Origin: Lentzea tibetensis
GTDB taxonomy: Bacteria; Actinomycetota; Actinomycetes; Mycobacteriales; Pseudonocardiaceae
NCBI RefSeq assembly: GCF_007845675.1
Contig: NZ_VOBR01000002.1
Location: 372,001-436,000 of the forward strand
DNA length: 64,000 bases
Reading direction: 5' to 3'
Each line of letters begins with the position of its first letter. Position 1 is the stretch's first letter. Below the pieces are notes generated by a model. The model was not told the DNA's origin and did not search any database. It worked only from the letters and a program-made list of their open reading frames with translations. Positions 1 to 64,000 of this stretch are shown piece after piece. The translations under genes were made by a program, and so were the position numbers.

Positions 1-1734
<1,734 letters not shown>

Positions 1735-1751
1735 GGGCTCCTGCCCACGTG

Positions 1752-1784
1752 GGCCCCTTTGCCGCGACCACCGGCAAAGGGGCC
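1752..1784 (+). terminator. Hairpin terminator after the subtilase
   Basis: Perfect 13-bp inverted repeat (GGCCCCTTTGCCG / CGGCAAAGGGGCC) around a 7-nt loop, 17 bp after the subtilase stop. There is no U-tract, as is usual for high-GC actinobacterial terminators. Confidence 0.8.
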
Positions 1785-1822
1785 GCACGCCACGACGCGC
1801 GGGTCGCGCTAGGTTTCGCGTC

Positions 1823-2329
1823 GTGACGCGTGACTCGTTCTGCTCCAGCTGCGGAGCCAGGTACCCCGATATCTCCCACTACCCCCGGACATGTGCTTCC
1901 TGCGGCACGCAGGTGTGGTCGAACCCGGTGCCGGTGGCCGTGGTGCTGCTACCGGTCGTGGAGGGATCCCGCACCGGGCTTCTGGTTGTGCGGCGGGCGA
2001 TTCACCCTGTTGGTCTCGCCCTGGTCGGCGGGTTCATGGAGTCGGGCGAAACGTGGCAGCAGAGCGCCGCGCGAGAGTTGCGCGAGGAGGCAGGGGTCGA
2101 GATAGCCGCGGATTCCCTTGCGCCGCACTGGTTCACGTCAGCGGGGAAGACCGTGCTGTTGTTCGGCCTGGCTCCCGCAGTGACGGAGCTGCCCGCGTTC
2201 ACGCCGAACTCCGAGGCTTCCGAGCGCGGGATCCTGCACGCCGACCAGACCTCGGAGCTGGTGTTCCCACTGCACGCCGAGGCGGCCCGCAGGTACTTCC
2301 ACGGCACTGCGGTCAGAAGTTCGACGTGA
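1823..2329 (+). CDS. NUDIX hydrolase with N-terminal zinc ribbon
   Basis: 168-residue protein with a GTG start. Residues 7-27 hold a CxxC...CxxC zinc ribbon (C7, C10, C24, C27). The NUDIX box follows at about residues 70-92 (GGFMESGETWQQSAARELRE plus EAGVEI), matching GX5EX7REUXEEXGU. The zinc ribbon plus NUDIX layout resembles NADH pyrophosphatase/NudC-like proteins, but the protein is shorter than NudC and the NudC SQPWPFPxS motif is not seen, so substrate is open. Its 3' end overlaps the remnant on the other strand by about 17 bp. Confidence 0.88.
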   Translation: MTRDSFCSSCGARYPDISHYPRTCASCGTQVWSNPVPVAVVLLPVVEGSRTGLLVVRRAIHPVGLALVGGFMESGETWQQSAARELREEAGVEIAADSLAPHWFTSAGKTVLLFGLAPAVTELPAFTPNSEASERGILHADQTSELVFPLHAEAARRYFHGTAVRSST

Positions 2330-2850
2330 TCGCCGCCACCAGGTCGTCCGCGATGGCGCTGGGATCCTCGGCTTCCTCTTGTCGTTGCGGCCGTCGGTGA
2401 GCAGCACCACGGCGTTGATGGCCTTCTTGTCCAGGTTCTGCCGCATGATGGTGACGGCTTCGTCGACGGTGTCGAACAACCCGGTTCCGCCGTCCGACGG
2501 CAACGCCCTGATCTTGTCCGTGATCCCTTGCGCTTGACCTCGTTCAACGGGCCGGCCGGCGACAGCACGCAGTAGTCGCCGCGGCAGTCGGGGCCGGTGT
2601 CTGGAGCTCCTTCACCTGGAAACCGGGCGGCACGCCGTTGTCGTCGGTGGCGAGCAGGCCCGAAGCGTGCGAGGGGTCGCGGAAACCCAGTTCCCCGAAG
2701 CGCTTCTGCGCCTTGGCGGAGCGCAGGAGGCGGAGGAAGTCCTCGCTGACGTCCCGCTTCGCCTTCTGCCCGTCCGGCCAGGTGAGCTCGACGGCCGCGC
2801 ACTCGTCAGGCTCGCCGCGGCTCGGCAGGCCGCGGAGCCGCGGCCAGGTG
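2313..2850 (-). pseudogene. Decayed 3' fragment of a VWA-domain substrate-binding protein
   Basis: Protein-like segments occur in successive reading frames of the minus strand. First comes a solute-binding-like piece (CAAVELTWPDGQKAKRDVSE ... GFRDPSHASGL), then DCRGDYCVLSPAGPLNEVKR. Next is a VWA segment (GGTGLFDTVDEAVTIMRQNL, VVLLTDGRND) and finally EEAEDPSAIADDLVAAITSN ending at TGA. This needs at least three frameshifts in about 540 bp, and the 5' half of the gene is missing. Intact relatives are lipoproteins with a periplasmic-binding domain followed by VWA. It is therefore a relic, unless the assembly has several errors here. Confidence 0.8.
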
Positions 2851-2863
2851 AGTCGTGCGGTCG

Positions 2864-5800
2864 TCAGGTCGCGCAGTGCGCGCAGCGGAGTGGCGCGAGT
2901 CCCAGGTCGGCCCAGCCGAGCGTGCCTGCGGGCACGTGCCGCGGATGGCCGGTGTAGCACCGGAAAATCGACTCCGCCTCACGCACCGACTCGGCCGAGT
3001 CGGCGGATCCCCGGTGTCCCAGCACGAGAAGCGCCTCGGCCTGGCCCAGCCGGTGGCCGGTCTCCCGCTGGATCTCCAGTGCCTGGCGCGCGCGGTCGAG
3101 CGCGTGGTCTCCGCTCTGCAGCACCGCCAGAGTGGTCAGCGCCTTGCCCCGCTCCACCGCGAACTGGTGCCGGGTGGCCACTTCCAGCGCTTCCTCCGCT
3201 CGCCGCCGGGCGTCGTCGCGCTCGCCGGTGGCGGCCAGCGCACGGGCCAGGCTGATCGTCAGCCGGACGGACTCGTTGACGTTGCCGACGATTCCCGCGA
3301 GTTTCACCGCGTCGCTCAGCTCGGACACCGCGTCGTCGCACCTGCCGAAGTGGAGCAACACCTGACCGACCACCTCGTGTCCGAACAGGACGTGGTGCGC
3401 ATCCGCGGCCCGCGCCGCGTGCTCCAGAACCTCCCGAGCGAGGGACATCGCCCTCATCGAGTTGCCGCCATCCCTGTCCAGGAACGAATTCGCGCAACGC
3501 ACGACGAGCAGCCAGTAGTCGGCCGCCGATTCGGCGGCGAGCTGCTCCGCCTCCTGTGCCAGACGGCGTGCCTCGGCCACGTCGCCCAGCACGCGAAGTG
3601 TGGTCCCGAGCCACACGAGCGTGTACACATCACGATCGCCGGTGTGCGACATCAATGCCACTGCTCGCTCGAAGTGTCTCCTGGCGGACTCGAACCGGCC
3701 GGACAGGCACAACGTTCTGCCGAGCCGCTTGGTGATGTCCAGCTCGTCGGCCGCGCTCGAGGCGAGCGCGAGTGCTCGCTCGATCGCCTCCGTCGCGGCA
3801 ACGAGGTCGCCGCGCAGCACGGTGGCGAACCCGAGGTTCTTCAGTGCGCTGCGCTGCAACGCCCGGTCGCCCAGCCGCACGCTGAGATCCAGCCCGAGCT
3901 GGAAGTGGTCGATCGCGCTGTCGACGTCGGACGATGCTTTCAGCGTGCCCAGTGCGCGATGCATGGTCACCTGACCAGGCAGGTCGGCATCGCGTTGCGC
4001 GGCCCGCAGTGCGGCCAGCGCCACGGCACCACCGAGCTCGTACCGGTTCGTGAGCCAGAAGTACCCGCGCATCGCGTCCGCGAGCTGCCAGGCGATGCCG
4101 CGAGTGCCCTTCTCCGCGTGCTTCAGCGCACTCGTCACGATGTTCTCGCACTCGTCGTTCAACCACGCCAGCGCCGATTCGTCCGAGCCGAACGCGAGGG
4201 GAGCGACGTCGGACGGTTCGCGCGGGTGTCTCGCCATCAGCGGCACCAGCCAGGCGACGGCCGCGTCCGCGGTGCTGAGGTAGAACTCGAACAGGGTGCG
4301 ACGTGCCGATTCGCCTTCGCCTGCGCCGACCAGACCACCCGCGTAGACGTGCAGGAGGTCGTGCAGCCGGTAACGGCCGGGCCGGTGCGGCATCACGAGG
4401 CACGCCCGTTCCAGCTCGGCGACCGCGCAGTCCACGACGTCGAACGGCTCACCCAGCACGGCGGCCGCGGTCTCGACCGCGAACTCGGGCGTCGGCAGGA
4501 TCCCGAGCAGCCGGAACAGCCGCGCCGGGAACTCGGGCAGCGCCCGGTAGGACAGGTCGAACGCGGAGGTGACCACCTGGTCGCCGCCGATCCTCAGTCG
4601 CGCGAGCCGATCGTCTCCGGCCAGCTCCGCCGCGGCGTCCGCGATCGATCCGGTGCGTGCCGCCAGGTTCGCCGCCGCCACCCGCAACGCGAGCGGCAGG
4701 TATCCGCACAAGAGCGCGAGCTCGTCGGCCGCGGCCCGTTCGGCGGACGCCCGGTGTTCGCCGAGAATCTGTGCCACGAGCAGGTACGCCTCGTCAGCGG
4801 TGAGGACGTCGAGCTCGAGGCGCCGCGCGTCGTCCAGCGCGACCAGCCCGCGCAGGTCGTGGCGGCTCGTGACGATGACCGCGCAGCCGGGCTCGGCGGG
4901 CAGCAGCGGCCGCACCTGCTCCTCGTCCACGGCGTTGTCGAGCACCACCAGCATCCGTCGGCCGGCGAGCGTGCTCCGGTACAGATTCACCTTGTCCGCC
5001 AACGCTTCCGGCAGTTGCCGGGCATCGACGCCGAGAATGCGGAGAAACTGGTTCAGCGCCTCGCCCGCCGTCGTCGCGTGCGAGTCGAACCCGCCCAGGT
5101 TCACGTAGAGCTGGCCATCGGGGAACAGATCGCGCCGCCGATGGCCCCACCGCACCGCCAACGCGGTCTTGCCGACCCCGGCCAGTCCCGTCACCAACGC
5201 GATGGGCGTCCCCGCACCGAGCTCGTCCGGATACAGCGAGGAATCCAGCACCGCGGCCTCGCCGTCGCGCCCGACGAATCGCCTGATGCTCATGGGCAAC
5301 CCGGCGGGCACGACGGTCACCCGGCCCGGTTCCTGCGTGCTCGCCCCGCCGAGGATCGACCGGTACTGCTGCACCAGGTACGAGGACGGCTCGGCGTCCT
5401 GGGGTAGTGCCAGCCGAAGACGGTCGTAGGCCTCCAGTGCCTCCGTCCGCTGCCCGCACCGGTGCAGCGCGACCATCAACTGCCCGACCAGCCGCTCTCG
5501 CCGTGGATACGTCGTCACCAGTGATGACAGCGTCGCCACCAGCTCCGCGTGCCTGCCGAGCCCGAGCTCGACCTCGAGGTGTTCCTCGATCACGCGGACC
5601 CGCAGCTCCTCGAGCTCCGCCCGCACCGACAGCGGCCAGTCGTGCTCGACACCGGCCAGCACCGGCCCCCGCCACAGCGCCAGCGCACCGCGGAACTCCT
5701 CGACGGCACGTTCGGCACGACCAGCGGCACGGTGCGCCCGCGCCCGCGTGAGCCGCTCGCGAAACTCGTGCACATCCGCCCGGCAGACCGCGCGGTCGAG

Positions 5801-6082
5801 CCGATAGCCGGCTCCGGTGGTGGCGATCGCCCGCTCACCCAGAGTCTCGCGCAGCATGCGGACCCGCTTGTGCAGTTGTGCCCGATGCGCCGCCGGCACC
5901 GCCGTTCCCCACGCCGCGGCGGCGAGCTCCTTGATCGACACGGAGCTGCCGTTGTTCATCGCCAAAGCCGCCAGCAACACCTTCTGGATGGCGCCGCCCG
6001 GCTGAACCGGGGCGCCGTCCACGGTTGTTTCGAACGGGCCGAGGATCTTGATGGAGATCGGTTGTCCGGAAGACTCTTCCAC
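2864..6082 (-). CDS. AfsR/SARP-family transcriptional regulator (wHTH-BTAD-NB-ARC-TPR)
   Basis: 1072 residues. Residues ~10-90 are an OmpR-type winged helix. Residues ~98-245 are the bacterial transcriptional activation domain (RADVHEFRERL ... QRTEALEAYDRLR). Residues ~280-560 form an NB-ARC ATPase with Walker A GLAGVGKT and the hydrophobic LVVLDN motif. The rest is TPR-rich (RALGTLKASSD, LKNLGFATVLRGD and similar). This is the AfsR architecture: an ATP-dependent activator that binds direct heptamer repeats and often controls secondary metabolism. It is divergent from the glycosyltransferase at 6265 and 12 kb from the PKS operon, so its target cannot be read from position. Confidence 0.95.
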   Translation of the reverse strand: MEESSGQPISIKILGPFETTVDGAPVQPGGAIQKVLLAALAMNNGSSVSIKELAAAAWGTAVPAAHRAQLHKRVRMLRETLGERAIATTGAGYRLDRAVCRADVHEFRERLTRARAHRAAGRAERAVEEFRGALALWRGPVLAGVEHDWPLSVRAELEELRVRVIEEHLEVELGLGRHAELVATLSSLVTTYPRRERLVGQLMVALHRCGQRTEALEAYDRLRLALPQDAEPSSYLVQQYRSILGGASTQEPGRVTVVPAGLPMSIRRFVGRDGEAAVLDSSLYPDELGAGTPIALVTGLAGVGKTALAVRWGHRRRDLFPDGQLYVNLGGFDSHATTAGEALNQFLRILGVDARQLPEALADKVNLYRSTLAGRRMLVVLDNAVDEEQVRPLLPAEPGCAVIVTSRHDLRGLVALDDARRLELDVLTADEAYLLVAQILGEHRASAERAAADELALLCGYLPLALRVAAANLAARTGSIADAAAELAGDDRLARLRIGGDQVVTSAFDLSYRALPEFPARLFRLLGILPTPEFAVETAAAVLGEPFDVVDCAVAELERACLVMPHRPGRYRLHDLLHVYAGGLVGAGEGESARRTLFEFYLSTADAAVAWLVPLMARHPREPSDVAPLAFGSDESALAWLNDECENIVTSALKHAEKGTRGIAWQLADAMRGYFWLTNRYELGGAVALAALRAAQRDADLPGQVTMHRALGTLKASSDVDSAIDHFQLGLDLSVRLGDRALQRSALKNLGFATVLRGDLVAATEAIERALALASSAADELDITKRLGRTLCLSGRFESARRHFERAVALMSHTGDRDVYTLVWLGTTLRVLGDVAEARRLAQEAEQLAAESAADYWLLVVRCANSFLDRDGGNSMRAMSLAREVLEHAARAADAHHVLFGHEVVGQVLLHFGRCDDAVSELSDAVKLAGIVGNVNESVRLTISLARALAATGERDDARRRAEEALEVATRHQFAVERGKALTTLAVLQSGDHALDRARQALEIQRETGHRLGQAEALLVLGHRGSADSAESVREAESIFRCYTGHPRHVPAGTLGWADLGLAPLRCAHCAT

Positions 6083-6195
6083 GCGGGGGACCCTACCTTC
6101 GGGCGGTTCCCTCTCGGCGTTGTCTCATTTGAGTGAGCCTCGGGATTTATTTCGGAATTGCCTCGGAAGGAGTCCGGAAGGAAATTGGAAGCTCA

Positions 6196-6225
6196 TTGAC
6201 GGTGATTGACCGGGTGTCCTACGTT
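6196..6225 (+). promoter_or_regulatory. Candidate promoter of the glycosyltransferase gene
   Basis: TTGACG (6196-6201) and TACGTT (6220-6225) with an 18-bp spacer, in a stretch noticeably richer in A+T than its surroundings. A second TTGACC lies at 6206. A transcript from here would begin near 6232, which supports translation from 6265 rather than from the upstream ATG at 6133. Confidence 0.45.
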
Positions 6226-6264
6226 CTGGATTTCCGATTCGGCACACCGGAGGAATCTTTCATC

Positions 6265-7302
6265 GTGGGTCGAGTAATTTATGCGGCACCGGAGGTGCAA
6301 CGCCCGGTCGGTGGTGTCCGGATCATGAGCAGGCACGTCGCGGCGCTGGCCGGTGCCGGTGTCGACGCCGCTCTGTGGTGCCCGACACCGGGCTTCCGGT
6401 ACACGTGGTTCGACGAGCGGGTACCGATGTGGTCCGGCACGGAGCTCGCCCTGGCCGACGACGACGTCCTGGTGTGGCCGGAGCCGGTGGTGCTGCCGGG
6501 CCGCGATCCGGCACCGGGCTGCCGCAAGGTCATCTTCAACCAGAATCACTTCCAGACGTTCTCGCTCTGGGATGACGACATCAGCTATCCAGGATGGAGT
6601 CCCGCTCCTGCCGTGTGGACGGTGTCCGAGGAAAGCGTCGCCGTGCTCGGCCGGGCGCACCCCGAGCTGCCATTGATGCTCGTGCCGAACGCGATCGACA
6701 CCGACCTGTTCCGCCCTCGCGACCGAAATGACCCGACCATCGCGTGGATGCCGAGAAAACGGGCCGAAGAAGCCGCGCTGATCAAACGAATGCTCCAGCA
6801 CGATCCGCGCGGCGCAGGAGTGAAATTTCAGGAGATTTCGAACTGCACCGAGGCCGAGGTGGCGGCCGCTCTGGGCGAGGCGTCGGTGTTCATCGGCCTG
6901 GGCGGCATGATCGGCGAGGGCTTCGGCCTGCCGATCGCGGAGGCGTTGGCGAGCGGTTGCCTGGTGGCCGGGTATCCGGCAGGCGGCGGTGAGGAGCTGT
7001 TCGGTGCGCCGTCCGCGTGGTCGGTCCCGGAGTACCGCCCCGCCCTGCTGGCGGCCAAGGCGCTCGAACTGCTGGACCTGCCCGGCCAGGACGCACTTCG
7101 CGCAGCGGGCCGAAGGTGGATCGAGGCGCGCTACACCGTCAAAGCGATGACCGAAGCCCTCCTCGCGGCGGTGCGGACGACGCGGGAATTGCCCGGCACC
7201 GCAGGCACGGCAGTCCACTTCGCCGCGTGGATGGACGAGGTGCTCGCCAAGGCCGGCGGGACAAGAGCGACACCGCCTACTCCGGCTGGTCGGCCGGAGT
7301 AG
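6265..7302 (+). CDS. GT-B fold glycosyltransferase (GT4-like)
   Basis: 345 residues from the GTG at 6265, which has GGAGG 11 bp upstream and lies downstream of the likely promoter; an in-frame ATG at 6133 would add 44 unconvincing residues. The N-terminus (MGRVIYAAPEVQRPVGGVRI) is typical of a GT-B donor/acceptor domain. The C-terminal half has the GT4 hallmarks: VPNAIDTDLFRP, then GEGFGLPIAEALASGCLVAG, where the EGFGLPxxEA signature binds the nucleotide sugar. No polysaccharide cluster surrounds it, so acceptor and sugar are unknown. A hairpin overlaps the stop codon. Confidence 0.85.
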   Translation: MGRVIYAAPEVQRPVGGVRIMSRHVAALAGAGVDAALWCPTPGFRYTWFDERVPMWSGTELALADDDVLVWPEPVVLPGRDPAPGCRKVIFNQNHFQTFSLWDDDISYPGWSPAPAVWTVSEESVAVLGRAHPELPLMLVPNAIDTDLFRPRDRNDPTIAWMPRKRAEEAALIKRMLQHDPRGAGVKFQEISNCTEAEVAAALGEASVFIGLGGMIGEGFGLPIAEALASGCLVAGYPAGGGEELFGAPSAWSVPEYRPALLAAKALELLDLPGQDALRAAGRRWIEARYTVKAMTEALLAAVRTTRELPGTAGTAVHFAAWMDEVLAKAGGTRATPPTPAGRPE

Positions 7303-7303
7303 G
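7276..7303 (+). terminator. Hairpin terminator overlapping the glycosyltransferase stop
   Basis: Perfect 11-bp inverted repeat CCTACTCCGGC / GCCGGAGTAGG with a 6-nt loop, between two convergent genes, so it could serve both. Confidence 0.7.
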
Positions 7304-7315
7304 TGAGAACACGGG

Positions 7316-8128
7316 TCAACAGGCTCCTGGACCGCCGAAGTGAACGCTGTTCGACCCTGTCACGGCAGCGCTGTACAGCGACGGGTTGGTGGTCGTGTTG
7401 AGGTTGATGCTCGCCGCTGGACCGCCGATGAAGCCGATGGCGACGGCGGCCGACGACGACGGCGACGACGCGAACTGGCCGTTGCCCATGTCCGTGCACG
7501 GTGTCGCGCTGTTCGCGGCGACCTCACCGAACCACTGCGCCAGGCCGACCTTGGTGAAGGCGCCGCCCCACAGCGAGTCGGGGTAGTAGCCGAAGAAGAC
7601 GCCGTTGTAGCCGACCCACCAGTTGCCCTGGAAGTGCTGGATCGTGAACTGCGGCGTGGAGTTGCCCGGCCGCAGGGTCATCCCCGCCTTCACCATCCCG
7701 GGATTGGCGAACGGGACGAAGCCGCAGCCGTTGTAGCAGGTCGGCTGTCCGTTCACCCAGTGAAACACGAACAGGTGCGGCTCCAGGTCGCCGAACAGGC
7801 CCCGATCGACGGTCCAGCCGACCTCGACGTAGTTCATGCTGTCCGCGGATGACGCGGCCATTTCGCCCAACGTGTGGAAGTCGCCGGAGGCCAGAGCGGG
7901 CCGGGAGACGGTCATGAACATGTTCGACCCATCAGCCACTGCGAACTGATACGCGCCACCGTAGAGGTAGGTCAGCGCTGAGACGCCCTGCGCACTCGCG
8001 AGGGCGTGGGACGGATTTCCCTTGGGGCCGTACAGCCCGTTGGCATCGGCGGACGCCGTCGCGGGCGTTGTCGCCGTGACCAGAGCGGTGACGGCCGTGA
8101 AGGCCATGGCTAACAGGGTTTTTCTCAT
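7316..8128 (-). CDS. Secreted neprosin-family protease (DUF239-like)
   Basis: 270 residues from the ATG at 8128, which gives a clean Sec signal peptide (MRKTLLAMAFTAVTALVTA, cleavage near ATASA); the longer ORF upstream adds 42 non-signal residues. The mature part fits the neprosin fold first described in plant Nepenthes glutamic endopeptidases. Features include EVGWTVDRGLFGDLEPHLFV, a Cys pair in PTCYNGCGF, the FQGNWWVGYNGVFFGYYP block and the GGAFTKVGLAQWFGE block. The conserved Glu residues in the first and last of these are the likely catalytic pair. Extracellular and probably prolyl-specific, by family. No clear ribosome-binding site is visible. Confidence 0.78.
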   Translation of the reverse strand: MRKTLLAMAFTAVTALVTATTPATASADANGLYGPKGNPSHALASAQGVSALTYLYGGAYQFAVADGSNMFMTVSRPALASGDFHTLGEMAASSADSMNYVEVGWTVDRGLFGDLEPHLFVFHWVNGQPTCYNGCGFVPFANPGMVKAGMTLRPGNSTPQFTIQHFQGNWWVGYNGVFFGYYPDSLWGGAFTKVGLAQWFGEVAANSATPCTDMGNGQFASSPSSSAAVAIGFIGGPAASINLNTTTNPSLYSAAVTGSNSVHFGGPGAC

Positions 8129-8241
8129 GTGGCGAACGGTGGCACCGGTAGCTGACACGGGGCTGGAACGGCGCTGCAACGCAAGCAATGCGGGCATCGG
8201 TATTGCGCGTGACGGTCTGGCCTCAGCTGACCATACTGCCG

Positions 8242-9185
8242 TGGTGCAGCACATTTCCTACCCCAAGATCCCGACGGCCGAGCAGTTCGGCGGGACGGCT
8301 GTCGGCGGTCCCTGGGTGGCCACGGAGAAGGTGCACGGCGCCCAGCTCGTGGTCGCCTGCGACGGCCGGGACGTGTCCGTCGGCAAGCGCAAGGCGTGGC
8401 TGCGCGGCGACGAGCCGTTCTTCGGCTGGCAACTGTTGCGCCGCAACCTCGAGCAGGCGGCGAAAATCGCCTTGTCGCACAGCGGCGGTGCGTCTGTGCG
8501 GGTTTTCGGCGAGCTGTACGGCGGCCGGTATCCCCATCCCGACGTGCCGCCGGCCTCGGGAGCGGCCGCGGTGCAGACGGGGATCTGGTACAGCCCGGAC
8601 GTCCGCTTCGCCCTCTTCGACGTGCTCAGCCACGACGATGCGGACGATCCCGGCGTCTTCCAGCCCTATGCGCACGTCGCGGCGATCGCCGATGCCGCTG
8701 GTCTCGACGTGGTGCCGTTGCTGGGCAGGGGGACCCGGTCGGCACTGGACGCCTTGCCGCAGCGGTTCCCCAGCCGGGTACCGCACGTGCTCGGCCTGCC
8801 CGAACTGCCGGACAACCTGGCGGAGGGAATCGTTCTGCGGCCCGACACCCCGTGCTCACCCGAGCAGCGTCCGATCATCAAGATGAAGATCGACGAGTTC
8901 GACGAGCAGCGCTTCGACCAAAGCCGTCCGTGGGACCCGCAGGTGAGACTTCCTCTCGCTGATCTGTGCCACATCGGCCGGGCGATGGTGAACCCGGCGC
9001 GGTTGGCGAGCGCGCGCTCGAAGGTCGGGCCCGCGGATCTCGACGAGCTCCTGGACGAGGTGATCCTCGACGTGATGGTGGATCTGTCCGAGGCGTTTCC
9101 GGCGGCGGTGGCGGTGCTCACCGACGAGGAGGAAGCCGAGCTGCACGACGTCATCCGCGCCGCAACGGCAGGAGATCAGGTCTGA
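8242..9185 (+). CDS. ATP-dependent RNA ligase, Rnl2 (T4 gp24.1/REL) family
   Basis: 314 residues from the GTG at 8242; the frame is open upstream but lacks ligase sequence. The nucleotidyltransferase motifs are in order: motif I TEKVHGAQ (Lys is adenylated by ATP), RKAWLRGDEPFFGWQ between motifs, motif III FGELYGG, motif IV EGIVLRP and motif V IIKMKI. The C-terminal ~100 residues are alpha-helical, like the Rnl2 C-domain. The expected activity is sealing of 3'-OH/5'-phosphate RNA nicks. It is followed after 39 bp by the LRR protein, suggesting one transcript. No Pnkp, Hen1 or RtcB gene is nearby. Confidence 0.88.
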
Positions 9186-9224
9186 ACCCGATCGACGCCG
9201 AACTGTCCCCTATGGTGTGCGGCC

Positions 9225-11480
9225 ATGACGGCCTCCACCGCAGCCAACGGGTATCGCATTGTCGACGTCGACGAGGCCGAGGAGCGCTTCAGCCTCTTCG
9301 CCGATGTCGAATCCCGGTTCCCGTACCGGGAGTTCAGCGACGAGCAGGAGTTCCGGCTGTACGAGGGCGGCCTGCACGTGACGGGGGACTTCAGCGCGGA
9401 GACCGACGGGGACTGGGTGCCGTACAACGTGATCGTCGACGGTGATCTGACCGTCGACGGCGACCTCAGCTGGTGGGACGACCACATGGGGAACTTCGTG
9501 CTCGTCACCGGGAACGTGCGGGCGCGAAACGTGCTGCTGTGCGGCAACCCGACGGTGGTTGTGCGCGGTGACCTGCTGGTGGACAACGGAGTCTTCGGCT
9601 GTCGTGGCGAGGACGGCGGATTTCTCGACGTCGGTGGTGTCACGCGGGCGAAGACCATCGTCAACATCCGGTACTTCAAGATGACCTTCTCCGGAGGACG
9701 GCCGGACGCGACCCTCGTCGCGGATCCGAGCTTCACGAGCTGTTCGGCCGACTTCACCGCGAGCTGCCCGGTCGACTTCGCCGATGACGAGCTGTCCGAG
9801 GTGCTGCTGCCCGCGATGCTCGACCCGGACGGCTACGTCGACGAAGGCCAGATCGAGTGGGCGTTGGTGGAGGGCAGGCCGATCCTGCGCCCCGGTGCGG
9901 TGCCGAGCCATCTGGCCGCTCTGGCCGAGCTGGATGCCCTGCGGGCCCGCTCCGAGGAGGTTGTCGAGCTCGACCTGGCCGACCGCAACCTGCGCGAGTT
10001 CCCTGAGCAGCTGTTCGCATTTCCCAATCTGGGCAAGCTTTCCCTCGCCGGCAACGACGAGATCCACCAGATCCCCGAACGCATCGCCGAGCTGACCGCA
10101 CTCGAGGAGCTGGACCTGTCGGGCCTGGCGCTGAAGCGTCTCCCCGCCGCGATCGGCCGCCTGGAAGGCCTGCGGGTACTCGACATCTCCGGCAACCCGC
10201 TGCGCGACCTGCCCGACGAGCTCGGCACCTCGCCCGCACTGACCGTGTTGCGGGCCAGAAGCCTGAACTGCCCGATACCCGAGTCGTTCGCGCCACCCGC
10301 GTTGGAAGAACTCGACCTCAGCCGGCTGCGCAGCGCTGACGGCTTCCCGCACGCGGTGACCCGGCTGGCTCGGCTGCGCACGCTCGACCTGACGGAGGCC
10401 GTGCTCGGCGAGATCCCCGGTGCCCTGCTCGGCCTCACCGCGCTGGAGGAACTGCGGCTCGACGGCGCACTAGGCGGCGTGCCGCGGCTGCCAGATCTCG
10501 CCGCGCTGCCCAGGCTTCGAGTCCTGCACGTGAACGGCCATGACGGCGACACCGGCCGGTACCCCGATCACGATCTGCTCGACGCCGTGTGGCCCATCAC
10601 CACGCTGGAAGAGCTCAACATCGGCCGTTGGGGCGCCGGCCGCCACGACCGCCGGCCGGCGTTGACCGGACTGCCGGACCACGCCTTCGCCGCCATGCAG
10701 GGACTGCGCCGGCTGGACCTGTCGCGCAACGAGCTGTCCGAACTGCCCGAGTCCTTCTACCAGCTCCGTCAGCTCCAAGTCGTCGACCTGCACTCCACCA
10801 GCCTCGACCGGCCGACCCTCGACCGGCTGGCCGAGACGTTCCCCCAGGTCCAGATCGACCTGCGCGGCGTCCCGACCCGCAACGACGTCGACGACCCCAA
10901 CTGGCGCGCTGTGCACGACCTCGTCACCAACGGCCAGGCGAAGCTCGGCCGCGACCATCCGGCCGCCGTGCAACTGTTCGAAGAGGCGCTCGACCGGTGC
11001 GGAACCGGTGCCAGCTTCTCGGACCACGACCAGCTCTACGCCTACTACGGCCTCGTCTACGCCCTCAGCCGTCTCGTCGACGCCGACGAAGGGCTGACCG
11101 ACAGGCTGATCGGCTACGCCGAGCGGGCCCTCGCCATGGTGCCCGAGCCGGGGGAGGTGTGGCACTTCACCGACGAAGGACAGTTCCAGGAAGAGGTGAC
11201 CCGCACCGCGGGCAACTCCTTGGCCTGGCAACTGATGAAGCGCGGCGAGCTCGACCGGGCACTGTCCATCGTGGAGCGTGCGCTCACCTTCGGAGCCGAT
11301 CCCGCCTACGACTACCTCCGCGACACCAAGGTCCGCATCCTGCTCGCCATGGGCCGCGCCGCCGAGGCGTACCTCGTCGTCGACCACGTGCTGACCCGCA
11401 ACCCCGACTTCAGCGACTTCGCGGACTTCACCTCGGCGCCGGAGTTCCTCCACTGGCGCGCGGCCAACACCCTCACCTGA
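9225..11480 (+). CDS. Leucine-rich-repeat protein with N-terminal beta-solenoid-like and C-terminal TPR-like regions
   Basis: 751 residues. Residues ~40-175 are a polymer-forming/bactofilin-like series of short beta repeats (GGLHVTGDFSA, VIVDGDLTVDGDLSW, VVVRGDLLVDNGVFG). Residues ~240-560 hold about a dozen LRRs of the LxxLxxLxLxxNxLxxLP type (LTALEELDLSGLALKRLPAA, LRRLDLSRNELSELPESF). Residues ~565-750 are helical and TPR-like (AVQLFEEALDRCG, RALSIVERALTFGADPA). There are no membrane segments and no signal peptide, so it is probably a cytoplasmic scaffold or sensor. It likely shares a transcript with the RNA ligase; a functional link is inference. Confidence 0.82.
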   Translation: MTASTAANGYRIVDVDEAEERFSLFADVESRFPYREFSDEQEFRLYEGGLHVTGDFSAETDGDWVPYNVIVDGDLTVDGDLSWWDDHMGNFVLVTGNVRARNVLLCGNPTVVVRGDLLVDNGVFGCRGEDGGFLDVGGVTRAKTIVNIRYFKMTFSGGRPDATLVADPSFTSCSADFTASCPVDFADDELSEVLLPAMLDPDGYVDEGQIEWALVEGRPILRPGAVPSHLAALAELDALRARSEEVVELDLADRNLREFPEQLFAFPNLGKLSLAGNDEIHQIPERIAELTALEELDLSGLALKRLPAAIGRLEGLRVLDISGNPLRDLPDELGTSPALTVLRARSLNCPIPESFAPPALEELDLSRLRSADGFPHAVTRLARLRTLDLTEAVLGEIPGALLGLTALEELRLDGALGGVPRLPDLAALPRLRVLHVNGHDGDTGRYPDHDLLDAVWPITTLEELNIGRWGAGRHDRRPALTGLPDHAFAAMQGLRRLDLSRNELSELPESFYQLRQLQVVDLHSTSLDRPTLDRLAETFPQVQIDLRGVPTRNDVDDPNWRAVHDLVTNGQAKLGRDHPAAVQLFEEALDRCGTGASFSDHDQLYAYYGLVYALSRLVDADEGLTDRLIGYAERALAMVPEPGEVWHFTDEGQFQEEVTRTAGNSLAWQLMKRGELDRALSIVERALTFGADPAYDYLRDTKVRILLAMGRAAEAYLVVDHVLTRNPDFSDFADFTSAPEFLHWRAANTLT

Positions 11481-11609
11481 TCGAAGTACCAGGCTTGCGG
11501 ATTCACCAACGCCAACGGCTGGATCCTCGTGCAGGACTGTCGCCAGCACCACGACGGTGGCCCGGGTTGGTCCGGGTACATCCCCAGCGTCTGCACCGAG
11601 GATCGGTGA
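11481..11609 (+). pseudogene. Orphan C-terminal coding remnant
   Basis: Directly after the LRR stop, in the same frame, 42 codons read YQACGFTNANGWILVQDCRQ followed by HHDGGPGWSGYIPSVCTEDR and a stop. There is no start codon or ribosome-binding site. The composition (three Cys; Trp, Gly) looks like the tail of a small extracellular protein whose 5' part is gone. Family not recognised. Confidence 0.45.
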
Positions 11610-11621
11610 GGAGCGGCGTCG

Positions 11622-12182
11622 TCAGCGCAGGAGAGGAAGGAAGATCGTGTCGACGATCTCCTCGAGTACGCGGTCGGGCACGGGGGCGAAGGTCACGAGG
11701 ATCTCGTGGCGCAGCAGGTCGAAGGGGAGCGCCTTGATGCGTTCGCTGAGGTGTTCCGGCGTGATCTCGCCACGCCCGACGGCTCGGTCGAAGAGCACGT
11801 CGGCGGTCTTCTCGTGTCCTGCGGCGAGCAGATCGCCGGGGCTGGTGCCGGTCTCCAGGTAGTAGTTGGCCAGGTGCGCGCTCATGACGGTGATGAGCCG
11901 GGCGCGGGTGGCGTTGATCTCCCGCATGAGGGTGAGGACGTCCTCGCGCAGGCTCCCGGTGTCGGGGACCTCGATTCGGGACTGTTCCAGGACGTGGGCG
12001 ATGGCCGCCCGCACGAGCTCGTCACGGCTGGACCAGCGGCGGTAGAGCACGGGAGGGCTGGTGCCCGCGCGCTGGACGACGGCGTCCATGGTGAACCTGG
12101 CGTAGCCGTTGGCGGACAGTTCTTCCCAGGCCGCATCGAGGAGCGCCTTCTCCAGTGCTGCTCCGCGTCGTCGCTCAGGCAT
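11622..12182 (-). CDS. TetR/AcrR-family repressor
   Basis: 186 residues; ATG preceded by GGAGGAG. N-terminal TetR HTH at residues ~12-58 (ALLDAAWEELSANGYARFTM, ending in the recognition helix PPVLYRRWSSRDELVRAAI), then a helical ligand domain. It is divergent from the flavin monooxygenase at 12274, and two matching inverted repeats lie between them. The obvious model is a repressor of both genes that is released by the monooxygenase's substrate. Confidence 0.92.
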   Translation of the reverse strand: MPERRRGAALEKALLDAAWEELSANGYARFTMDAVVQRAGTSPPVLYRRWSSRDELVRAAIAHVLEQSRIEVPDTGSLREDVLTLMREINATRARLITVMSAHLANYYLETGTSPGDLLAAGHEKTADVLFDRAVGRGEITPEHLSERIKALPFDLLRHEILVTFAPVPDRVLEEIVDTIFLPLLR

Positions 12183-12198
12183 CCACGCTCCTCCGTTG

Positions 12199-12214
12199 GA
12201 TAGATTTGCCTATC
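12199..12214. promoter_or_regulatory. Probable TetR operator 1
   Basis: Inverted repeat GATAG-N6-CTATC just upstream of the tetR ribosome-binding site. Its right arm continues as CTATCTTA, identical to the right arm of operator 2. Confidence 0.6.
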
Positions 12215-12242
12215 TTATCGCAGTGTCCTACGCTGCCGACTG

Positions 12243-12264
12243 TAAGATACAGCTCTCTATCTTA
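12243..12264. promoter_or_regulatory. Probable TetR operator 2
   Basis: Perfect inverted repeat TAAGATA-N8-TATCTTA ending 9 bp before the monooxygenase ATG; it shares CTATCTTA with operator 1. Binding here would block initiation of the monooxygenase gene. Confidence 0.65.
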
Positions 12265-12273
12265 AGGATGCTG

Positions 12274-13791
12274 ATGGACTACGACGTGCTCGTGGCTGGT
12301 GCCGGGCCGGTCGGCTTGATGCTCGCCGCGGAACTGCGGTTGGCGGGGGTCCGGGTGGTGGTCGTCGAACGGCGTGCGGAGCCCGACACGGCGGCCAAGG
12401 CCGGGGGGATCAACACCGCGTCCGCCGAGGCCTTCGAGCGGCGTGGTCTGCTCCCCGCAGTCGAGGCGGTGCAGGGGCGACTGCCGTTTCAGGGGGAGCG
12501 GACGCGGGCGCCTTTCGCCGGGCACTTCGGCGGTATCCAGGTCCTGGCGGATCTCGTCGACGAGCAGGACCCGAGCCTGCGCGGTCGCGGTCCCCACTGG
12601 TACGTGCAGGTCCCGCAGATCGAGGTGGAGCGGATCCTCGGTGAGCGCGCGGCGGAGCTCGGCGTCGAGGTTCGCCGCGGGGTCGAGGTGCGTGGATTCG
12701 ATGCGGACGAGGCCGGTGTCACCGTTCACCTGGACGGGAGCGGTGACGTGCGCGTGGCGTGGCTCGTCGGCTGCGACGGAGGCCGCAGCCTGGTCCGGCG
12801 CCTGGCCGGCTTCGAGTTCCCCGGCACGGACCCGCTGATCACGTTCCGCCAGGCGGTGGGCACCGTGGAGGGGGCGGAGCTGCTGGGGCGGGGCTGGCAG
12901 CACACCTCCACCGGCGTCTACGTCTACGGGCCGAAGCCGGGGTGGGTGCGCACCGTCGAGTTGGACGGCCCTCCGGAGGACCGGGAGGCGCCGGTCACCG
13001 CGGACGAGATGGAGGCCAGTCTGCGGCGCGTCAGCGGTGTCGACGTCCGCGTGACCGAGGTCGCCGGCGGCGGCACGCGCTTCACGGACAACGCGCGGCA
13101 GGCGACGACCTATCGGCGTGGTCGCGTGCTCCTCTGCGGGGACGCCGCCCACGTGCACTCGCCCTTCAGCGGGCAGGGCCTGAACCTGGGGCTCGGCGAT
13201 GCCGTCAACCTGGGCTGGAAGCTGGCCGCCACCGTGCGAGGGTGGGCGCCCGAGGGCCTGATCGACACCTACACCGGTGAACGGCACCCGATCGGCGCGT
13301 GGGTGCTCGACTGGACGCGCGCGCAGGTGGCGGTGATGCGCGGCGACGCCCACGGCAGCGCACTCAGGGCGGTGGTCACAGATCTGCTCGGCACCCAGGA
13401 CGGGGCGACCCACTACGCGACGCGGATCTCCGGGCTGTGGCAGCGTTACGACCTGGGGGACGGCCATCCGCTGATCGGCGCGACGGTGCCCGATCTACGG
13501 CTGGACGACGGCACCCGGCTCGCCGACCACGCCCGCAGCGGCCGGGCCTTGCTCGTCGATCTCGCCGGGGACGACCGGCTGGCAGCCGTGGCCGAGCAGT
13601 ACACCGGACGGCTGGAGTTGGTGCGGGGGAGTTCGGACGGCGCAGGGGTGAGCGGTCTGCTGGTGCGTCCCGACGGGTTCGTGGCGTGGGCGTCGGCCGC
13701 CGGTGTCAGTGACCCCGACGGCCTGGACGCCGCCCTGACGCGTTGGCTGGGGACGACGCCGCAGAACTGCTTTTCTGGTATGGAGAAGTGA
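12274..13791 (+). CDS. FAD-dependent aromatic monooxygenase (group A, PHBH-fold)
   Basis: 505 residues. ATG 12274 is preferred over the ATG 6 bp upstream because AAGGA sits at correct spacing. GxGxxG at residues 8-13 (VAGAGPVGLMLAAEL) binds ADP. The DG motif is in VGCDGGRSLVRRLAG, and RVLLCGDAAHVHSPFSGQGL is the GD motif for FAD ribityl and NADPH. A C-terminal thioredoxin-like domain (~400-505) is typical of rifampicin-, tetracenomycin- and aklavinone-type hydroxylases. It likely hydroxylates a phenolic or polyketide-like compound, either in detoxification under TetR control or in tailoring. Confidence 0.92.
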   Translation: MDYDVLVAGAGPVGLMLAAELRLAGVRVVVVERRAEPDTAAKAGGINTASAEAFERRGLLPAVEAVQGRLPFQGERTRAPFAGHFGGIQVLADLVDEQDPSLRGRGPHWYVQVPQIEVERILGERAAELGVEVRRGVEVRGFDADEAGVTVHLDGSGDVRVAWLVGCDGGRSLVRRLAGFEFPGTDPLITFRQAVGTVEGAELLGRGWQHTSTGVYVYGPKPGWVRTVELDGPPEDREAPVTADEMEASLRRVSGVDVRVTEVAGGGTRFTDNARQATTYRRGRVLLCGDAAHVHSPFSGQGLNLGLGDAVNLGWKLAATVRGWAPEGLIDTYTGERHPIGAWVLDWTRAQVAVMRGDAHGSALRAVVTDLLGTQDGATHYATRISGLWQRYDLGDGHPLIGATVPDLRLDDGTRLADHARSGRALLVDLAGDDRLAAVAEQYTGRLELVRGSSDGAGVSGLLVRPDGFVAWASAAGVSDPDGLDAALTRWLGTTPQNCFSGMEK

Positions 13792-13841
13792 TGGCCTGAA
13801 CCGTTCGCCGTCGCGAGGTCACGTGGGGGAGGACAGGGGAC

Positions 13842-15347
13842 ATGGTGGTGCGGTTGCCGCAGCGGGCCGTGCCGCTGCGAGTGGACGTTGCCGGTGGTGG
13901 CCCGGTGGGTTTGTCGTTCGCCTGCATGCTCAAGTCGATGCTGGGTGATCAGGCCGCGGTGCGCGTGCACGACCGGCGGTGGATGCGGCGGCGGAACAGG
14001 ATCGTGTGGCGAGGTCTCGCCGACGGCAACATGCGACGGGAGCAGGTCGTCACGCTGCAGAGCAACGTGTGGTCTCTGCTGCCCCAGCAGGTGCGGCAGC
14101 GGCTGTTCGTCGGCGGCCGGTTCTCCGAGATGTGGCCGCTCGGGCCCGACTCGCCCGCCGAGCGCGGCAGGCCCCGCAACATCAAGATCCGGTGGATCGA
14201 GGACTGCCTGCTGGACGCGGCGCAGGACGTTTACGGCGTCGAGTTGGTCCCGCAGGCGTACTCGTCGCCGGACAGCTGGGACGGCCTGCACGTGCTGGCG
14301 ATCGCCGACGGTGCCAGGTCCGCGACCAGGGACAGCCTGAAGGACCACTTCGGCACGCCGAGTCGCGATCTGTACTCGGTGGACGGTGCACCGCTTGACG
14401 AGCGGGTGCTCGGCATCAGGGTGACGGCGAAGGTCCACGACGAGTACACCGTGCCGCTCACCGTGTGCCAGAACAGGTTCCTCTTCAACTCGCTCGGCGG
14501 TGGCTTCATCAACATGCGGCTGACCGCGGAGGAGGCGTCCGAGATCGTGGCGCTCGGCGAGTGCGGCCCGGTCCGGTGCATCGGCGTGCTCGGCTGCACG
14601 ATGCGACCGCAGGGCCCGAGGTTCGTGTGCGACAAGCACCGGGCGGTGCTCAAGCCGTCGGTGGACAGGTTGTCGTTCCTGTGGCCGCGGATCATGGACG
14701 GCCTGCGGTTCTTCGGCGTGGACGCGGCGGACGTCGCCGGCATCACGTCGTTCACGCTGGGCATGCAGCAGATGTCGAAGTTCACCGCCCAGATCGGACC
14801 TCGGACGTTCGGTTTCCTGCTCGGCGACGCGGCCAACGCGCTGCACTTCTGGCCGGGCCGCGGCCTGAACACCGGTCTGAAGGGCGCGCTCTCACTGGCC
14901 GCTGAGCTGCGCACGCGCTGGCGCGGCACCCCGTTCCACGCCGCGGACTTCGCCGTGCACGAGGGCATCATGCAGCAGCTGCAGTACCGGGAGAAGTCAC
15001 GTGCCTGGATCACGATGCTGATGCCCGACGAGAACGGTGCGCCGCGCGGCATCGAGGACCGCATCCGCGACGGCCTGCAGGGGCCGTTCGACCGCAACGC
15101 ACTCGTCGCGACCCTGTACGAGCGCGTGAGGACCATCAAGGCCCGGCTGGCAGGCCGGATGGGCTCGCTGCCCGCCGACGAGTGGTTCCTGACGCGGATC
15201 AACGCGATGGACGTCCGGACCCTCAAGGTGATGGTGGAGTCCGGCCCGTGGATCACCAGGAGGATCGGCGGCGACGAGATCGTGATCCGAATGCCTCAGG
15301 AGCGGCCGAATTCGACGCAGCCGGCCGGTCTTTCGCTGGTCTCCTGA
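13842..15347 (+). CDS. Atypical FAD-binding monooxygenase-like protein
   Basis: 501 residues, 50 bp after the previous flavoprotein on the same strand. Residues 14-28 (VDVAGGGPVGLSFAC) form the FAD Rossmann motif. IADGARSATRD is a DG-like motif and FLLGDAANALHFWPGRGLNT (~320-340) is a GD-like motif. The GDAANALHFWPGRGLN version, with an FWPGRG segment, recalls MICAL/UbiH-type flavoproteins more than PHBH. The last ~120 residues are helical and basic. Substrate is unknown; co-transcription with the upstream enzyme is possible. Confidence 0.7.
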   Translation: MVVRLPQRAVPLRVDVAGGGPVGLSFACMLKSMLGDQAAVRVHDRRWMRRRNRIVWRGLADGNMRREQVVTLQSNVWSLLPQQVRQRLFVGGRFSEMWPLGPDSPAERGRPRNIKIRWIEDCLLDAAQDVYGVELVPQAYSSPDSWDGLHVLAIADGARSATRDSLKDHFGTPSRDLYSVDGAPLDERVLGIRVTAKVHDEYTVPLTVCQNRFLFNSLGGGFINMRLTAEEASEIVALGECGPVRCIGVLGCTMRPQGPRFVCDKHRAVLKPSVDRLSFLWPRIMDGLRFFGVDAADVAGITSFTLGMQQMSKFTAQIGPRTFGFLLGDAANALHFWPGRGLNTGLKGALSLAAELRTRWRGTPFHAADFAVHEGIMQQLQYREKSRAWITMLMPDENGAPRGIEDRIRDGLQGPFDRNALVATLYERVRTIKARLAGRMGSLPADEWFLTRINAMDVRTLKVMVESGPWITRRIGGDEIVIRMPQERPNSTQPAGLSLVS

Positions 15348-15362
15348 GGTCTCTGTCGCACT

Positions 15363-16574
15363 CTAGCTGGGTTGCGACTCCGGCATCTTGATCGCGCCGC
15401 TGCGGTGTTCGGGACGGATCGACCGCTCTCTCACCAGGTCTCGTACGACGATGTTGCGCTGGATCTCGTTGGTGCCTTCGTAGACCTGGAGCACTTTGGC
15501 GTCGCGCATGAGTTTCTCGACCGGGTTCTCGCGCATGATGCCTGCCGCGCCGAAGATCTGGACGGCGTCGGTGGCGGCGCGCATGGCGAGGTCGGTGGCG
15601 AACACCTTGGCTTTTGCTGCTGTGGTGACGTTTCGTCTGCCGTCGTCGAGTTCTTTGGCTGCGGCGAGGGAGAGCAGTCGTCCTGCCGAGATGCCGACGT
15701 CGATGTCGGCGATCTTGTGTGACACGGCTTGGTGGTCGATGACCGCCGAGTTGAACGCGGTTCTGCTGGTGGCGCGGGCGAGTGCTTCGTCGCGGGCGCG
15801 GCGGGCGAGTCCGATGCCGGCTGCGGCGACGGCGGGACGGTTGCGGTCGAACGCCGCCATCGCCAACCCGAACCCGTCGCCCTCCGCGCCGATCCGGCTC
15901 GACTCCGGCACGATCACCTCCCGCAGCGCGATCTCGGAGGTGTCGTAACAGCGGTGGGCGAACTTGTCGAACCGGTGGGTGACGGTGAGTCCCGGTGCAT
16001 CGCGGGAAACAACGAACGCCGAGATGCCGCGACGACCGGCGGTGGGATCGGTTTTGGCGAACAACACGAAGAACGTGGCGACGTCGGTGGTGGAGATGTA
16101 ACGCTTCATGCCGTTGATCACGTAGTCACCACCCTCGCGCCGCGCCGTGGTCGTGATCGCGGCGACGTCCGAGCCGCCGGTCGGTTCGGTCAGCGCGAAC
16201 GCGGGCACGGCTCCTTCGGCGACCGAGCCGAACAGGATGCGCTGCTGTTCGGGGGTGCCGCCGACGGCAATGGGCACGGTGGTCAGTCCGCGGATGGCCA
16301 GCGTCGTCCAGATGCTCGAGCAGCCGTACCCGACTTCTTCGGCGATCACCACGTCGTCCACGCAGCTCATCCCGGTGCCGCCCAGTGACTCGGGGATGAC
16401 GGTGTTGAGCAGGCCGGCCGCACGCGCCGCCGCGATCGCGCTGTGGGGGTAGGTGGCCTCGCGGTCGTGGCGCGCGGCGACGGGGAGCACGTGGGCGTGT
16501 GCGTACTCGCGGGCTCGAGCACGCAGACCAGGGGTGACGCCGAACATCTGGTCCGCCAGGTCGAACGCTGTCAC
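15363..16574 (-). CDS. Acyl-CoA dehydrogenase
   Basis: 403 residues from the GTG at 16574 (GAGGTG upstream); the longer frame runs through the promoter region. ACAD N-domain (AREYAHAHVLPVAARHDREA), middle-domain flavin motif FALTEPTGGSDVAAI, and C-domain QIFGAAGIMRENPVEKLMRD then VYEGTNEIQRNIV. The catalytic Glu of short/medium-chain ACADs corresponds to the Glu in YEGTNEIQ. It is divergent from the DUF2236 gene, and the shared region contains the phased palindromes described below. Confidence 0.93.
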   Translation of the reverse strand: MTAFDLADQMFGVTPGLRARAREYAHAHVLPVAARHDREATYPHSAIAAARAAGLLNTVIPESLGGTGMSCVDDVVIAEEVGYGCSSIWTTLAIRGLTTVPIAVGGTPEQQRILFGSVAEGAVPAFALTEPTGGSDVAAITTTARREGGDYVINGMKRYISTTDVATFFVLFAKTDPTAGRRGISAFVVSRDAPGLTVTHRFDKFAHRCYDTSEIALREVIVPESSRIGAEGDGFGLAMAAFDRNRPAVAAAGIGLARRARDEALARATSRTAFNSAVIDHQAVSHKIADIDVGISAGRLLSLAAAKELDDGRRNVTTAAKAKVFATDLAMRAATDAVQIFGAAGIMRENPVEKLMRDAKVLQVYEGTNEIQRNIVVRDLVRERSIRPEHRSGAIKMPESQPS

Positions 16575-16584
16575 TGAAACACAC

Positions 16585-16632
16585 CTCACTGTTCTCGACT
16601 CTGCGAACATTCTCACTGTCGCGAACGTTATC
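16585..16632. promoter_or_regulatory. Array of 18-bp-phased palindromic operators (ACAD / DUF2236 divergent promoters)
   Basis: GCGAACATTCTC (16603-16614) and GCGAACGTTATC (16621-16632) are near-palindromes around AACRTT, starting exactly 18 bp apart. A weaker site, CTCACTGTTCTC (16585-16596), keeps the same phase. The same 12-mers occur upstream of the ArsR-like regulator at 18085-18132, which makes that regulator the likely binder. Confidence 0.7.
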
Positions 16633-16683
16633 ATGTGTGAGACCGTACTGATCGTTCCCTCGAGTCGCAGTGAGGTGTCCTCG

Positions 16684-17523
16684 ATGCACGGCGCTTCAAG
16701 CGGGGAGGTGGCCGAGCCTCTGGGGCCGGATTCCCTCGCGTGGCGGTACTGCGGGGACTGGCGGGTGTTGCTGCTGCTGGGCAGGGTCGGGTATCTCCAG
16801 CTGATGTACCCGCCGCTGAGCGCGGGCGTCATCGATCATTCGGCCTTCTACGCGGAGCCGTGGGACCGCGTCCTGCGCTCCCTGCCCGCCATCGCGGGTC
16901 TCGTCTACGACGGCCCGGCCGCCGCGCGGACCGCGCACCGGGTTCGCGATCTGCACGCGCCGGTCGAGGGGATCGACCACCGCGGTGTGCCCTACCGCGC
17001 ACTGGACCCGCGGGTCTTCTTCTGGGCGTTCGCCACGATCACGGAGAACGTCATCACCGTGATCGACGCCTTCGACCACCGGATGGGCCCGGCGGAACGG
17101 GAGGCCTTCTATCAGGAAATGGTGCGGTGCTGGCGACAGTTCGGGCTCGGCACGCGGGAGGTGCCCGCCGACTACCCGGCCTTTCGCCGCTACTTCGACC
17201 GCATGTGCGAGGAGGAACTCGAGCTCACCCCCGCGGCCCGTCGCTTCCGGGACGTGTTCAACCGGCCGGGGATCTCGGCGCAACCTTGGGTCCCCGCGCG
17301 CCTGTGGCGGCTCGTCGCACCGCTGGCCGCGCTACCGCGTGCGCTCAGCGTCGTCGCCCTGCCCCCGGCGCTGCGCCGAGTTCTGGGCCACCAGCCCACC
17401 GCCGTTCAGAAGTCGGTCTTCTGGGTGACCCGGACCCTCGTCAGACTCGGGTGGCCGTTGCTTCCTCGTGGATGGCGCTACATGGAGCGGGCTCGGGTCG
17501 CCTTCAGTCGTCTCGACGGGTGA
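16684..17523 (+). CDS. MpaB/DUF2236-family oxygenase-like protein
   Basis: 279 residues from the ATG at 16684; the ribosome-binding site GAGGTG has the same context as that of the divergent ACAD. DUF2236 features include DSLAWRYCGDWRVLLLLGRV, the VRDLHAPVEGIDHRGVPYRA block with the conserved H..V.G, and FFWAFATITENVITVI. This fold is shared with the rubber oxygenase Lcp and fungal MpaB, where conserved His residues hold heme. Its activity is unproven. It ends 4 bp from the convergent regulator gene and is probably in the same regulon as the ACAD. Confidence 0.85.
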   Translation: MHGASSGEVAEPLGPDSLAWRYCGDWRVLLLLGRVGYLQLMYPPLSAGVIDHSAFYAEPWDRVLRSLPAIAGLVYDGPAAARTAHRVRDLHAPVEGIDHRGVPYRALDPRVFFWAFATITENVITVIDAFDHRMGPAEREAFYQEMVRCWRQFGLGTREVPADYPAFRRYFDRMCEEELELTPAARRFRDVFNRPGISAQPWVPARLWRLVAPLAALPRALSVVALPPALRRVLGHQPTAVQKSVFWVTRTLVRLGWPLLPRGWRYMERARVAFSRLDG

Positions 17524-17527
17524 GGCC

Positions 17528-18064
17528 TCATGGTCGGCGAGGTTGGTCCGGCACGACCACGAGGCTGAAGAGGCGACGGACGCGACCGTCGTTCCGGTCG
17601 TTGCCGACGCGTGCGGTGACCGCGGTCTCGATCTCCTCGACCAGCGCGGTGAACTCCTCTTCGTTCAGCCACACCGCGGCCTGCCGGTAGACCACGCCGT
17701 CGGCGGTGGGATCGGCGCCCTCGCGGGCGAGGTAGCGGTCGAAATCTCCCATCAACGACGCCGTGAACGTGGTGAACGCCCGCTGGTGGTCCTCCCGCGT
17801 CATCGCCGCCCGCGCGGCGGGGTCGATCACCACTTCCTCGTCGCGCACCCGGTAGCTGCGTTCCACCGTGCCGCGCACCCGCTTCTCGTCCACCACCTCC
17901 AGCACGCCTGCCTCGGCCAGCACGGCGATGTGCCGGTACATCGTCGCCGGGGCGATGTCGGGCAGCCGGTCGCGCAGCTGTGAGGTGGTCAGCGGATCGG
18001 CGTCGAACAGCGCTTGCAGGATCCGCATCCGGACGGGGTGCAGGAGAAGGTCCGCGGTGGCCAT
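17528..18064 (-). CDS. ArsR-like winged-helix transcriptional regulator
   Basis: 178 residues from the ATG at 18064; an in-frame ATG at 18082 would add six residues. The N-terminal wHTH (LHPVRMRILQALFDADPLTT, PATMYRHIAVLAEAGVLEVV) matches the helix_turn_helix_20 group, and the C-terminal half is helical without obvious metal ligands. Its own promoter region carries the same phased 12-bp palindromes found in the ACAD/DUF2236 intergenic region. It is therefore probably autoregulated and a repressor of those genes. Confidence 0.85.
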   Translation of the reverse strand: MATADLLLHPVRMRILQALFDADPLTTSQLRDRLPDIAPATMYRHIAVLAEAGVLEVVDEKRVRGTVERSYRVRDEEVVIDPAARAAMTREDHQRAFTTFTASLMGDFDRYLAREGADPTADGVVYRQAAVWLNEEEFTALVEEIETAVTARVGNDRNDGRVRRLFSLVVVPDQPRRP

Positions 18065-18066
18065 GG

Positions 18067-18132
18067 ACCAATGTTCCCACATGCGATAACGTTCTCACAG
18101 TCGAGAACATTCGCAGCGACGAGAACGATCGA
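18067..18132. promoter_or_regulatory. Second array of 18-bp-phased operators (regulator promoter)
   Basis: GATAACGTTCTC (18085-18096), GAGAACATTCGC (18103-18114) and GAGAACGATCGA (18121-18132) start 18 bp apart. A fourth degenerate copy, ACCAATGTTCCC, is at 18067. The reverse complement of this block aligns over about 45 bp with the block at 16591-16635. Confidence 0.7.
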
Positions 18133-18141
18133 AGGTGGGAC

Positions 18142-18360
18142 ATGCGGGACGTCGGCATGACGTTCACCGCGGACGACGCCGCTGAAAGGGCGAGCATGTC
18201 TACCTCAACCCCTGTTCGTCAGCAGAGCGGCCTCGCGTCAACACGACGAAGGCGCTGCTGACCGTCACTTCGCCGGTGTCCAGGCCGTGATCGCCGTCCG
18301 GTCGACCGATCGGACGCGCACGCCCGGAGCATTTGTCTAGCGTCTGTATGTTTCCTGTAA
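18142..18360. other. Non-genic stretch with coding-like remnants upstream of the PKS gene
   Basis: A 40-codon ORF (18142-18264) has a good ribosome-binding site (GAAGGTGGG) but ends in an RRRRC tail and matches nothing I recognise. The next frame reads VNTTKALLTVTSPVSRP then stop. The minus strand has an equally protein-like tail (GEVTVSSAFVVLTRGRSADE). This looks like gene debris between the operator array and the PKS promoter. Confidence 0.35.
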
Positions 18361-18388
18361 CTGTACTTTTCTGGTAACTGAACAGGAG
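18357..18388 (+). promoter_or_regulatory. PKS leader region with a GTAACTG direct repeat and ribosome-binding site
   Basis: In an A+T-richer stretch, GTAACTG occurs at 18357-18363 and 18374-18380 (period 17 bp). AGGAG at 18384-18388 is the ribosome-binding site for the ATG at 18393. The repeats could bind an activator; SARP sites usually have an 11- or 22-bp period, so they are not a clear SARP box. Confidence 0.4.
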
Positions 18389-18392
18389 TCGG

Positions 18393-21300
18393 ATGAGCAA
18401 GGTTGCGGAGAGCCGGGCAATCGCGGTGGTCGGCATCGGCTGCCGCCTCCCCGGCGGCGTCACCGGCCCGGACAGCTTCTGGGATCTGCTGGTCGGTCAG
18501 GTCGACGCGGTCGGGCCGATCCCGCCAGGCCGATGGGACGTCGAGCGGCTGTTCGCCACCGACCACCGCGTGCCGGGCCGGATCACCATGCGCGAGGGCG
18601 GGTTCCTCGATCAGGTGGACGGGTTCGACGCCGGGTTCTTCGGCTTCTCCCGCCGGATCGCCGACCAGCTCGACCCGCAGCAGCGGCTGCTGCTCGAGAT
18701 CGCCTGGGAGGCCTGCGAGGACGCGGGCATCCCGGTGGAGGATCTCGCCGCCGCCCGCACCGGCGTGTTCGTCGGTGCCAGCAGTCAGGACTACGCGCAG
18801 ATCCAGACCACGGCCGGCGAGGGCGAGGCGATGGGCGCGCACGCCGCGACCGGCATGTCGACGAGCCTGCTCGCCAACCGGATCTCGCACGCCTTCGACC
18901 TGCGCGGCCCGAGCATGGTGGTCGACACGGCCTGCTCCTCCGCCCTGGTCGCGGTGCACGCGGCCTGCCAGAGCATCTGGGCAGGCGAGGTCGACGCCGC
19001 GCTGACCGGCGGGGTCAACCTCATCCTCACGCCGGGCTTCGGGGTGGCGCTGAGCCAGGCGGGCATGCTCGCCGCCGACGGCCGGTGCAAGGCGTTCTCG
19101 GCCGCCGCCGACGGCTTCGGCCGCGGCGAGGGGGCCGGGCTGGTCCTGCTCAAGCCGCTCGAGGACTCGCAGCGCGACCGGGACCGGATCTACGCCGTCA
19201 TCCGCGGCACCGCGGTCAACCAGGACGGGCACACCCCCGGCATCTCGGTGCCGAGCGGCCCGGCCCAGCAAGCCAACCTGGACACTGCGCTGCGTGCGGC
19301 CGGGGTCGGCCCGGCCGAGGTCGGCTACGTCGAGGCGCACGGCACCGGCACGCCGGTCGGCGACCCGATCGAGGCGGCCGCGCTGGCCGGCGTGCTCGGT
19401 GCGGGCCGGGCGGCCGACCGGCCGGTGCTGGTCGGCTCGGTCAAGACGAACATCGGCCACCTCGAGGCGGCGGCCGGGATCGCCGGCCTGATCAAGGCGG
19501 TGCTCGCGGTTCGCCATCGCCAGGTGCCTGCCAACCTGCACTTCGACGAGCCCAACCCCGGCATCGACTTCGGCGGCCTTGGCCTGTGCGTGCCGACCGC
19601 GACGACACCGTGGCCCGAGCACCTGCCGACCGCGGTGGCCAGCGTCAACTCGTTCGGCTTCGGCGGCACGAACGCCAACGTCGTGCTGGCCGAAGCCCCG
19701 GTGACCACCGCGTCGAGCCCCGCGGCAGCCGGAAACGGCCCGGCGCTGCTCACGTTCAGCGCCCGGAGCGAGACCGCGTTGCGGCGCCTGGCGGCCGCGT
19801 ACGCGGATCGGCTGGCAGGCCCCGGCGCGCCCGGCGGCGACCTCGAGAGCCTGGCCGCTCTCCTGGCCCGCAGGCGCAGCCACCACGGGCACCGGCTGGC
19901 CGTGGTGGCTGCTGACATCGCGGACGCCGCGACCAAGCTCCGGGCCTGCGCCGACGGCGAGACCCCGCCTGGAGTCTTCGCGGGCGCCCCCACCGGACGC
20001 GCGGCGGGCAAGCTCGCTTTCCTCTTCAACGGGCAGGGCCCGCAGTGGTGGGCGATGGCCCGCTCGCTGCTCGAGACCGACGGCGTGTTCCGGTCGACCG
20101 TGCTGCGCTGCGACGAGCTGGCCCGCCCGCACCTGGACTGGTCGATCCTGGACGCGCTCACCGCCGACGAGGCGGACAGCCGCGTCAACGAGACGTTCTG
20201 CCTCCAGCCCGCCGTCTTCGCGGTCCAGGTCGCGCTGGCCGAGCTGTGGCGCACGTGGGGCGTCACCCCGGACGGCGTGCTCGGCCACAGCGTCGGGGAG
20301 TATGCCGCCGCGTACGTCAGCGGCGCTCTCGACCTGGAGTCGGCCGTGCGCCTCATCTGCCGGCGGGCGCGGGTGCACTCCCGTGCCGACGGCAGCGGCG
20401 GGATGATGTTCGTCGCGCTCGGCGCCGAAGCGGCTCAGAAGGCGTGCGCCGAGACCGGGGGCCGGGTGTGCCTGGCGGCCGAGAACAGCCCGCGCGGCTC
20501 GACGCTGTCCGGCCCGCACGACGAGCTCGACCGGGTCGCCGCCCGGCTCGACCAGCGCGGCGTCTTCGCCCGCAAGCTGCGGGTCGCGTGCCCCTGCCAC
20601 AGCCCGCAGATGGACCCGCTGCGCGATGAGCTGGTCCACGAGCTCGCCGGCGTCGACGGCAAGCCGACCACGATCCCGTTGTACTCCAGCGTGCTCGCCC
20701 GCCGGGTCGACGGCCACGAGCTCGACACGGACTACTGGTGGCGCAACTTCCGGCAGCCGGTGCTCTTCGAGGGCGCGCTGCGGGCCGTGCTGGACGACGG
20801 CTACGACGCGTTCGTCGAGATCAGCCCGCACCCCGTGCTGCTCGGCGCGGTCCGCGAGATCCTCGACGACACCGGGCGCACGGCGGTCGCCGTCGGCTCA
20901 CTCGTGCGCGGCGGCGACGACCGGCTGCGGCTGCTCGAGTCGCTGGGCGCGCTCTACGCGGCCGGCCGGGCGATCGACTGGAAGCGCCGTCACCCCGGCC
21001 CGGTCCCGGCGGCGTCACTGCCCGGTCCGGTCTGGCTGCACGAGAACTACTGGAACGAGACCGCGGCCGCCCAGGCCCGGCGAACCGGCGGACAGTCGCA
21101 CCCGATGCTCAAGAGGGTCGACGCGGCCCGGCCGACCTGGGAGATCCGCTGGGACGACCACCGGCTCGCCTGGGTGCGTCAGCACGAGCTGTTCGGCGCG
21201 GTCATCGTGCCCGGCGCCGCGTACCTGGAGGCGGCGCTGGCCGCCGCCCGTGAGGAACTGGGCGGCCCGGCCGCACTCGAGTTCGTCGACTTCGAACGAT

Positions 21301-24300
21301 CGTGCGCGCTCCAGCCGGACGACGTGCAGATCGGCCGGATCGAGCTCGACCCCGAGGACGGCACCTTCGAGCTGCACCACCGCTCGTTCGCCGGCGACGT
21401 GTGGGCCCGCACCGTGCGCGGCCGGTACCACCCCGAGCCGGGGCGCGGCCGCGCCGTCGACCTCGCGGCCGTCCGGCAACGGTGCGCCACCTGGCACGCC
21501 CGCGACCAGGTGTACGAGGCGTTCACCGCGCGGGGCTACGTCTACGGCCCGGCGTTCCGCGGCATGACCGGGCTGCACACCGGCGAGGGCGAGGCCTTGG
21601 TCGAGCTCGCCGTCCCGGCCGAGCTCGCGGGCACGCTCGAGGACTACGTGCTGCACCCGGCACAGCTCGACGTCTGCATCCAGACCGCGGTGCTGGACGG
21701 CAACGCGCGGCGGCCGGGCGACCTGATCCCGGTCAACTACGTGCCGTCCGGAGTGGACGCCGTACGCGTGCATTGGAACGGCACGCCCGCCTACGCCCAC
21801 GTGCTGGTGCACACCCGTGACACGCACGCACTGCACGCCGACATCGCCGTGCTGGACGCCGGCGGCGCGGTGCTGGCCGAGCTGATCGGCATGCGCGGCA
21901 CCCCCGTGCCCCGGCCGGACAGCCCGGACGGCGCGGTCGGGGACCACTTCTACCGGATGCGCTGGCGCTCCTCGGCCCGCCCGGCGGCCAGTGCGGTCAC
22001 CCTCGGCGCCCAGGCCGCGGTGGCCGGCCTGCGCCCGCTCGACCCGGCCGCGGTCGGCGACAGCCCGCGGTACCGGGCCGACCTGCGCGAGCTCTGCGCC
22101 GCCTACCTGGCCGACTGCTTCGCCCGCTTCGGCGTCGAGCTCACCGCGGGCCGCACGATCACCGTCGACGGCCTCACCGGGCTGCTCCCGCTCTACCGGC
22201 CTGCGTTCGACGGCTTCCTGCGTTTCCTGGCCGACGCCGAGATCGTGACCTCCCGCGACGACGGCTCGTTCCAGGTGCTGCGCGACGTCGACGCCGACCA
22301 CCGCACGCGCTGGGCCCGGATGCTGACGACCTACCCGCACGCGCTCGGTGAGCTGCGCCTGCTCCGCAAGACCGCAGCTCACCTGCACGCGGTGGTGACC
22401 GGCGCGACCAATCCGCTCGAGCTGCTGTTCCCCGATGGCGACCACGGCGAGGCCGAGCGGTTCTTCCAGACCTCCAAGGCGGTCCGCTTCCACAACGAGG
22501 TCGTCCGGCAGGCACTGGAGTGGGTCGCGGGAACCGCCACGCTCGGCCGCACGCTGCGAATCCTCGAGGTCGGTGCCGGTACCGGCGGGCTGACCGCGGC
22601 CGTGCTCCCGGTGCTGCCGCCCGGACGCACCGAGTACGTCTTCACCGACATCTCGGCCGCGTTCACCGAGCGGGCAAGGGAACGGTTCCGCGACTTCCCG
22701 TTCGTGGAGCACCGGGTGCTCGACCTGGACCGCGACCCGGCCGGGCAGGGCTTCGACCCGCACTCGTTCGACGTCGTCCTCGCGTCCGACGTCGTGCACG
22801 CCACCCCCGAGCTGCGCCGCACGCTCGCCTCGTTACGCGGCCTGCTCGCTCCGGGCGGCCTGCTCGTGCTGGCCGAGGTGATGCCGGGCCGGATCTGGGC
22901 CGACCTGACGTTCGGCCTGACCAAGGGCTGGTGGTCGTTCACCGACCAGGACGTGCGCACCACCGGCCCGCTGCTCGACGGCGACCGCTGGGTCGACCTG
23001 CTCCGCGAGTGCGGATTCCCCGAGGTCGCCGCGGTCGAGGACCGGACCGGCAACGACACCGCCCCGCACACCGTCCTGTTCGCCACCGGCCCGTCGATCG
23101 CCGAGCCCGCCCCGCCGCAGCCACCCCCGGCCGCTGACTGGATCGTCCTCGGCGACGACCCGCAGCTCGCCGCACGCCTGGCCGCCCGAGTCCGCGAGCA
23201 CGGCGGCCGCGCCCTGATCGTCCCGGCCGGCGACCCGGTCCACTTCGGCGACCTGCGGCCGGCCCGGATCGTGCAGTTGTGGAGCACCGGCGACACCGAC
23301 GCCGCCGACCCCTGCCGGGCGATCCAGGACCGCTGCGTCGAGCTCGCCGACGCGATCCGGGTGTTCCGCGACGTCCCCGTAGAGCGGAGTCCCCGGCTCG
23401 TGCTGGTCTCCAAGGGCGCGCACAGCCTGCACGGCGAGCCGGTCCGGCTCGGCGGCGCCTCCGCGTGGGGGATCGGCATGGCGGCTCGGCTCGAGCTGCC
23501 GCACACCCGTTGCGTGATGATCGACCTGGACGCGGCGGGCGACGACGACCTCGACCAGCTCTGGGCGCAGCTGTGCAGTGACGACGACGAGTACGAGATC
23601 GCGCTGCGCTCGGGAGAGCGCTACGTGCGCCGCCTGGTCCGGCACCCGGCCACCGCGGTCCTCGACCGGGTGGACGCCCGCACCCTGCCGGAGGACCACG
23701 CGCACGCACTGGTGACCGACCACCCCGGACAACTCGACGAGCTGCGCTGGGCGGCCGAGCCGCGCCGGGCACCCGGCGCGGGAGAGGTCGAGATCGAGGT
23801 CCGCGCGGTCGGCCTCAACTTCCGCGACGTGCTGGTCGCGCTGGGCCGGATGCCGTCAACGGCAGGAGACCGCGGGTTGCGGATGGGCGCCGAGTGCGCC
23901 GGCCTGGTCACCCGGATCGGCCAGGACGTCACCGGGCTTCGGGTCGGCGACGAGGTGGTCGCGGTCGACGCGACGATGGCGACGCTCGCCTCGCACGCCA
24001 CCGTGAACGCGACCTGCGTGGCGCTCAAGCCCGCCCGGCTCTCCACAACCCAGGCGGCCACGGTGCCGCTGGTCTTCCTCACCGCCGCGATCGGGCTGGG
24101 CAGGCTCGCCGCGCTGCGTCCCGGCGAGCGCGTGCTCATCCACTCCGGCGCAGGCGGGGTCGGGCTGGCCGCGATCCAGCTCGCCCACGAGCTCGGGGCC
24201 GAGGTGCTGGCCACCGCGGGCAGTCCCGAGAAGCGGGAGCTGCTGCGCTCGCTCGGCGTCGCGCACGTCTTCGACTCGCGCTCGCTCGCGTTCGCCGACG

Positions 24301-27300
24301 AGGTGCGGGCGGCCACCGGCGGCGCCGGGGTCGACGTCGTGCTCAGCGCGGTCGGCAGCGAGGCCACCGCGCGCAGCATCGCCTGCCTGGCCCCGTACGG
24401 CCGGTTCGTCGAGATCGGGCAGCGCGACCTGCGGGCCGACCGGCGGCTCGGGCTGCGGCCGTTCACCCGCAACCTGTCCTACTCGAGCTTCGACCTCCAG
24501 CAGATGATCGCCCAGCGGCCCGCCCTGGTCGCCGAGGAGCTCACGGCGCTGCTGGCCAGGTTCGAGTCCGGCGCGCTGCGGCCGCTGCCGCACCGGGTCT
24601 ACCACCCGTCGCAGACCACGGCCGCGTTCCGGCACCTCGCGGCGGGTGAGCACATCGGCAAGCTGGTGCTGGCGATGAGCGAGCACGACGTGCCGGTGAC
24701 CCCGCTCCCGCCGGCCGGCCCTGAGCGGTTCGCAGGCACCTGGCTGGTCACCGGCGGCCTCGCGGGCATCGGACTCGAACTGGCCTGCCGGCTCGCCGAC
24801 GCCGGGGTCCGGCACCTGGTGCTGGTCGGCCGCTCCGGAGTGCCGGGGCCGGAGGCAGGGGAAGCGGTCGAACGGCTGCGCGAGGGCGGGGTGCAGGTGC
24901 TGGCCGAGGCGGTCGACGTGACCTCGGCGTCCCAGGTGGACACGCTGATCGCCCGGATCGACCGGGAGCTGCCGCCGCTGCGCGGCGTCCTGCACTGCGC
25001 GATGGTCATCGACGACGACCCCTTCACGGAGCTCGACGAGCGCCGGTTCCGCGAGGTGCTCGGGCCCAAGGTGTGCGGCACCTGGAACCTCGACCGGGCC
25101 ACCGCCGACCACGACCTCGACGCGTTCGTGCTGTTCTCGTCGACCACCTCCCTGCTCGGCAACGCCGGACAGGCCAACTACGCCGCCGCCAACGCGTTCC
25201 TCGACCAGTTCGCCGACTACCGCGCGGCGCTGGGCAGGCCGGTGCTGACCGTCAACTGGGGCGCCGTCCACGGCGCCGGATACCTGACCCGCAACGAGAA
25301 CGCGGCCCGCGCGCTGGCCGCCTCCGGGGTCGGCCACCTCACCACCGACCAGGTTTTCGAGGCGCTGCGGCTGCTCTGGCGCGGGTCCTCGCCCCGCGTC
25401 GGCGTCACCAAGGTGGACTTCGGCCGGATCATCCGGCACTTCGGCCTCGACGCCGGCCACGAGCCCCGGTACGCCGAGGTGCTGGCGGGCGGTGGGGTGG
25501 CCGGACCGGCCGATGTGGACGGTCGCTCCATCGTGCAGCGCCTGCGGGCGCTGGACCGCGACGCCGGGGCCGAGCTGCTCCAGGCCCGGATCAAGGCCCG
25601 GTGCGCGGCCCTGCTCGGTGTGCCCGAGCAGGAGTTCCCGCCGGACGCGCCGCTCACCAGGATGCACATGGACTCGCTGCTCGCGGTCGAGATCGGCTCG
25701 TGGATCGAGCGGGAGCTCGGTGTCACCGTCACCACGATGACGATGATGCGCGGGCCGAGCGTGGCCGACCTGACTGCACTCGTGCTCGACGGGCTCGACC
25801 TCGAACCGGCACCCGAGGCCGTCGCGGAGCCGGTCCGGGCCCCGTTGCCGGAACCGGCGGCGCCCCGGATCGAGGACGAGCCGGTCCCGCTCACCGAACT
25901 CCAGGAGGCCTACCTGGTCGGGCGGTTCGACGGGCTCGGCCTGGGCGGGGTGGCCAGCCACGCGTACGGCGAGTACTCGATGGCCGAGCTCGACCCGGAC
26001 CGGGCGGTCGCGGCCTGGGACGAGATCGTGCGGCGGCACGCGGCGCTGCGGATGGTCGCCACCCGAGGCGGCAGGCAGTGCGAGATCACACCCACCGCTG
26101 CCTGGCAGGTGCAGGTCGACGACCTGCGCGAGGACCAGGACGCCGCGGCGAAGGTCGCGGCCACCCGTGCCCGGATGTCGTGCCAGGTGCTGGACGCCTA
26201 CAAGGGACCGTTGTTCGAGCTGCGGCTCACGCTGCTGCCGGACGAGGTGCGCATCCACGTCAGCTTCGACCTGCTCATGCTGGACGCGCAGAGCATCTTC
26301 GTGGTGATCCACGAGTGGGGCGTGCGCTACCGGGGCCTCGCCCTGCCGCCGACCGCGCCCGCCGGGGCCTTCCTGGCCTTCGCCCGTGATCGGCGGCGCA
26401 GGCTCGACGAGATCAACAACGGCCCGGACCGCGCCCTGTTGGCGCGACTGGCCGAAGAGCTGCCACCACCGCCCGCGCTGCCGCTGGCGCTCGACCCCGA
26501 GACCGTGCGCCGTCCCGAGTTCACCCGGCGCACGGCCGTGCTCGACCAGGCCGACTGGAAGCGGCTGCGCGACGCCGCGGCGGCCCGAGGGATCACCGTG
26601 TCGTCGTTGTTCGGCGCCGCGTTCACCTGCGTGGTCGGCCGGTTCAGCGGTGACGCGCCGTTCACACTCGGGGTGCCCGCCTTCGACGGCCCGCAGCTCG
26701 GCCGCTCCGCACCGGCGATCGGCGAGTTCACCAGCGTCCTGCTGGTCGCGGCCCGGCCAGGACCGGGTGCGTTCGAGGACTACCTGCGGGCGTTCCAGAC
26801 CTCGATGCTGGTCGCGCTCGAGCACCGCGAGCTGGGCAGCGTGACCGTGCGGCGGGAGCGGTCGAAGTCGCAGGGGCGGATGCGGATGCCCGAGTCGGTG
26901 GCCCCGGTCGTCTTCACCAGCATGCTGGACAAGGACATCGGCAAGATGGACTGGCTGGGCCGCCGCTTGTACGGGTTGTCGCAGACCCCGCAGGTGTGGC
27001 TCGACCACCAGGCCATGCGCTGGGGCGACGACGCGGTGCTGACCTGGGACTCGGTGGACGCGCTGTTCCCGGCCGGGCTGCTCGACGAGATGTTCGACGC
27101 GTACCTGTCGCTGCTGCGCGGTCTGGCCCGCCACCGCGACTGGACCGCCGACCCCGAGACGCTGAGCAGGCCCGAGCCCCGGCCGGACCCGGTCCGCGTC
27201 GCGGAGTCGCCGCGGCTGCACGACCTGGTGCTGGGCCGGGCCGCGGCGAGCCCGGACGCGATCGCGATCCGCACTGACGAGCGCTCACTGTCCTATCAGG

Positions 27301-29630
27301 ACGTCGCCGGTGCGGCCGGGAAGGTGGCGGCGGCGCTGACCGCGGCCGGCCTGCGTCCCGGCGACCTGGTCGCGGTCGGGGTGCGCCCCGGCTGGGAGCA
27401 GGCTCCGGCCGTGCTCGGTGTGGTGCAGGCCGGAGGTGTCTACGTCCCGGTCGATCCGGCCGCGCCGACCGGGCGGATCGAGCTGTTGCTGCGCGACAGC
27501 ACGGCCAGGTTCGCGCTCACCACCCGTGCCACGGCGGGCAACTGGCCGGCAGGCGTCCGGCTGATCGTGCTCGAGGACGTCTGGACCGACTGCCCGGCAA
27601 CGATCGACGATCCCGGCACCACGAGCGGCGACCTGGCGTACCTGATCTACACCTCGGGCTCGACGGGGCAGCCCAAGGGCGTCGCGATGGAGCACGGCGC
27701 CGCGGTCAACACGATCACCGACATCAACGAGCGGTTCACCGTGGGGCACGCCGACCGGCTGCTCGCGCTCACCCCGCTCACGTTCGACCTCTCGGTGTAC
27801 GACGTCTTCGGCACCCTGTCGGCCGGGGCGAGTCTGGTGGTGCCGGGGGACGGGCACCGCTCCGACCCGAAGCACTGGGCCGGCCTGATGGCCCGGCACG
27901 GGGTGACGATGTGGAACTCGGTGCCCTCCCTGCTGCGACTGCTCACCGAGACCATGGGCGAGGACCTGGACTGGTCGGCCCAGCTCAGCCTGATCATGCT
28001 GAGCGGCGACTGGATCCCGGTCGACCTGGCCCGCCGGCTGCGTGAACGGCTCCCGCACACCCGGCTGATCAGCCTGGGCGGGGCGACCGAGGCCGCGATC
28101 TGGTCCGTGCTGCACGACGTCGACAAGGTCGACCCGGCGTGGCACAGCATCCCGTACGGCACGGCGATGCGCGGCCAGGGCGCGGTCGTGCTGGACGAGC
28201 GGCTCGCACCGGTGCCGGCAGGCACCCCTGGCCCGCTGTTCCTGTCCGGCGCCGGCCTGGCCCGCGGCTACTGGGGTGATGAGGAACGGACCCGGCGCAG
28301 CTTCCCGATCCGGCCCGCCACCGGTGAACGGCTCTACCGCACAGGCGACCTGGCCCAGGCAGGTCCGGACGGTGTGCTCGAACTACTCGGTCGGGAGGAC
28401 CAGCAGATGAAGATCCAGGGCAACCGGATCGAACCCGGCGAGATCGAGAGCGCACTGGTGCGGCTCGCCGGGGTCCGCGACGCGGTGGTCGGGGCCGAGG
28501 GCGCCCGTGACCAGGACCGGCGGCTCGTCGCGGTGGTCCGGCCCTGCCCAGGCTCGGCGCTCGACCCGGTCGGGCTGCGCGCCGAGCTGACCCACGAGCT
28601 GCCCCGCTACCTGGTACCGGACCTGATCCGGGTGGTCGACGACTACCCGCTCACGGCGAACGGCAAGGTCGACCGGGGAGTTTTGTTCGGCGCAGCGCCG
28701 ACGCCGGTGGGGGAGACCGACGACGTCACCGCCCAGGTGTTGTCGGTGCTGTCCCAGGTGCTCGCCGAGTCCGGGCTGGATGACGGTGACCTCTCCCAGA
28801 TCGACCTCGGCGCGGCTGGGCTGACCTCGATGGACCTGATCCGCATCGCCAACGGCCTGTCGTCCGAGTTCGGCTCCCACCCCAGTCTCGAAGTGCTCTA
28901 CGAGATCCGCTCGGTCGACGAGCTGGTCCGGTTCTACGCGGGGGACGCCGCGGCGCCGGACCGGCTCGAGCCACAGCAGTTGCTGCTCGACGTGGACGCC
29001 AGAGAGGACTTCAAGGAGCAGGCCCGCAGCCGGCACGCCTTGTCGTCGTCCGGCATCGGTCTCCCGTCCGGCGCGGGCCCGGATCGCCGCAGGCGCAGCG
29101 TCCGCGAGTTCAGCGGATCCAGGGTCCGGTTGGACGCGTTCGGCGGCCTGCTGGACCACCTGCGGCAGTGGACCGAGGACGGCACCACCCGCCGCGCCTG
29201 GGGATCGGCCGCCGGCGTCTACCCGGTCGACGTGTACGTCCAGGTGCACAGCGCCGGGGTGAGCGCGCTCGCCGAGGGCGTCTACCGCTACGACCCTGCG
29301 CAGCACCAGCTCGTGCCACTCAGCGACGAGCCGCTGGTCCAGCCTGGGCACCACCGCACGAGCGGCAACCGGGAGGCGCACGAGACCGCGGGGTTCTCGC
29401 TCTTCCTGGTCGGCGACACGGCCGCACTGGACCAGCTCTACGGCGACATGGCCGAGCCGTTCTGCCTGCTGGAGGCGGGCGCGATGGCACACCTGCTGAC
29501 CACTGCGGCGGTCGGTCTCGGCATCGACACGTGCCAGATCGGTCTGCTCGACTTCCGCGACGCCAAGGCCGCGCTCGGTCTCGGCGACAGCGAGAAGCTC
29601 CTCTGCACGATTCTCGGCGGTGCCCGGTGA
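18393..29630 (+). CDS. Hybrid PKS-NRPS megasynthase: KS-AT-DH-cMT-ER-KR-ACP-Cy-A(Cys)-PCP-Ox
   Basis: 3745 residues. KS 8-435 (Cys181, His316, His356). AT ~540-850 (GHSVG, Ser633; CPCHSPQM in place of YASH/HAFH). DH ~903-1170 (HELFGAVIVP with His931; Asp1093). C-methyltransferase ~1200-1590 (LEVGAGTGG at 1391). ER ~1780-2095 (HSGAGGVGLAAIQ at ~1917). KR ~2113-2330 (GGLAGIG, Tyr2263). ACP Ser2428. Cyclization domain ~2498-2930, with PLTELQEAYLVGR and D2626xxxxD2631 replacing HHxxxDG. A ~2966-3430, with pocket residues D3132 L3133 Y3136 N3175 M3202 S3204 L3228 I3236, close to the Cys code DLYNLSLI. PCP Ser3479. FMN-dependent Ox ~3530-3745 (SVREFSGSRV). Predicted product: an alpha-methylated reduced acyl chain condensed with Cys, cyclised to thiazoline and oxidised to thiazole. 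No loading module or thioesterase is visible. Confidence 0.95.
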   Translation: MSKVAESRAIAVVGIGCRLPGGVTGPDSFWDLLVGQVDAVGPIPPGRWDVERLFATDHRVPGRITMREGGFLDQVDGFDAGFFGFSRRIADQLDPQQRLLLEIAWEACEDAGIPVEDLAAARTGVFVGASSQDYAQIQTTAGEGEAMGAHAATGMSTSLLANRISHAFDLRGPSMVVDTACSSALVAVHAACQSIWAGEVDAALTGGVNLILTPGFGVALSQAGMLAADGRCKAFSAAADGFGRGEGAGLVLLKPLEDSQRDRDRIYAVIRGTAVNQDGHTPGISVPSGPAQQANLDTALRAAGVGPAEVGYVEAHGTGTPVGDPIEAAALAGVLGAGRAADRPVLVGSVKTNIGHLEAAAGIAGLIKAVLAVRHRQVPANLHFDEPNPGIDFGGLGLCVPTATTPWPEHLPTAVASVNSFGFGGTNANVVLAEAPVTTASSPAAAGNGPALLTFSARSETALRRLAAAYADRLAGPGAPGGDLESLAALLARRRSHHGHRLAVVAADIADAATKLRACADGETPPGVFAGAPTGRAAGKLAFLFNGQGPQWWAMARSLLETDGVFRSTVLRCDELARPHLDWSILDALTADEADSRVNETFCLQPAVFAVQVALAELWRTWGVTPDGVLGHSVGEYAAAYVSGALDLESAVRLICRRARVHSRADGSGGMMFVALGAEAAQKACAETGGRVCLAAENSPRGSTLSGPHDELDRVAARLDQRGVFARKLRVACPCHSPQMDPLRDELVHELAGVDGKPTTIPLYSSVLARRVDGHELDTDYWWRNFRQPVLFEGALRAVLDDGYDAFVEISPHPVLLGAVREILDDTGRTAVAVGSLVRGGDDRLRLLESLGALYAAGRAIDWKRRHPGPVPAASLPGPVWLHENYWNETAAAQARRTGGQSHPMLKRVDAARPTWEIRWDDHRLAWVRQHELFGAVIVPGAAYLEAALAAAREELGGPAALEFVDFERSCALQPDDVQIGRIELDPEDGTFELHHRSFAGDVWARTVRGRYHPEPGRGRAVDLAAVRQRCATWHARDQVYEAFTARGYVYGPAFRGMTGLHTGEGEALVELAVPAELAGTLEDYVLHPAQLDVCIQTAVLDGNARRPGDLIPVNYVPSGVDAVRVHWNGTPAYAHVLVHTRDTHALHADIAVLDAGGAVLAELIGMRGTPVPRPDSPDGAVGDHFYRMRWRSSARPAASAVTLGAQAAVAGLRPLDPAAVGDSPRYRADLRELCAAYLADCFARFGVELTAGRTITVDGLTGLLPLYRPAFDGFLRFLADAEIVTSRDDGSFQVLRDVDADHRTRWARMLTTYPHALGELRLLRKTAAHLHAVVTGATNPLELLFPDGDHGEAERFFQTSKAVRFHNEVVRQALEWVAGTATLGRTLRILEVGAGTGGLTAAVLPVLPPGRTEYVFTDISAAFTERARERFRDFPFVEHRVLDLDRDPAGQGFDPHSFDVVLASDVVHATPELRRTLASLRGLLAPGGLLVLAEVMPGRIWADLTFGLTKGWWSFTDQDVRTTGPLLDGDRWVDLLRECGFPEVAAVEDRTGNDTAPHTVLFATGPSIAEPAPPQPPPAADWIVLGDDPQLAARLAARVREHGGRALIVPAGDPVHFGDLRPARIVQLWSTGDTDAADPCRAIQDRCVELADAIRVFRDVPVERSPRLVLVSKGAHSLHGEPVRLGGASAWGIGMAARLELPHTRCVMIDLDAAGDDDLDQLWAQLCSDDDEYEIALRSGERYVRRLVRHPATAVLDRVDARTLPEDHAHALVTDHPGQLDELRWAAEPRRAPGAGEVEIEVRAVGLNFRDVLVALGRMPSTAGDRGLRMGAECAGLVTRIGQDVTGLRVGDEVVAVDATMATLASHATVNATCVALKPARLSTTQAATVPLVFLTAAIGLGRLAALRPGERVLIHSGAGGVGLAAIQLAHELGAEVLATAGSPEKRELLRSLGVAHVFDSRSLAFADEVRAATGGAGVDVVLSAVGSEATARSIACLAPYGRFVEIGQRDLRADRRLGLRPFTRNLSYSSFDLQQMIAQRPALVAEELTALLARFESGALRPLPHRVYHPSQTTAAFRHLAAGEHIGKLVLAMSEHDVPVTPLPPAGPERFAGTWLVTGGLAGIGLELACRLADAGVRHLVLVGRSGVPGPEAGEAVERLREGGVQVLAEAVDVTSASQVDTLIARIDRELPPLRGVLHCAMVIDDDPFTELDERRFREVLGPKVCGTWNLDRATADHDLDAFVLFSSTTSLLGNAGQANYAAANAFLDQFADYRAALGRPVLTVNWGAVHGAGYLTRNENAARALAASGVGHLTTDQVFEALRLLWRGSSPRVGVTKVDFGRIIRHFGLDAGHEPRYAEVLAGGGVAGPADVDGRSIVQRLRALDRDAGAELLQARIKARCAALLGVPEQEFPPDAPLTRMHMDSLLAVEIGSWIERELGVTVTTMTMMRGPSVADLTALVLDGLDLEPAPEAVAEPVRAPLPEPAAPRIEDEPVPLTELQEAYLVGRFDGLGLGGVASHAYGEYSMAELDPDRAVAAWDEIVRRHAALRMVATRGGRQCEITPTAAWQVQVDDLREDQDAAAKVAATRARMSCQVLDAYKGPLFELRLTLLPDEVRIHVSFDLLMLDAQSIFVVIHEWGVRYRGLALPPTAPAGAFLAFARDRRRRLDEINNGPDRALLARLAEELPPPPALPLALDPETVRRPEFTRRTAVLDQADWKRLRDAAAARGITVSSLFGAAFTCVVGRFSGDAPFTLGVPAFDGPQLGRSAPAIGEFTSVLLVAARPGPGAFEDYLRAFQTSMLVALEHRELGSVTVRRERSKSQGRMRMPESVAPVVFTSMLDKDIGKMDWLGRRLYGLSQTPQVWLDHQAMRWGDDAVLTWDSVDALFPAGLLDEMFDAYLSLLRGLARHRDWTADPETLSRPEPRPDPVRVAESPRLHDLVLGRAAASPDAIAIRTDERSLSYQDVAGAAGKVAAALTAAGLRPGDLVAVGVRPGWEQAPAVLGVVQAGGVYVPVDPAAPTGRIELLLRDSTARFALTTRATAGNWPAGVRLIVLEDVWTDCPATIDDPGTTSGDLAYLIYTSGSTGQPKGVAMEHGAAVNTITDINERFTVGHADRLLALTPLTFDLSVYDVFGTLSAGASLVVPGDGHRSDPKHWAGLMARHGVTMWNSVPSLLRLLTETMGEDLDWSAQLSLIMLSGDWIPVDLARRLRERLPHTRLISLGGATEAAIWSVLHDVDKVDPAWHSIPYGTAMRGQGAVVLDERLAPVPAGTPGPLFLSGAGLARGYWGDEERTRRSFPIRPATGERLYRTGDLAQAGPDGVLELLGREDQQMKIQGNRIEPGEIESALVRLAGVRDAVVGAEGARDQDRRLVAVVRPCPGSALDPVGLRAELTHELPRYLVPDLIRVVDDYPLTANGKVDRGVLFGAAPTPVGETDDVTAQVLSVLSQVLAESGLDDGDLSQIDLGAAGLTSMDLIRIANGLSSEFGSHPSLEVLYEIRSVDELVRFYAGDAAAPDRLEPQQLLLDVDAREDFKEQARSRHALSSSGIGLPSGAGPDRRRRSVREFSGSRVRLDAFGGLLDHLRQWTEDGTTRRAWGSAAGVYPVDVYVQVHSAGVSALAEGVYRYDPAQHQLVPLSDEPLVQPGHHRTSGNREAHETAGFSLFLVGDTAALDQLYGDMAEPFCLLEAGAMAHLLTTAAVGLGIDTCQIGLLDFRDAKAALGLGDSEKLLCTILGGAR

Positions 29631-30946
29631 GCGCCGTCCGGCTCGGCGTGACCCGCAACCAGCGGGACCTGTGGGCGGCCGAGTGGCGCGCCACGGACCG
29701 GCGGATGCACACGGTCGCCCAGCACGTCGAGATCCGGGGGCCGCTCGAGCTGACGGCGTTCGAGGACGCGATGCGACAGGTGCTCGCGGAGACCGAGGCC
29801 GTGCGGGCCCGGTTCCGCGACGACGGCGGCGAGGTGATCCAGGAGATCCTGCCGTCGGTCCGGTGGCGGCTCGCGGTCATCGATCTCTCCGGACACTCGG
29901 ACCCCGCCGCGGCTTTCGACGAGTGGGCCGAGGCCGACCAGCGGGCGCCGATCCTCGCCAGCGACTTCCCGCTGTTCTCCACGGCGTTGCTGCGCCTCGG
30001 CTCCGACCACCACCGCTGGAGTCTGCGGTTCCACCACATGGCGATGGACGCGTTCAGCGCGGCGCTGCTGCTGCGCCGGGTCGCCGACGTCTACGCCGCC
30101 CGCAGCACGGGCGGCGACGCAGGGCCCAGCCCGTTCCGCCCGATCGCCGCGCTGCACGAGGAACAGCGCGAATACGAGGAGTCCGACCGGTTCGCCGCCG
30201 ACCGCGCGTTCTGGCGTGAACGGCTGACCGGGCTGCCGGGCCCGGTGCGGATCACCCCGAGCGATGTGGCCGACAGCCGCGTGCTCGCGGGCGTCGGACT
30301 CGCCCCGCCGCCGGCCGGTCAGATCTGCCGGACCGCGGACGCCGCCGGCACCGCCTGGCCCGACGTGGTGCTGGCGGTGGTGGCCGCGCACGCCGCGGCG
30401 GAGAGCGGTGCCAGTGACGTCGTGATGACGGTTCCGGTCTCGAACCGCACCACCGCGGTGTCCCGCAGCGTGCCGACCAACACGGCCAACCGGATCATGC
30501 TCGCGGTGCCGGTGCGTCCGGAGGCGAGCTTCCACGAGCTGCTCACCGCGGTGACCGCGGACAACCGGGAGGCGGTGCGGCACCAGATCTTCCCGCACAG
30601 CGTGGTCATGGCCGATCTGGGCGAGCGGGCGGCCCCGCACCGCTCGTCCGGCCCGTGGGTCAACATCATGCCGTTCGGCGCCGACCTGGCCCTGCCCGGC
30701 TGCACGACCTCGGTGCACCGCGTCCAGACCGGGCCGGTGGGCGATCTGGAAGTGGCCGTGTACGGCGACCCCGACGCGGCCAGGATGCGCGTCAACGTCC
30801 TCATGGGACTGCGCCCCGAGCACCACGCGCTCCTGCTGGCGGCCGAACGCCGGCTGATGGACCGGTTCGCCGCGGTCACCGCCGATCCCCACCGCCCACT
30901 GGCGGAACTCCCGGAGTTCGCCGCGGCCTGGGCTCCCGCGCGATGA
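29627..30946 (+). CDS. Free-standing NRPS condensation-domain protein
   Basis: 439 residues; its GTG overlaps the megasynthase stop (GTGA), so it is translationally coupled. Condensation fold with HHMAMDA at residues 136-142. His137 and Asp141 of HHxxxDG are kept, while the final Gly is Ala. Further C motifs: AALHEEQREYEESDRFAADR, VVMTVPVSNRT and VPTNTANRIMLAVPV. There is no A or carrier domain. With no thioesterase in the operon, it probably moves the PCP-bound thiazolyl chain onto an amine or alcohol, acting as a release or coupling enzyme. That role is inference. Confidence 0.87.
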   Translation: MSAVRLGVTRNQRDLWAAEWRATDRRMHTVAQHVEIRGPLELTAFEDAMRQVLAETEAVRARFRDDGGEVIQEILPSVRWRLAVIDLSGHSDPAAAFDEWAEADQRAPILASDFPLFSTALLRLGSDHHRWSLRFHHMAMDAFSAALLLRRVADVYAARSTGGDAGPSPFRPIAALHEEQREYEESDRFAADRAFWRERLTGLPGPVRITPSDVADSRVLAGVGLAPPPAGQICRTADAAGTAWPDVVLAVVAAHAAAESGASDVVMTVPVSNRTTAVSRSVPTNTANRIMLAVPVRPEASFHELLTAVTADNREAVRHQIFPHSVVMADLGERAAPHRSSGPWVNIMPFGADLALPGCTTSVHRVQTGPVGDLEVAVYGDPDAARMRVNVLMGLRPEHHALLLAAERRLMDRFAAVTADPHRPLAELPEFAAAWAPAR

Positions 30947-31932
30947 GCGGCGCGATCACAGTGGACGTCCCGGCCGTGCTCGCGGTCGACGAGCACGAGG
31001 CGCGGCAGCTGGCCGAGCTGGCCCGCCGGCTGCGCGACCGGCCGCGTGACGACCCGCCGGCCTTCTGCGCGGCCGCCGCCGCGCTGGCCGGGAACGTGCC
31101 GCCCCGGCTGGTCGACGCGGTGCGCGACTTCGGCCGGGACGGCCGGTCGGGTGCCCTGGTCCTGGCCGGGCTGCCCACCGGTCCGGTGCCGTGCACCCCG
31201 GACGGCCACGACCGGCACGTGGGGGAGCGCTGCCAGCTGGTGCGGATCCAGGCGATCCTCGCCGAGCTGCTCGGCCACCTCATCGCGTACGAGGCCGAGG
31301 GCGAGGGCGCGCTGTTCCAGGACATCGTGCCGAGCCGCCCGGCCGCCCGCACCCAGACCAGCCTCAGCTCGGCGGTCGAGCTGGAGCTGCACACCGAGCA
31401 GGCGTTCAGCGCGTTGCGCCCCGACCACCTGAGCATGGCCTGCCTGCGCGGCGACCCGGACGCACGCACCTACCTGCTGACCGCCCGGCAGGTGACCGCG
31501 GCGCTGCGCCCGGACGAGGTCGCCGAGCTGCGCCTGCCGCGCTGGGTGACCCAGGTCGACGAGTCGTTCCGGGCCGCGTCGGCCCGGTTCCTCGACGGCG
31601 ACGTCCGCGGCCCGATGCCGATCCTGTCGGGACCGGATGACGACCCGCGGATCGTGCTCGACCAGGACCTGATGCGCGGCGTCGACCCGGCGGCGCAGCG
31701 CCTGCTCGACCGGGTGATCGAGATCTACCTGCGTGACCGGCGGCACCACGCGCTGGCCGCCGGTGAGGTCCTGTTCCTGGACAACCAGCGGGTGGTGCAC
31801 GGGCGGTCGGCGTTCCGGCCCCGGTTCGACGGCACCGACCGGTTGGTCGTCCGCTGCTTCGTCACCCGGGACCTGCGGCAGTCGCAACACGCGAGGGACG
31901 GCTCGCGGACGGTGGCGAGCCGGTTCAGCTGA
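30943..31932 (+). CDS. Fe(II)/2-oxoglutarate oxygenase, clavaminate synthase/VioC-AsnO-like
   Basis: 329 residues, ATGA overlap with the preceding gene. Facial-triad residues are His150 and Glu152 in ELHTEQAF and His286 in NQRVVHGRSAF. Arg304 in TDRLVVRCF is placed to bind the 2-oxoglutarate carboxylate. The use of Glu instead of Asp in HxE is characteristic of the clavaminate synthase / arginine-asparagine beta-hydroxylase group. Within this operon it probably hydroxylates or desaturates either an amino acid building block or the finished chain. Confidence 0.88.
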   Translation: MSGAITVDVPAVLAVDEHEARQLAELARRLRDRPRDDPPAFCAAAAALAGNVPPRLVDAVRDFGRDGRSGALVLAGLPTGPVPCTPDGHDRHVGERCQLVRIQAILAELLGHLIAYEAEGEGALFQDIVPSRPAARTQTSLSSAVELELHTEQAFSALRPDHLSMACLRGDPDARTYLLTARQVTAALRPDEVAELRLPRWVTQVDESFRAASARFLDGDVRGPMPILSGPDDDPRIVLDQDLMRGVDPAAQRLLDRVIEIYLRDRRHHALAAGEVLFLDNQRVVHGRSAFRPRFDGTDRLVVRCFVTRDLRQSQHARDGSRTVASRFS

Positions 31933-31939
31933 CCGATCG

Positions 31940-32773
31940 CTACGCGAGGAGGGAGTCGAGCAGCCGGAGGCGCTCGGCGGAACTCGTTCCCGGCTCGGCG
32001 CCGTGGAAGATCAGCCGCTGGCCGGGGTCGTCCGGCAGCCGCAGGGTTTCCTCGTTGAGCGTCAGGTGACCGACGACCGGGTGGTTGTACTCGCGGACCG
32101 AGTGCAGGCACTCGCTGACCGGGTGGGCGGCCCAGATCCGGGTGAACTCGGTGCTCTTGATGCTCAGCTCGCCGATCAGCTCCGCCAGCAGGCGATCGTC
32201 GGGCTGGTCGCTCGAAGCCATGCGGAGGTAGGACGCGGCCTTGCGCGCCTCGGACTCCCAGTGCACGAGCAGGTCGCGCATCGCGGGATCGAGGAACATC
32301 ATCTTCGCCATGTTGGGCCGCTGGTCGGGCGCGAGGCCCAGCAGCGCGAACCCGAGCCGGTTGCCACCGAGCAGGTCCATCCGCCGGCCGACGATGATCG
32401 TCGCCTGCTCGGACGTGCTCTCCGCCAGTGCCAGCACCGACTCGCGGACCCGTTCCGGGCCCGTTCTGCGGCGCACGATCTGCGTCGGCCTGGCCAGTCG
32501 CGCGAGGTGCACCCGCTCGTCAGGATCGAGTTGGAGCGCGTTGGCGATCGACTCGAGCACCGAGTGGGACATCTGGTGACTCTCGCCCTGCTCGATGCGG
32601 GTGTAGTAGTTCACGCTGACGCCGGCCAGCAGCGCGACCTCCTCGCGACGGAGCCCCGGTACCCGACGCGGTGACCCGTACGTGGCCACTCCGCTCTCCT
32701 GCGGGGTGAGTGCCGCGCGGCGCGTCCGCAGGAAGTCTCCGAGCTCCTGCGACGTGTTCCTGTGCTCGCCCAT
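31940..32773 (-). CDS. XRE-family regulator with MmyB-like ligand domain
   Basis: 277 residues. HTH at ~12-75 (LGDFLRTRRAAL ... RVPGLRREEVALLAGVSVNY, YYTRIEQGES) followed by an MmyB-like PAS domain with a C-terminal NHPVVGHLTLNEETLRLPDD. It is convergent with the biosynthetic operon (7 bp gap) and divergent from the NmrA-like gene at 32905. Regulators of this group frequently sit beside the reductase they control, so the NmrA/SDR pair is the likelier target. Confidence 0.9.
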   Translation of the reverse strand: MGEHRNTSQELGDFLRTRRAALTPQESGVATYGSPRRVPGLRREEVALLAGVSVNYYTRIEQGESHQMSHSVLESIANALQLDPDERVHLARLARPTQIVRRRTGPERVRESVLALAESTSEQATIIVGRRMDLLGGNRLGFALLGLAPDQRPNMAKMMFLDPAMRDLLVHWESEARKAASYLRMASSDQPDDRLLAELIGELSIKSTEFTRIWAAHPVSECLHSVREYNHPVVGHLTLNEETLRLPDDPGQRLIFHGAEPGTSSAERLRLLDSLLA

Positions 32774-32904
32774 GATCCCACTCTCGCCGATCGCCGGACC
32801 CCGTGCCTTCCCCTGCCATGGGTACCCACGACAGGGGAAGGCGCGGTCGTGCTCACCGATGTCAACGTGGCGGTACCCGAAACCAATCCGACCAGGAGTT
32901 GACG

Positions 32905-33876
32905 GTGACCGAGAAGAAGACCATTGCCGTGGTGGGCGCGACCGGCGCGCAGGGCGGCGGCCTGGTGCGAGCGATTCTCAACGACCCGCAGGGCCCTTTC
33001 ACAGTCCGGGCACTGACCAGGAATCCCCACTCCGACAAGGCGCGCGAACTCGCCGCCAAGGGCGCCGAGGTGAGGTGGGCCGACCTGGACGACGAGTCCA
33101 GCGTGCGCGAGGCGTTCGACGGTGCGCACGGGGCCTTCGTCGTCACGGACTACTGGGCCCAGCAGGCGAAGGCCGACAAGCGGACGCGTGCCGAGATGGA
33201 GCTCGCTCAGGCCGCGTCTGCCGCACGCGCCGCGCAGAAGGCGGGGTTGCGGCACGTGGTGTGGTCGACCCTTGAGGACACCCGGCCTCACTTCGACCGG
33301 CTCGGCGTCGACGTTCCCACCGTCGAAGGGGGATTCAAGGTTCCGCACTTCGACGCGAAGGGCGAGGCGAACGCGACGTTCACCGAGCTCGGCGTGCCGA
33401 CCACCTTCCTGCAGACGACCTTCTACTACGAGGCCTTCGTCGTCGCCGGGCAGGGCCCGCAGCGCGACGAGAACGGCAACCTCGTGCTGACGCTTCCGAT
33501 GGCGGACAAGAAGATGGCGCTCATCGCGTCCGAGGACATCGGCAAGACCGCGCTGGGCATCCTGCGTCGCGGCGACGAGCTCATCGGCGAGACGGTGAGC
33601 ATCGCGGGCGCCCACGCGACGGGCGACGAACTCGCCGAGAAGTTCACCGACGTGCTGGGGGAGAAGGTCGTCTACCGGCCGCACACCTTCGACCAGGTGC
33701 GTGCGGCAGGCTTCCCGTTCGCGGTGGAGATCGCCAACATGTTCCAGTTCTACGCGGACGCGTCCGACCACTTCGCGGGCGTGCGGGACCTGGCACGGGC
33801 GCGACAGCTCAACCCCGAGCTCCAGTCGCTCGACTCGTGGCTGCACGAGCACCGCGGCGAAATCCCAGTCGGCTGA
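32905..33876 (+). CDS. NmrA/HSCARG-family NAD(P)-binding protein
   Basis: 323 residues from the GTG at 32905 with AGGAG 8 bp upstream. NAD(P) motif GATGAQGGG at ~9-17; HVVWSTLEDTRPHFDRL and FYYEAFVVAGQGP are typical NmrA-family blocks. It is an atypical SDR lacking a classical YxxxK site, and members act as redox sensors or atypical reductases. It is probably co-transcribed with the SDR two bases downstream. Confidence 0.88.
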   Translation: MTEKKTIAVVGATGAQGGGLVRAILNDPQGPFTVRALTRNPHSDKARELAAKGAEVRWADLDDESSVREAFDGAHGAFVVTDYWAQQAKADKRTRAEMELAQAASAARAAQKAGLRHVVWSTLEDTRPHFDRLGVDVPTVEGGFKVPHFDAKGEANATFTELGVPTTFLQTTFYYEAFVVAGQGPQRDENGNLVLTLPMADKKMALIASEDIGKTALGILRRGDELIGETVSIAGAHATGDELAEKFTDVLGEKVVYRPHTFDQVRAAGFPFAVEIANMFQFYADASDHFAGVRDLARARQLNPELQSLDSWLHEHRGEIPVG

Positions 33877-33878
33877 GC

Positions 33879-34619
33879 ATGAACAACGGTCTGAGTGGAA
33901 GAGCGGCACTGGTCACGGGAGGCTCTCGCGGGATCGGCGCGGCCGTCGCACGCAGGCTCGCGGATGCGGGTGCGGACGTGGCGATCAGCTACGCGAACGC
34001 GGCGGCCGAGGCGGACGCCGTCGTCGACCAGCTGATCGCCACCGGGGTGCGCGCCGCCGCGTTCCAGACGGACCAGGGGCGGGACTCCGCGCCCAGGCGT
34101 CTGGTCGACGACGTCGTGACCCGGTTCGGGCGACTCGACATCCTGGTCAACAACGCGGCCGTCTTCCACACCGGTCCGCTGGGCGACCCGGACCGCGACG
34201 ACGCCGCGATGGCCCGGCAGTTCGCCGTGAACGTCACCTCCGTGGCCGCCACGACCCGTGCGGCGGCCCCGCACCTCGGTGCCGGTGGCCGGATCATCCT
34301 GGTCAGCTCGACCGCGGCGAGCCGCACGAGCTTCCCGGTCGGCGACTACGCGGCCGGCAAGGCGGCGCTGGAGGCTTACGGCCGGGTGTGGGCGCACGAG
34401 TTCGGGCCGAGGGGCGTCACGGTGAACATCGTCCAACTGGGAGCGATCGACACCGACGTGCTGGACCAGGACGCCGCGGCCGCCGTGGTGGCCGCGGTGC
34501 CGATGCGGCGGGTCGGGAAGCCGGAGGACGTCGCCGAAGCCGTCGCCTTCCTCGCCGGTCCGGGTGCGGGGTACGTGACCGGGGCGACGCTGCGGATCGA
34601 CGGCGGTCTGCTCGCCTAG
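33879..34619 (+). CDS. Classical short-chain dehydrogenase/reductase
   Basis: 246 residues, starting 2 bp after the NmrA-like gene. TGGSRGIG cofactor motif, NNAA, catalytic Ser in LVSSTAAS and YAAGK (YxxxK), and the C-terminal GAGYVTGATLRIDGG typical of FabG-like SDRs. Probably NADPH-dependent; substrate not predictable. Confidence 0.92.
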   Translation: MNNGLSGRAALVTGGSRGIGAAVARRLADAGADVAISYANAAAEADAVVDQLIATGVRAAAFQTDQGRDSAPRRLVDDVVTRFGRLDILVNNAAVFHTGPLGDPDRDDAAMARQFAVNVTSVAATTRAAAPHLGAGGRIILVSSTAASRTSFPVGDYAAGKAALEAYGRVWAHEFGPRGVTVNIVQLGAIDTDVLDQDAAAAVVAAVPMRRVGKPEDVAEAVAFLAGPGAGYVTGATLRIDGGLLA

Positions 34620-34750
34620 TGCGGTGACCAACTGAGACGGGAGGCTCCGGGCTTCCAGCAGGCCGAACGAACCTCGTCCGCAGCGGCACTGAGATGTGGA
34701 GCCGGGAGGGCTTACCTTGGTGCGGCGGATGTCGCGGAAGGTGGGTGACC

Positions 34751-35536
34751 GTGCTGACGACGACGGTGCGGCGGCGGGCGGTGGACGAGCAGATCCGGCG
34801 TCTGGAGTCCCGGCTGGTCCGGGAGCACGACGGTGTGCCGCCGAGCCTGGTGCACGAGTGGATCGAGCACGCGCATGCGCGGTTGGGCGGTGCGCGGGTG
34901 CAGGACTTCGTGCCGTTGCTCGTGGAACGCGCGGTGCGGGCTTCCGCGCGGGACTTTCCGGTTGGTTTGCCGGGAATGTCGGGTACTTACCCGTCGAGTT
35001 GGGCGCGGAACACCGCTCGGCGGCTGCTCGCCGGGAACCTGCCCCGCCGGTGGGCGCACACCTGCGGGGTGGCGCGCCGAGCGGAGCAGGTGGCCCGCGT
35101 GTTGGTGCCGGAGGAACAGGACCTGCTGGTGGCCGCGGCGTGGTTGCACGACATCGGGTACGCGGCCGAACTCGTCGACACGGGACTGCACTCGCTGGAC
35201 GGTGCGCGGTACCTGCTCCGAGCCGGTGTCTCCCGGCGGGTGTGCGGCTTGGTGGCACACCACTCCGGTGCCGCGGCCGTCGCGGAGGTGGTCGGATTGT
35301 CCGAAGGGCTGACGGAGTTCGACGACGACCGCGGCCGCCTCCGTGACGCGCTGTGGTACTGCGACATGACCACCAGTCCCGACGGGCACCCGACGACGGT
35401 GGACGACCGGCTGGCCGAGATCCGCCGCCGACGAGGCCCCGACGACCCCGTCGTCCGCGCTTTGGCGATCAACGTCGAAGAGCGGCTGGCGGCGGTCCGG
35501 CGCACGCACCGGTTGCTGCGCCGGACAACGGTGTGA
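34751..35536 (+). CDS. HD-domain phosphohydrolase-like protein with N-terminal three-helix bundle
   Basis: 261 residues from the GTG at 34751; an alternative GTG lies 6 bp upstream, with GGAAGG before both. Residues ~5-60 resemble the actinobacterial three-helix-bundle dimerization domain (IRRLESRLVREHDG ... VQDFVPLLVERAVR). The HD region follows: RRWAHTCGVARRAEQVARVL supplies the first His, and AAWLHDIGYAAEL the His-Asp pair. LVAHHSGAA contributes a further His pair. Probably a metal-dependent phosphohydrolase of nucleotides or second messengers; substrate unknown. A perfect hairpin follows. Confidence 0.8.
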   Translation: MLTTTVRRRAVDEQIRRLESRLVREHDGVPPSLVHEWIEHAHARLGGARVQDFVPLLVERAVRASARDFPVGLPGMSGTYPSSWARNTARRLLAGNLPRRWAHTCGVARRAEQVARVLVPEEQDLLVAAAWLHDIGYAAELVDTGLHSLDGARYLLRAGVSRRVCGLVAHHSGAAAVAEVVGLSEGLTEFDDDRGRLRDALWYCDMTTSPDGHPTTVDDRLAEIRRRRGPDDPVVRALAINVEERLAAVRRTHRLLRRTTV

Positions 35537-35546
35537 CGGCGGGGCA

Positions 35547-35572
35547 GGTGCCGGGTGCGAGCACCCGGCACC
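35547..35572 (+). terminator. Hairpin terminator after the HD-domain gene
   Basis: Perfect 11-bp stem GGTGCCGGGTG / CACCCGGCACC with a CGAG tetraloop, 10 bp after the stop. Confidence 0.75.
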
Positions 35573-35574
35573 CC

Positions 35575-35720
35575 TGAGCCACACCACGGCGTCGGCGATC
35601 TCGCCGGCCTTCGCGATGCGCCCGAGAGGGTGGGCGGCGATGATCGACTTGAAGGGTTCGGTGTCCGGGTCCTGGCCCGCGATCATCGGGGTTTCCACCA
35701 GACCTGGCGCCACGCGGCCT
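35575..35720 (-). pseudogene. Fragment of a short-chain dehydrogenase C-terminus
   Basis: The minus strand reads RVAPGLVETPMIAGQDP and then HPLGRIAKAGEIADAVVWL, the classic post-catalytic SDR segment. There is no Rossmann N-terminus, no active site and no proper end. It is a truncated relic about 48 residues long, and the hairpin after the HD gene abuts its broken end. Confidence 0.7.
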
Positions 35721-35825
35721 GTACACCGTCGAACCAGGATCACCGTCCGAGAACGCGTTGCGCGCGCTAGCCGGCTGAAGACTGGTGCGGCAATTGGAGG
35801 TTGCGCGAGCGGATCAAGGTTCGTG

Positions 35826-37580
35826 ATGCTGTGGCTCGTGTCCGAGCCAGATGATCTTTCCGCGGTCGAGCGGCAGCTGCGGGAAGCCTTTTCCCGCGGC
35901 GACTTGGTCGACCTGCGTGCCGGTCCGGACGACGGTCCGCACCACGTGGAGACGTGGGACTCCGAGCGTCGGGTGCGCGGCGAGGTGATCGCGGCACTCC
36001 TGTCCGCTCCGGTCACCCCTGCACCGGGCTCGGTGCCCCAGCTGCGGCTGGCCGGCGCCCACGTCACCGGCCGATTGGATCTGAGCCACGCGCGGATCGA
36101 GCATCCGATCCTGTTCGAGCACTGCGTGTTCGACACGAGGATCGTGCTGACCGAGGCGTCCACGCGCAGCTTCCGGCTGCAGGGCTGCGTCTTCCCGTAC
36201 CTCGACGCCACCCGGTTCGAACTGCGCGGTGAGCTGGAGGCGACCGGGTGCGACTTCGGCGGGTTGTCGTTGTACGGCTCGCACGTCTCCGAGATCGAGC
36301 TCAGCGGGTCGCGCATCCGCAGCCTGGACGGCGTGGCGTGGAACGGTGACCTCCTCACCGTGGACGGCGCCGTGTACTGCCACGACATGCATGTCGAGGG
36401 CACGGTGCGGCTCCCCGGCGCGCGCATCGGCGGCTACTTCGAGCTGGACGGGACGCGCATCGTCGGCCGGGACGGCTCGGCGATCAAGGCGTGGGGACTC
36501 GTGGTGGGCCAGGGCTTGTTCTGCCGCACCGGGTACCCGGCGGAACGGGCTCCCTTCACCGTCGACGGCGAGATCGACCTGAGCAACGCGCAGATCAACG
36601 GCCCGCTGCGACTCGACGACGCGATGCTGTCCAATCCGGACGGAGTCACCCTGACCGCCGACCAGATCACCGTCACCGGTGGACTGTTCGGCACGAACCT
36701 CACCTCCCGCGGTGAGATCCGACTGCGTTCCGCTCAGATCAACGGTCCACTGCTCCTCGCCGGCGCCACACTCCACAACCCGCGCGGCACCGCGCTCAAC
36801 GCCGAGCGCGTGCTCGTGAAGAGCGGGTTGTTCTGCCACAACGGATTCACCTGCACCGGACAGCTCCGGTTGACCGGCGCCGACATCGACGGTCAGGTCG
36901 ACCTGGGCGCGGCTCCTCTCGCCGAAGACCCGGACCGGTCACCACGCGCGCCGGCCGCCAGCTCCATCAGAGGCGTCGTCGACCTGCGCCACGCGCGAGT
37001 GGAAACGTTGCGCGACACCGTCGACGCGTGGCCGGACGAACTCCGGCTCAACGGTCTGCGGTACGACCGGCTCAGCCCCGACCTGCCTGCCGGGCAACGC
37101 CTGGCGTGGCTGGCCCGCGACACGACGGGCTACCAGCCGCAACCCTACGAGCAACTGGCCGGTTACTACCGCCGGATCGGACATGACGAGGACGCGCGCC
37201 GGGTCCTGCTGGCTCGCCAGCGCAGGCGCCGCAAGCAGCTCAACTTTCCAGGCAGGACATGGGGGTTCATCCAGGACACCGTCGTCGGATACGGCTACCG
37301 GCCCTGGCTGGCCGGCCTGTGGGTGCTGGCCTTGCTGATCATCGGCACGACCTACTTCGCGGCGAACCGCCCGACCGCTCTGCGTGCCGGTCCCGCGCCC
37401 GACTTCGCCCCGTTCGCGTACGCGCTCGACCTGATCCTGCCCATCGTCAGTCTCGGCCAGGACAACGCCTGGAACCCGCACGGAACCGGACAGGTCGTCG
37501 CCTACGTGCTGATCGTCGCGGGCTGGCTGCTCATCACCGCGGTGCTCGCCGGCATCACCCGAGTCCTGAGCCGCACCTGA
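35826..37580 (+). CDS. Beta-solenoid (pentapeptide-like) membrane protein
   Basis: 584 residues from the ATG at 35826; upstream in-frame codons cover the SDR relic and are not part of it. Residues ~65-400 carry repeating ~20-residue units (LRLAGAHVTGRLDLSHARIE, LSNAQINGPLRLDDAMLSNP, LRSAQINGPLLLAGATLHNP) that predict a right-handed beta-solenoid. A basic linker (RRRRKQL) follows, then two transmembrane segments near residues 492-512 (LAGLWVLALLIIGTTYFAA) and 560-580 (VVAYVLIVAGWLLITAVLAG). Relatives are often labelled membrane-associated oxidoreductases, but no cofactor motif is visible, so function is unknown. Confidence 0.72.
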   Translation: MLWLVSEPDDLSAVERQLREAFSRGDLVDLRAGPDDGPHHVETWDSERRVRGEVIAALLSAPVTPAPGSVPQLRLAGAHVTGRLDLSHARIEHPILFEHCVFDTRIVLTEASTRSFRLQGCVFPYLDATRFELRGELEATGCDFGGLSLYGSHVSEIELSGSRIRSLDGVAWNGDLLTVDGAVYCHDMHVEGTVRLPGARIGGYFELDGTRIVGRDGSAIKAWGLVVGQGLFCRTGYPAERAPFTVDGEIDLSNAQINGPLRLDDAMLSNPDGVTLTADQITVTGGLFGTNLTSRGEIRLRSAQINGPLLLAGATLHNPRGTALNAERVLVKSGLFCHNGFTCTGQLRLTGADIDGQVDLGAAPLAEDPDRSPRAPAASSIRGVVDLRHARVETLRDTVDAWPDELRLNGLRYDRLSPDLPAGQRLAWLARDTTGYQPQPYEQLAGYYRRIGHDEDARRVLLARQRRRRKQLNFPGRTWGFIQDTVVGYGYRPWLAGLWVLALLIIGTTYFAANRPTALRAGPAPDFAPFAYALDLILPIVSLGQDNAWNPHGTGQVVAYVLIVAGWLLITAVLAGITRVLSRT

Positions 37581-37610
37581 CGGCGACCATCAGCGGCCCG
37601 GAAAGATTCC

Positions 37611-38144
37611 TCAGACCCTGACGGTGCGGGCCATCGCCGCGAAGCCCCGGTCGCCGGGATGCAGGTGGTCGCCGGAGTCGAACTCGGGCTTGAGCCGCTG
37701 CGGGTCCGCCGGGTCGCGGACGGTGGCGTCGAAGTCGGCCACGTCGTCGAACAACGGGCTGGTGTCTGCTGGATGTCGTTGATGCCCTCGAACACGATCA
37801 GCGTGCGCACACCGGACTGGTTCAGCACGTCGCGGTCGAGCCGGGCGCCCGCGCTGCCTCCGTCGAGCAGCAGGCGGTTGCCGCTCAGACCCGCGTTGAG
37901 CACGCCGGTGCGATGGTTGATCCGGTCGGCGAGCTGGTCGGGCCAACGGAGGTTGGCGCCCCACGTGGAGTTCGCGCCGTCGGTGATCGAGTCGCCGAGC
38001 GCGATGCGTTCGACAGCCGCACGCGCACCTCGCGCCCACCGGCGCTGGTTGTGCACGATGTTGCGGATCGAGAAGTTCGGACAGCCGTTGTCCGTGCCGG
38101 GAACCCCGATCGCGGGCGGTGCCGCCGATCTTCCGGTTCTGTCC
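37611..38144 (-). pseudogene. Broken SGNH/GDSL hydrolase with internal deletion
   Basis: The minus strand carries block I RIALGDSITDGANSTWG and block II VLNAGLSGNRLLLDGGSAG. Block III follows as LIVFEGINDIQQ and block V as DHLHPGDRGFAAMARTVRV plus stop. Between blocks III and V the frame changes and roughly 80-90 residues of the usual fold are missing. The 5' end is also cut before the signal peptide. All catalytic blocks are still recognisable, so inactivation is fairly recent. Confidence 0.8.
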
Positions 38145-38174
38145 CGCACCAGCCGACGAGGTAGGGTCCGTCCG

Positions 38175-39023
38175 GTGGGTGAGATCGTTCGCATCGGGGT
38201 GTTCTACGACGGCACGTGGTTCGCCTACCTCAGTGACTTCTACGCCACCGCTCACCCGAGGGCGGCCCGGATCTCGCTCGACGGTCTCCACGACGCAGTG
38301 CGCTGGTACGTCCACACCGAGACCGGTCGTCCACTCGAGGACTGCGTGGTGCAGGAGGCGCATTACGTGCGCGGCCGCATCGAGACCCCGGCCACGTCCT
38401 TCGACGCGGTGCTGGCCGCCGCGGGCGTCACCCGGCACGACCTGCCTCTCCACGGTGGCAAGGAGAAGGGCGTCGACGTCCACTTCGCGCTCGAGGCGTG
38501 GGAACGCGCCACGACGGTGCCGCTGCACTGGGTCGTGCTGCTCACGGGAGACTCGGACTTCGCTCCGCTCGCGGCCCGGCTCACCGGGCGCGGCGTGCAC
38601 GTGATCGTGCCGGTCGTCGACGTGCGGACGTCCGAGGGTTCGCCGCCGCCCGCCTGGACACCGCGCACTGCGGCCCCGCTGCGCGCCGCGACGACGTTCA
38701 CGCCTGGTTTCGACGCGCTGTTCGCACCCGCCGACCGGCCCGGCTACCCGCTGCGGCACCCCTTCGTGCGGTCCTCCGAGGCGGTCGCTTCTCCGGTGGG
38801 CTCGCCTCGTGGCCGCAGGCGAGGCACCGCGACCGGCTGGAAGGCCGGGCAGCCGCACGGGTTCATCACCGACACCCGTGGTGGTTCGTGGTTCGTGTCC
38901 CGCGACGATCTGCCCGACGGTCAGACCTGGTTGCCGATGGGGACGCCGGTGTCGTTCACCGGATCGCCCGCGCCGGCACCGGGCAGGAAGTACCCGCGGG
39001 CGTACTCGGTCCGCCCTGAATGA
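38175..39023 (+). CDS. NYN-domain (PIN-like) nuclease with C-terminal OB/cold-shock-like domain
   Basis: 282 residues from the GTG at 38175. NYN/LabA-type fold: VFYDGTWF (Asp12), GKEKGVDVHFALEAWE (metal-binding Asp) and VVLLTGDSDFAPLAARLTG, whose GDSDF motif carries the acidic catalytic residues. After a proline-rich linker, residues ~225-282 (GFITDTRGGSWFVSRDD ... GTPVSFTGSP) look like a cold-shock OB-fold. An RNA-cleaving domain fused to an RNA-binding OB domain suggests RNA processing or decay. No antitoxin-like partner is adjacent. Confidence 0.82.
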   Translation: MGEIVRIGVFYDGTWFAYLSDFYATAHPRAARISLDGLHDAVRWYVHTETGRPLEDCVVQEAHYVRGRIETPATSFDAVLAAAGVTRHDLPLHGGKEKGVDVHFALEAWERATTVPLHWVVLLTGDSDFAPLAARLTGRGVHVIVPVVDVRTSEGSPPPAWTPRTAAPLRAATTFTPGFDALFAPADRPGYPLRHPFVRSSEAVASPVGSPRGRRRGTATGWKAGQPHGFITDTRGGSWFVSRDDLPDGQTWLPMGTPVSFTGSPAPAPGRKYPRAYSVRPE

Positions 39024-39041
39024 CCGGCCGCGACCTCAGGA

Positions 39042-40187
39042 CTACGGCTTGTCCGCGACCTTGATCTTGCCCTCGATGATCTGGAGCCGGTAGCCCTCGA
39101 GGATGCCCTGCAGCTTCGCGTCGATCTTGCCACCTGACGTGGCATAGCCGACACCGTTCACCTTCAGGTCGAAGACCTTCGGCAGCGACGCGAGGTCGTT
39201 CCGCGCGGCGGCCTTGAAGAAGTCGTACACCGCGACGTCGACGCGCTTGAGGCTCGACGCGACGATGACGTCCCTGGTGTTCGCGAGCGCAGGCTGGTTG
39301 TACTGGTCGGCGTCACACCCGATCGCCAGCGCACCCGCCTGCTTCACCGCGGAGAAGACGCCGATGCCGGACGCGCCCGCGGCGGGGTAGAGGACGTCCG
39401 CGCCCTTGTCGAGCAGACCGTTCGCGGCCTCCTGGCCCTTCGCGGGGTCCTGGAAGCCAGTGAAGTCACCGGCCGGGGTGAGGTACTTCTTCTCGACCTC
39501 GATCTTCGGGGCGGCGGTCTTCGCACCCTGGAAGTAGCCGGCCTCGAACTTCTGGATCAGCGGGATGTCGACGCCGCCGACGAAGCCCACATGGCACTTC
39601 TTGCTCTGGTACGCGGCGACGACGCCGGCCAGGAACGCCCCCTCCTGCTCGGCGAAGACCAGCGGCGTGACGTTGGCCGCGCCCTCGACGGCCGAGTCCA
39701 CCAGGCCGAACTCGACGTTCGGGAACAGCGGCGCGACGACCTTCAGGGCCTCGGTGTACGCGAAGCCGACCCCGACGATCGGGTTGAAGCCCTCGGACGC
39801 GAGCTGGCGCAGCCGGGTCTGCTTGGCCGACTCGTCCTCGTTCGGGGCGGCGGAGAGCTCGCGGGTGTTCTCCTTCTTGACCCCCATGTCCTTGATCGCC
39901 TGGTCGAACCCGGCGGCGGCGAGGTCGTTGAACGACGCGTCGCCACGGCCACCGATGTCGTAGGCCAGACCGATCTTGAGCGCACTGCCGTCGACCTTCT
40001 CGCCGTTGGCGGCGGCGCTGGTGCTCGAGGTGGCGGGCGCACTGGGTGCCGACGAGAACTCGCACGCGGCACCAGCGGCGTTGGTCGACCCGGTGCCACC
40101 GCCGGAGTCCTTCGCGCAGGCGCTCACCACCATGAGGCCGGTCAACGCGATCGCGGCGACAGCGGTACCACGTGTACGACGGCGCAC
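39042..40187 (-). CDS. BMP/PnrA-family substrate-binding lipoprotein
   Basis: 381 residues. The lipoprotein signal ends at the lipobox VVSAC (Cys24), followed by a Gly/Ser-rich tether. BMP-domain blocks are GLAYDIGGRGDASFNDLAAA, VGFAYTEALKVVAPLFPNV, HVGFVGGVDIPLIQKFEAGY and LYPAAGASGIGVFSA. This is the Med/PnrA family that captures purine nucleosides for ABC importers. Normally its ATPase and two permeases are adjacent; none is here, so it must work with a transporter elsewhere. Confidence 0.9.
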   Translation of the reverse strand: MRRRTRGTAVAAIALTGLMVVSACAKDSGGGTGSTNAAGAACEFSSAPSAPATSSTSAAANGEKVDGSALKIGLAYDIGGRGDASFNDLAAAGFDQAIKDMGVKKENTRELSAAPNEDESAKQTRLRQLASEGFNPIVGVGFAYTEALKVVAPLFPNVEFGLVDSAVEGAANVTPLVFAEQEGAFLAGVVAAYQSKKCHVGFVGGVDIPLIQKFEAGYFQGAKTAAPKIEVEKKYLTPAGDFTGFQDPAKGQEAANGLLDKGADVLYPAAGASGIGVFSAVKQAGALAIGCDADQYNQPALANTRDVIVASSLKRVDVAVYDFFKAAARNDLASLPKVFDLKVNGVGYATSGGKIDAKLQGILEGYRLQIIEGKIKVADKP

Positions 40188-40379
40188 GGCTCGTCTACCT
40201 CCCCGTTCGTCGAGCAGACGCGGCCTCTGAAGGTCGCATCAGGGCTGGACCGTACCGCCTCGCCGCGGTCGGTCGGACGAGCGCTCACCTGCTGGGAACG
40301 GCCTGAGCGCCAAGTAACGTTTCGATAACGTAAGGCACTTGGGTGTGTTGTCCTTAGTCGTTTCTCCGTAGTCCCGATC

Positions 40380-41264
40380 GTGCAACCAGTGAGAGATGAG
40401 GCGCCCTCGGCCCGCCGTTCTTCGGTCGTAGTTCTCGGTTGCCTGATCTTCACGCTCCTGACGACAGGCGTCTCGGCTGGACAACCCGCATCCGGCGAAG
40501 TTCAGCAACCGTCGTCCACCTCCGTGTCCACACCGCCGCCAGGTAGCGGCGGCAAGGACGACGAGGTGGTCGAGACTCAGTGGGGCCCGCTCGGGCCCGC
40601 GGACAGGGACCTGCTCTTCAAGGTGAAGCAGGCGGGTCTCTGGGAGATGCCCGCGGCGGACAAGGTCGGGCAGAAGTCGACGAACCCCAAGTTCACGGAG
40701 GCGGCGAAGACCATCAGGAGCGGCCACGTGCTGCTCGATCGCGTGGTCAACCGCGCGGGACTCCTGCTCGGAGTCGACCTGCCCCAGGAACCGAACTCCG
40801 ACCAGCAGGGGTGGCTCGGCGAGATGGACGCCGCCGCCGCGGGCGACGAGTTCGAGGCCGTGTTCGCCAACCGGCTGCGCGCGGCGCACGGGAAGGTCTA
40901 CGGAGTCGTCGCGGGGATGAGGGCGGGCACCAGGAACGAACTGATCCGCATCCTGGCCAACCAGGCGATGATCACGGTCCTGGAGCACATCACCGCACTG
41001 GAAGCCACCGGTCGCGTCGACTTCAACAGCCTTCCTTCTCCCGCGGTCGCCGCCCCGACGTCGGACCAGGCCGCCGCGGACGGCGGGGTGACTCCCACCG
41101 TTCCGCCGGGCAGCCGGTTCAACCGCGCTGGGCAGGAGTCAGGTTCGTCGGGTGGCAACGGTGTGCTGATCGCCGCTCTCGCCGTGCTGATCGGCTCGCT
41201 GGTCGGCATGCGGTTCCTCAAGCGCACGAAGAAGAAGGCGTCACGCAGACACGCCCAGGTCTGA
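40380..41264 (+). CDS. Secreted, membrane-anchored DUF4142-like protein
   Basis: 294 residues, GTG start. The N-terminal signal segment is RRSSVVVLGCLIFTLLTTGV, followed by a Ser/Pro/Thr-rich stretch. A helical DUF4142-like domain spans ~70-215 (LGPADRDLLFKVKQAGLWEM, AAKTIRSGHVLLDRVVNRAG). A low-complexity Pro/Ser/Gly linker precedes a C-terminal transmembrane helix (GVLIAALAVLIGSLVGMRFL) and a Lys/Arg tail (KRTKKKASRRHAQV). The topology is an extracytoplasmic domain tethered by its C-terminus. Function unknown. Confidence 0.7.
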   Translation: MQPVRDEAPSARRSSVVVLGCLIFTLLTTGVSAGQPASGEVQQPSSTSVSTPPPGSGGKDDEVVETQWGPLGPADRDLLFKVKQAGLWEMPAADKVGQKSTNPKFTEAAKTIRSGHVLLDRVVNRAGLLLGVDLPQEPNSDQQGWLGEMDAAAAGDEFEAVFANRLRAAHGKVYGVVAGMRAGTRNELIRILANQAMITVLEHITALEATGRVDFNSLPSPAVAAPTSDQAAADGGVTPTVPPGSRFNRAGQESGSSGGNGVLIAALAVLIGSLVGMRFLKRTKKKASRRHAQV

Positions 41265-41292
41265 AAGCGTCGCAGTCTCCACGGTGGACGGT

Positions 41293-41895
41293 CTAGCCGA
41301 CCGAGTCCTGCGGCCGTTCGGCGGTGTGCTCCACGACCACCTGGTCGATGGTCTCATCGGTCAGCGCCCACGGTCGGCCGTTCACCACGAGCACGGCGGT
41401 CAGCCTGAGCGTCAGGCGTGGTCCTCGGTGTGCGTCGTGGGTCGGTGCGCAGACCGATGTGTCGGGCCGCCGGTAGACGCCGTGCGGCTGCAAGGCGAAT
41501 CCCAGCGGTACCCGCTGGATCTGCTCGACCACCTCGCGCGGCATGCGTCTGGTCACCACCAACGCGTTCGCCGTCGCGATCCTCACGGGACTGCCGCCGA
41601 GCCGTGCCCACAGTTCGCCCTGGCGGTAGGGGAGCGGGGTGCCCGCGCCGAGATCGAGCTTCCTCGCTTCCTGCAAGGTGATTCCCCGCCTTCGCGTGTC
41701 GATCAGCTGATGTGCGACCTGCGTGCCGAGCCAGGTGCTGAGTGTCGTGATGAGACTGTTGCTCGTCTGCACGAGTGCGGCCAGGCGGCGCATCCGAGCT
41801 TCGACGTCGACGGTGTTCGGCAGCATGGCGGCATCGAACACCTGTTCGACACAAGCCGTCAACTCGGATGGGCGGGCCACGACCACAACGACCAA
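41293..41895 (-). CDS. Hypothetical protein, possibly chorismate-lyase-like fold
   Basis: 200 residues. RREVV-type motifs are absent, but the ordering of LDLGAGTPLPYRQGELWARL, RIATANALVVTRRMPREVV and LGFALQPHGVYRRPDTSV vaguely recalls UbiC/UTRA-type ligand domains. There is no HTH, signal or membrane segment. The first ~23 residues may be non-coding, with an internal ATG giving MLPNTVDVEARMRR. Family assignment is weak. Confidence 0.5.
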   Translation of the reverse strand: MVVVVVARPSELTACVEQVFDAAMLPNTVDVEARMRRLAALVQTSNSLITTLSTWLGTQVAHQLIDTRRRGITLQEARKLDLGAGTPLPYRQGELWARLGGSPVRIATANALVVTRRMPREVVEQIQRVPLGFALQPHGVYRRPDTSVCAPTHDAHRGPRLTLRLTAVLVVNGRPWALTDETIDQVVVEHTAERPQDSVG

Positions 41896-42000
41896 TACGG
41901 CCTATGCGACCGCATGCTTAACCACCCCGGAGTCCGGCCATAGCCTGAATCTGGACATGGCGTGCGCACAGGGACAACGGCTCGGCTGAGGAGCAGCGCA

Positions 42001-42339
42001 ATGGGATCCGCCACCACGGATGACACCACGTTCCTGAGGCGCTTCGTCGAGCTCGCTCCGGTCCTCCTGGCCGCCACCGAGCCCGAGCGGCTGCCCGACC
42101 GGCCAGGCGCCGCAGAGGTAGACGAGATGCTCACCGCCGTCGGCGCGCTCACCGCCGCCGTCGACCACGTCCTCACCCACCTCGGCAACACCGTCCAGGG
42201 CGAACGGCGTTACGCCAAGGCTTGCCGCTCGATCGTCCTCGCCCGCGAGTGCGCCCGCTGGATGTGCGGTGACATCACCACCGCGGCCGCCGCGCTGCAC
42301 GACAACCGTGCCGACCCCGGCCGCGGACAGGACCACTGA
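42001..42339 (+). CDS. Small hypothetical helical protein
   Basis: 112 residues from the ATG at 42001 with GAGGAG 7 bp upstream. Almost entirely alpha-helical (FLRRFVELAPVLLAATEPER, MLTAVGALTAAVDHVLTHLG, SIVLARECARWMCGDITTAA) with two Cys and no known motif. Third-position GC and the ribosome-binding site support it as a real gene. Function not recognised. Confidence 0.6.
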   Translation: MGSATTDDTTFLRRFVELAPVLLAATEPERLPDRPGAAEVDEMLTAVGALTAAVDHVLTHLGNTVQGERRYAKACRSIVLARECARWMCGDITTAAAALHDNRADPGRGQDH

Positions 42340-42363
42340 GCGCCGGGGCCGGCCGGAGACGGG

Positions 42364-43131
42364 CTACTCGTTGCGGTAGGCCTTCATGTCGCGCAGCAAC
42401 AGATAGGTGTCCTGGAGCTGACCGGAGTCGCCCAGGGAGCGGTAGATGCCCCACTTCGGGTGCGCCTGGCTGCCGCCGAGCCAGGTGTCGAAGCCGGATC
42501 GGGACGCGTTGACCACGGTGGTGCCGTTGTCCTTGAGCGAGTAGCGCAGGCTGCCGCTGTCGGCGACCTTCATCTCGATCTCCACGTCGATCCACTTGTT
42601 GCGCAGCGGCGCGAGGTCCGTGACGCCGAGCTTCGCCTGTCCCGCACCGAAGAGACGCATCTCGACGGTTTCCCTGCTGCCCGCGCGGTACAACGACATC
42701 GTCACCACCGGCGAGGCCACGCCGGTGTGCTTGACCTGGAAGATGTGCGTGAAGCTGGTCGTCGCCTTCAGCGTCGGCGGGACGAACATCTGGTAGTTGT
42801 AGCGCCAGGTCTCGCCCTTCTTCATGTCGACGCGGCTGCCGTTCTTGGCCATGCCGCGCACCTCCTGGCGCTGGCGGTCCGAACCGTCCCGATCAGACTT
42901 GTGCATCACGAACCGGTACTGCGCCGACTCGGCGAAGATGTGCTTGACACCCGAATGCGAGCCGGAGCGGTCGTCCTCGACACCCGCGAACGCCTTCAGG
43001 CCGTCCACGCCGGGATCAGGGTTCCAGCGCAACGCGAACGCGGCCGACGCGATCCCCGGCATCAACGGGGTCGCCGCAGCGGCGAGCACTCCGGCCCGCA
43101 ACGCGATGCGGCGGTTGAACATGTTCTGCAC
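42364..43131 (-). CDS. Tat-exported polysaccharide-lyase-like jelly-roll protein
   Basis: 255 residues from the GTG at 43131, which has GGAGG 5 bp upstream (an ATG lies three codons later). The twin-arginine-type leader NRRIALRAGVLAAAATP precedes a cleavage region ASA. The mature part is a beta-jelly roll: FVMHKSDRDGSDRQRQEVRG, YNYQMFVPPTLKATTSFTHI, FQVKHTGVASPVVTMSLYRA, then KWGIYRSL near the end. This resembles PL7/PL20-like (alginate/glucuronan) lyases and heparin-lyase-I-fold proteins. Activity and substrate are not proven by sequence alone. Confidence 0.72.
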   Translation of the reverse strand: MQNMFNRRIALRAGVLAAAATPLMPGIASAAFALRWNPDPGVDGLKAFAGVEDDRSGSHSGVKHIFAESAQYRFVMHKSDRDGSDRQRQEVRGMAKNGSRVDMKKGETWRYNYQMFVPPTLKATTSFTHIFQVKHTGVASPVVTMSLYRAGSRETVEMRLFGAGQAKLGVTDLAPLRNKWIDVEIEMKVADSGSLRYSLKDNGTTVVNASRSGFDTWLGGSQAHPKWGIYRSLGDSGQLQDTYLLLRDMKAYRNE

Positions 43132-43262
43132 AACACCCTCCTCGAAACTCGTGCGGCGGTTTCGAGGCGGCGGTGCATCCACAGTCACCAATGTGACCTG
43201 ACGTGTCAAGCACGCTGGCCGTGCGCGCCGGCCTCGCGAGGCGACGCGCACGGCCGCTCAGG

Positions 43263-43772
43263 TCAGAGCCCGCGCCAGAACTGCTTGTGCCCGAACACGC
43301 AGTCGGACTGGGTGAGCCACACGCCCTTGTCCACGTTCCAGCCCGGAATCTCGACGCACTTGCCGCTGTTCACGTTGACCAGCCACTTGGCGCCCGTCGA
43401 GTTGCCGCCCGGATCGAACGCGCGCCACTGCTGGCTCGCCACGTTCGCGTCGCACCTCCACTGCTCCAGGAGCTCACCGGCCCACGTGGCGTGGTAGCGG
43501 ATCTGGACGCACAGACCGCTGCGCTTGTTCTGGAGCAGGAAGCGGTCGGTGCCGGGGAGGTAGTGCTTGGTGAACATCTGCTGCTCTTTGCCGTTGCAGT
43601 CCCACTGCTGGACCATGACGCCGTTGGCGGGCGTCAGGTTGGCGAACGTGTCCATGCACCGGGTGCTGTAGATGTTCTGGATCTGGTTCCACGCGCCGTC
43701 CGCCTGCGCGGTGGCGGGCGCCATGGCCAGCAGTCCGATGCCGGCCAGGAAGACCGCGATTCTTCGCAGCAT
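43263..43772 (-). CDS. Secreted ricin-type beta-trefoil lectin
   Basis: 169 residues with a Sec signal (MLRRIAVFLAGIGLLAMAP, cleavage ATAQA). One beta-trefoil domain with ricin-B features: IQNIYSTRCMDTFANLTPAN, VQQWDCNGKEQQMF, LLQNKRSGLCVQIRYH, EQWRCDANVASQQWRAF and VNVNSGKCVEIPG. Three Q-x-W-like repeats with paired Cys suggest disulfide-stabilised carbohydrate binding. There is no catalytic domain, so it is a stand-alone secreted lectin. It follows the lyase-like protein on the same strand (130 bp). Confidence 0.88.
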   Translation of the reverse strand: MLRRIAVFLAGIGLLAMAPATAQADGAWNQIQNIYSTRCMDTFANLTPANGVMVQQWDCNGKEQQMFTKHYLPGTDRFLLQNKRSGLCVQIRYHATWAGELLEQWRCDANVASQQWRAFDPGGNSTGAKWLVNVNSGKCVEIPGWNVDKGVWLTQSDCVFGHKQFWRGL

Positions 43773-43849
43773 GTTGTCGGTTCCCTCTCTCCACGGCCGT
43801 GTCGATCACGGCTGCGGACACCGTCGCCTGTCCACCGAGGTCCGTTGAA

Positions 43850-43865
43850 TACGCAGTACTGCGTA
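43850..43865. promoter_or_regulatory. Perfect 16-bp palindrome in the lectin / LuxR divergent region
   Basis: TACGCAGTACTGCGTA reads identically on both strands. It lies 77 bp upstream of the lectin start (opposite strand) and 113 bp upstream of the LAL regulator start. It is a good operator candidate for a dimeric regulator. Confidence 0.6.
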
Positions 43866-43978
43866 GGGCCTTCTGAGCATGGGCATGCCTAACCTGATCG
43901 GCTGGTCAAGATCAGTCCGCGCAGGGGTACCGCGGTGTATCTCGGCAAGTAGCGTCCTCTCGCGGGAGGGGACCAGGG

Positions 43979-46618
43979 GTGACGAGATTTGTCGGCCGTC
44001 ACCGGGAACTGGAGCTGCTGCAACGGACGCGGGCGCGTGCGGTGCAGGTGGTCGGTGATCCCGGGATCGGCAAGACGAGGCTGCTCGCGGAGTTCGCGGC
44101 CGGCAGGGGAGTGCGGGTGCTGCACGGGCACGCCGCCGAGTTCGAACAGCAGGTGCCGTTCGGGGTCTTCGCGACCGCGCTGGACGGGCTGGTCACCGAC
44201 GAGCAGCTCGGGCTCGCGGGGCGAGCGGTGGAACGGCACCACGTGCACCGCGCCGTGCGGCGGTTGCTGGAGGAGCTGGCGTCTGAACGTCTCGTGCTCG
44301 TGCTCGACGACGTGCACTGGGCGGACGACGCGTCCATCGGGTTGCTGGACCACCTGGTTCGCCATCCAGCGCGACGGGTGCTGCTCGTGCTGGCGCATCG
44401 GCCGCGGCAGGCACCGCCCGCGCTGGTGGCCGCGCTGGCACGGGTGGAGCTGATCGAACTGGGGCCGTTGTCTCGCGCGGACGTGGCCGAGCTGGGTGGC
44501 GACGACGCGGTGCACGACGCCAGCGGAGGCAACCCGTTCTACCTCGAGGCGCTGGTGCGGTCCGGAGGGCTCGATCGGGGCGGGGTGCTGGCCGGGGAGC
44601 TCGCCGCGCTCACACCGGTGCAGCTGCGGGTGGCTCGCGCGGCGGCGGTGGCGGGCGACGTCTTCGACCCGGCGTTGGTGGCCGCGACCGCGGATCACGG
44701 GCTGAACGAGACGCTCGAAGCGCTGGACGGACTGGCCGAACGCGACGTCATCCGCGCGACGGCACGGGAGCTGCGGTTCCGGCATCCCTTGCTGCGCAAC
44801 GCCGTCTACCAGTCGGCGGGTGCAGGCTGGCGATTCGCCGCACACGGCAGGGCCGCCCAGGCACTTCGGGAACGCGGCGCGCCCGCGGTTTCCCTGGCGC
44901 ACCACGTCGAACGTGCCGCCCAGCCCGGTGACCAGCAGGCCGTCGCAGTGCTGCTGGAGGCGGCGGCCACGACGCTCAACACCGCACCCGCGTCCGCCGC
45001 GCACTGGCTGCGCGCGTCACTCGAGCTGCACCCGGACGACGGAATTAGGTTGGTGGCACTGGGAATGCTCGCCAAGGCACTGGGCATGACCGGCGAGCTG
45101 TGGGAGAGCCGCGACGTCCTGCACGAGGTGCTGCACCACCTCCCGCCCGGTGTGGAACGGGCGCGCGTGGCGGGATTCTGCGCGGGCGTCGAAGGCATGC
45201 TCGGCAGGCACGCCGAAGCCCGCGCGCTCGTCCTCGACGAGCTGGCCACGCAGAGCGGCGAGGCCGCCGCACTGCTCAAGCTCGCCCTGGCCGCGGACCG
45301 GGTCCGGCACGGCGACTGGGCCGAGAACCGCGACTGGGCCGCCGAGGCACTGGCGGCCGCCCGCGACCTGAACGATCCGGGCCTGCTGGTCGGCGCGCTC
45401 ACCGCGTTCGTGCAGAACCGGATCGCCGACGGCGTGGTCGACCCCGACGACCACGACCTGCTCACCGAGGCGAAGTCCCTTGTGGACGGCTCACTCGACC
45501 AGGACCTGTTGCCGCACCTCGACTCCCTGGTGCACCTGGGCTGGAGCGAGGTGTTCTTCGAACGGCAGACCGACGCGCTGCGGCACCTCGACCGCGGCCT
45601 GCGGCTCGCCCGCGCGTCCGGCCAGCACCACGTGATCACCTACCTGCTGCTCGCCAAGGGCACGGCGCTCGGGGACATCGGCAAGCTCGCCGAGGCGAAC
45701 GAGCCCGTCGACGAAGCCGCCGAGACCGCGATACTCATGCGCAGCGACGAGTTCCGCACCGTCGCGCTGGCCCAGCAGTGCTGGCTCGCCACCTGGCAGG
45801 GCGAGCTGGCCGAGGCACTTCGTCTCGGCCGGGAGGCGTTCGAGCTGGGCGGCACGGTCAACGACTGGTTCCGCGCCATCGGCGGGTGCGTGCTGGCCCA
45901 GGTCCACCACTACCGCGGCGACTCGGGCGCGTGCGTCGACCTGCTGCTGCGCGTGGGCGGAGGCCCGGACCTGCCGAACCTCCCTCCCGCGAACCGGGTG
46001 CTGTCGTTCGAGCTGCTCGCAGCCGCCGACGGGGACGCGTCGTGGGCGGAACGCGCCGAGAAGCTGGCCGACCGGCTCGGGTTCCCCGGCCGCCGGGGAT
46101 ACGCGCACCTGGCGTGGGCGCACGTGTCCGGCGATCCGCGACACGCGTTGTCCGCGGTGGACTGCTTCTCCCAGAACGAGGAACGCGTCAGCCTGGGCCG
46201 GGCACACCTGCTCGCCGCGAACCTGCTCGGCGCCGGTGACGAGGCCACCCACCACCGCGAGCGTGGACTGGCCGTGCTCACCGACTGCGGTGCGCACCTG
46301 TTCACGCGCAGGGCATCGGTTGCCCTGACGCCACGAGAGCTGGCCGTGGTCGAGCTGCTGGCGCAGGCGTTGACGGCCGAGGCGATCGGGCGCCGGCTGG
46401 GCATCTCGGGCCGGACGGTGACCAAGCACCTGGAGAACGCCTACCGCAAACTAGGCGCGACCGACCGGCTGAACGCCGTCCTGAAGGCGCACGAGCTCGG
46501 GATGCTGCCACGAGCCCATCGAGGATGCTCGCCGGCGCGCGGCGGCGTCCTTGCTGTCCTGCCACCACTGCAGACCGATCAGCGGGACGGTCCAGCTCAG
46601 GAAGGCGGACATGCCTGA
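43979..46618 (+). CDS. LAL-type LuxR-family regulator (AAA ATPase-TPR-HTH)
   Basis: 879 residues, GTG start. Walker A VGDPGIGKTRLL at ~24-35, Walker B LVLVLDDVHWADDAS at ~100. Then comes a large helical/TPR middle and a LuxR HTH near 780-840 (LTPRELAVVELLAQALTAEA, GRRLGISGRTVTKHLENAYR). The normal family end would be near VLKAHELGML, but the frame continues 35 residues into the convergent DUF2306 gene. It is divergent from the lectin with the palindrome between them. Confidence 0.92.
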   Translation: MTRFVGRHRELELLQRTRARAVQVVGDPGIGKTRLLAEFAAGRGVRVLHGHAAEFEQQVPFGVFATALDGLVTDEQLGLAGRAVERHHVHRAVRRLLEELASERLVLVLDDVHWADDASIGLLDHLVRHPARRVLLVLAHRPRQAPPALVAALARVELIELGPLSRADVAELGGDDAVHDASGGNPFYLEALVRSGGLDRGGVLAGELAALTPVQLRVARAAAVAGDVFDPALVAATADHGLNETLEALDGLAERDVIRATARELRFRHPLLRNAVYQSAGAGWRFAAHGRAAQALRERGAPAVSLAHHVERAAQPGDQQAVAVLLEAAATTLNTAPASAAHWLRASLELHPDDGIRLVALGMLAKALGMTGELWESRDVLHEVLHHLPPGVERARVAGFCAGVEGMLGRHAEARALVLDELATQSGEAAALLKLALAADRVRHGDWAENRDWAAEALAAARDLNDPGLLVGALTAFVQNRIADGVVDPDDHDLLTEAKSLVDGSLDQDLLPHLDSLVHLGWSEVFFERQTDALRHLDRGLRLARASGQHHVITYLLLAKGTALGDIGKLAEANEPVDEAAETAILMRSDEFRTVALAQQCWLATWQGELAEALRLGREAFELGGTVNDWFRAIGGCVLAQVHHYRGDSGACVDLLLRVGGGPDLPNLPPANRVLSFELLAAADGDASWAERAEKLADRLGFPGRRGYAHLAWAHVSGDPRHALSAVDCFSQNEERVSLGRAHLLAANLLGAGDEATHHRERGLAVLTDCGAHLFTRRASVALTPRELAVVELLAQALTAEAIGRRLGISGRTVTKHLENAYRKLGATDRLNAVLKAHELGMLPRAHRGCSPARGGVLAVLPPLQTDQRDGPAQEGGHA

Positions 46619-47242
46619 GATCGCTTGCAGCATGGCCTGCTGGCTACCCCCGAACAGGGTGTCCACCTGCGGGGAGAGCACCAGCAGGAAGGTGATGGCC
46701 CACATCCGGTTCACGATGGCCGCCGTCGTCAGGACGTAGCTGCGCAGCATCCACCTGCGCTGCTCCTCAGTCTCCCCACGCCTGCCCAGCCGGTATCCCT
46801 TGATCGTGCACACCAGCCACAGGGTCGCCACGATGATGTGACTGGTCCTGGTCACCAGGCCGAATGAGCTCACCGCGCCGATCGCGAGGGCCGAAATGGC
46901 GGAAGGAACCACCCCGGCGAAGACGTAAAGTCGTTCGCTGGTCAGAAACGCGGACGGATAGCGCCGCTTGAACCACGGTGAGATCCGCAGGCTGGCGATG
47001 ACCAACGCGATGACCGCCGTGAAGATGTGGAAGATGAGCACCGGGTAGTAGAGCGGGATGTCGAACCGCACCGGAATCCGTGACTGGCCGGGGTCCAAGG
47101 TCACGTAGGGCGGCAGCGCGAACAGGAGGAACGCCACGACGAGCACCGCGACGGCGGTCCACGGATGCCTCCACCAGGGCCGCGTCTTCGCCTTCCCCGA
47201 CGTGGGCCTCGTTGCCGAGAGCTGCTCTGTCGTCATCGTCAT
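46451..47242 (-). CDS. DUF2306-family multi-pass membrane protein
   Basis: 263 residues from the ATG at 47242 (AGGAA upstream). About seven hydrophobic segments are visible, for example WTAVAVLVVAFLLFALPPYV, PVLIFHIFTAVIALVIASLR, TSHIIVATLWLVCTIKGYRL and MWAITFLLVLSPQV. Conserved His in LIFHIF and SHIIVA match the DUF2306 pattern, a family with possible heme ligands. The last ~35 residues (SKDAAARRRASSMGSWQHPE onward) lie antisense to the LuxR C-terminus and may not be ancestral. Function unknown. Confidence 0.75.
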   Translation of the reverse strand: MTMTTEQLSATRPTSGKAKTRPWWRHPWTAVAVLVVAFLLFALPPYVTLDPGQSRIPVRFDIPLYYPVLIFHIFTAVIALVIASLRISPWFKRRYPSAFLTSERLYVFAGVVPSAISALAIGAVSSFGLVTRTSHIIVATLWLVCTIKGYRLGRRGETEEQRRWMLRSYVLTTAAIVNRMWAITFLLVLSPQVDTLFGGSQQAMLQAISGMSAFLSWTVPLIGLQWWQDSKDAAARRRASSMGSWQHPELVRLQDGVQPVGRA

Positions 47243-47323
47243 CGCCGGTTCCTGTCGTTTCGCTCGCGGATCGTCGCAGTAGGACACGGCGAATACGGCG
47301 CTCAGGGTCGCTCGAGTTCCGTA

Positions 47324-47690
47324 TCAACTGGTGACTTCTTTGCGATCGCACGCCGCTACGGCGCCTCGAGCACGCGCTCCCGCGACAGAGGGTTGCCACC
47401 GCCGGCCGCGAGCGCCGTCGCGGCACGCCTGTGCAGTCGGCTCGGTGTCCTTGCCCGGCTCGGGGGCGAAGCCGCCCTCGCCCGCGGTGAGGAAGACGGT
47501 CTTGGTCGGCCTGCCCGACCGGATCGAGTTGTGCAGGTCGGGGTTCATGAACGGGGTGTCGTCGTCCTGGTGGGCGACGACGTTGACGACGACCGGCTCG
47601 GGCGGCGCGACCGGTATGGCGAGTGCGGGCGCGGCGGTGACGAGGACGGCCGCGGCTGTCGGCCGGACGGCGCTCGGTATGTGATCCCCC
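47324..47690 (-). pseudogene. Truncated PIG-L-family deacetylase
   Basis: The minus strand encodes a signal-peptide-like run (RPTAAAVLVTAAPALAIPVA). It then shows the PIG-L zinc-site motif VVNVVAHQDDDTPFMNPDLH and SGRPTKTVFLTAGEGGF. The frame then drifts into ACRDGARGRRWQPS and stops after ~115 residues, against 250 or more in the family. There is no in-frame start codon before an upstream stop. It is a fragment missing both ends. Confidence 0.7.
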
Positions 47691-47699
47691 CAAGATCAC
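47681..47699. repeat. Short perfect inverted repeat GTGATC-N7-GATCAC
   Basis: GTGATC (47681-47686) and GATCAC (47694-47699) flank a CCCCCAA spacer at the broken start of the PIG-L remnant. It could be an old operator or a breakpoint scar. Confidence 0.4.
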
Positions 47700-48050
47700 G
47701 CGCGGACAAGAAACCGGACCGCCCGGTGTCGGGCGGGCCACACGAGTGCGTTCGGCGTTGATGCGGCCGTAGCCGCCTTCCTCGCGCCCGGTACCTGACG
47801 GTCTTGTCGCGACGGTGCGGTACCGACAGCGCGCCGGCGAGAGTATTGCCGCTCACGTGCGGTCTCCGTCCACTTGGAACGGCGAAGAGTCGATGCTCAA
47901 CCCGCCCAATTCCTGCAGTTGTGTCACCGTGTCGCGGTCGAGCGGTTGCTCGGGAGGCAGCGCGACCCCGGTGCGCAACTGGGACTCGTCACCGGAACCG
48001 AGCTGCCGCATCGAGCGCGAACGCGGAATCGTGTGGCGGGGGTCGGGCCG

Positions 48051-48296
48051 ATGGAACGTTTCCCCGGTCGTGTGCTGTGCCGCAGATGTGGTGTGCGAAT
48101 GATGGCCGCAGCCACACACGGAGGGTGGGGACGGCATGAGCTGGGGGCGGGGAGTGGCCAGGCCGGGGTGGATCGCCGCGGCGGCCACGACGGGCGGATC
48201 GAGCTCAGGTGTCCCAGGTGCGGCGCGACCACCGTGCTCGACCACCGAGACGAGCTCACACCGGCCATCAACACCCAGTGGGGAGTCTGCCCGTGA
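48051..48296 (+). CDS. Small zinc-ribbon-like protein
   Basis: 81 residues, ATG start. Two CxxC pairs (VLCRRCGVRM near 8-17 and LRCPRCGATT near 53-62), separated by a Gly/His-rich stretch, and a tail DELTPAINTQWGVCP. Small double-CxxC proteins of this kind are common in actinobacteria. Only weak ribosome-binding signal (GGGGGT) and a location in a degenerate region reduce certainty. It overlaps the end of the minus-strand flavoprotein by 29 bp. Confidence 0.45.
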   Translation: MERFPGRVLCRRCGVRMMAAATHGGWGRHELGAGSGQAGVDRRGGHDGRIELRCPRCGATTVLDHRDELTPAINTQWGVCP

Positions 48297-49758
48297 GCAC
48301 GGGGTCCTCGAGCCGCTTCAGCAGCGCAGGCGTGACGCTCCGGTACGCCGCCGGGTCGACGGGGTTGATCCAGTGCGATGCCCGGACGTGCCGCCCGATG
48401 TTGACGCCGAGGTCGCCCAGCACCTCGTCGACGTTGTGCAGGGAGAACGGGATGATCTTCGTGCCCCGGCAGTGGTGCCCGTCCGTGGCGTCGTCCATGA
48501 ACGCCAGCTGGGCGGCGACGGCCTCCCGCATGGCGACGGGGTCGGGGAGAGGTACCGCGCCCGCGAGGTCGGCCGCGATCCAGAGCGCCGCGATCTCCGC
48601 GTTCAACGGGCTGAAGAACGACGAGTTGTAGCCGTTGAAGTAGAGACCTGGGACGCCGATCGGCATGATCTGCCGGTACAGCAGGAAGTTGCCGCTCTCG
48701 TCGAGCAGGTGCGACTGGACGTCGGCGCCCAGGAAGGGCACGCCCTGCCGGAAGCCGGTCGCGCAGACGACCACGTCGGCCGGGAGCTCCGTGCCGTCGC
48801 TGAGCGCGGCGAACCGCCTGCCTTCCGAGGTGAACAGCTTGGCGATCGTCAAGCCGGGACGCACCACGATGCTGCCGTCGGCCACCCCTTCGAAGAAGCC
48901 CTCGGTCGCGAGCCCGATGGCGCCGCGCACGATGTCCTCCATGTGGCCCGGCGGCACCAGGCCGAGCTCGCGCAGCTTGAACTGCCGCGCCGACACCGAG
49001 CCGATCGAGTTGATCATGTTGCGGCGCAGGCCGTTGCCGGGCCCGTGCAGGAACTTCTCGAAGCCGCGCAGGTGCAGGTACCGGAACAACGCCTCGCCCA
49101 TGCGGGTCAGCAGCAGCATCTTGAAGTTGAGGACTCCGCCGACCTTGCGCGGCACCTTCCACAGCAGCTGACGGGCGATCACGGTCGTGCTCGCCGCCAC
49201 CTGGCTGATCGGCACGGTGACGTCGCACGCCGACTTGCCGTAGCCCACCACCAGCACGTGCTCGCCCTCGGCTTGGGCGGCGTCGTGGAACTCGGTGGCC
49301 GCGCACACCCGGCCACCGGCCGCGGTGAACTCGTCGAGCCCTGGGAACACCGGAACGGAGGGTTCGCAGAACACCCCGTTCGCCACGACGAGCCGGTCGA
49401 ACGTCTCCGTGGCGCCGTCGAACTCGAGCGTCCACCCGCCGTCCGGGCCGGGGCGTGCCGCCGTCACCTCCGTGCGGAGGCGCAGCGGGATGCGGAACGA
49501 CGCGGCGTAGTCCGCGAGGTAGGTCTGGATCTGGGCGCCGGTGGGCCACTCCGGGAAGTCCTCGGGCATCGGGAAGTCCGAGAACGAGTACTGGGCTTTC
49601 GGGCTCTGCGTCGTCAGGCCGGGGTAGCGCCGCGTCTCGCTCCAGACACCGCCCACGTCCGGAGTCCGGTCGAAGACCTGGACGTCGTGCCCGGTCTGCC
49701 CCAGCACCTTCGCGGTGACGAGTCCGGCGACGCCGGCGCCGATGACCGCGACCCTCAT
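48268..49758 (-). CDS. FMO/Baeyer-Villiger-like flavin monooxygenase
   Basis: 496 residues from the ATG at 49758, which overlaps the cupin stop (ATGA). First Rossmann VIGAGVAGLVTAKVL at 5-19; second Rossmann VLVVGYGKSACDV at ~190; CATGFRQGVPF near 345 corresponds to the FATGY motif of group B enzymes. The BVMO fingerprint FxGxxxHxxxW is only partly matched (CAATEFHDA). Group B enzymes use NADPH and FAD to oxygenate ketones or heteroatoms. Here it sits in an aromatic catabolic locus, where it could convert an aryl ketone to an ester or hydroxylate a ring. Confidence 0.85.
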   Translation of the reverse strand: MRVAVIGAGVAGLVTAKVLGQTGHDVQVFDRTPDVGGVWSETRRYPGLTTQSPKAQYSFSDFPMPEDFPEWPTGAQIQTYLADYAASFRIPLRLRTEVTAARPGPDGGWTLEFDGATETFDRLVVANGVFCEPSVPVFPGLDEFTAAGGRVCAATEFHDAAQAEGEHVLVVGYGKSACDVTVPISQVAASTTVIARQLLWKVPRKVGGVLNFKMLLLTRMGEALFRYLHLRGFEKFLHGPGNGLRRNMINSIGSVSARQFKLRELGLVPPGHMEDIVRGAIGLATEGFFEGVADGSIVVRPGLTIAKLFTSEGRRFAALSDGTELPADVVVCATGFRQGVPFLGADVQSHLLDESGNFLLYRQIMPIGVPGLYFNGYNSSFFSPLNAEIAALWIAADLAGAVPLPDPVAMREAVAAQLAFMDDATDGHHCRGTKIIPFSLHNVDEVLGDLGVNIGRHVRASHWINPVDPAAYRSVTPALLKRLEDPVLTGRLPTGC

Positions 49759-50207
49759 GGCATCCGCAGTTCGATGCCGAAGTCCGCCATGACGGCCTGG
49801 ATCTTGGAGATGTCCTTGGGGCCGGGCGGCAGGTCCGCCAGCGCCTGGTAGTACCGCTCGAGCCCGGCGGGGGAGACCACGGAGATGACGCGTGACTCGT
49901 CGGCGTAGGGGTTGCGGAACGCGTGCACCACGTCGCGCGGCAGGAACAGGAAGTCGCCGTGCTCCAGCACGAAGTCCTCGCCGCCGAGATGGACGTCCAG
50001 GCGCCCGGAGAGGCAGATGAACGACTCGTCCTCGCGGGTGTGGACATGCGGCGGGGGACCGTCGGTCTCCGGCGGGATCGTGTACTCGAACAGCGAGTAG
50101 GCGTCGTGGGTCGACTTGCCGTTGGTCTTCATCGTGATGCCCAGCCCGATCGCGGCGATCCCGTGGCCTTCGCGCGAGGGGAGCATGTAGCCACCGCCCA
50201 GTGTCAC
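49755..50207 (-). CDS. Cupin-domain protein
   Basis: 150 residues from the GTG at 50207 with AAGGAG 6 bp upstream; the longer frame adds a Cys-rich run without support. Cupin motif 1 PPPHVHTREDESFICLSGRL supplies two His and a Glu for metal; motif 2 is HGDFLFLPRDVVHAFRN. A single cupin of this size may be a dioxygenase, an isomerase or a sugar-like binding protein. It is translationally coupled to the flavin monooxygenase, so it probably works on the same compound. Confidence 0.85.
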   Translation of the reverse strand: MTLGGGYMLPSREGHGIAAIGLGITMKTNGKSTHDAYSLFEYTIPPETDGPPPHVHTREDESFICLSGRLDVHLGGEDFVLEHGDFLFLPRDVVHAFRNPYADESRVISVVSPAGLERYYQALADLPPGPKDISKIQAVMADFGIELRMP

Positions 50208-50305
50208 CGTGGTCTCCTTCGAGTCGCCGGATGGAAGCGCGATCACAGCCTGAGGGCAGCCGAGGTGGCACGCCAAACGGCAGTCCCGCTCACCGGGACC
50301 GCACT

Positions 50306-51073
50306 TCACCGCCTGGTCGAGTACGCCCGCGACGCGGCAGCGGCGGCGAGCCGGACGGCGGGCCCGATCCGGTCCGCCCGCACCAGCTGCGTGGGGCCGG
50401 TGACGGACAGCGCGGCCACGACGTCACCGAGCGGGCCGAAGATCGGGGCGGCCACGCAGCTCACGCCGATGTTGCCCTCCTCGCGGTCGACCGCCCAGCC
50501 GCGGTGCGGGATCGCCGCCAGCTCGCGCAGCACGGCGACCGAGGTGGTGAGGGTGCGCGGGGTGCGCGGCGTGAGACCCGCGGCGATGACGGCCTCGACG
50601 GTCGGCGCGTCCGAGTACGCCAGAATCGCGCGGCCCAGCGCGGAGCAGTGCGCCGGGATCATCCCGCCGACCTGCGACAGCATCGGCATCGCCCGGTGGC
50701 CGGTGATCTTCTCCACGACCAGGACCTGGGTCCCGTCGAGCACCCCGAGCTGCACCGTGGTCTTGGCCGCGCTGTGCAGGTCGTGCAGGAACGGCAGCAC
50801 CGCCTCGCGGAGCTCGTGCCGCACGGGCGCCAGCCCCGAGAGCTCGAACAGCCGGTTGCCGATGCGGTACCGGTCCTTCGGTTTGTCCAGCCAGCCGAGC
50901 TGGATCATCTTGTCCGCGGTGCGGTGGGTGGTCGACCGGGGCAGGCCGCACCGCGCGACCAGCGTCGCGAGGGTGAGCTCGCGATGCGTGGCGTCGAACG
51001 CGCCGAGGATCGCCGCGGCTCGGTCGAGGCCGCCCACGGCGTCCGAAGTGCGATCCCGCTCAGCGGGACTCAT
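50306..51073 (-). CDS. IclR-family regulator of the catabolic locus
   Basis: 255 residues from the ATG at 51073 (a GTG at 51085 would add four). N-terminal wHTH (GGLDRAAAILGAFDATHREL, RCGLPRSTTHRTADKMIQLG) and a C-terminal effector domain (GRAILAYSD, PHRGWAVDREEGNIGVSCVA, SVTGPTQLV). IclR regulators often control aromatic degradation with the substrate as effector. Only 38 bp separate it from the divergent SDR gene, so the two promoters must overlap coding sequence or be leaderless. Confidence 0.93.
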   Translation of the reverse strand: MSPAERDRTSDAVGGLDRAAAILGAFDATHRELTLATLVARCGLPRSTTHRTADKMIQLGWLDKPKDRYRIGNRLFELSGLAPVRHELREAVLPFLHDLHSAAKTTVQLGVLDGTQVLVVEKITGHRAMPMLSQVGGMIPAHCSALGRAILAYSDAPTVEAVIAAGLTPRTPRTLTTSVAVLRELAAIPHRGWAVDREEGNIGVSCVAAPIFGPLGDVVAALSVTGPTQLVRADRIGPAVRLAAAAASRAYSTRR

Positions 51074-51111
51074 CGTTGGCTCCACGAGTCCATGCGTCTC
51101 AGGCTAACCCG

Positions 51112-51843
51112 GTGACCGAGACCCTCACCCGAACCGCGTTCGTGGGCGGTGGCGCCGCCGGCATCGGACACGCCGTCGCCGAGCACCTGGCGCGTTCGGG
51201 CCACCGGATCATCATCACCGGACGCCGGGCGGACGTGCTCGAGACCGCGGCGGCCCGGCTGCGAGACCTCACCGGCGTGGACGTCAGCTCGCTGGTGGAC
51301 GACATGGCCAGCCCCGAGGCCGCGGTCACCGACGTGGACGTCCTCGTGCTCAACGCGGGAGGCCCAGCGCCCGGCCGGGTCCTGGACGTGCCCGACGAGC
51401 AGTGGCGGTCGGCGTTCGAGCTGCTCCTGCTCGGGCCGTTGCGGCTGGCCCGGCTCGCGCTGCCGCACATGGCGGGCCGCGGGTTCGGCCGGGTGGTGTT
51501 CGTGACCTCGACCGCCGTGCGGCAACCGCACCCGGATCTCGCGGTGTCCGTCGTGCTGAGGTCCGCGGTCACCGCGGCGGCCAAGCTGCTGTCGCGGGAG
51601 TTCGCGGTCAAGGGCGTGACGGTCAACTGCGTGGCACCGGGCGCCACCGACACCGCGCGCCGCAGACAGGTCCTCGCCGCCCGCGACGAGCGCGACGCCG
51701 ACGACACCGCCACCATCCCGGTGGGCCGCGCGGCGCGGCCGGAGGAGATCGCGGCGGCGGTGGCGTTCCTGGCGTCCGAGGCCGCGAGCTACGTCAACGG
51801 GACCGTGTTCACGGTCGACGGTGGCAGAACGGAGACGATCTGA
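51112..51843 (+). CDS. SDR-family protein lacking the catalytic Tyr/Lys
   Basis: 243 residues, GTG start. Cofactor motif FVGGGAAGIGHAVAEHL at 10-26, LVLNAGG at 79-84, Ser133 in FVTSTAV, and C-terminal YVNGTVFTVDGG. Where YxxxK is expected there is S146xxxR150 (LAVSVVLRSAV), as in a known SDR subfamily with an LSNALR-like segment. It may therefore use a different mechanism or have a modified role. It is the first gene of the plus-strand catabolic operon; its stop overlaps the next ATG. Confidence 0.85.
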   Translation: MTETLTRTAFVGGGAAGIGHAVAEHLARSGHRIIITGRRADVLETAAARLRDLTGVDVSSLVDDMASPEAAVTDVDVLVLNAGGPAPGRVLDVPDEQWRSAFELLLLGPLRLARLALPHMAGRGFGRVVFVTSTAVRQPHPDLAVSVVLRSAVTAAAKLLSREFAVKGVTVNCVAPGATDTARRRQVLAARDERDADDTATIPVGRAARPEEIAAAVAFLASEAASYVNGTVFTVDGGRTETI

Positions 51844-52346
51844 TGGCCGAGTCCGGACCGGACTTCAGCATGGCCGACTTCCTCGGCGCCATCTCGGACA
51901 CCGTGCGGCCGAGCGCAGCCCGCCCGATCGTCGTGCGCGCCGGGGAGCTCGAGACGTTGCCCGCCGGCGAGATCCACAACCCGACCACGCTGTCGATCGC
52001 GGGAAAGCTGCCGACCGCCACGTTCGAGATCTTCCGGCAGACCATCCCGCCGGGGTCGAGCTCGGACATGCAGCGCCACCACCACGAGACCGTGCACTTC
52101 GTGATCTCCGGCGACGGGCACAGCGAGGTCGAGGACGAGACCGCGTCCTGGTCGGCCGGCGACTTCGTCTACACCCCGCCGTGGACGTGGCACCGCCACT
52201 ACAACGACTCCGCCGAGCACCCGGTCGAGTTCCTGACGATCGAGAACTCGCGGCTGCTGGGCCTGCTGGGCGTCGGACGACGGCAGAGCGCCGGGCTGGT
52301 GACCGTGGACGAGGCCCGCGCCCGATTTCGAGGGGACGAGACATGA
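51843..52346 (+). CDS. Cupin-domain protein, gentisate-dioxygenase-like
   Basis: 167 residues; the ATG overlaps the stop of the SDR. Motif 1 RHHHETVHFVISGDGHSEVE and motif 2 AGDFVYTPPWTWHRHYNDS give His/His/Glu/His metal ligands. The TPPWTWHRHYND block resembles the C-terminal half of gentisate/1-hydroxy-2-naphthoate dioxygenases but the protein is half their length. It could be a small ring-cleaving dioxygenase or a hydratase-like accessory. Its operon position suggests it acts before the extradiol enzyme. Confidence 0.85.
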   Translation: MAESGPDFSMADFLGAISDTVRPSAARPIVVRAGELETLPAGEIHNPTTLSIAGKLPTATFEIFRQTIPPGSSSDMQRHHHETVHFVISGDGHSEVEDETASWSAGDFVYTPPWTWHRHYNDSAEHPVEFLTIENSRLLGLLGVGRRQSAGLVTVDEARARFRGDET

Positions 52347-53212
52347 TCGATCACATCAGCATCTGGGGCGACCTGGCCGACGTCGGCCACGAACTGTCCC
52401 ACGTGGACGTCGGCGGCGTCCGCACGCGAGTCCTGCGGGCGGGGGCGGGTCCCGACCTGATCCTGTTGCACGGCACGGGCGGCCACCTGGAGGCGTACTC
52501 ACGGGACATCGCCGGGCTGGCCGAGGACTTCCGCGTCACCGCGTACGACATGGTCGGCCACGGCTGGTCGGACCTGCCGGACCAGCCGTACACGATCGAC
52601 GTGCTGTCCGACCACCTGCTCGGCCTGATGGACGCGCTGGGCATCGAGTCCGCGCACCTGTCCGGAGAGTCGCTCGGCGGCTGGGTCGTCGCCTGGACGG
52701 CGGCGCACCACCCGAACCGGGTCGACCGGCTCGTGCTGAACACGCCCGGCAACATCGCGAACAAGCCGAAGGTGATGGCGCGGCTGCGGGAGAGCACGAT
52801 GGCCGCCGTCCAGGACCCCAGCGACGAGACCGTGCGCCGGCGCGTGGAGTTCCTGTTCCACCACAAGGAGATGGTGACCGACGAGCTGGTGAACCTCAGG
52901 CGTGCGGTCTACACCCGGCCCGGCTTCGTGCGGGCGATCACGAACACGCTGGTCCTGCAGGACCCGTTGGTGCGCAAGGACTTCGCCTGGGACCCGGCCT
53001 GGGTCGGCAAGATCGGCGCGCCGACGTTGCTGCTGTGGACCGAACACGATCCCACGGGCGGGCTCGACGAGGCCGCGATGCTGCTGGACTGGCTGCCGGA
53101 CGCACGCCTGCACGTGATCTCCGACGCTGGTCACTGGCCGCAGTGGGAGAAGCCGGACGAGTACCTGCGGACGCACCGCGACTTCCTGCTGCTCGGAAAG
53201 GACCCGGAATGA
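52343..53212 (+). CDS. Meta-cleavage-product (C-C bond) hydrolase, alpha/beta fold
   Basis: 289 residues, ATGA overlap on the 5' side. Oxyanion segment LLHGTGGHLEAYSRDI, nucleophile Ser110 in LSGESLGGW, catalytic Asp in LWTEHDPTGG, and His in SDAGHWPQWEKPDEY. The GHWPQWE end is characteristic of MhpC/BphD/XylF hydrolases that split the ring-fission product into a 2-hydroxypentadienoate and an acid. This fits the extradiol dioxygenase encoded next. Confidence 0.92.
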   Translation: MIDHISIWGDLADVGHELSHVDVGGVRTRVLRAGAGPDLILLHGTGGHLEAYSRDIAGLAEDFRVTAYDMVGHGWSDLPDQPYTIDVLSDHLLGLMDALGIESAHLSGESLGGWVVAWTAAHHPNRVDRLVLNTPGNIANKPKVMARLRESTMAAVQDPSDETVRRRVEFLFHHKEMVTDELVNLRRAVYTRPGFVRAITNTLVLQDPLVRKDFAWDPAWVGKIGAPTLLLWTEHDPTGGLDEAAMLLDWLPDARLHVISDAGHWPQWEKPDEYLRTHRDFLLLGKDPE

Positions 53213-54138
53213 GCGAGATCGTCGGCTTCGTCGGCCTGTCCCATTCCCCGTTCGCCACCCTGCTTCCGCCGCGAGACCCGGCCGAGCCGGGCGGCCGGTT
53301 CCTGGCCGACGTGGCGCGGGTGGCCGACGCCGTTGCCCGGTTGGCGCCGGACGCGATCGTCGTCATCGGCCCCGACCACTTCCACGCGAACTTCTACGAC
53401 GTGATGCCGCCGTTCGCACTCGGGGTCGAGGCTGCCGTCGGTTTCGGCGACTTCGGCAGCCGGTCCGGGCCGTTGCCGATCGCGGCCGAGCTCGCGTGGC
53501 TCATCCGGGACGCGCTGGCGAGCTCCGGGTTCGACCTGTCGCTGTCCTACTCGCTCACCGTGGACCACGGTGTCGTGCAGAGCTACGAGATGGTGACCGG
53601 CGGAGCCGACATCCCGCTCGTGCCACTGGTCGTCAACACCGCCGCCCCGCCGCTGCCGAGCATGGAGCGGTGCGTCCTGCTCGGCACGGTCCTCGGCGCG
53701 GCGATCCGGCGGTCGGACTTCGCCGGACGGGTGCTCGTCGTCGCGAGCGGTGGGCTGTCGCACTGGCTGCCGTCCAACGACCCGCGCACGGTGGAGGGGG
53801 AGCGGCGTGAGGCGGTGATCCACGGGCGTCAGGACGTCCGGGCCTTCGCCGCGGCACGCGAGCCGCGGGTGCGCGCCATGGGCGGCGATCCCACCGCCCG
53901 CGTCAACGCCGTGTGGGACCGCTGGTTCCTCGACCAGCTCGTCGACGGCAACCCGACGCAGATCGCCGCACTCGGTGACGACCACCTCGAGGAGAACGCG
54001 GGCAGCGGCGGGCACGAGATCCGGACCTGGCTGATCGGGCAGGCCGCGGTCGACGTCCCGCTCGTGTGGACCAGCTACGAGCCGGTGCCCGAGTGGATCA
54101 CGGGCATGGGCATCGGGGCGACCTTCGATGTCCGCTGA
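53209..54138 (+). CDS. Class III extradiol ring-cleavage dioxygenase (MhpB-like)
   Basis: 309 residues, ATGA overlap. LigB-fold metal and acid-base residues: His12 (GLSHSPFATLLPP), H57/H59 (IGPDHFHANFYDVMPPF), His120 (TVDHGVVQSYEM) and His185 (SGGLSHWLPSNDPR). His120 and His185 match the pair known to be catalytic in MhpB. MhpB cleaves 3-(2,3-dihydroxyphenyl)propionate; the overall resemblance suggests an alkyl- or carboxyalkyl-catechol as substrate. Confidence 0.93.
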   Translation: MSEIVGFVGLSHSPFATLLPPRDPAEPGGRFLADVARVADAVARLAPDAIVVIGPDHFHANFYDVMPPFALGVEAAVGFGDFGSRSGPLPIAAELAWLIRDALASSGFDLSLSYSLTVDHGVVQSYEMVTGGADIPLVPLVVNTAAPPLPSMERCVLLGTVLGAAIRRSDFAGRVLVVASGGLSHWLPSNDPRTVEGERREAVIHGRQDVRAFAAAREPRVRAMGGDPTARVNAVWDRWFLDQLVDGNPTQIAALGDDHLEENAGSGGHEIRTWLIGQAAVDVPLVWTSYEPVPEWITGMGIGATFDVR

Positions 54139-54904
54139 AGCGTCCCGGCGCCTGGCCGCCGCCCGTGCGCAGCGGCGGCCCTGCGCCCCGGTCCGCGGCC
54201 TGCTCCCGGACATCGGTGCGGCGTACGCCGTCCAGTCCACCTGGGTCGCGGGCCGGGGTGCGGCGGGAGCGAAGGTCGTCGGCCGCAAGATCGGGCTCAC
54301 CAACCCGGCCGTGCGCGCGCAGCTCGGCGTCGACCAGCCCGACTTCGGTGTCCTGCTGGACGACATGGGTTACCCCTCGGGCGCACGCGTCGACGTTCGC
54401 CGCACCCTGCAACCGAAGATCGAGGCCGAGATCGCCTTCGTGCTGGCCGACGACCTCGCGGGTCCGCGGACGGGTCCGTTGGAGGTGGCCGCCGCGACCG
54501 CGTACGTCGTCGCGGCGCTGGAGATCGTGGACAGCCGGATCGCGGGCTGGGACATCAGCATCCTCGACACCGTCGCCGACAACGCCTCGGCCGGGTTGTT
54601 CGTGCTCGGCGACCAGCCCCGCCTGCTCCGCGACCTCGACCTGCGCGAGTGCACGATGACTCTGTGGCGTGGTGACGACCTCGTCTCGACCGGGGCGGGG
54701 GCCGACTGCTTCGGTGACCCGGCCGAGGCCGTCGCGTGGCTGGCGACGACGGCGCGGGAGCTCGGCAGCCCGTTGCGAGCGGGCGAGGTCGTGCTGTCCG
54801 GCGCGCTCGGTCCCGTCGTGCCGGTGCGGCCCGGTGACCGCTTCCACGCCGTGATCAGCGAGATCGGCGAGGTCTCCGTCAGCTTCACCGGAGGTGGCTC
54901 GTGA
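54128..54904 (+). CDS. 2-hydroxypenta-2,4-dienoate (2-keto-4-pentenoate) hydratase
   Basis: 258 residues; overlaps the dioxygenase end by 11 bp. Typical MhpD/TesE blocks: [30 protein letters not shown], the metal-binding [44 protein letters not shown] and [16 protein letters not shown]. It hydrates the dienoate released by the hydrolase to 4-hydroxy-2-oxovalerate, using Mg2+ or Mn2+. Confidence 0.95.
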
Positions 54905-55830
54905 CGAAGGTGGCGGTGATCGGCTCGGGCAACATCGGGACGGACCTCATGGTGAAGGTGCTGACACTGGGGGAGCGGCTGGAGATGGCCGCGATGGTGG
55001 GCATCGACCCCGCGTCCGACGGCCTCGCGAAGGCCCGGCAACTGGGTGTGCCCACGACGTCCGGTGGCGTCGAAGGCCTGATCGCCATGCCGGACTTCGC
55101 CGGCATCCGGATCGTCTTCGACGCCACCTCGGCGAAGGCGCACGAGGCCAACGCCCGTGCACTCGCGCCGCACGGTGTGCGGATGGTCGACCTGACCCCG
55201 GCCGCGCTCGGCCCGTTCGTCGTGCCCGCGGTCAACCTCGAGGACCACCTGGACGCGCCCGACATCAACATGGTCACGTGCGGAGGCCAGGCGACGATCC
55301 CGGTCGTCGCGGCGGTCGCACGCGTGACGCCCGTGCGGTACGCCGAGATCGTCGCGTCGATCGCCTCGAAGTCCGCCGGACCGGGTACCCGCGCCAACAT
55401 CGACGAGTTCACCGCGACGACGGCCCGTGCGATCGAGGTCGTCGGTGGCGCGGCGCGCGGCAAGGCGATCATCGTCCTGAACCCGGCCGAGCCGCCGCTC
55501 ATCATGCGCGACACCGTGCTCTGCCTGATCGACGACGAGGATCCCTCGGCGCACCAACGAATCCGCGCGTCGATCGGGGCGATGGTCGACGAGGTCGCGG
55601 CGTACGTGCCGGGCTACCGCCTCAAGCAGCAGGTGCAGATCACGCCGGTGACCGGTGACGTGCGCACGCTGACCGGTGGAGCGCCTGCGACCCACCAGGT
55701 GTCCGTGTTCCTCGAGGTCGAGGGCGCCGGCCACCACCTGCCCGCCTACGCGGGAAACCTGGACATCATGACCTCCGCCGCCCTGCGCGTGGCCGAGCAC
55801 GTGGAGGCGACGTGTTCATCCAGGACGTGA
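54901..55830 (+). CDS. Acetaldehyde dehydrogenase (acylating), MhpF/DmpF type
   Basis: 309 residues, GTG start overlapping the hydratase stop. NAD motif [18 protein letters not shown] at 4-21; catalytic Cys127 in [15 protein letters not shown] and [10 protein letters not shown] typical of the family; the conserved YRLKQQVQ near the end. It converts acetaldehyde channelled from the aldolase to acetyl-CoA. It overlaps the aldolase gene by 19 bp, consistent with the stable aldolase-dehydrogenase complex known for this pair. Confidence 0.96.
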
Positions 55831-56822
55831 CGCTGCGGGACGGCATGCACGCCGTGCGCCACCGCATCGCGCTCGACGACGTGGCGCGGATCGCGGCCGC
55901 GCTCGACGCCGCCGGGGTGGACGGGATCGAGGTGTCCCACGGCGACGGTCTCGGTGGCGGCAGCCTCACCTGCGGACCGGGCAGCCACACCGACCGGGAG
56001 TGGATCGAGACCGCGGCCGCGGCCATCTCGCGCGCTCGCCTGACCACGCTCCTGCTACCGGGCATCGGCACCGTCGACGACCTGAGGCGCGCCAACGACC
56101 TCGGTGTCCGGTCGGTCCGCGTGGCGACCCACTGCACGGAGGCCGACATCGCCGCCGAGCACATCGCGGTGGGGCGTGGGCTCGGCATGGACGTGTCCGG
56201 GTTCCTGATGATGAGCCACCTGGCCGAGCCGGGGGAACTGGCCCGGCAGGCGAAGCTCATGGAGTCGTACGGCGCCCACTGCGTCTACGTCACGGATTCC
56301 GGTGGCCGGCTGATGATGGACGGCGTGTGCGACCGGGTGCGCGCCTACCGCGACCTGCTCGATCCGGTGACGGAGATAGGCATTCACGCACACGAGAACC
56401 TGTCGTTGTCCGTGGCGAACTCGATGGCGGCGGTCCAGGCGGGTGCGTCGCGCGTCGACGCCTCGCTGGCCGGGCAGGGCGCCGGGGCCGGCAACTGCCC
56501 GCTCGAGGCCTTCGTCGCGGTCGCGAACCTCAACGGCTGGCGCCACGGCTGCGACCTGTTCGCGTTGCAGGACGCCGCCGAGAACCTGGTGCGCCCGTTG
56601 CAGGACCGGCCGGTGCGGGTGGACCGGGAGACGCTGACCCTGGGCTACGCCGGCGTCTACGGCTCGTTCCTGCGGCACGTGGAGACGGCCGCCGAGCGGT
56701 ACGGGGTCGACGTGCGTTCCATTCTCGTCGAGGCGGGCAGACGGGGACTGGTCGGCGGTCAGGAGGACATGCTCGTGGACGTGGCCCTGACTCTCGCGGC
56801 GCGCCAGTCACTGGCCCGGTGA
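55812..56822 (+). CDS. 4-hydroxy-2-oxovalerate aldolase, MhpE/DmpG type
   Basis: 336 residues, GTG start inside the dehydrogenase gene. TIM-barrel HMGL-like motif [12 protein letters not shown] with Arg9, Asp10 and His13; [12 protein letters not shown] supplies the metal His pair; the communication-domain tail is present ([20 protein letters not shown]). It splits 4-hydroxy-2-oxovalerate to pyruvate and acetaldehyde. Last gene of the operon, convergent with tetR. Confidence 0.96.
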
Positions 56823-56843
56823 CACCCACACGGGATGCCACCG

Positions 56844-57563
56844 TCAGCCCCGGCGACCGATCCCGGCCGCCAGCCCGTCCAGCACCATCCCCAGGCGGCG
56901 CTCGAACACCACGTCCGGATCGGGGAGGTCCTCGGCCTCGAGGACCAGCCGTCGCAGGTAGGGAAGTCCGCCCTCCTGCAGCAACTGCGTGATGAACGGC
57001 CCGGTGTGGCGCTGGTAGCCAGCGAAGTCCAGGCCGGTGCGCCGCTGCGCCTCGACCTCTCCCAGCTCCTGCACGACGAAGCCCCTGGTGAACTGCAGGG
57101 CGGTGGACAGCAGGTCCAGCATCCCGTCGATGTCGAGACCGAGCCCGTCCACGCACGCCAGACCGGTTTCGAGGAACCGCCGGGCATTGGGTCCCAGGCT
57201 CGGCCGGTGCCCGAACCGGACGATCCAGGGGTGGGCGTGGTGGAGCCTGCGCATCTCCCCGGCCAGCCGGGCGACGTCGGCGCGCCAGCTCCCGGACGGG
57301 ATCCCGGTCAGGTCCAACTCGCCCAGCACCGCGTCGTACATCAGCTCGGTCAGGTCTTCCTTGCTGCCGATGTGCCGGTAGAGCGACATCGGGCTGTGGT
57401 CCATCCGCCCCGCGACCTTGCGCATCGAGACCGCGTCGACCCCGTCCTCGTCGGCCAGGGCGATCGCGGCCGTGGTGATGGCCCGGTAGTCGAGTGTGCG
57501 CGCCGGCCCACGCCCCTGGCTGGAGAGGCGTGCCCAGATGACGGGCGGCGGTTCGTCGGTCAC
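56844..57563 (-). CDS. TetR-family repressor with tetracycline-repressor-type C domain
   Basis: 239 residues from the GTG at 57563 (AAGGAG 9 bp upstream); the longer frame adds ten residues. HTH at ~30-75 (AITTAAIALADEDGVDAVSM, DHSPMSLYRHIGSKEDLTEL). The C-terminal region (DLTGIPSGSWRADVARLAGE, RRFLETGLACVDGLGLDIDG) follows the TetR_C_1 pattern. It is divergent from the Tet(X)-like monooxygenase with two copies of a 20-bp repeat between them. Confidence 0.92.
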   Translation of the reverse strand: MTDEPPPVIWARLSSQGRGPARTLDYRAITTAAIALADEDGVDAVSMRKVAGRMDHSPMSLYRHIGSKEDLTELMYDAVLGELDLTGIPSGSWRADVARLAGEMRRLHHAHPWIVRFGHRPSLGPNARRFLETGLACVDGLGLDIDGMLDLLSTALQFTRGFVVQELGEVEAQRRTGLDFAGYQRHTGPFITQLLQEGGLPYLRRLVLEAEDLPDPDVVFERRLGMVLDGLAAGIGRRG

Positions 57564-57603
57564 GGCAGCGCTCCTTGCGTGTGTTGCGTGCATCCTACGG
57601 GCC

Positions 57604-57646
57604 GCATACGGTGTACACGTCTAGTCGCGTACGCTGTATACGTCTA
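57604..57646. promoter_or_regulatory. Two direct 20-bp repeats, probable TetR operators
   Basis: GCATACGGTGTACACGTCTA (57604-57623) and GCGTACGCTGTATACGTCTA (57627-57646) match at 16 of 20 positions with a 23-bp period. Each contains a short palindrome (GTGTACAC; GTATAC). They lie in the 111-bp divergent region between the tetR-like and monooxygenase genes. Confidence 0.65.
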
Positions 57647-57674
57647 ACTCGTCGATCTCGTTCGAGGTGTCCCC

Positions 57675-58841
57675 ATGCCGTCTTCGTCCTCCCCGTCCAT
57701 CGCCGTCGTCGGCGGCGGCCTCAGCGGGTTGGTGCTGGCCCGGATCCTGCAGCAGCACGACATCGCCTGCACCGTCTACGAGCTCGACGCCACCGCCGAC
57801 GCCCGGCGGCAGGGCGGCCTGCTCGACCTGCACGTCGAGTCCGGCCAGCTGGCCCTGCGCGAAGCGGGGCTGTACGAGCAGTTCCGCCTGCTCACCCGGC
57901 CGCAGGCAGAGGCGATGCGGGTGATGGACAAGGCGGGCACCGTCTTCATCGACCAGGCCGCCGAGGGCAACTCGGGCAGACCTGAGATCGACCGGACGGA
58001 ACTGCGCGCCCTGCTGCTGGATTCGCTCGACCTGGGACGGGTCGTCTGGGACCGCAAGCTCAGCCGAGCCCGCCGCATGGACGACGGGCGGTACGAACTC
58101 GTCTTCGCCAACGGCTCGCGCGAGACCGCGGATCTGCTGATCGGAGCCGACGGCGCCTGGTCCCGAGTCCGCCCCCTGCTCTCGAGCGCCTCCCCGGAGT
58201 ACGCCGGAATCAGCTACGTCGAACTCCACGTCACCGACGCGCCGGCCAAGGTGCCCGCCTCGGCCGCTCTGGTCGGCACCGGAAGCCTGTTCGCCCTGTC
58301 GGACAACAAGAACCTCGGCGGGCACGGAGGCCGCGACCTGCACCTGGGAGCCATGCTGCGGACCGCCGAGGACTGGCTCGACACACGCGGCGTCGACTGG
58401 TCGGACGCGACCGCCACCCGCACCGCCCTGCTGGCGGAGTTCGCCGACTGGACCCCGGCGCTGACCGACCTGATCCGCCACTGCGACGACGAGATCACAC
58501 CCCGCCGGATCTACGCCCTGCCCACCGGCCACGCGTGGCCGCGCACCCAGGGGGTGACCCTGATCGGCGACGCCGCCCACCTGATGTCGCCGTTCGCGGG
58601 CGAGGGCGCGAACGCCGCGATGCGCGACGCCTGCGAGCTGGCGCTGGCGCTGATCGAGCACGGTGACGACGTCGAGGGCGCGCTGCGTCAGTACGAGACG
58701 GCGATGTTCCCGCGCGCCGCCGACGCGGCCCGGCGGTCCGCCCGCGGGCTCGACCTGTGCTTCGCCGACGACTCCCCGCGTGGCCTGGTCGAGTTCTTCG
58801 GCAGGGTGGGCGTCCCCGGCACCCCGGCGGGGCACCGGTAG
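57675..58841 (+). CDS. Tet(X)-like FAD-dependent monooxygenase
   Basis: 388 residues. SIAVVGGGLSGLVLARILQQ at 8-27 (FAD ADP motif), then ELDATADARRQGGLLDLH, the region that in Tet(X) contacts FAD. IGADGAWSRVRPLL is the DG motif and VTLIGDAAHLMSPFAGEGAN the GD motif; the length and the DAAHLMSPFAGEGANAAM block are those of Tet(X). Tet(X) enzymes 11a-hydroxylate tetracyclines; environmental relatives have varied substrates. The divergent TetR-type repressor supports an inducible detoxification or tailoring role. Confidence 0.88.
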   Translation: MPSSSSPSIAVVGGGLSGLVLARILQQHDIACTVYELDATADARRQGGLLDLHVESGQLALREAGLYEQFRLLTRPQAEAMRVMDKAGTVFIDQAAEGNSGRPEIDRTELRALLLDSLDLGRVVWDRKLSRARRMDDGRYELVFANGSRETADLLIGADGAWSRVRPLLSSASPEYAGISYVELHVTDAPAKVPASAALVGTGSLFALSDNKNLGGHGGRDLHLGAMLRTAEDWLDTRGVDWSDATATRTALLAEFADWTPALTDLIRHCDDEITPRRIYALPTGHAWPRTQGVTLIGDAAHLMSPFAGEGANAAMRDACELALALIEHGDDVEGALRQYETAMFPRAADAARRSARGLDLCFADDSPRGLVEFFGRVGVPGTPAGHR

Positions 58842-58886
58842 CAGCGCCGTGCGGGGTTCCGGTGGACATGCGGCTCCGGTGCGGGG

Positions 58887-59465
58887 TCAGGCCCTGGTCC
58901 ACAGCGTGATGTCGCTGCTGGTCGCCACCACCAGCGTCGCCCCGGATGGGGAGAATCCGGCCGCACGCAGTTCGGAGTGGCGCGAATGGAAGATGTGCCA
59001 CCAGGTCTCGCCGTGCGCCCCGCCGGTGTACGGAGTCCCGGTGGACAACAGCACCCGCTCGTGCGGCCAGTCCGGGCTGGCGACGTCCACCGACCAACCC
59101 GTGGTGCCGGTGTGCAGACCGCCGCCGGCCAGCCCGGCCATGGGCACGCGACGCTGCGCGATCGGCCCGATCCCTTGGCACGTCAAGTCGTTGTCGTCCG
59201 GCCAACCCGAATCAGGCTCGTGGTCGCGGGCCAGGCGCTCACCGGTGACCGTGTCGAACAGTCCGAGCCCGCGTGTGGACGCCACCAGCAGCAGGTCGCG
59301 GCCGCTGTCGGGATCAGTGGCGAATCCAACGCCGAGCAGCCCTCCGACAGCGACCACGTGGCAGTCAGCCGGACGCCACGGTGGGGGCGCCGACACCGTC
59401 GGCGCGGCCAGAAACCTCGCCCGCTGGCCCCGTTGATGGTCGGTGAGCGAGAGATCCTCCGGCAT
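58887..59465 (-). CDS. Hypothetical beta-propeller-like protein
   Basis: 192 residues from the ATG at 59465; a longer frame would extend into the LuxR gene. Repeating beta-strand blocks (LLLVASTRGLGLFDTVTGER, WSVDVASPDWPHERVLLSTG, AAGFSPSGATLVVATSSDI) end in ITLWTRA and resemble WD40 blades, but only two or three blades fit in this length. No signal peptide. Possibly a shortened propeller. Function unknown. Confidence 0.6.
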   Translation of the reverse strand: MPEDLSLTDHQRGQRARFLAAPTVSAPPPWRPADCHVVAVGGLLGVGFATDPDSGRDLLLVASTRGLGLFDTVTGERLARDHEPDSGWPDDNDLTCQGIGPIAQRRVPMAGLAGGGLHTGTTGWSVDVASPDWPHERVLLSTGTPYTGGAHGETWWHIFHSRHSELRAAGFSPSGATLVVATSSDITLWTRA

Positions 59466-59538
59466 CCCGCGAGTATGCCGGAGCCGAACACCGAGAGCCC
59501 TTGCAGGGCAATGATCACGATGTGAGCTCGGACGACTT

Positions 59539-62361
59539 TCATGCGTGAGCAGCCGGACCTGCCGAAGGCCTCGTATCCGACCTGGCCCGTTCCGGAAGCG
59601 CACTCAGCAGTTCTCTGCGCGAGCTGATAGCGAGTTTGGCGAAGATCTTCTTGAGGTGCCATTCGACGGTGCGTGGGCTGAGGAACAGCTGACTGCCGAT
59701 CTCGGGGTTGGTGAGTCCGGTGCGGGCGAGTTGGGCGATCTGGGCCTCTTGCGGGGTCAGCTCGTCATGGGTTCCAGCTCGCCGTTTGTGGATGGTCTCG
59801 CCATTCGCCCGCCGTTCGCGGCGGGCGCGTTCGGCGAACGCTTCCATCCCCATCTCGACGAACATGCTGTGCGCGGTGCGCAGATGCTCACCCGCCTCGA
59901 CGCGCCGTCTCTCACGGCGGAGCCATTCGCCGAACAGCAGGTGCGCCCTGGCGTGTTCGGTGCGCATGCGGGTGCGCCCGAGGTGGTCGATCGCGTCGCG
60001 GTAGTGAGCCTCGGCCCCGGTGACCAGGGCGTTGCAGCGGTCCTGGATGCCCAGGGCCCAGTCGGTTGCGCTGGGGGTGGTGGTCTGTTCGAGTCGCGCT
60101 CGTGCGTCCTCGGCGAGTGCGTGCTGGTCGGTGCGGACGGCGGCCTCGACGAGTTCGGGCAGCGACCAGTTGGACAAGGCCAGCTCGCTCGTCTGCCCAG
60201 CACCCGACCTGGCTGCTTCACATGCCTGCGGGTAGCGGCCCAGCCCGTTGTACAGCACGGCCTTGGCGTGTTCGACCATGGTCAGGCCCATGCCCTCGCC
60301 TCGCCGCATCAGTTGTGCGCTCACCGCGTGGATCAGTGGGGCCGCGGTGGCCTCGCGCCCCTGAAATGCGGCCAGTGCCAGGGCGCTGTAGTGGGGGAGC
60401 CCCAGGACGCCGTACGGGGCGGTCCCCGCCACGGTGACGTCGGTGACCGCCGCGACCTGCTCGACCAACGATGCGGCAGAGGTGAGCCGGCCGGCGAAGA
60501 GCTCAAAGCGGATCTGGGTGTCGAGCGCGAGGGGAAGCATGTACAGCCCGCCGACCTCGCGCGCGAGCCTCGTGTGCCGAGCGCTCAGCTCCTCCCAACT
60601 CTCGTCGTCCCACAGGTCGAACGCGGCGTGCGCGGCCGGCCAGAGCCAGCCCATGGCCTGGGTGATCGTGATGTCGGTGGTCCGGAATGCGCGCACCGCG
60701 TCTTTGAGCAGTGGCGCTCCGGCGGCATGGCCTTCGGTGATCACCAGGGCGAGGCCGTCGAGCAGCAGGTCCTGCGGACGAGCCGCCGTCGCCGACGTGG
60801 GCGCCGCCCGCGCGGCCCTGGCCACACCGACCAGATCCACCTCACCGGCCAGCCGGCCCACGATGATCGCCGTGAAGAGCGCACTCAGATAGGTGTCCCG
60901 CGATGTCAGCGGGTCCAGCGGTGCCAGCTCGCGGGCGGCCGTCAGCAGCAGTGGTGGGCCGTCAAGGGCTCGGCTCGAGCCGAACGCGGTCCGTCCACGA
61001 AGCAGGTGCGCCCTGGCCTGCTCACGTTCGTTCAACCGGCCGGCCTCGGCCTGTGCCAGCAGCCGCAGCGCTGCCTCCGCATCGCCGGAGAAGTGCTTGG
61101 CCTCGGCGGCTCTCAGTGCGCGACCAGCCCGCCGCGCCGCATCGGGGGTCAGCTCGGCCGCCCGTTCCAGGAACGCGGCCGCGGCCGCCAGACCGCCCAG
61201 GGTCAGCGCCCGCCCGGCCGAGTGCTCGAGCTCGGCCGCGACCTCCTCGTCCGGGCTGCTCGCCGCCAGCGCACGGTGCCAGGCACGCCGATCCGGGTCC
61301 CGATGCGGATCTGTCACCTCCGCCAACGCCTGGTGCGCCGCTTGACGAGCCGACGGCGCCGCCGCCCGGTACACCGCCGAGCGCACCAACGGATGATGAA
61401 ACCGGATCTGCTGCCCGGTCTGCGTGGCGAGCCGCGCGTCCACCGCCGGCGCGAGCGCGCGGAATCCGATCCCCGCCTGCTGGGCGGCGCCCCAGACCAA
61501 GGCCGCGTCCCCGGCCGACTCGGCGGCGGCCAGCAACAACAGTCGCTGAGTTGCCTCGGGCAAGGTGCTGATCCGACGCAGGTAGTGGTTCTCCATCTGC
61601 TCGGAAAGCCCACCCGCCCCCGGCAGATCGAACCCACCGGCCAGCTCCGCCGCGCTCATGCCGCGCGGCAACTCCAGCAGCGCCAGGGGATTGCCACCGG
61701 TCTCGACGATGATCCGATCACGAATCCGCTCGTCGAGCCGTCCCGGCACAGCCCAGGCCAGAAGCGCCCGCGCGTCCTGATCCTCCAGCCCGCCGAGCGG
61801 CAGCTCGGGCAGACCCTCCAGCCAGCGGGTCACCGGTTCGCGAGCGGTGAACACCAACGCCACCGACTCCGCGAGCAGGCGACGGGCCGCGAACCCGAGG
61901 GCCTGACCAGACGCGTTGTCGAGCCAGTGCGCGTCGTCCACCAGGCACAACAGCGGCCGCTCCTCGGCCACCGCGGACAACAGGCTCAACACCGCCAAAG
62001 CCACCAGGAACCGGCTGGGAACCTCCCCTGGCGACAGACCCAGCGCGACACGCAATGCGGTCTGCTGCGGCTCGGGAAGCAGGTCAAGTCGTCCGAGCAT
62101 CGGCGTGCACAGCTGGTGGACGGCTGCGAACGGCAGCTCCATCTCGGCCTCGACACCGCAGATGGCCGCTACCCGGAAACCGGTGGCCTGCCGGGCGCAA
62201 TGGTCCAGCAGCGCGGTTTTACCCGTCCCCGCCTCACCGCGGATCACCAGCACGGCGCTCTGCCCGCCGCGGACGTTCTCGATGAGACCTTCGAGCAACT
62301 CACGCTCGCCGCGCCGGCCCAGCAGCACCGGCGGCCGGCTCCCAGGCGCGGCAGTCCGCAT
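59539..62361 (-). CDS. LAL-type LuxR-family regulator
   Basis: 940 residues. Walker A IRGEAGTGKTALLDHC at ~40, Walker B LLCLVDDAHWLDNAS near 140, and a long helical/TPR region. The LuxR HTH near 870-925 reads LTPQEAQIAQLARTGLTNPE then LFLSPRTVEWHLKKIFAKL. ATP-binding LAL activators often control polyketide or catabolic clusters. It is divergent from the CoA-transferase gene (156-bp gap with no clear operator). Confidence 0.93.
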   Translation of the reverse strand: MRTAAPGSRPPVLLGRRGERELLEGLIENVRGGQSAVLVIRGEAGTGKTALLDHCARQATGFRVAAICGVEAEMELPFAAVHQLCTPMLGRLDLLPEPQQTALRVALGLSPGEVPSRFLVALAVLSLLSAVAEERPLLCLVDDAHWLDNASGQALGFAARRLLAESVALVFTAREPVTRWLEGLPELPLGGLEDQDARALLAWAVPGRLDERIRDRIIVETGGNPLALLELPRGMSAAELAGGFDLPGAGGLSEQMENHYLRRISTLPEATQRLLLLAAAESAGDAALVWGAAQQAGIGFRALAPAVDARLATQTGQQIRFHHPLVRSAVYRAAAPSARQAAHQALAEVTDPHRDPDRRAWHRALAASSPDEEVAAELEHSAGRALTLGGLAAAAAFLERAAELTPDAARRAGRALRAAEAKHFSGDAEAALRLLAQAEAGRLNEREQARAHLLRGRTAFGSSRALDGPPLLLTAARELAPLDPLTSRDTYLSALFTAIIVGRLAGEVDLVGVARAARAAPTSATAARPQDLLLDGLALVITEGHAAGAPLLKDAVRAFRTTDITITQAMGWLWPAAHAAFDLWDDESWEELSARHTRLAREVGGLYMLPLALDTQIRFELFAGRLTSAASLVEQVAAVTDVTVAGTAPYGVLGLPHYSALALAAFQGREATAAPLIHAVSAQLMRRGEGMGLTMVEHAKAVLYNGLGRYPQACEAARSGAGQTSELALSNWSLPELVEAAVRTDQHALAEDARARLEQTTTPSATDWALGIQDRCNALVTGAEAHYRDAIDHLGRTRMRTEHARAHLLFGEWLRRERRRVEAGEHLRTAHSMFVEMGMEAFAERARRERRANGETIHKRRAGTHDELTPQEAQIAQLARTGLTNPEIGSQLFLSPRTVEWHLKKIFAKLAISSRRELLSALPERARSDTRPSAGPAAHA

Positions 62362-62517
62362 CGGCTGAGCGTAGATGCCGGACAGCCTTGCCGGGTACCG
62401 ATCCCAGGGTGACGACCAGGGTGTTGGGCCAGGCGGTTCACGGGCGCGGGAAACGCCACCTGGCTGCGTGAATGGATGTCGTAGTGCCGTTCCTACTACT
62501 CGGAATCGGGAGCACCG

Positions 62518-64000
62518 ATGTCAGGCCTCACAGACCAGATCAGGCACAGCGTCAACAATCCCCTGATCTCCACCGACTTCAACTTCACCGCGGTACTCGA
62601 CGACGTGTTGGGCACTGTCGGTCTCAGCGTCGAGGACGCTGGTGGGAAGGTGACCTTCTACGGCGGAGCCGACCCGTTGATCGCCAGTCCGTTCTTCTTC
62701 GCGTCCGCGTCCGCGGTGGCGCTCGCCGCCAAGGGTGTTGCCGCTTCGGCGATCTGGCGCGAACGCGGCGGCGACGACCAGGACATCGCCATCGACACGC
62801 GGAAGGCGTTCCAGCGGTTCTCCGGATTCGCGGACGGTCGCTGGGAACAGATCAACGGACGGCCGCCGTCGTACAAGTGGAACAAGTACAACCCGTTCGC
62901 CGAAGTGCCGTTCTTCCGCAAGACCCGCGACGGGCGGCATGTGATCGCGCTCAACGTCTACCCTGGGCTGCATCAGAAGGCTCTGACGCTCCTGGACTCC
63001 GCGGACAACGCCAAGTCGATCAACGAGGCCATCGCGCGGCGGGACGCCGACGAGCTCGAGCAGGCGGCCGCTGAGGCAGGCGTCATCATCGCCAAGGTGC
63101 GATCGACCGAGGAGTTCTTCCAGGAACAGCAGTACCAGCAGGTGCTGCAGCACATGCCGCTCATCTCTGTCGAGAAGATCGCTGACGGCGACCCGCAGCC
63201 GCTGGCAGCCGGTGCGTCAACGCCGCTGGAAGGCATCCGGGCCCTGGGAATGGGGCATGTCATCGCCGGCGCCGGGATCGGCAGGGACCTGGCATCGTTC
63301 GGGGCCGACGTCCTGAACGTGTGGCGCCCGGACGACAGCGAGGTCGAGCCGTTCTACTGGGACACACAGGTGGGCATGCGATCGGCGTACCTGTCCGACG
63401 CAGGTGACGATCGCGCGAAGCTCGACGAGCTGTTGCGGGGAGCGGACGTCTTCTTCTCCAACCGTCACCCCGGCTACCTGGAGCAGGTCGGCCTGACCGC
63501 CGACGAACTCGCCGTCGGCCACCGGGGTCTGATCCACGCGCAGGTGCTGCTGCACGGCGCCGAGGGGCCGTGGGCGACACGTCCGGGATTCGACGAGGTC
63601 GGCGCCACCGTCAGCGGGATCTTCGCTCTCGGCGGCACCCTCGAAGAGCCCGAGCAGCCACCGATGCTGCCCATCGTCGACAACATCGTCGGCTGGCTCG
63701 GCACCGTCGGGGTGCTGGAGGCGCTCCGCCGCAGAGCCGTCGAGGGCGGCTCGTACCGCGTCCGGGTCTCACTCACCCGCGTCTGCCTCTGGCTGATCTC
63801 CCTGGGGATCTTCGACAAGGAGTTCGCCACCGCCACAGCGGGGAGCACTGCGGAACACTCGGCCATCCCGCCCGAGCTGTTCACAGCGAAGACCCCGCTC
63901 GGCACCTACCAGGGCATGACTGATCAGATCGAGTTCTCTTCACTTCCGCAGGGATTCACCACCACTGTGCTGCATCCGATGGGCGCCGATCAGCCGGAAT
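62518..64000 (+). CDS. Family III (CaiB/BaiF) CoA-transferase, 3' end outside window
   Basis: ATG at 62518; 494 codons are visible and the frame is still open at the right edge. After an N-terminal domain with IDTRKAFQRFSGF and VPFFRKTRDGRHVIALNVYP, the CaiB core begins: PLEGIRALGMGHVIAGAGIG, DLASFGADVLNVWRPD and DVFFSNRHPGYLEQVGLT. ATRPGFDEVGATVSGIFALG holds an Asp at the position of the catalytic Asp (169 in formyl-CoA transferase). It moves CoA between carboxylic acids; substrate unknown. No obvious ribosome-binding site (GGGAGC). Confidence 0.85.
   Translation, partial: MSGLTDQIRHSVNNPLISTDFNFTAVLDDVLGTVGLSVEDAGGKVTFYGGADPLIASPFFFASASAVALAAKGVAASAIWRERGGDDQDIAIDTRKAFQRFSGFADGRWEQINGRPPSYKWNKYNPFAEVPFFRKTRDGRHVIALNVYPGLHQKALTLLDSADNAKSINEAIARRDADELEQAAAEAGVIIAKVRSTEEFFQEQQYQQVLQHMPLISVEKIADGDPQPLAAGASTPLEGIRALGMGHVIAGAGIGRDLASFGADVLNVWRPDDSEVEPFYWDTQVGMRSAYLSDAGDDRAKLDELLRGADVFFSNRHPGYLEQVGLTADELAVGHRGLIHAQVLLHGAEGPWATRPGFDEVGATVSGIFALGGTLEEPEQPPMLPIVDNIVGWLGTVGVLEALRRRAVEGGSYRVRVSLTRVCLWLISLGIFDKEFATATAGSTAEHSAIPPELFTAKTPLGTYQGMTDQIEFSSLPQGFTTTVLHPMGADQPE

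Follow-up and report, generated by a model that had tools for sequence, protein, structure and literature searches.

The window analysed here, a stretch of 64,000 nucleotides from Lentzea tibetensis (contig NZ_VOBR01000002.1, positions 372,001 to 436,000), carries a three-gene operon at 18393-31932 in which a megasynthase gene is followed by the gene of a stand-alone condensation (C) protein and then by that of a 2-oxoglutarate oxygenase, all on the forward strand (positions are those of the window unless the contig is named). Gene 1 (18393..29630) encodes a PKS-NRPS megasynthase of 3745 aa with no internal stop, gene 2 (29627..30946) a free-standing condensation protein of 439 aa (Pfam Condensation, E 1.4e-39; HHMAMDA motif), and gene 3 (30943..31932) an Fe/2-oxoglutarate oxygenase of 329 aa (Pfam TauD, E 1.8e-8) homologous to KDO1. 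As read off the sequence, genes 1 and 2 overlap by the 4 bp GTGA (29627-29630) and genes 2 and 3 by the 4 bp ATGA (30943-30946). On total codon-position score, gene 1 ranks first in the window (1003 vs. 175 for the next), partly on account of its length. The overlaps and Pfam domains confirm an earlier note on this DNA, which had described a three-gene operon with 4-bp overlaps; no paper describing this combination of three proteins was found in searches of the open-access literature, so that note's remark that it did not recognise the combination as a known cluster still stands.

The domain order of gene 1, KS-AT-DH-MT-ER-KR-ACP-Cy-A-PCP-Ox, supports the earlier description of a reducing PKS module with C-methylation joined to a thiazole-forming NRPS module, with Pfam matches to KS, AT, PS-DH, methyltransferase, zinc ADH (ER), KR, two PP-binding, Condensation (Cy), AMP-binding and Nitroreductase (Ox) families. 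What we take to be the usual catalytic motifs were found in the KS, AT, DH, MT, ER, KR, ACP, Cy and PCP domains. The ketosynthase (18414..19697) has the active-site Cys and both His residues and is preceded by no loading domain; it is followed by the acyltransferase (20019..20945; GHSVGEY), the dehydratase (21099..21920; HxxxGxxxxP and HPAxLD), the C-methyltransferase (22380..23132, approximate boundaries; SAM motif), the enoylreductase (23775..24671) and ketoreductase (24735..25271), both assigned by Pfam and motifs, and the acyl carrier protein (25587..25784; DSL serine). The presence of the MT domain suggests, with some uncertainty, that the AT selects malonyl as the extender.

The best solved match to the PKS half was mycocerosic acid synthase (MAS; 1110 bits), and the closest PKS relatives found (52-54% identical) are stand-alone single-module proteins; because of this kinship, iteration by the PKS module is plausible. 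MAS itself is not known to have a thioesterase, and PapA5, a member of the C superfamily, forms an ester product. As in that system, a single fully reducing module (KS, AT, DH, ER, KR and ACP) is present in a megasynthase with no loading module or thioesterase domain, and a separate protein may pass the chain on, whereas the module of the operon also includes a C-methyltransferase and continues, in the same protein, into Cy-A-PCP-Ox. The PKS module may work like MAS, though its MT domain keeps it from being classed as one. MAS is described in part of PMC12370991 as iterative, with PapA5 handing its chain to phthiocerol after four rounds, and the title of a reference therein gives its extender as methylmalonyl.

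The second half of gene 1 comprises a heterocyclisation domain (Cy, 25890..27197, approximate boundaries; FDLLMLD), whose Condensation match bears the Cy motif DxxxxD, an adenylation domain (A, 27237..28667), a peptidyl carrier protein (PCP, 28695..28937, approximate boundaries; GLTS serine) and a thiazoline oxidase (Ox, 29085..29612), the last assigned at family level (nitroreductase, Pfam). Among the solved chains whose match extends across Cy as well as A are 6lta, 7emy and 7ly7, and the matches include chains named BmdB and dihydroaeruginoic acid synthetase (PchE). The A-domain code, read by eye as DLYNMSLIWK at what we take to be the code positions, is conserved in both orthologous megasynthases described below and is presumably linked to cysteine. 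The best solved match to Ox was BmdC of bacillamide.

These matches place the module near the bacillamide pathway, a system of three proteins in which, according to the portion of PMC8795117 drawn on here, a free amine is supplied by one enzyme, while the NRPS builds a thiazoline from Cys; the ring is oxidised before it leaves the carrier, and the C domain at the end of the line joins it to the amine. The operon resembles it in having a candidate amine-preparing enzyme, Cy-A-PCP probably acting on Cys, an oxidase for the carrier-bound ring and a C domain predicted to use a free amine, with BmdB and BmdC as sequence relatives of its Cy-A and Ox. In contrast, the operon has a reducing PKS module where the bacillamide line begins with an NRPS module, its Ox sits in cis on the megasynthase, its C domain is a separate protein, and a lysine hydroxylase homologue is found in the operon in place of a tryptophan decarboxylase.

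The C protein retains the HHxxxD motif (HHMAMD); like the free-standing amide synthases of the VibH and OaaC type, it stands alone and carries the motif histidine. Its solved matches were led by the RzmA starter C (181 bits), CDA synthetase I (155), EntF (134) and ObiF1 (124), with VibH (82), Txo1 (75), Txo2 (62), TycC (53) and SrfA-C (31) below them; the assignments of 7c1k and VibH follow the relevant part of PMC7804268. A structure model built from two sequences had a mean pLDDT of 39.7, too poor for use. Passages of PMC10587159 and PMC13142362 describe SchH, like VibH, and OaaC, respectively, as free-standing C proteins that use a free amine; the proposed system is alike in pairing a stand-alone C protein with a free small amine but differs in that its proposed acceptor is an amino acid and its proposed donor a thiazole acyl chain. 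Release by the small C protein, as the earlier note had suggested, is supported as the best reading by the intact motif and by the bacillamide and MAS precedents.

The best solved relative of the oxygenase, a homology that the earlier note had overlooked, is the L-lysine 3-hydroxylase KDO1 of the clavaminate synthase-like family (E 8.1e-90), with 163 of 322 aligned residues identical. All ten of the KDO1 ligand residues named in PMC6224419, covering iron, 2-oxoglutarate and lysine binding, are kept, whereas the setting differs in that the oxygenase here shares an operon with a PKS-NRPS. This resemblance suggests that 3-hydroxy-L-lysine is the likely acceptor of the C protein, although the substrate of the hydroxylase could instead be the product, either still tethered or after its release. 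An amino-acid acceptor is not routine, since OaaC-type proteins are said, in part of PMC13142362, to exclude both proteogenic and nonproteogenic amino acids, and the C protein is divergent, at 52% identity to its nearest relatives found. Both points favour release onto a different amine or an alcohol, with the oxygenase hydroxylating the product or an amino acid used elsewhere, but the complete KDO1 site and the overlap of the oxygenase start with the stop of the C gene count against this explanation, which we regard as a minority possibility. Members of the hydroxylase family also occur apart from this pathway, since the 20-kb stretches surrounding KDO homologues in four other genomes (G054, G235 and G243, 53-54% identical; G186, 41%) contained no megasynthase or C-protein piece.

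Taken with lysine as the amine source, these placements lead to a proposed pathway, held at about even confidence, in which the operon makes an alkyl-thiazole amide by bacillamide-like chemistry on a MAS-like chain, with release as a 3-hydroxylysine amide. The KS would be primed by an acyl thioester in place of a loading module, and the MAS-like module would add malonyl units once or several times, with C-methylation and full reduction, yielding an acyl-ACP with methyl branches. Condensation of this chain with PCP-bound cysteine and cyclisation to a thiazoline would fall to the Cy domain, and Ox would oxidise the thiazoline to a 2-alkyl-thiazole-4-carbonyl-S-PCP. In parallel, the oxygenase would hydroxylate free L-lysine at C3, and the C protein would form an amide between the thiazole carbonyl and one of the amines of the resulting 3-hydroxy-L-lysine, freeing the product. 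Amide release of this kind would make a thioesterase unnecessary.

The absence of a thioesterase claimed by the earlier note was borne out for PF00975. Of 24 matches to this family in the genome, three lie on the contig of the operon (contig positions 275565-276245, 304444-304782 and 305231-305860), the nearest being 84.5 kb upstream of the PKS start (contig position 390393), and none was found downstream as far as the contig end (485320); a thioesterase of this family just beyond the window is therefore ruled out. Among 48 window ORFs run against Pfam, a subset of all ORFs that includes some chance frames, a single alpha/beta hydrolase was detected (51821-53212), which sits in an aromatic catabolism cluster 20 kb from the operon. 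The earlier statement that no regulator follows holds within the operon but not for its flanks, where an ArsR-type HTH gene (17528-18082, reverse strand) lies divergently upstream and an MmyB-like XRE gene (31940-32773, reverse strand) lies convergently 7 bp downstream. A larger cluster was rejected, since tblastn with the three core proteins (E 1e-5) found nothing in the 40 kb before or the 20 kb after the window. Delimiting the cluster by synteny within the genus failed, as none of the 24 other genomes of the genus matched the upstream MPAB gene at E 1e-60 and the downstream XRE regulator had matches of only about 45-50% in all 24.

Orthologous megasynthases, which the earlier note had missed together with their different downstream genes, were found in only two genomes, Kutzneria sp. 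CA-103260 and G186; the genome draws were samples (396 genomes of the phylum, 355 of the class). A contig scan with a Cy alignment (two seven-residue patterns) returned Kutzneria alone, with nothing matched among viral contigs. The two proteins are 84-86% identical to that of the operon over their full length, and a C-protein gene comes next in each. These C proteins, the 52% relatives mentioned above, read LPMVMD where the operon reads HHMAMD and have lost both motif histidines. Behind the C gene, both loci have Gfo/Idh/MocA and MDR dehydrogenases in place of the hydroxylase, and an MFS transporter lies upstream. A role for the Gfo/Idh/MocA protein as thiazolinyl imide reductase was rejected, since NCBIfam returned no imide reductase model, only inositol, UDP-GlcNAc and (in G186) xylose dehydrogenase models, all far below cut-offs.

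Silent-site identity to the orthologues is 71-75% but, within the C gene, drops to 52 and 56%, near chance; this points to an apparent exchange of the release gene. Faster protein change was rejected as the cause of the 52% identity because silent sites are near chance too; ancient paralogues, each lost in a different lineage, may also explain the divergence. We tentatively propose, with somewhat less than even confidence, that the megasynthase serves as a conserved platform for lipo-thiazoles, whose off-loading cassettes (a C protein and acceptor-making enzymes) have been swapped between lineages at the gene boundary.

With the hydroxylase missing from the orthologous clusters and the histidines from their C proteins, amide release cannot be assumed for the whole family. 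The lost histidines, along with 24 PF00975 matches in the genome and none near the operon, lend some weight to hydrolytic release by a thioesterase encoded elsewhere, with the C protein loading or editing the chain or docking tailoring enzymes; the intact motif of the operon's own C protein and the off-loading precedents (the C domain in bacillamide, PapA5 with MAS) make this rather improbable. More doubtful still is a split pathway, in which the starter comes from, or the thiazole chain is passed on to, a PKS or NRPS encoded at another place in the genome: the missing loading domain, the lack of a nearby thioesterase and other Cy-like matches in the genome (e.g., C22:278136-279467 and C13:209116-210384) would fit it, but the nearest PKS relatives found are likewise single-module, and no second megasynthase-like stretch was found near either orthologue, in regions of 48 and 54 kb (tblastn, E 1e-10).

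If the proposed amide pathway is correct, the operon would be a very small bacterial PKS-NRPS route to a thiazole lipid, with three proteins covering every step, so that it could be rebuilt in vitro, and a lysine 3-hydroxylase homologue gains a candidate biosynthetic setting. The drop in relatedness just after the megasynthase gene would then point to a natural site for changing release enzymes in trans, an exchange point relevant to assembly-line engineering, and the cassette reading, if true, would be a natural example of release being diversified through exchange of a stand-alone protein.

Beyond the two orthologous loci, the C protein was matched in 36 of 100 sampled genomes, its own included (best other 38%; G186 and Kutzneria were outside this sample), and in plasmids, where 20 of 406 records were listed, the best identities among these were 30-36%. 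A contig scan with the C protein returned no matches but was insensitive, since the Kutzneria genome with its 52% identical protein was in the collection. A further free-standing C protein, in G042, is 425 aa long and 34% identical to that of the operon; the 38 kb examined there contained nothing that matched the megasynthase.

The three-gene operon lies head to tail on the forward strand at 18393-31932 and encodes a 3745-aa PKS-NRPS megasynthase (KS-AT-DH-MT-ER-KR-ACP-Cy-A-PCP-Ox), a 439-aa free-standing C protein, and a 329-aa Fe/2-oxoglutarate oxygenase. The earlier note's layout, with 4-bp stop/start overlaps at both junctions followed by a lone C protein and an oxygenase, is borne out by the sequence; an AGGAG sequence precedes the gene 1 start, and 7 bp beyond gene 3 lies the end of a convergent regulator gene. 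A scan of 17900-32800 for sigma-70 sites returned 0 (chance expectation 0.4). GTTCTC/GAGAAC repeats, partly inverted, were seen by eye at 18083-18140 between the operon and a divergent ArsR-type gene and are a possible operator. The genome (9.36 Mb, of which this contig is 485 kb) holds a single match to the phosphopantetheinyl transferase family PF01648.

Of the chemical steps in the pathway, thiazole formation has the best support, and the operon very probably carries it out. The heterocyclisation (Cy) domain carries DxxxxD, and the solved chains that match across both Cy and A include 6lta at 535 bits, dihydroaeruginoic acid synthetase at 506, and BmdB at 470, among others. The A pocket, aligned to dihydroaeruginoic acid synthetase, is DLYNMSLIWK, identical in the orthologous megasynthases of two other genomes, G186 and G307 (Kutzneria sp. 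CA-103260); the substrate of the A domain in that synthetase is cysteine. The best solved match of the Ox domain is BmdC (79 bits), the bacillamide protein described as oxidising thiazoline in the tethered state on experimental evidence (PMC8795117).

The PKS half finds its best solved match in mycocerosic acid synthase, MAS (1110 bits), over residues 9-1200 and 1665-2298, with the C-methyltransferase (MT) region outside the match. MAS is reported to be iterative, with PapA5 taking the chain over after four rounds (PMC12370991). A KS search of 298 family genomes (E 1e-170) returned four matches beyond the window and G307, 62-67% identical. Because all four (L064, L065, L066, and L067) are single-module proteins (2425-2527 aa, with starts chosen by us) that, MT included, can be aligned with the PKS half from end to end (52-54% identity), the PKS half is, by sequence, kin of self-contained single-module enzymes. 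Pfam confirmed the full set of KS, AT, DH, MT, ER, KR, and ACP in the L064 protein; a scan of the neighbours of L064, L066, and L067 confirmed an AMP-ligase gene near three of the four and an alpha/beta-hydrolase gene near two of the four. This kinship favours both an iterative module and priming that needs no loading module while proving neither, and we lean slightly towards a module that iterates.

Release is probably carried out by the C protein, which retains HHMAMDA. Its top solved matches are the RzmA starter C, CDA synthetase I, EntF, ObiF1, and VibH, with Txo1 scoring just below VibH and TycC and SrfA-C far weaker; these top matches are C domains with acyl donors. The earlier note's remark that no thioesterase follows is supported: of 24 PF00975 matches genome-wide, three are on this contig, the closest 84.5 kb upstream of gene 1 and none downstream. 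Among 48 window ORFs scanned with Pfam, the sole alpha/beta hydrolase belongs to an aromatic meta-cleavage cluster 20 kb from the operon. Precedents for C proteins using free amines are described for VibH and SchH (PMC10587159) and for OaaC (PMC13142362); OaaC-type enzymes are reported to reject amino acids (PMC13142362), which counts against an amino-acid acceptor.

The best solved match of gene 3 is the L-lysine 3-hydroxylase KDO1 (304.7 bits), ahead of asparagine oxygenase (106.8) and arginine hydroxylases (about 84). All ten KDO1 residues named in PMC6224419 (Ser168, His178, Glu180, Thr204, Asp234, Ser236, Asp268, His314, Arg328, and Arg332) are present, as S140, H150, E152, T176, D206, S208, D240, H286, R300, and R304, respectively. 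Homologues occur in 73 of 391 family genomes, its own included (E 1e-30), the closest others being 54% identical in G054, G235, and G243 and 42% in G186; 20-kb stretches around these four gave no tblastn match (E 1e-5) to the megasynthase or C protein. We judge 3-hydroxylysine to have a little over an even chance of being the acceptor.

Combined, a MAS-like enzyme would build the chain, bacillamide-like chemistry would form the ring, and the C protein would off-load the chain onto an acceptor supplied by the lysine hydroxylase homologue, in the role that BmdA fills in the bacillamide pathway by preparing tryptamine. The predicted product is a 2-(methyl-branched alkyl)thiazole-4-carboxamide of 3-hydroxy-L-lysine; the odds of the entire scheme, with iteration left aside, are about even. 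The combination was not recognised in the earlier note, and no paper on it was found among titles and abstract openings of mainly open-access literature, subscription papers being mostly outside coverage.

At E 1e-40, Cy matches occurred in 159 of 391 family genomes, with only G186 (886 bits, 88%) and G307 (883 bits, 89%) standing out from the next (253 bits, 41%); a phylum sample of 396 genomes gave no further match at E 1e-80. G307 is of the same family as the window genome, Kutzneria being placed in the Pseudonocardiaceae (PMC10232511); the word "thiazole" is absent from the main text of that comparative genome paper. The orthologous megasynthases are 85.7% and 84.1% identical to that of the window and 83.0% to each other (G186 vs. 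G307). Both loci have a divergent MFS transporter upstream. The first gene downstream of the megasynthase encodes a C protein that shares 52% identity with that of the window; genes for a Gfo/Idh/MocA protein and for an MDR dehydrogenase (the MDR family being checked in G307 only) come next. The megasynthase/C and C/Gfo junctions of G307 are 4-bp overlaps; in G186 about 110 bp separate the megasynthase stop from the point where homology in the C gene begins. Both orthologues have LPMVMD in place of HHMAMD, losing both HHxxxD histidines; despite this loss, the C proteins at L048:17178-18671 and L050:10090-11397 share 76% identity.

Silent-site identity was scored at the third base of fourfold-type codons wherever the two sequences share the residue, with chance set by shuffling codons within amino acids. 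The megasynthases gave 71-75% in all three pairs (chance 49-50%), and the C genes 70% for G186-G307 (chance 46%), 51.5% for window-G186 (chance 49.3, sd 3.3), and 55.7% for window-G307 (chance 49.4, sd 3.4). In 100-codon steps from the final megasynthase step onward, identity ran from 68 to 54, 54, 44, and 58 (window-G186), from 68 to 63 (30 codons only), 56, 56, and 59 (window-G307), and from 78 to 80, 75, 68, and 69 (G186-G307). This profile places the break in relatedness at or near the megasynthase/C gene boundary, less sharply for window-G307. Faster protein change alone would not have wiped out silent-site identity, yet that of the window's C gene to the other two is near chance. The comparison, across three clusters, is suggestive of a window C gene that diverged from those of G186 and G307 well before the megasynthases did, and the C gene appears to have been exchanged; an ancient paralogue pair is a possible alternative.

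Elsewhere in the window, the meta-cleavage catabolic cluster (50306-58841) comprises genes for an IclR regulator, the alpha/beta hydrolase, a LigB dioxygenase, an FAA hydrolase, an acetaldehyde dehydrogenase, a DmpG-type aldolase, and an FAD monooxygenase. At 8022-11480, a 751-aa leucine-rich-repeat protein adjoins an RNA ligase domain protein (PF09414).
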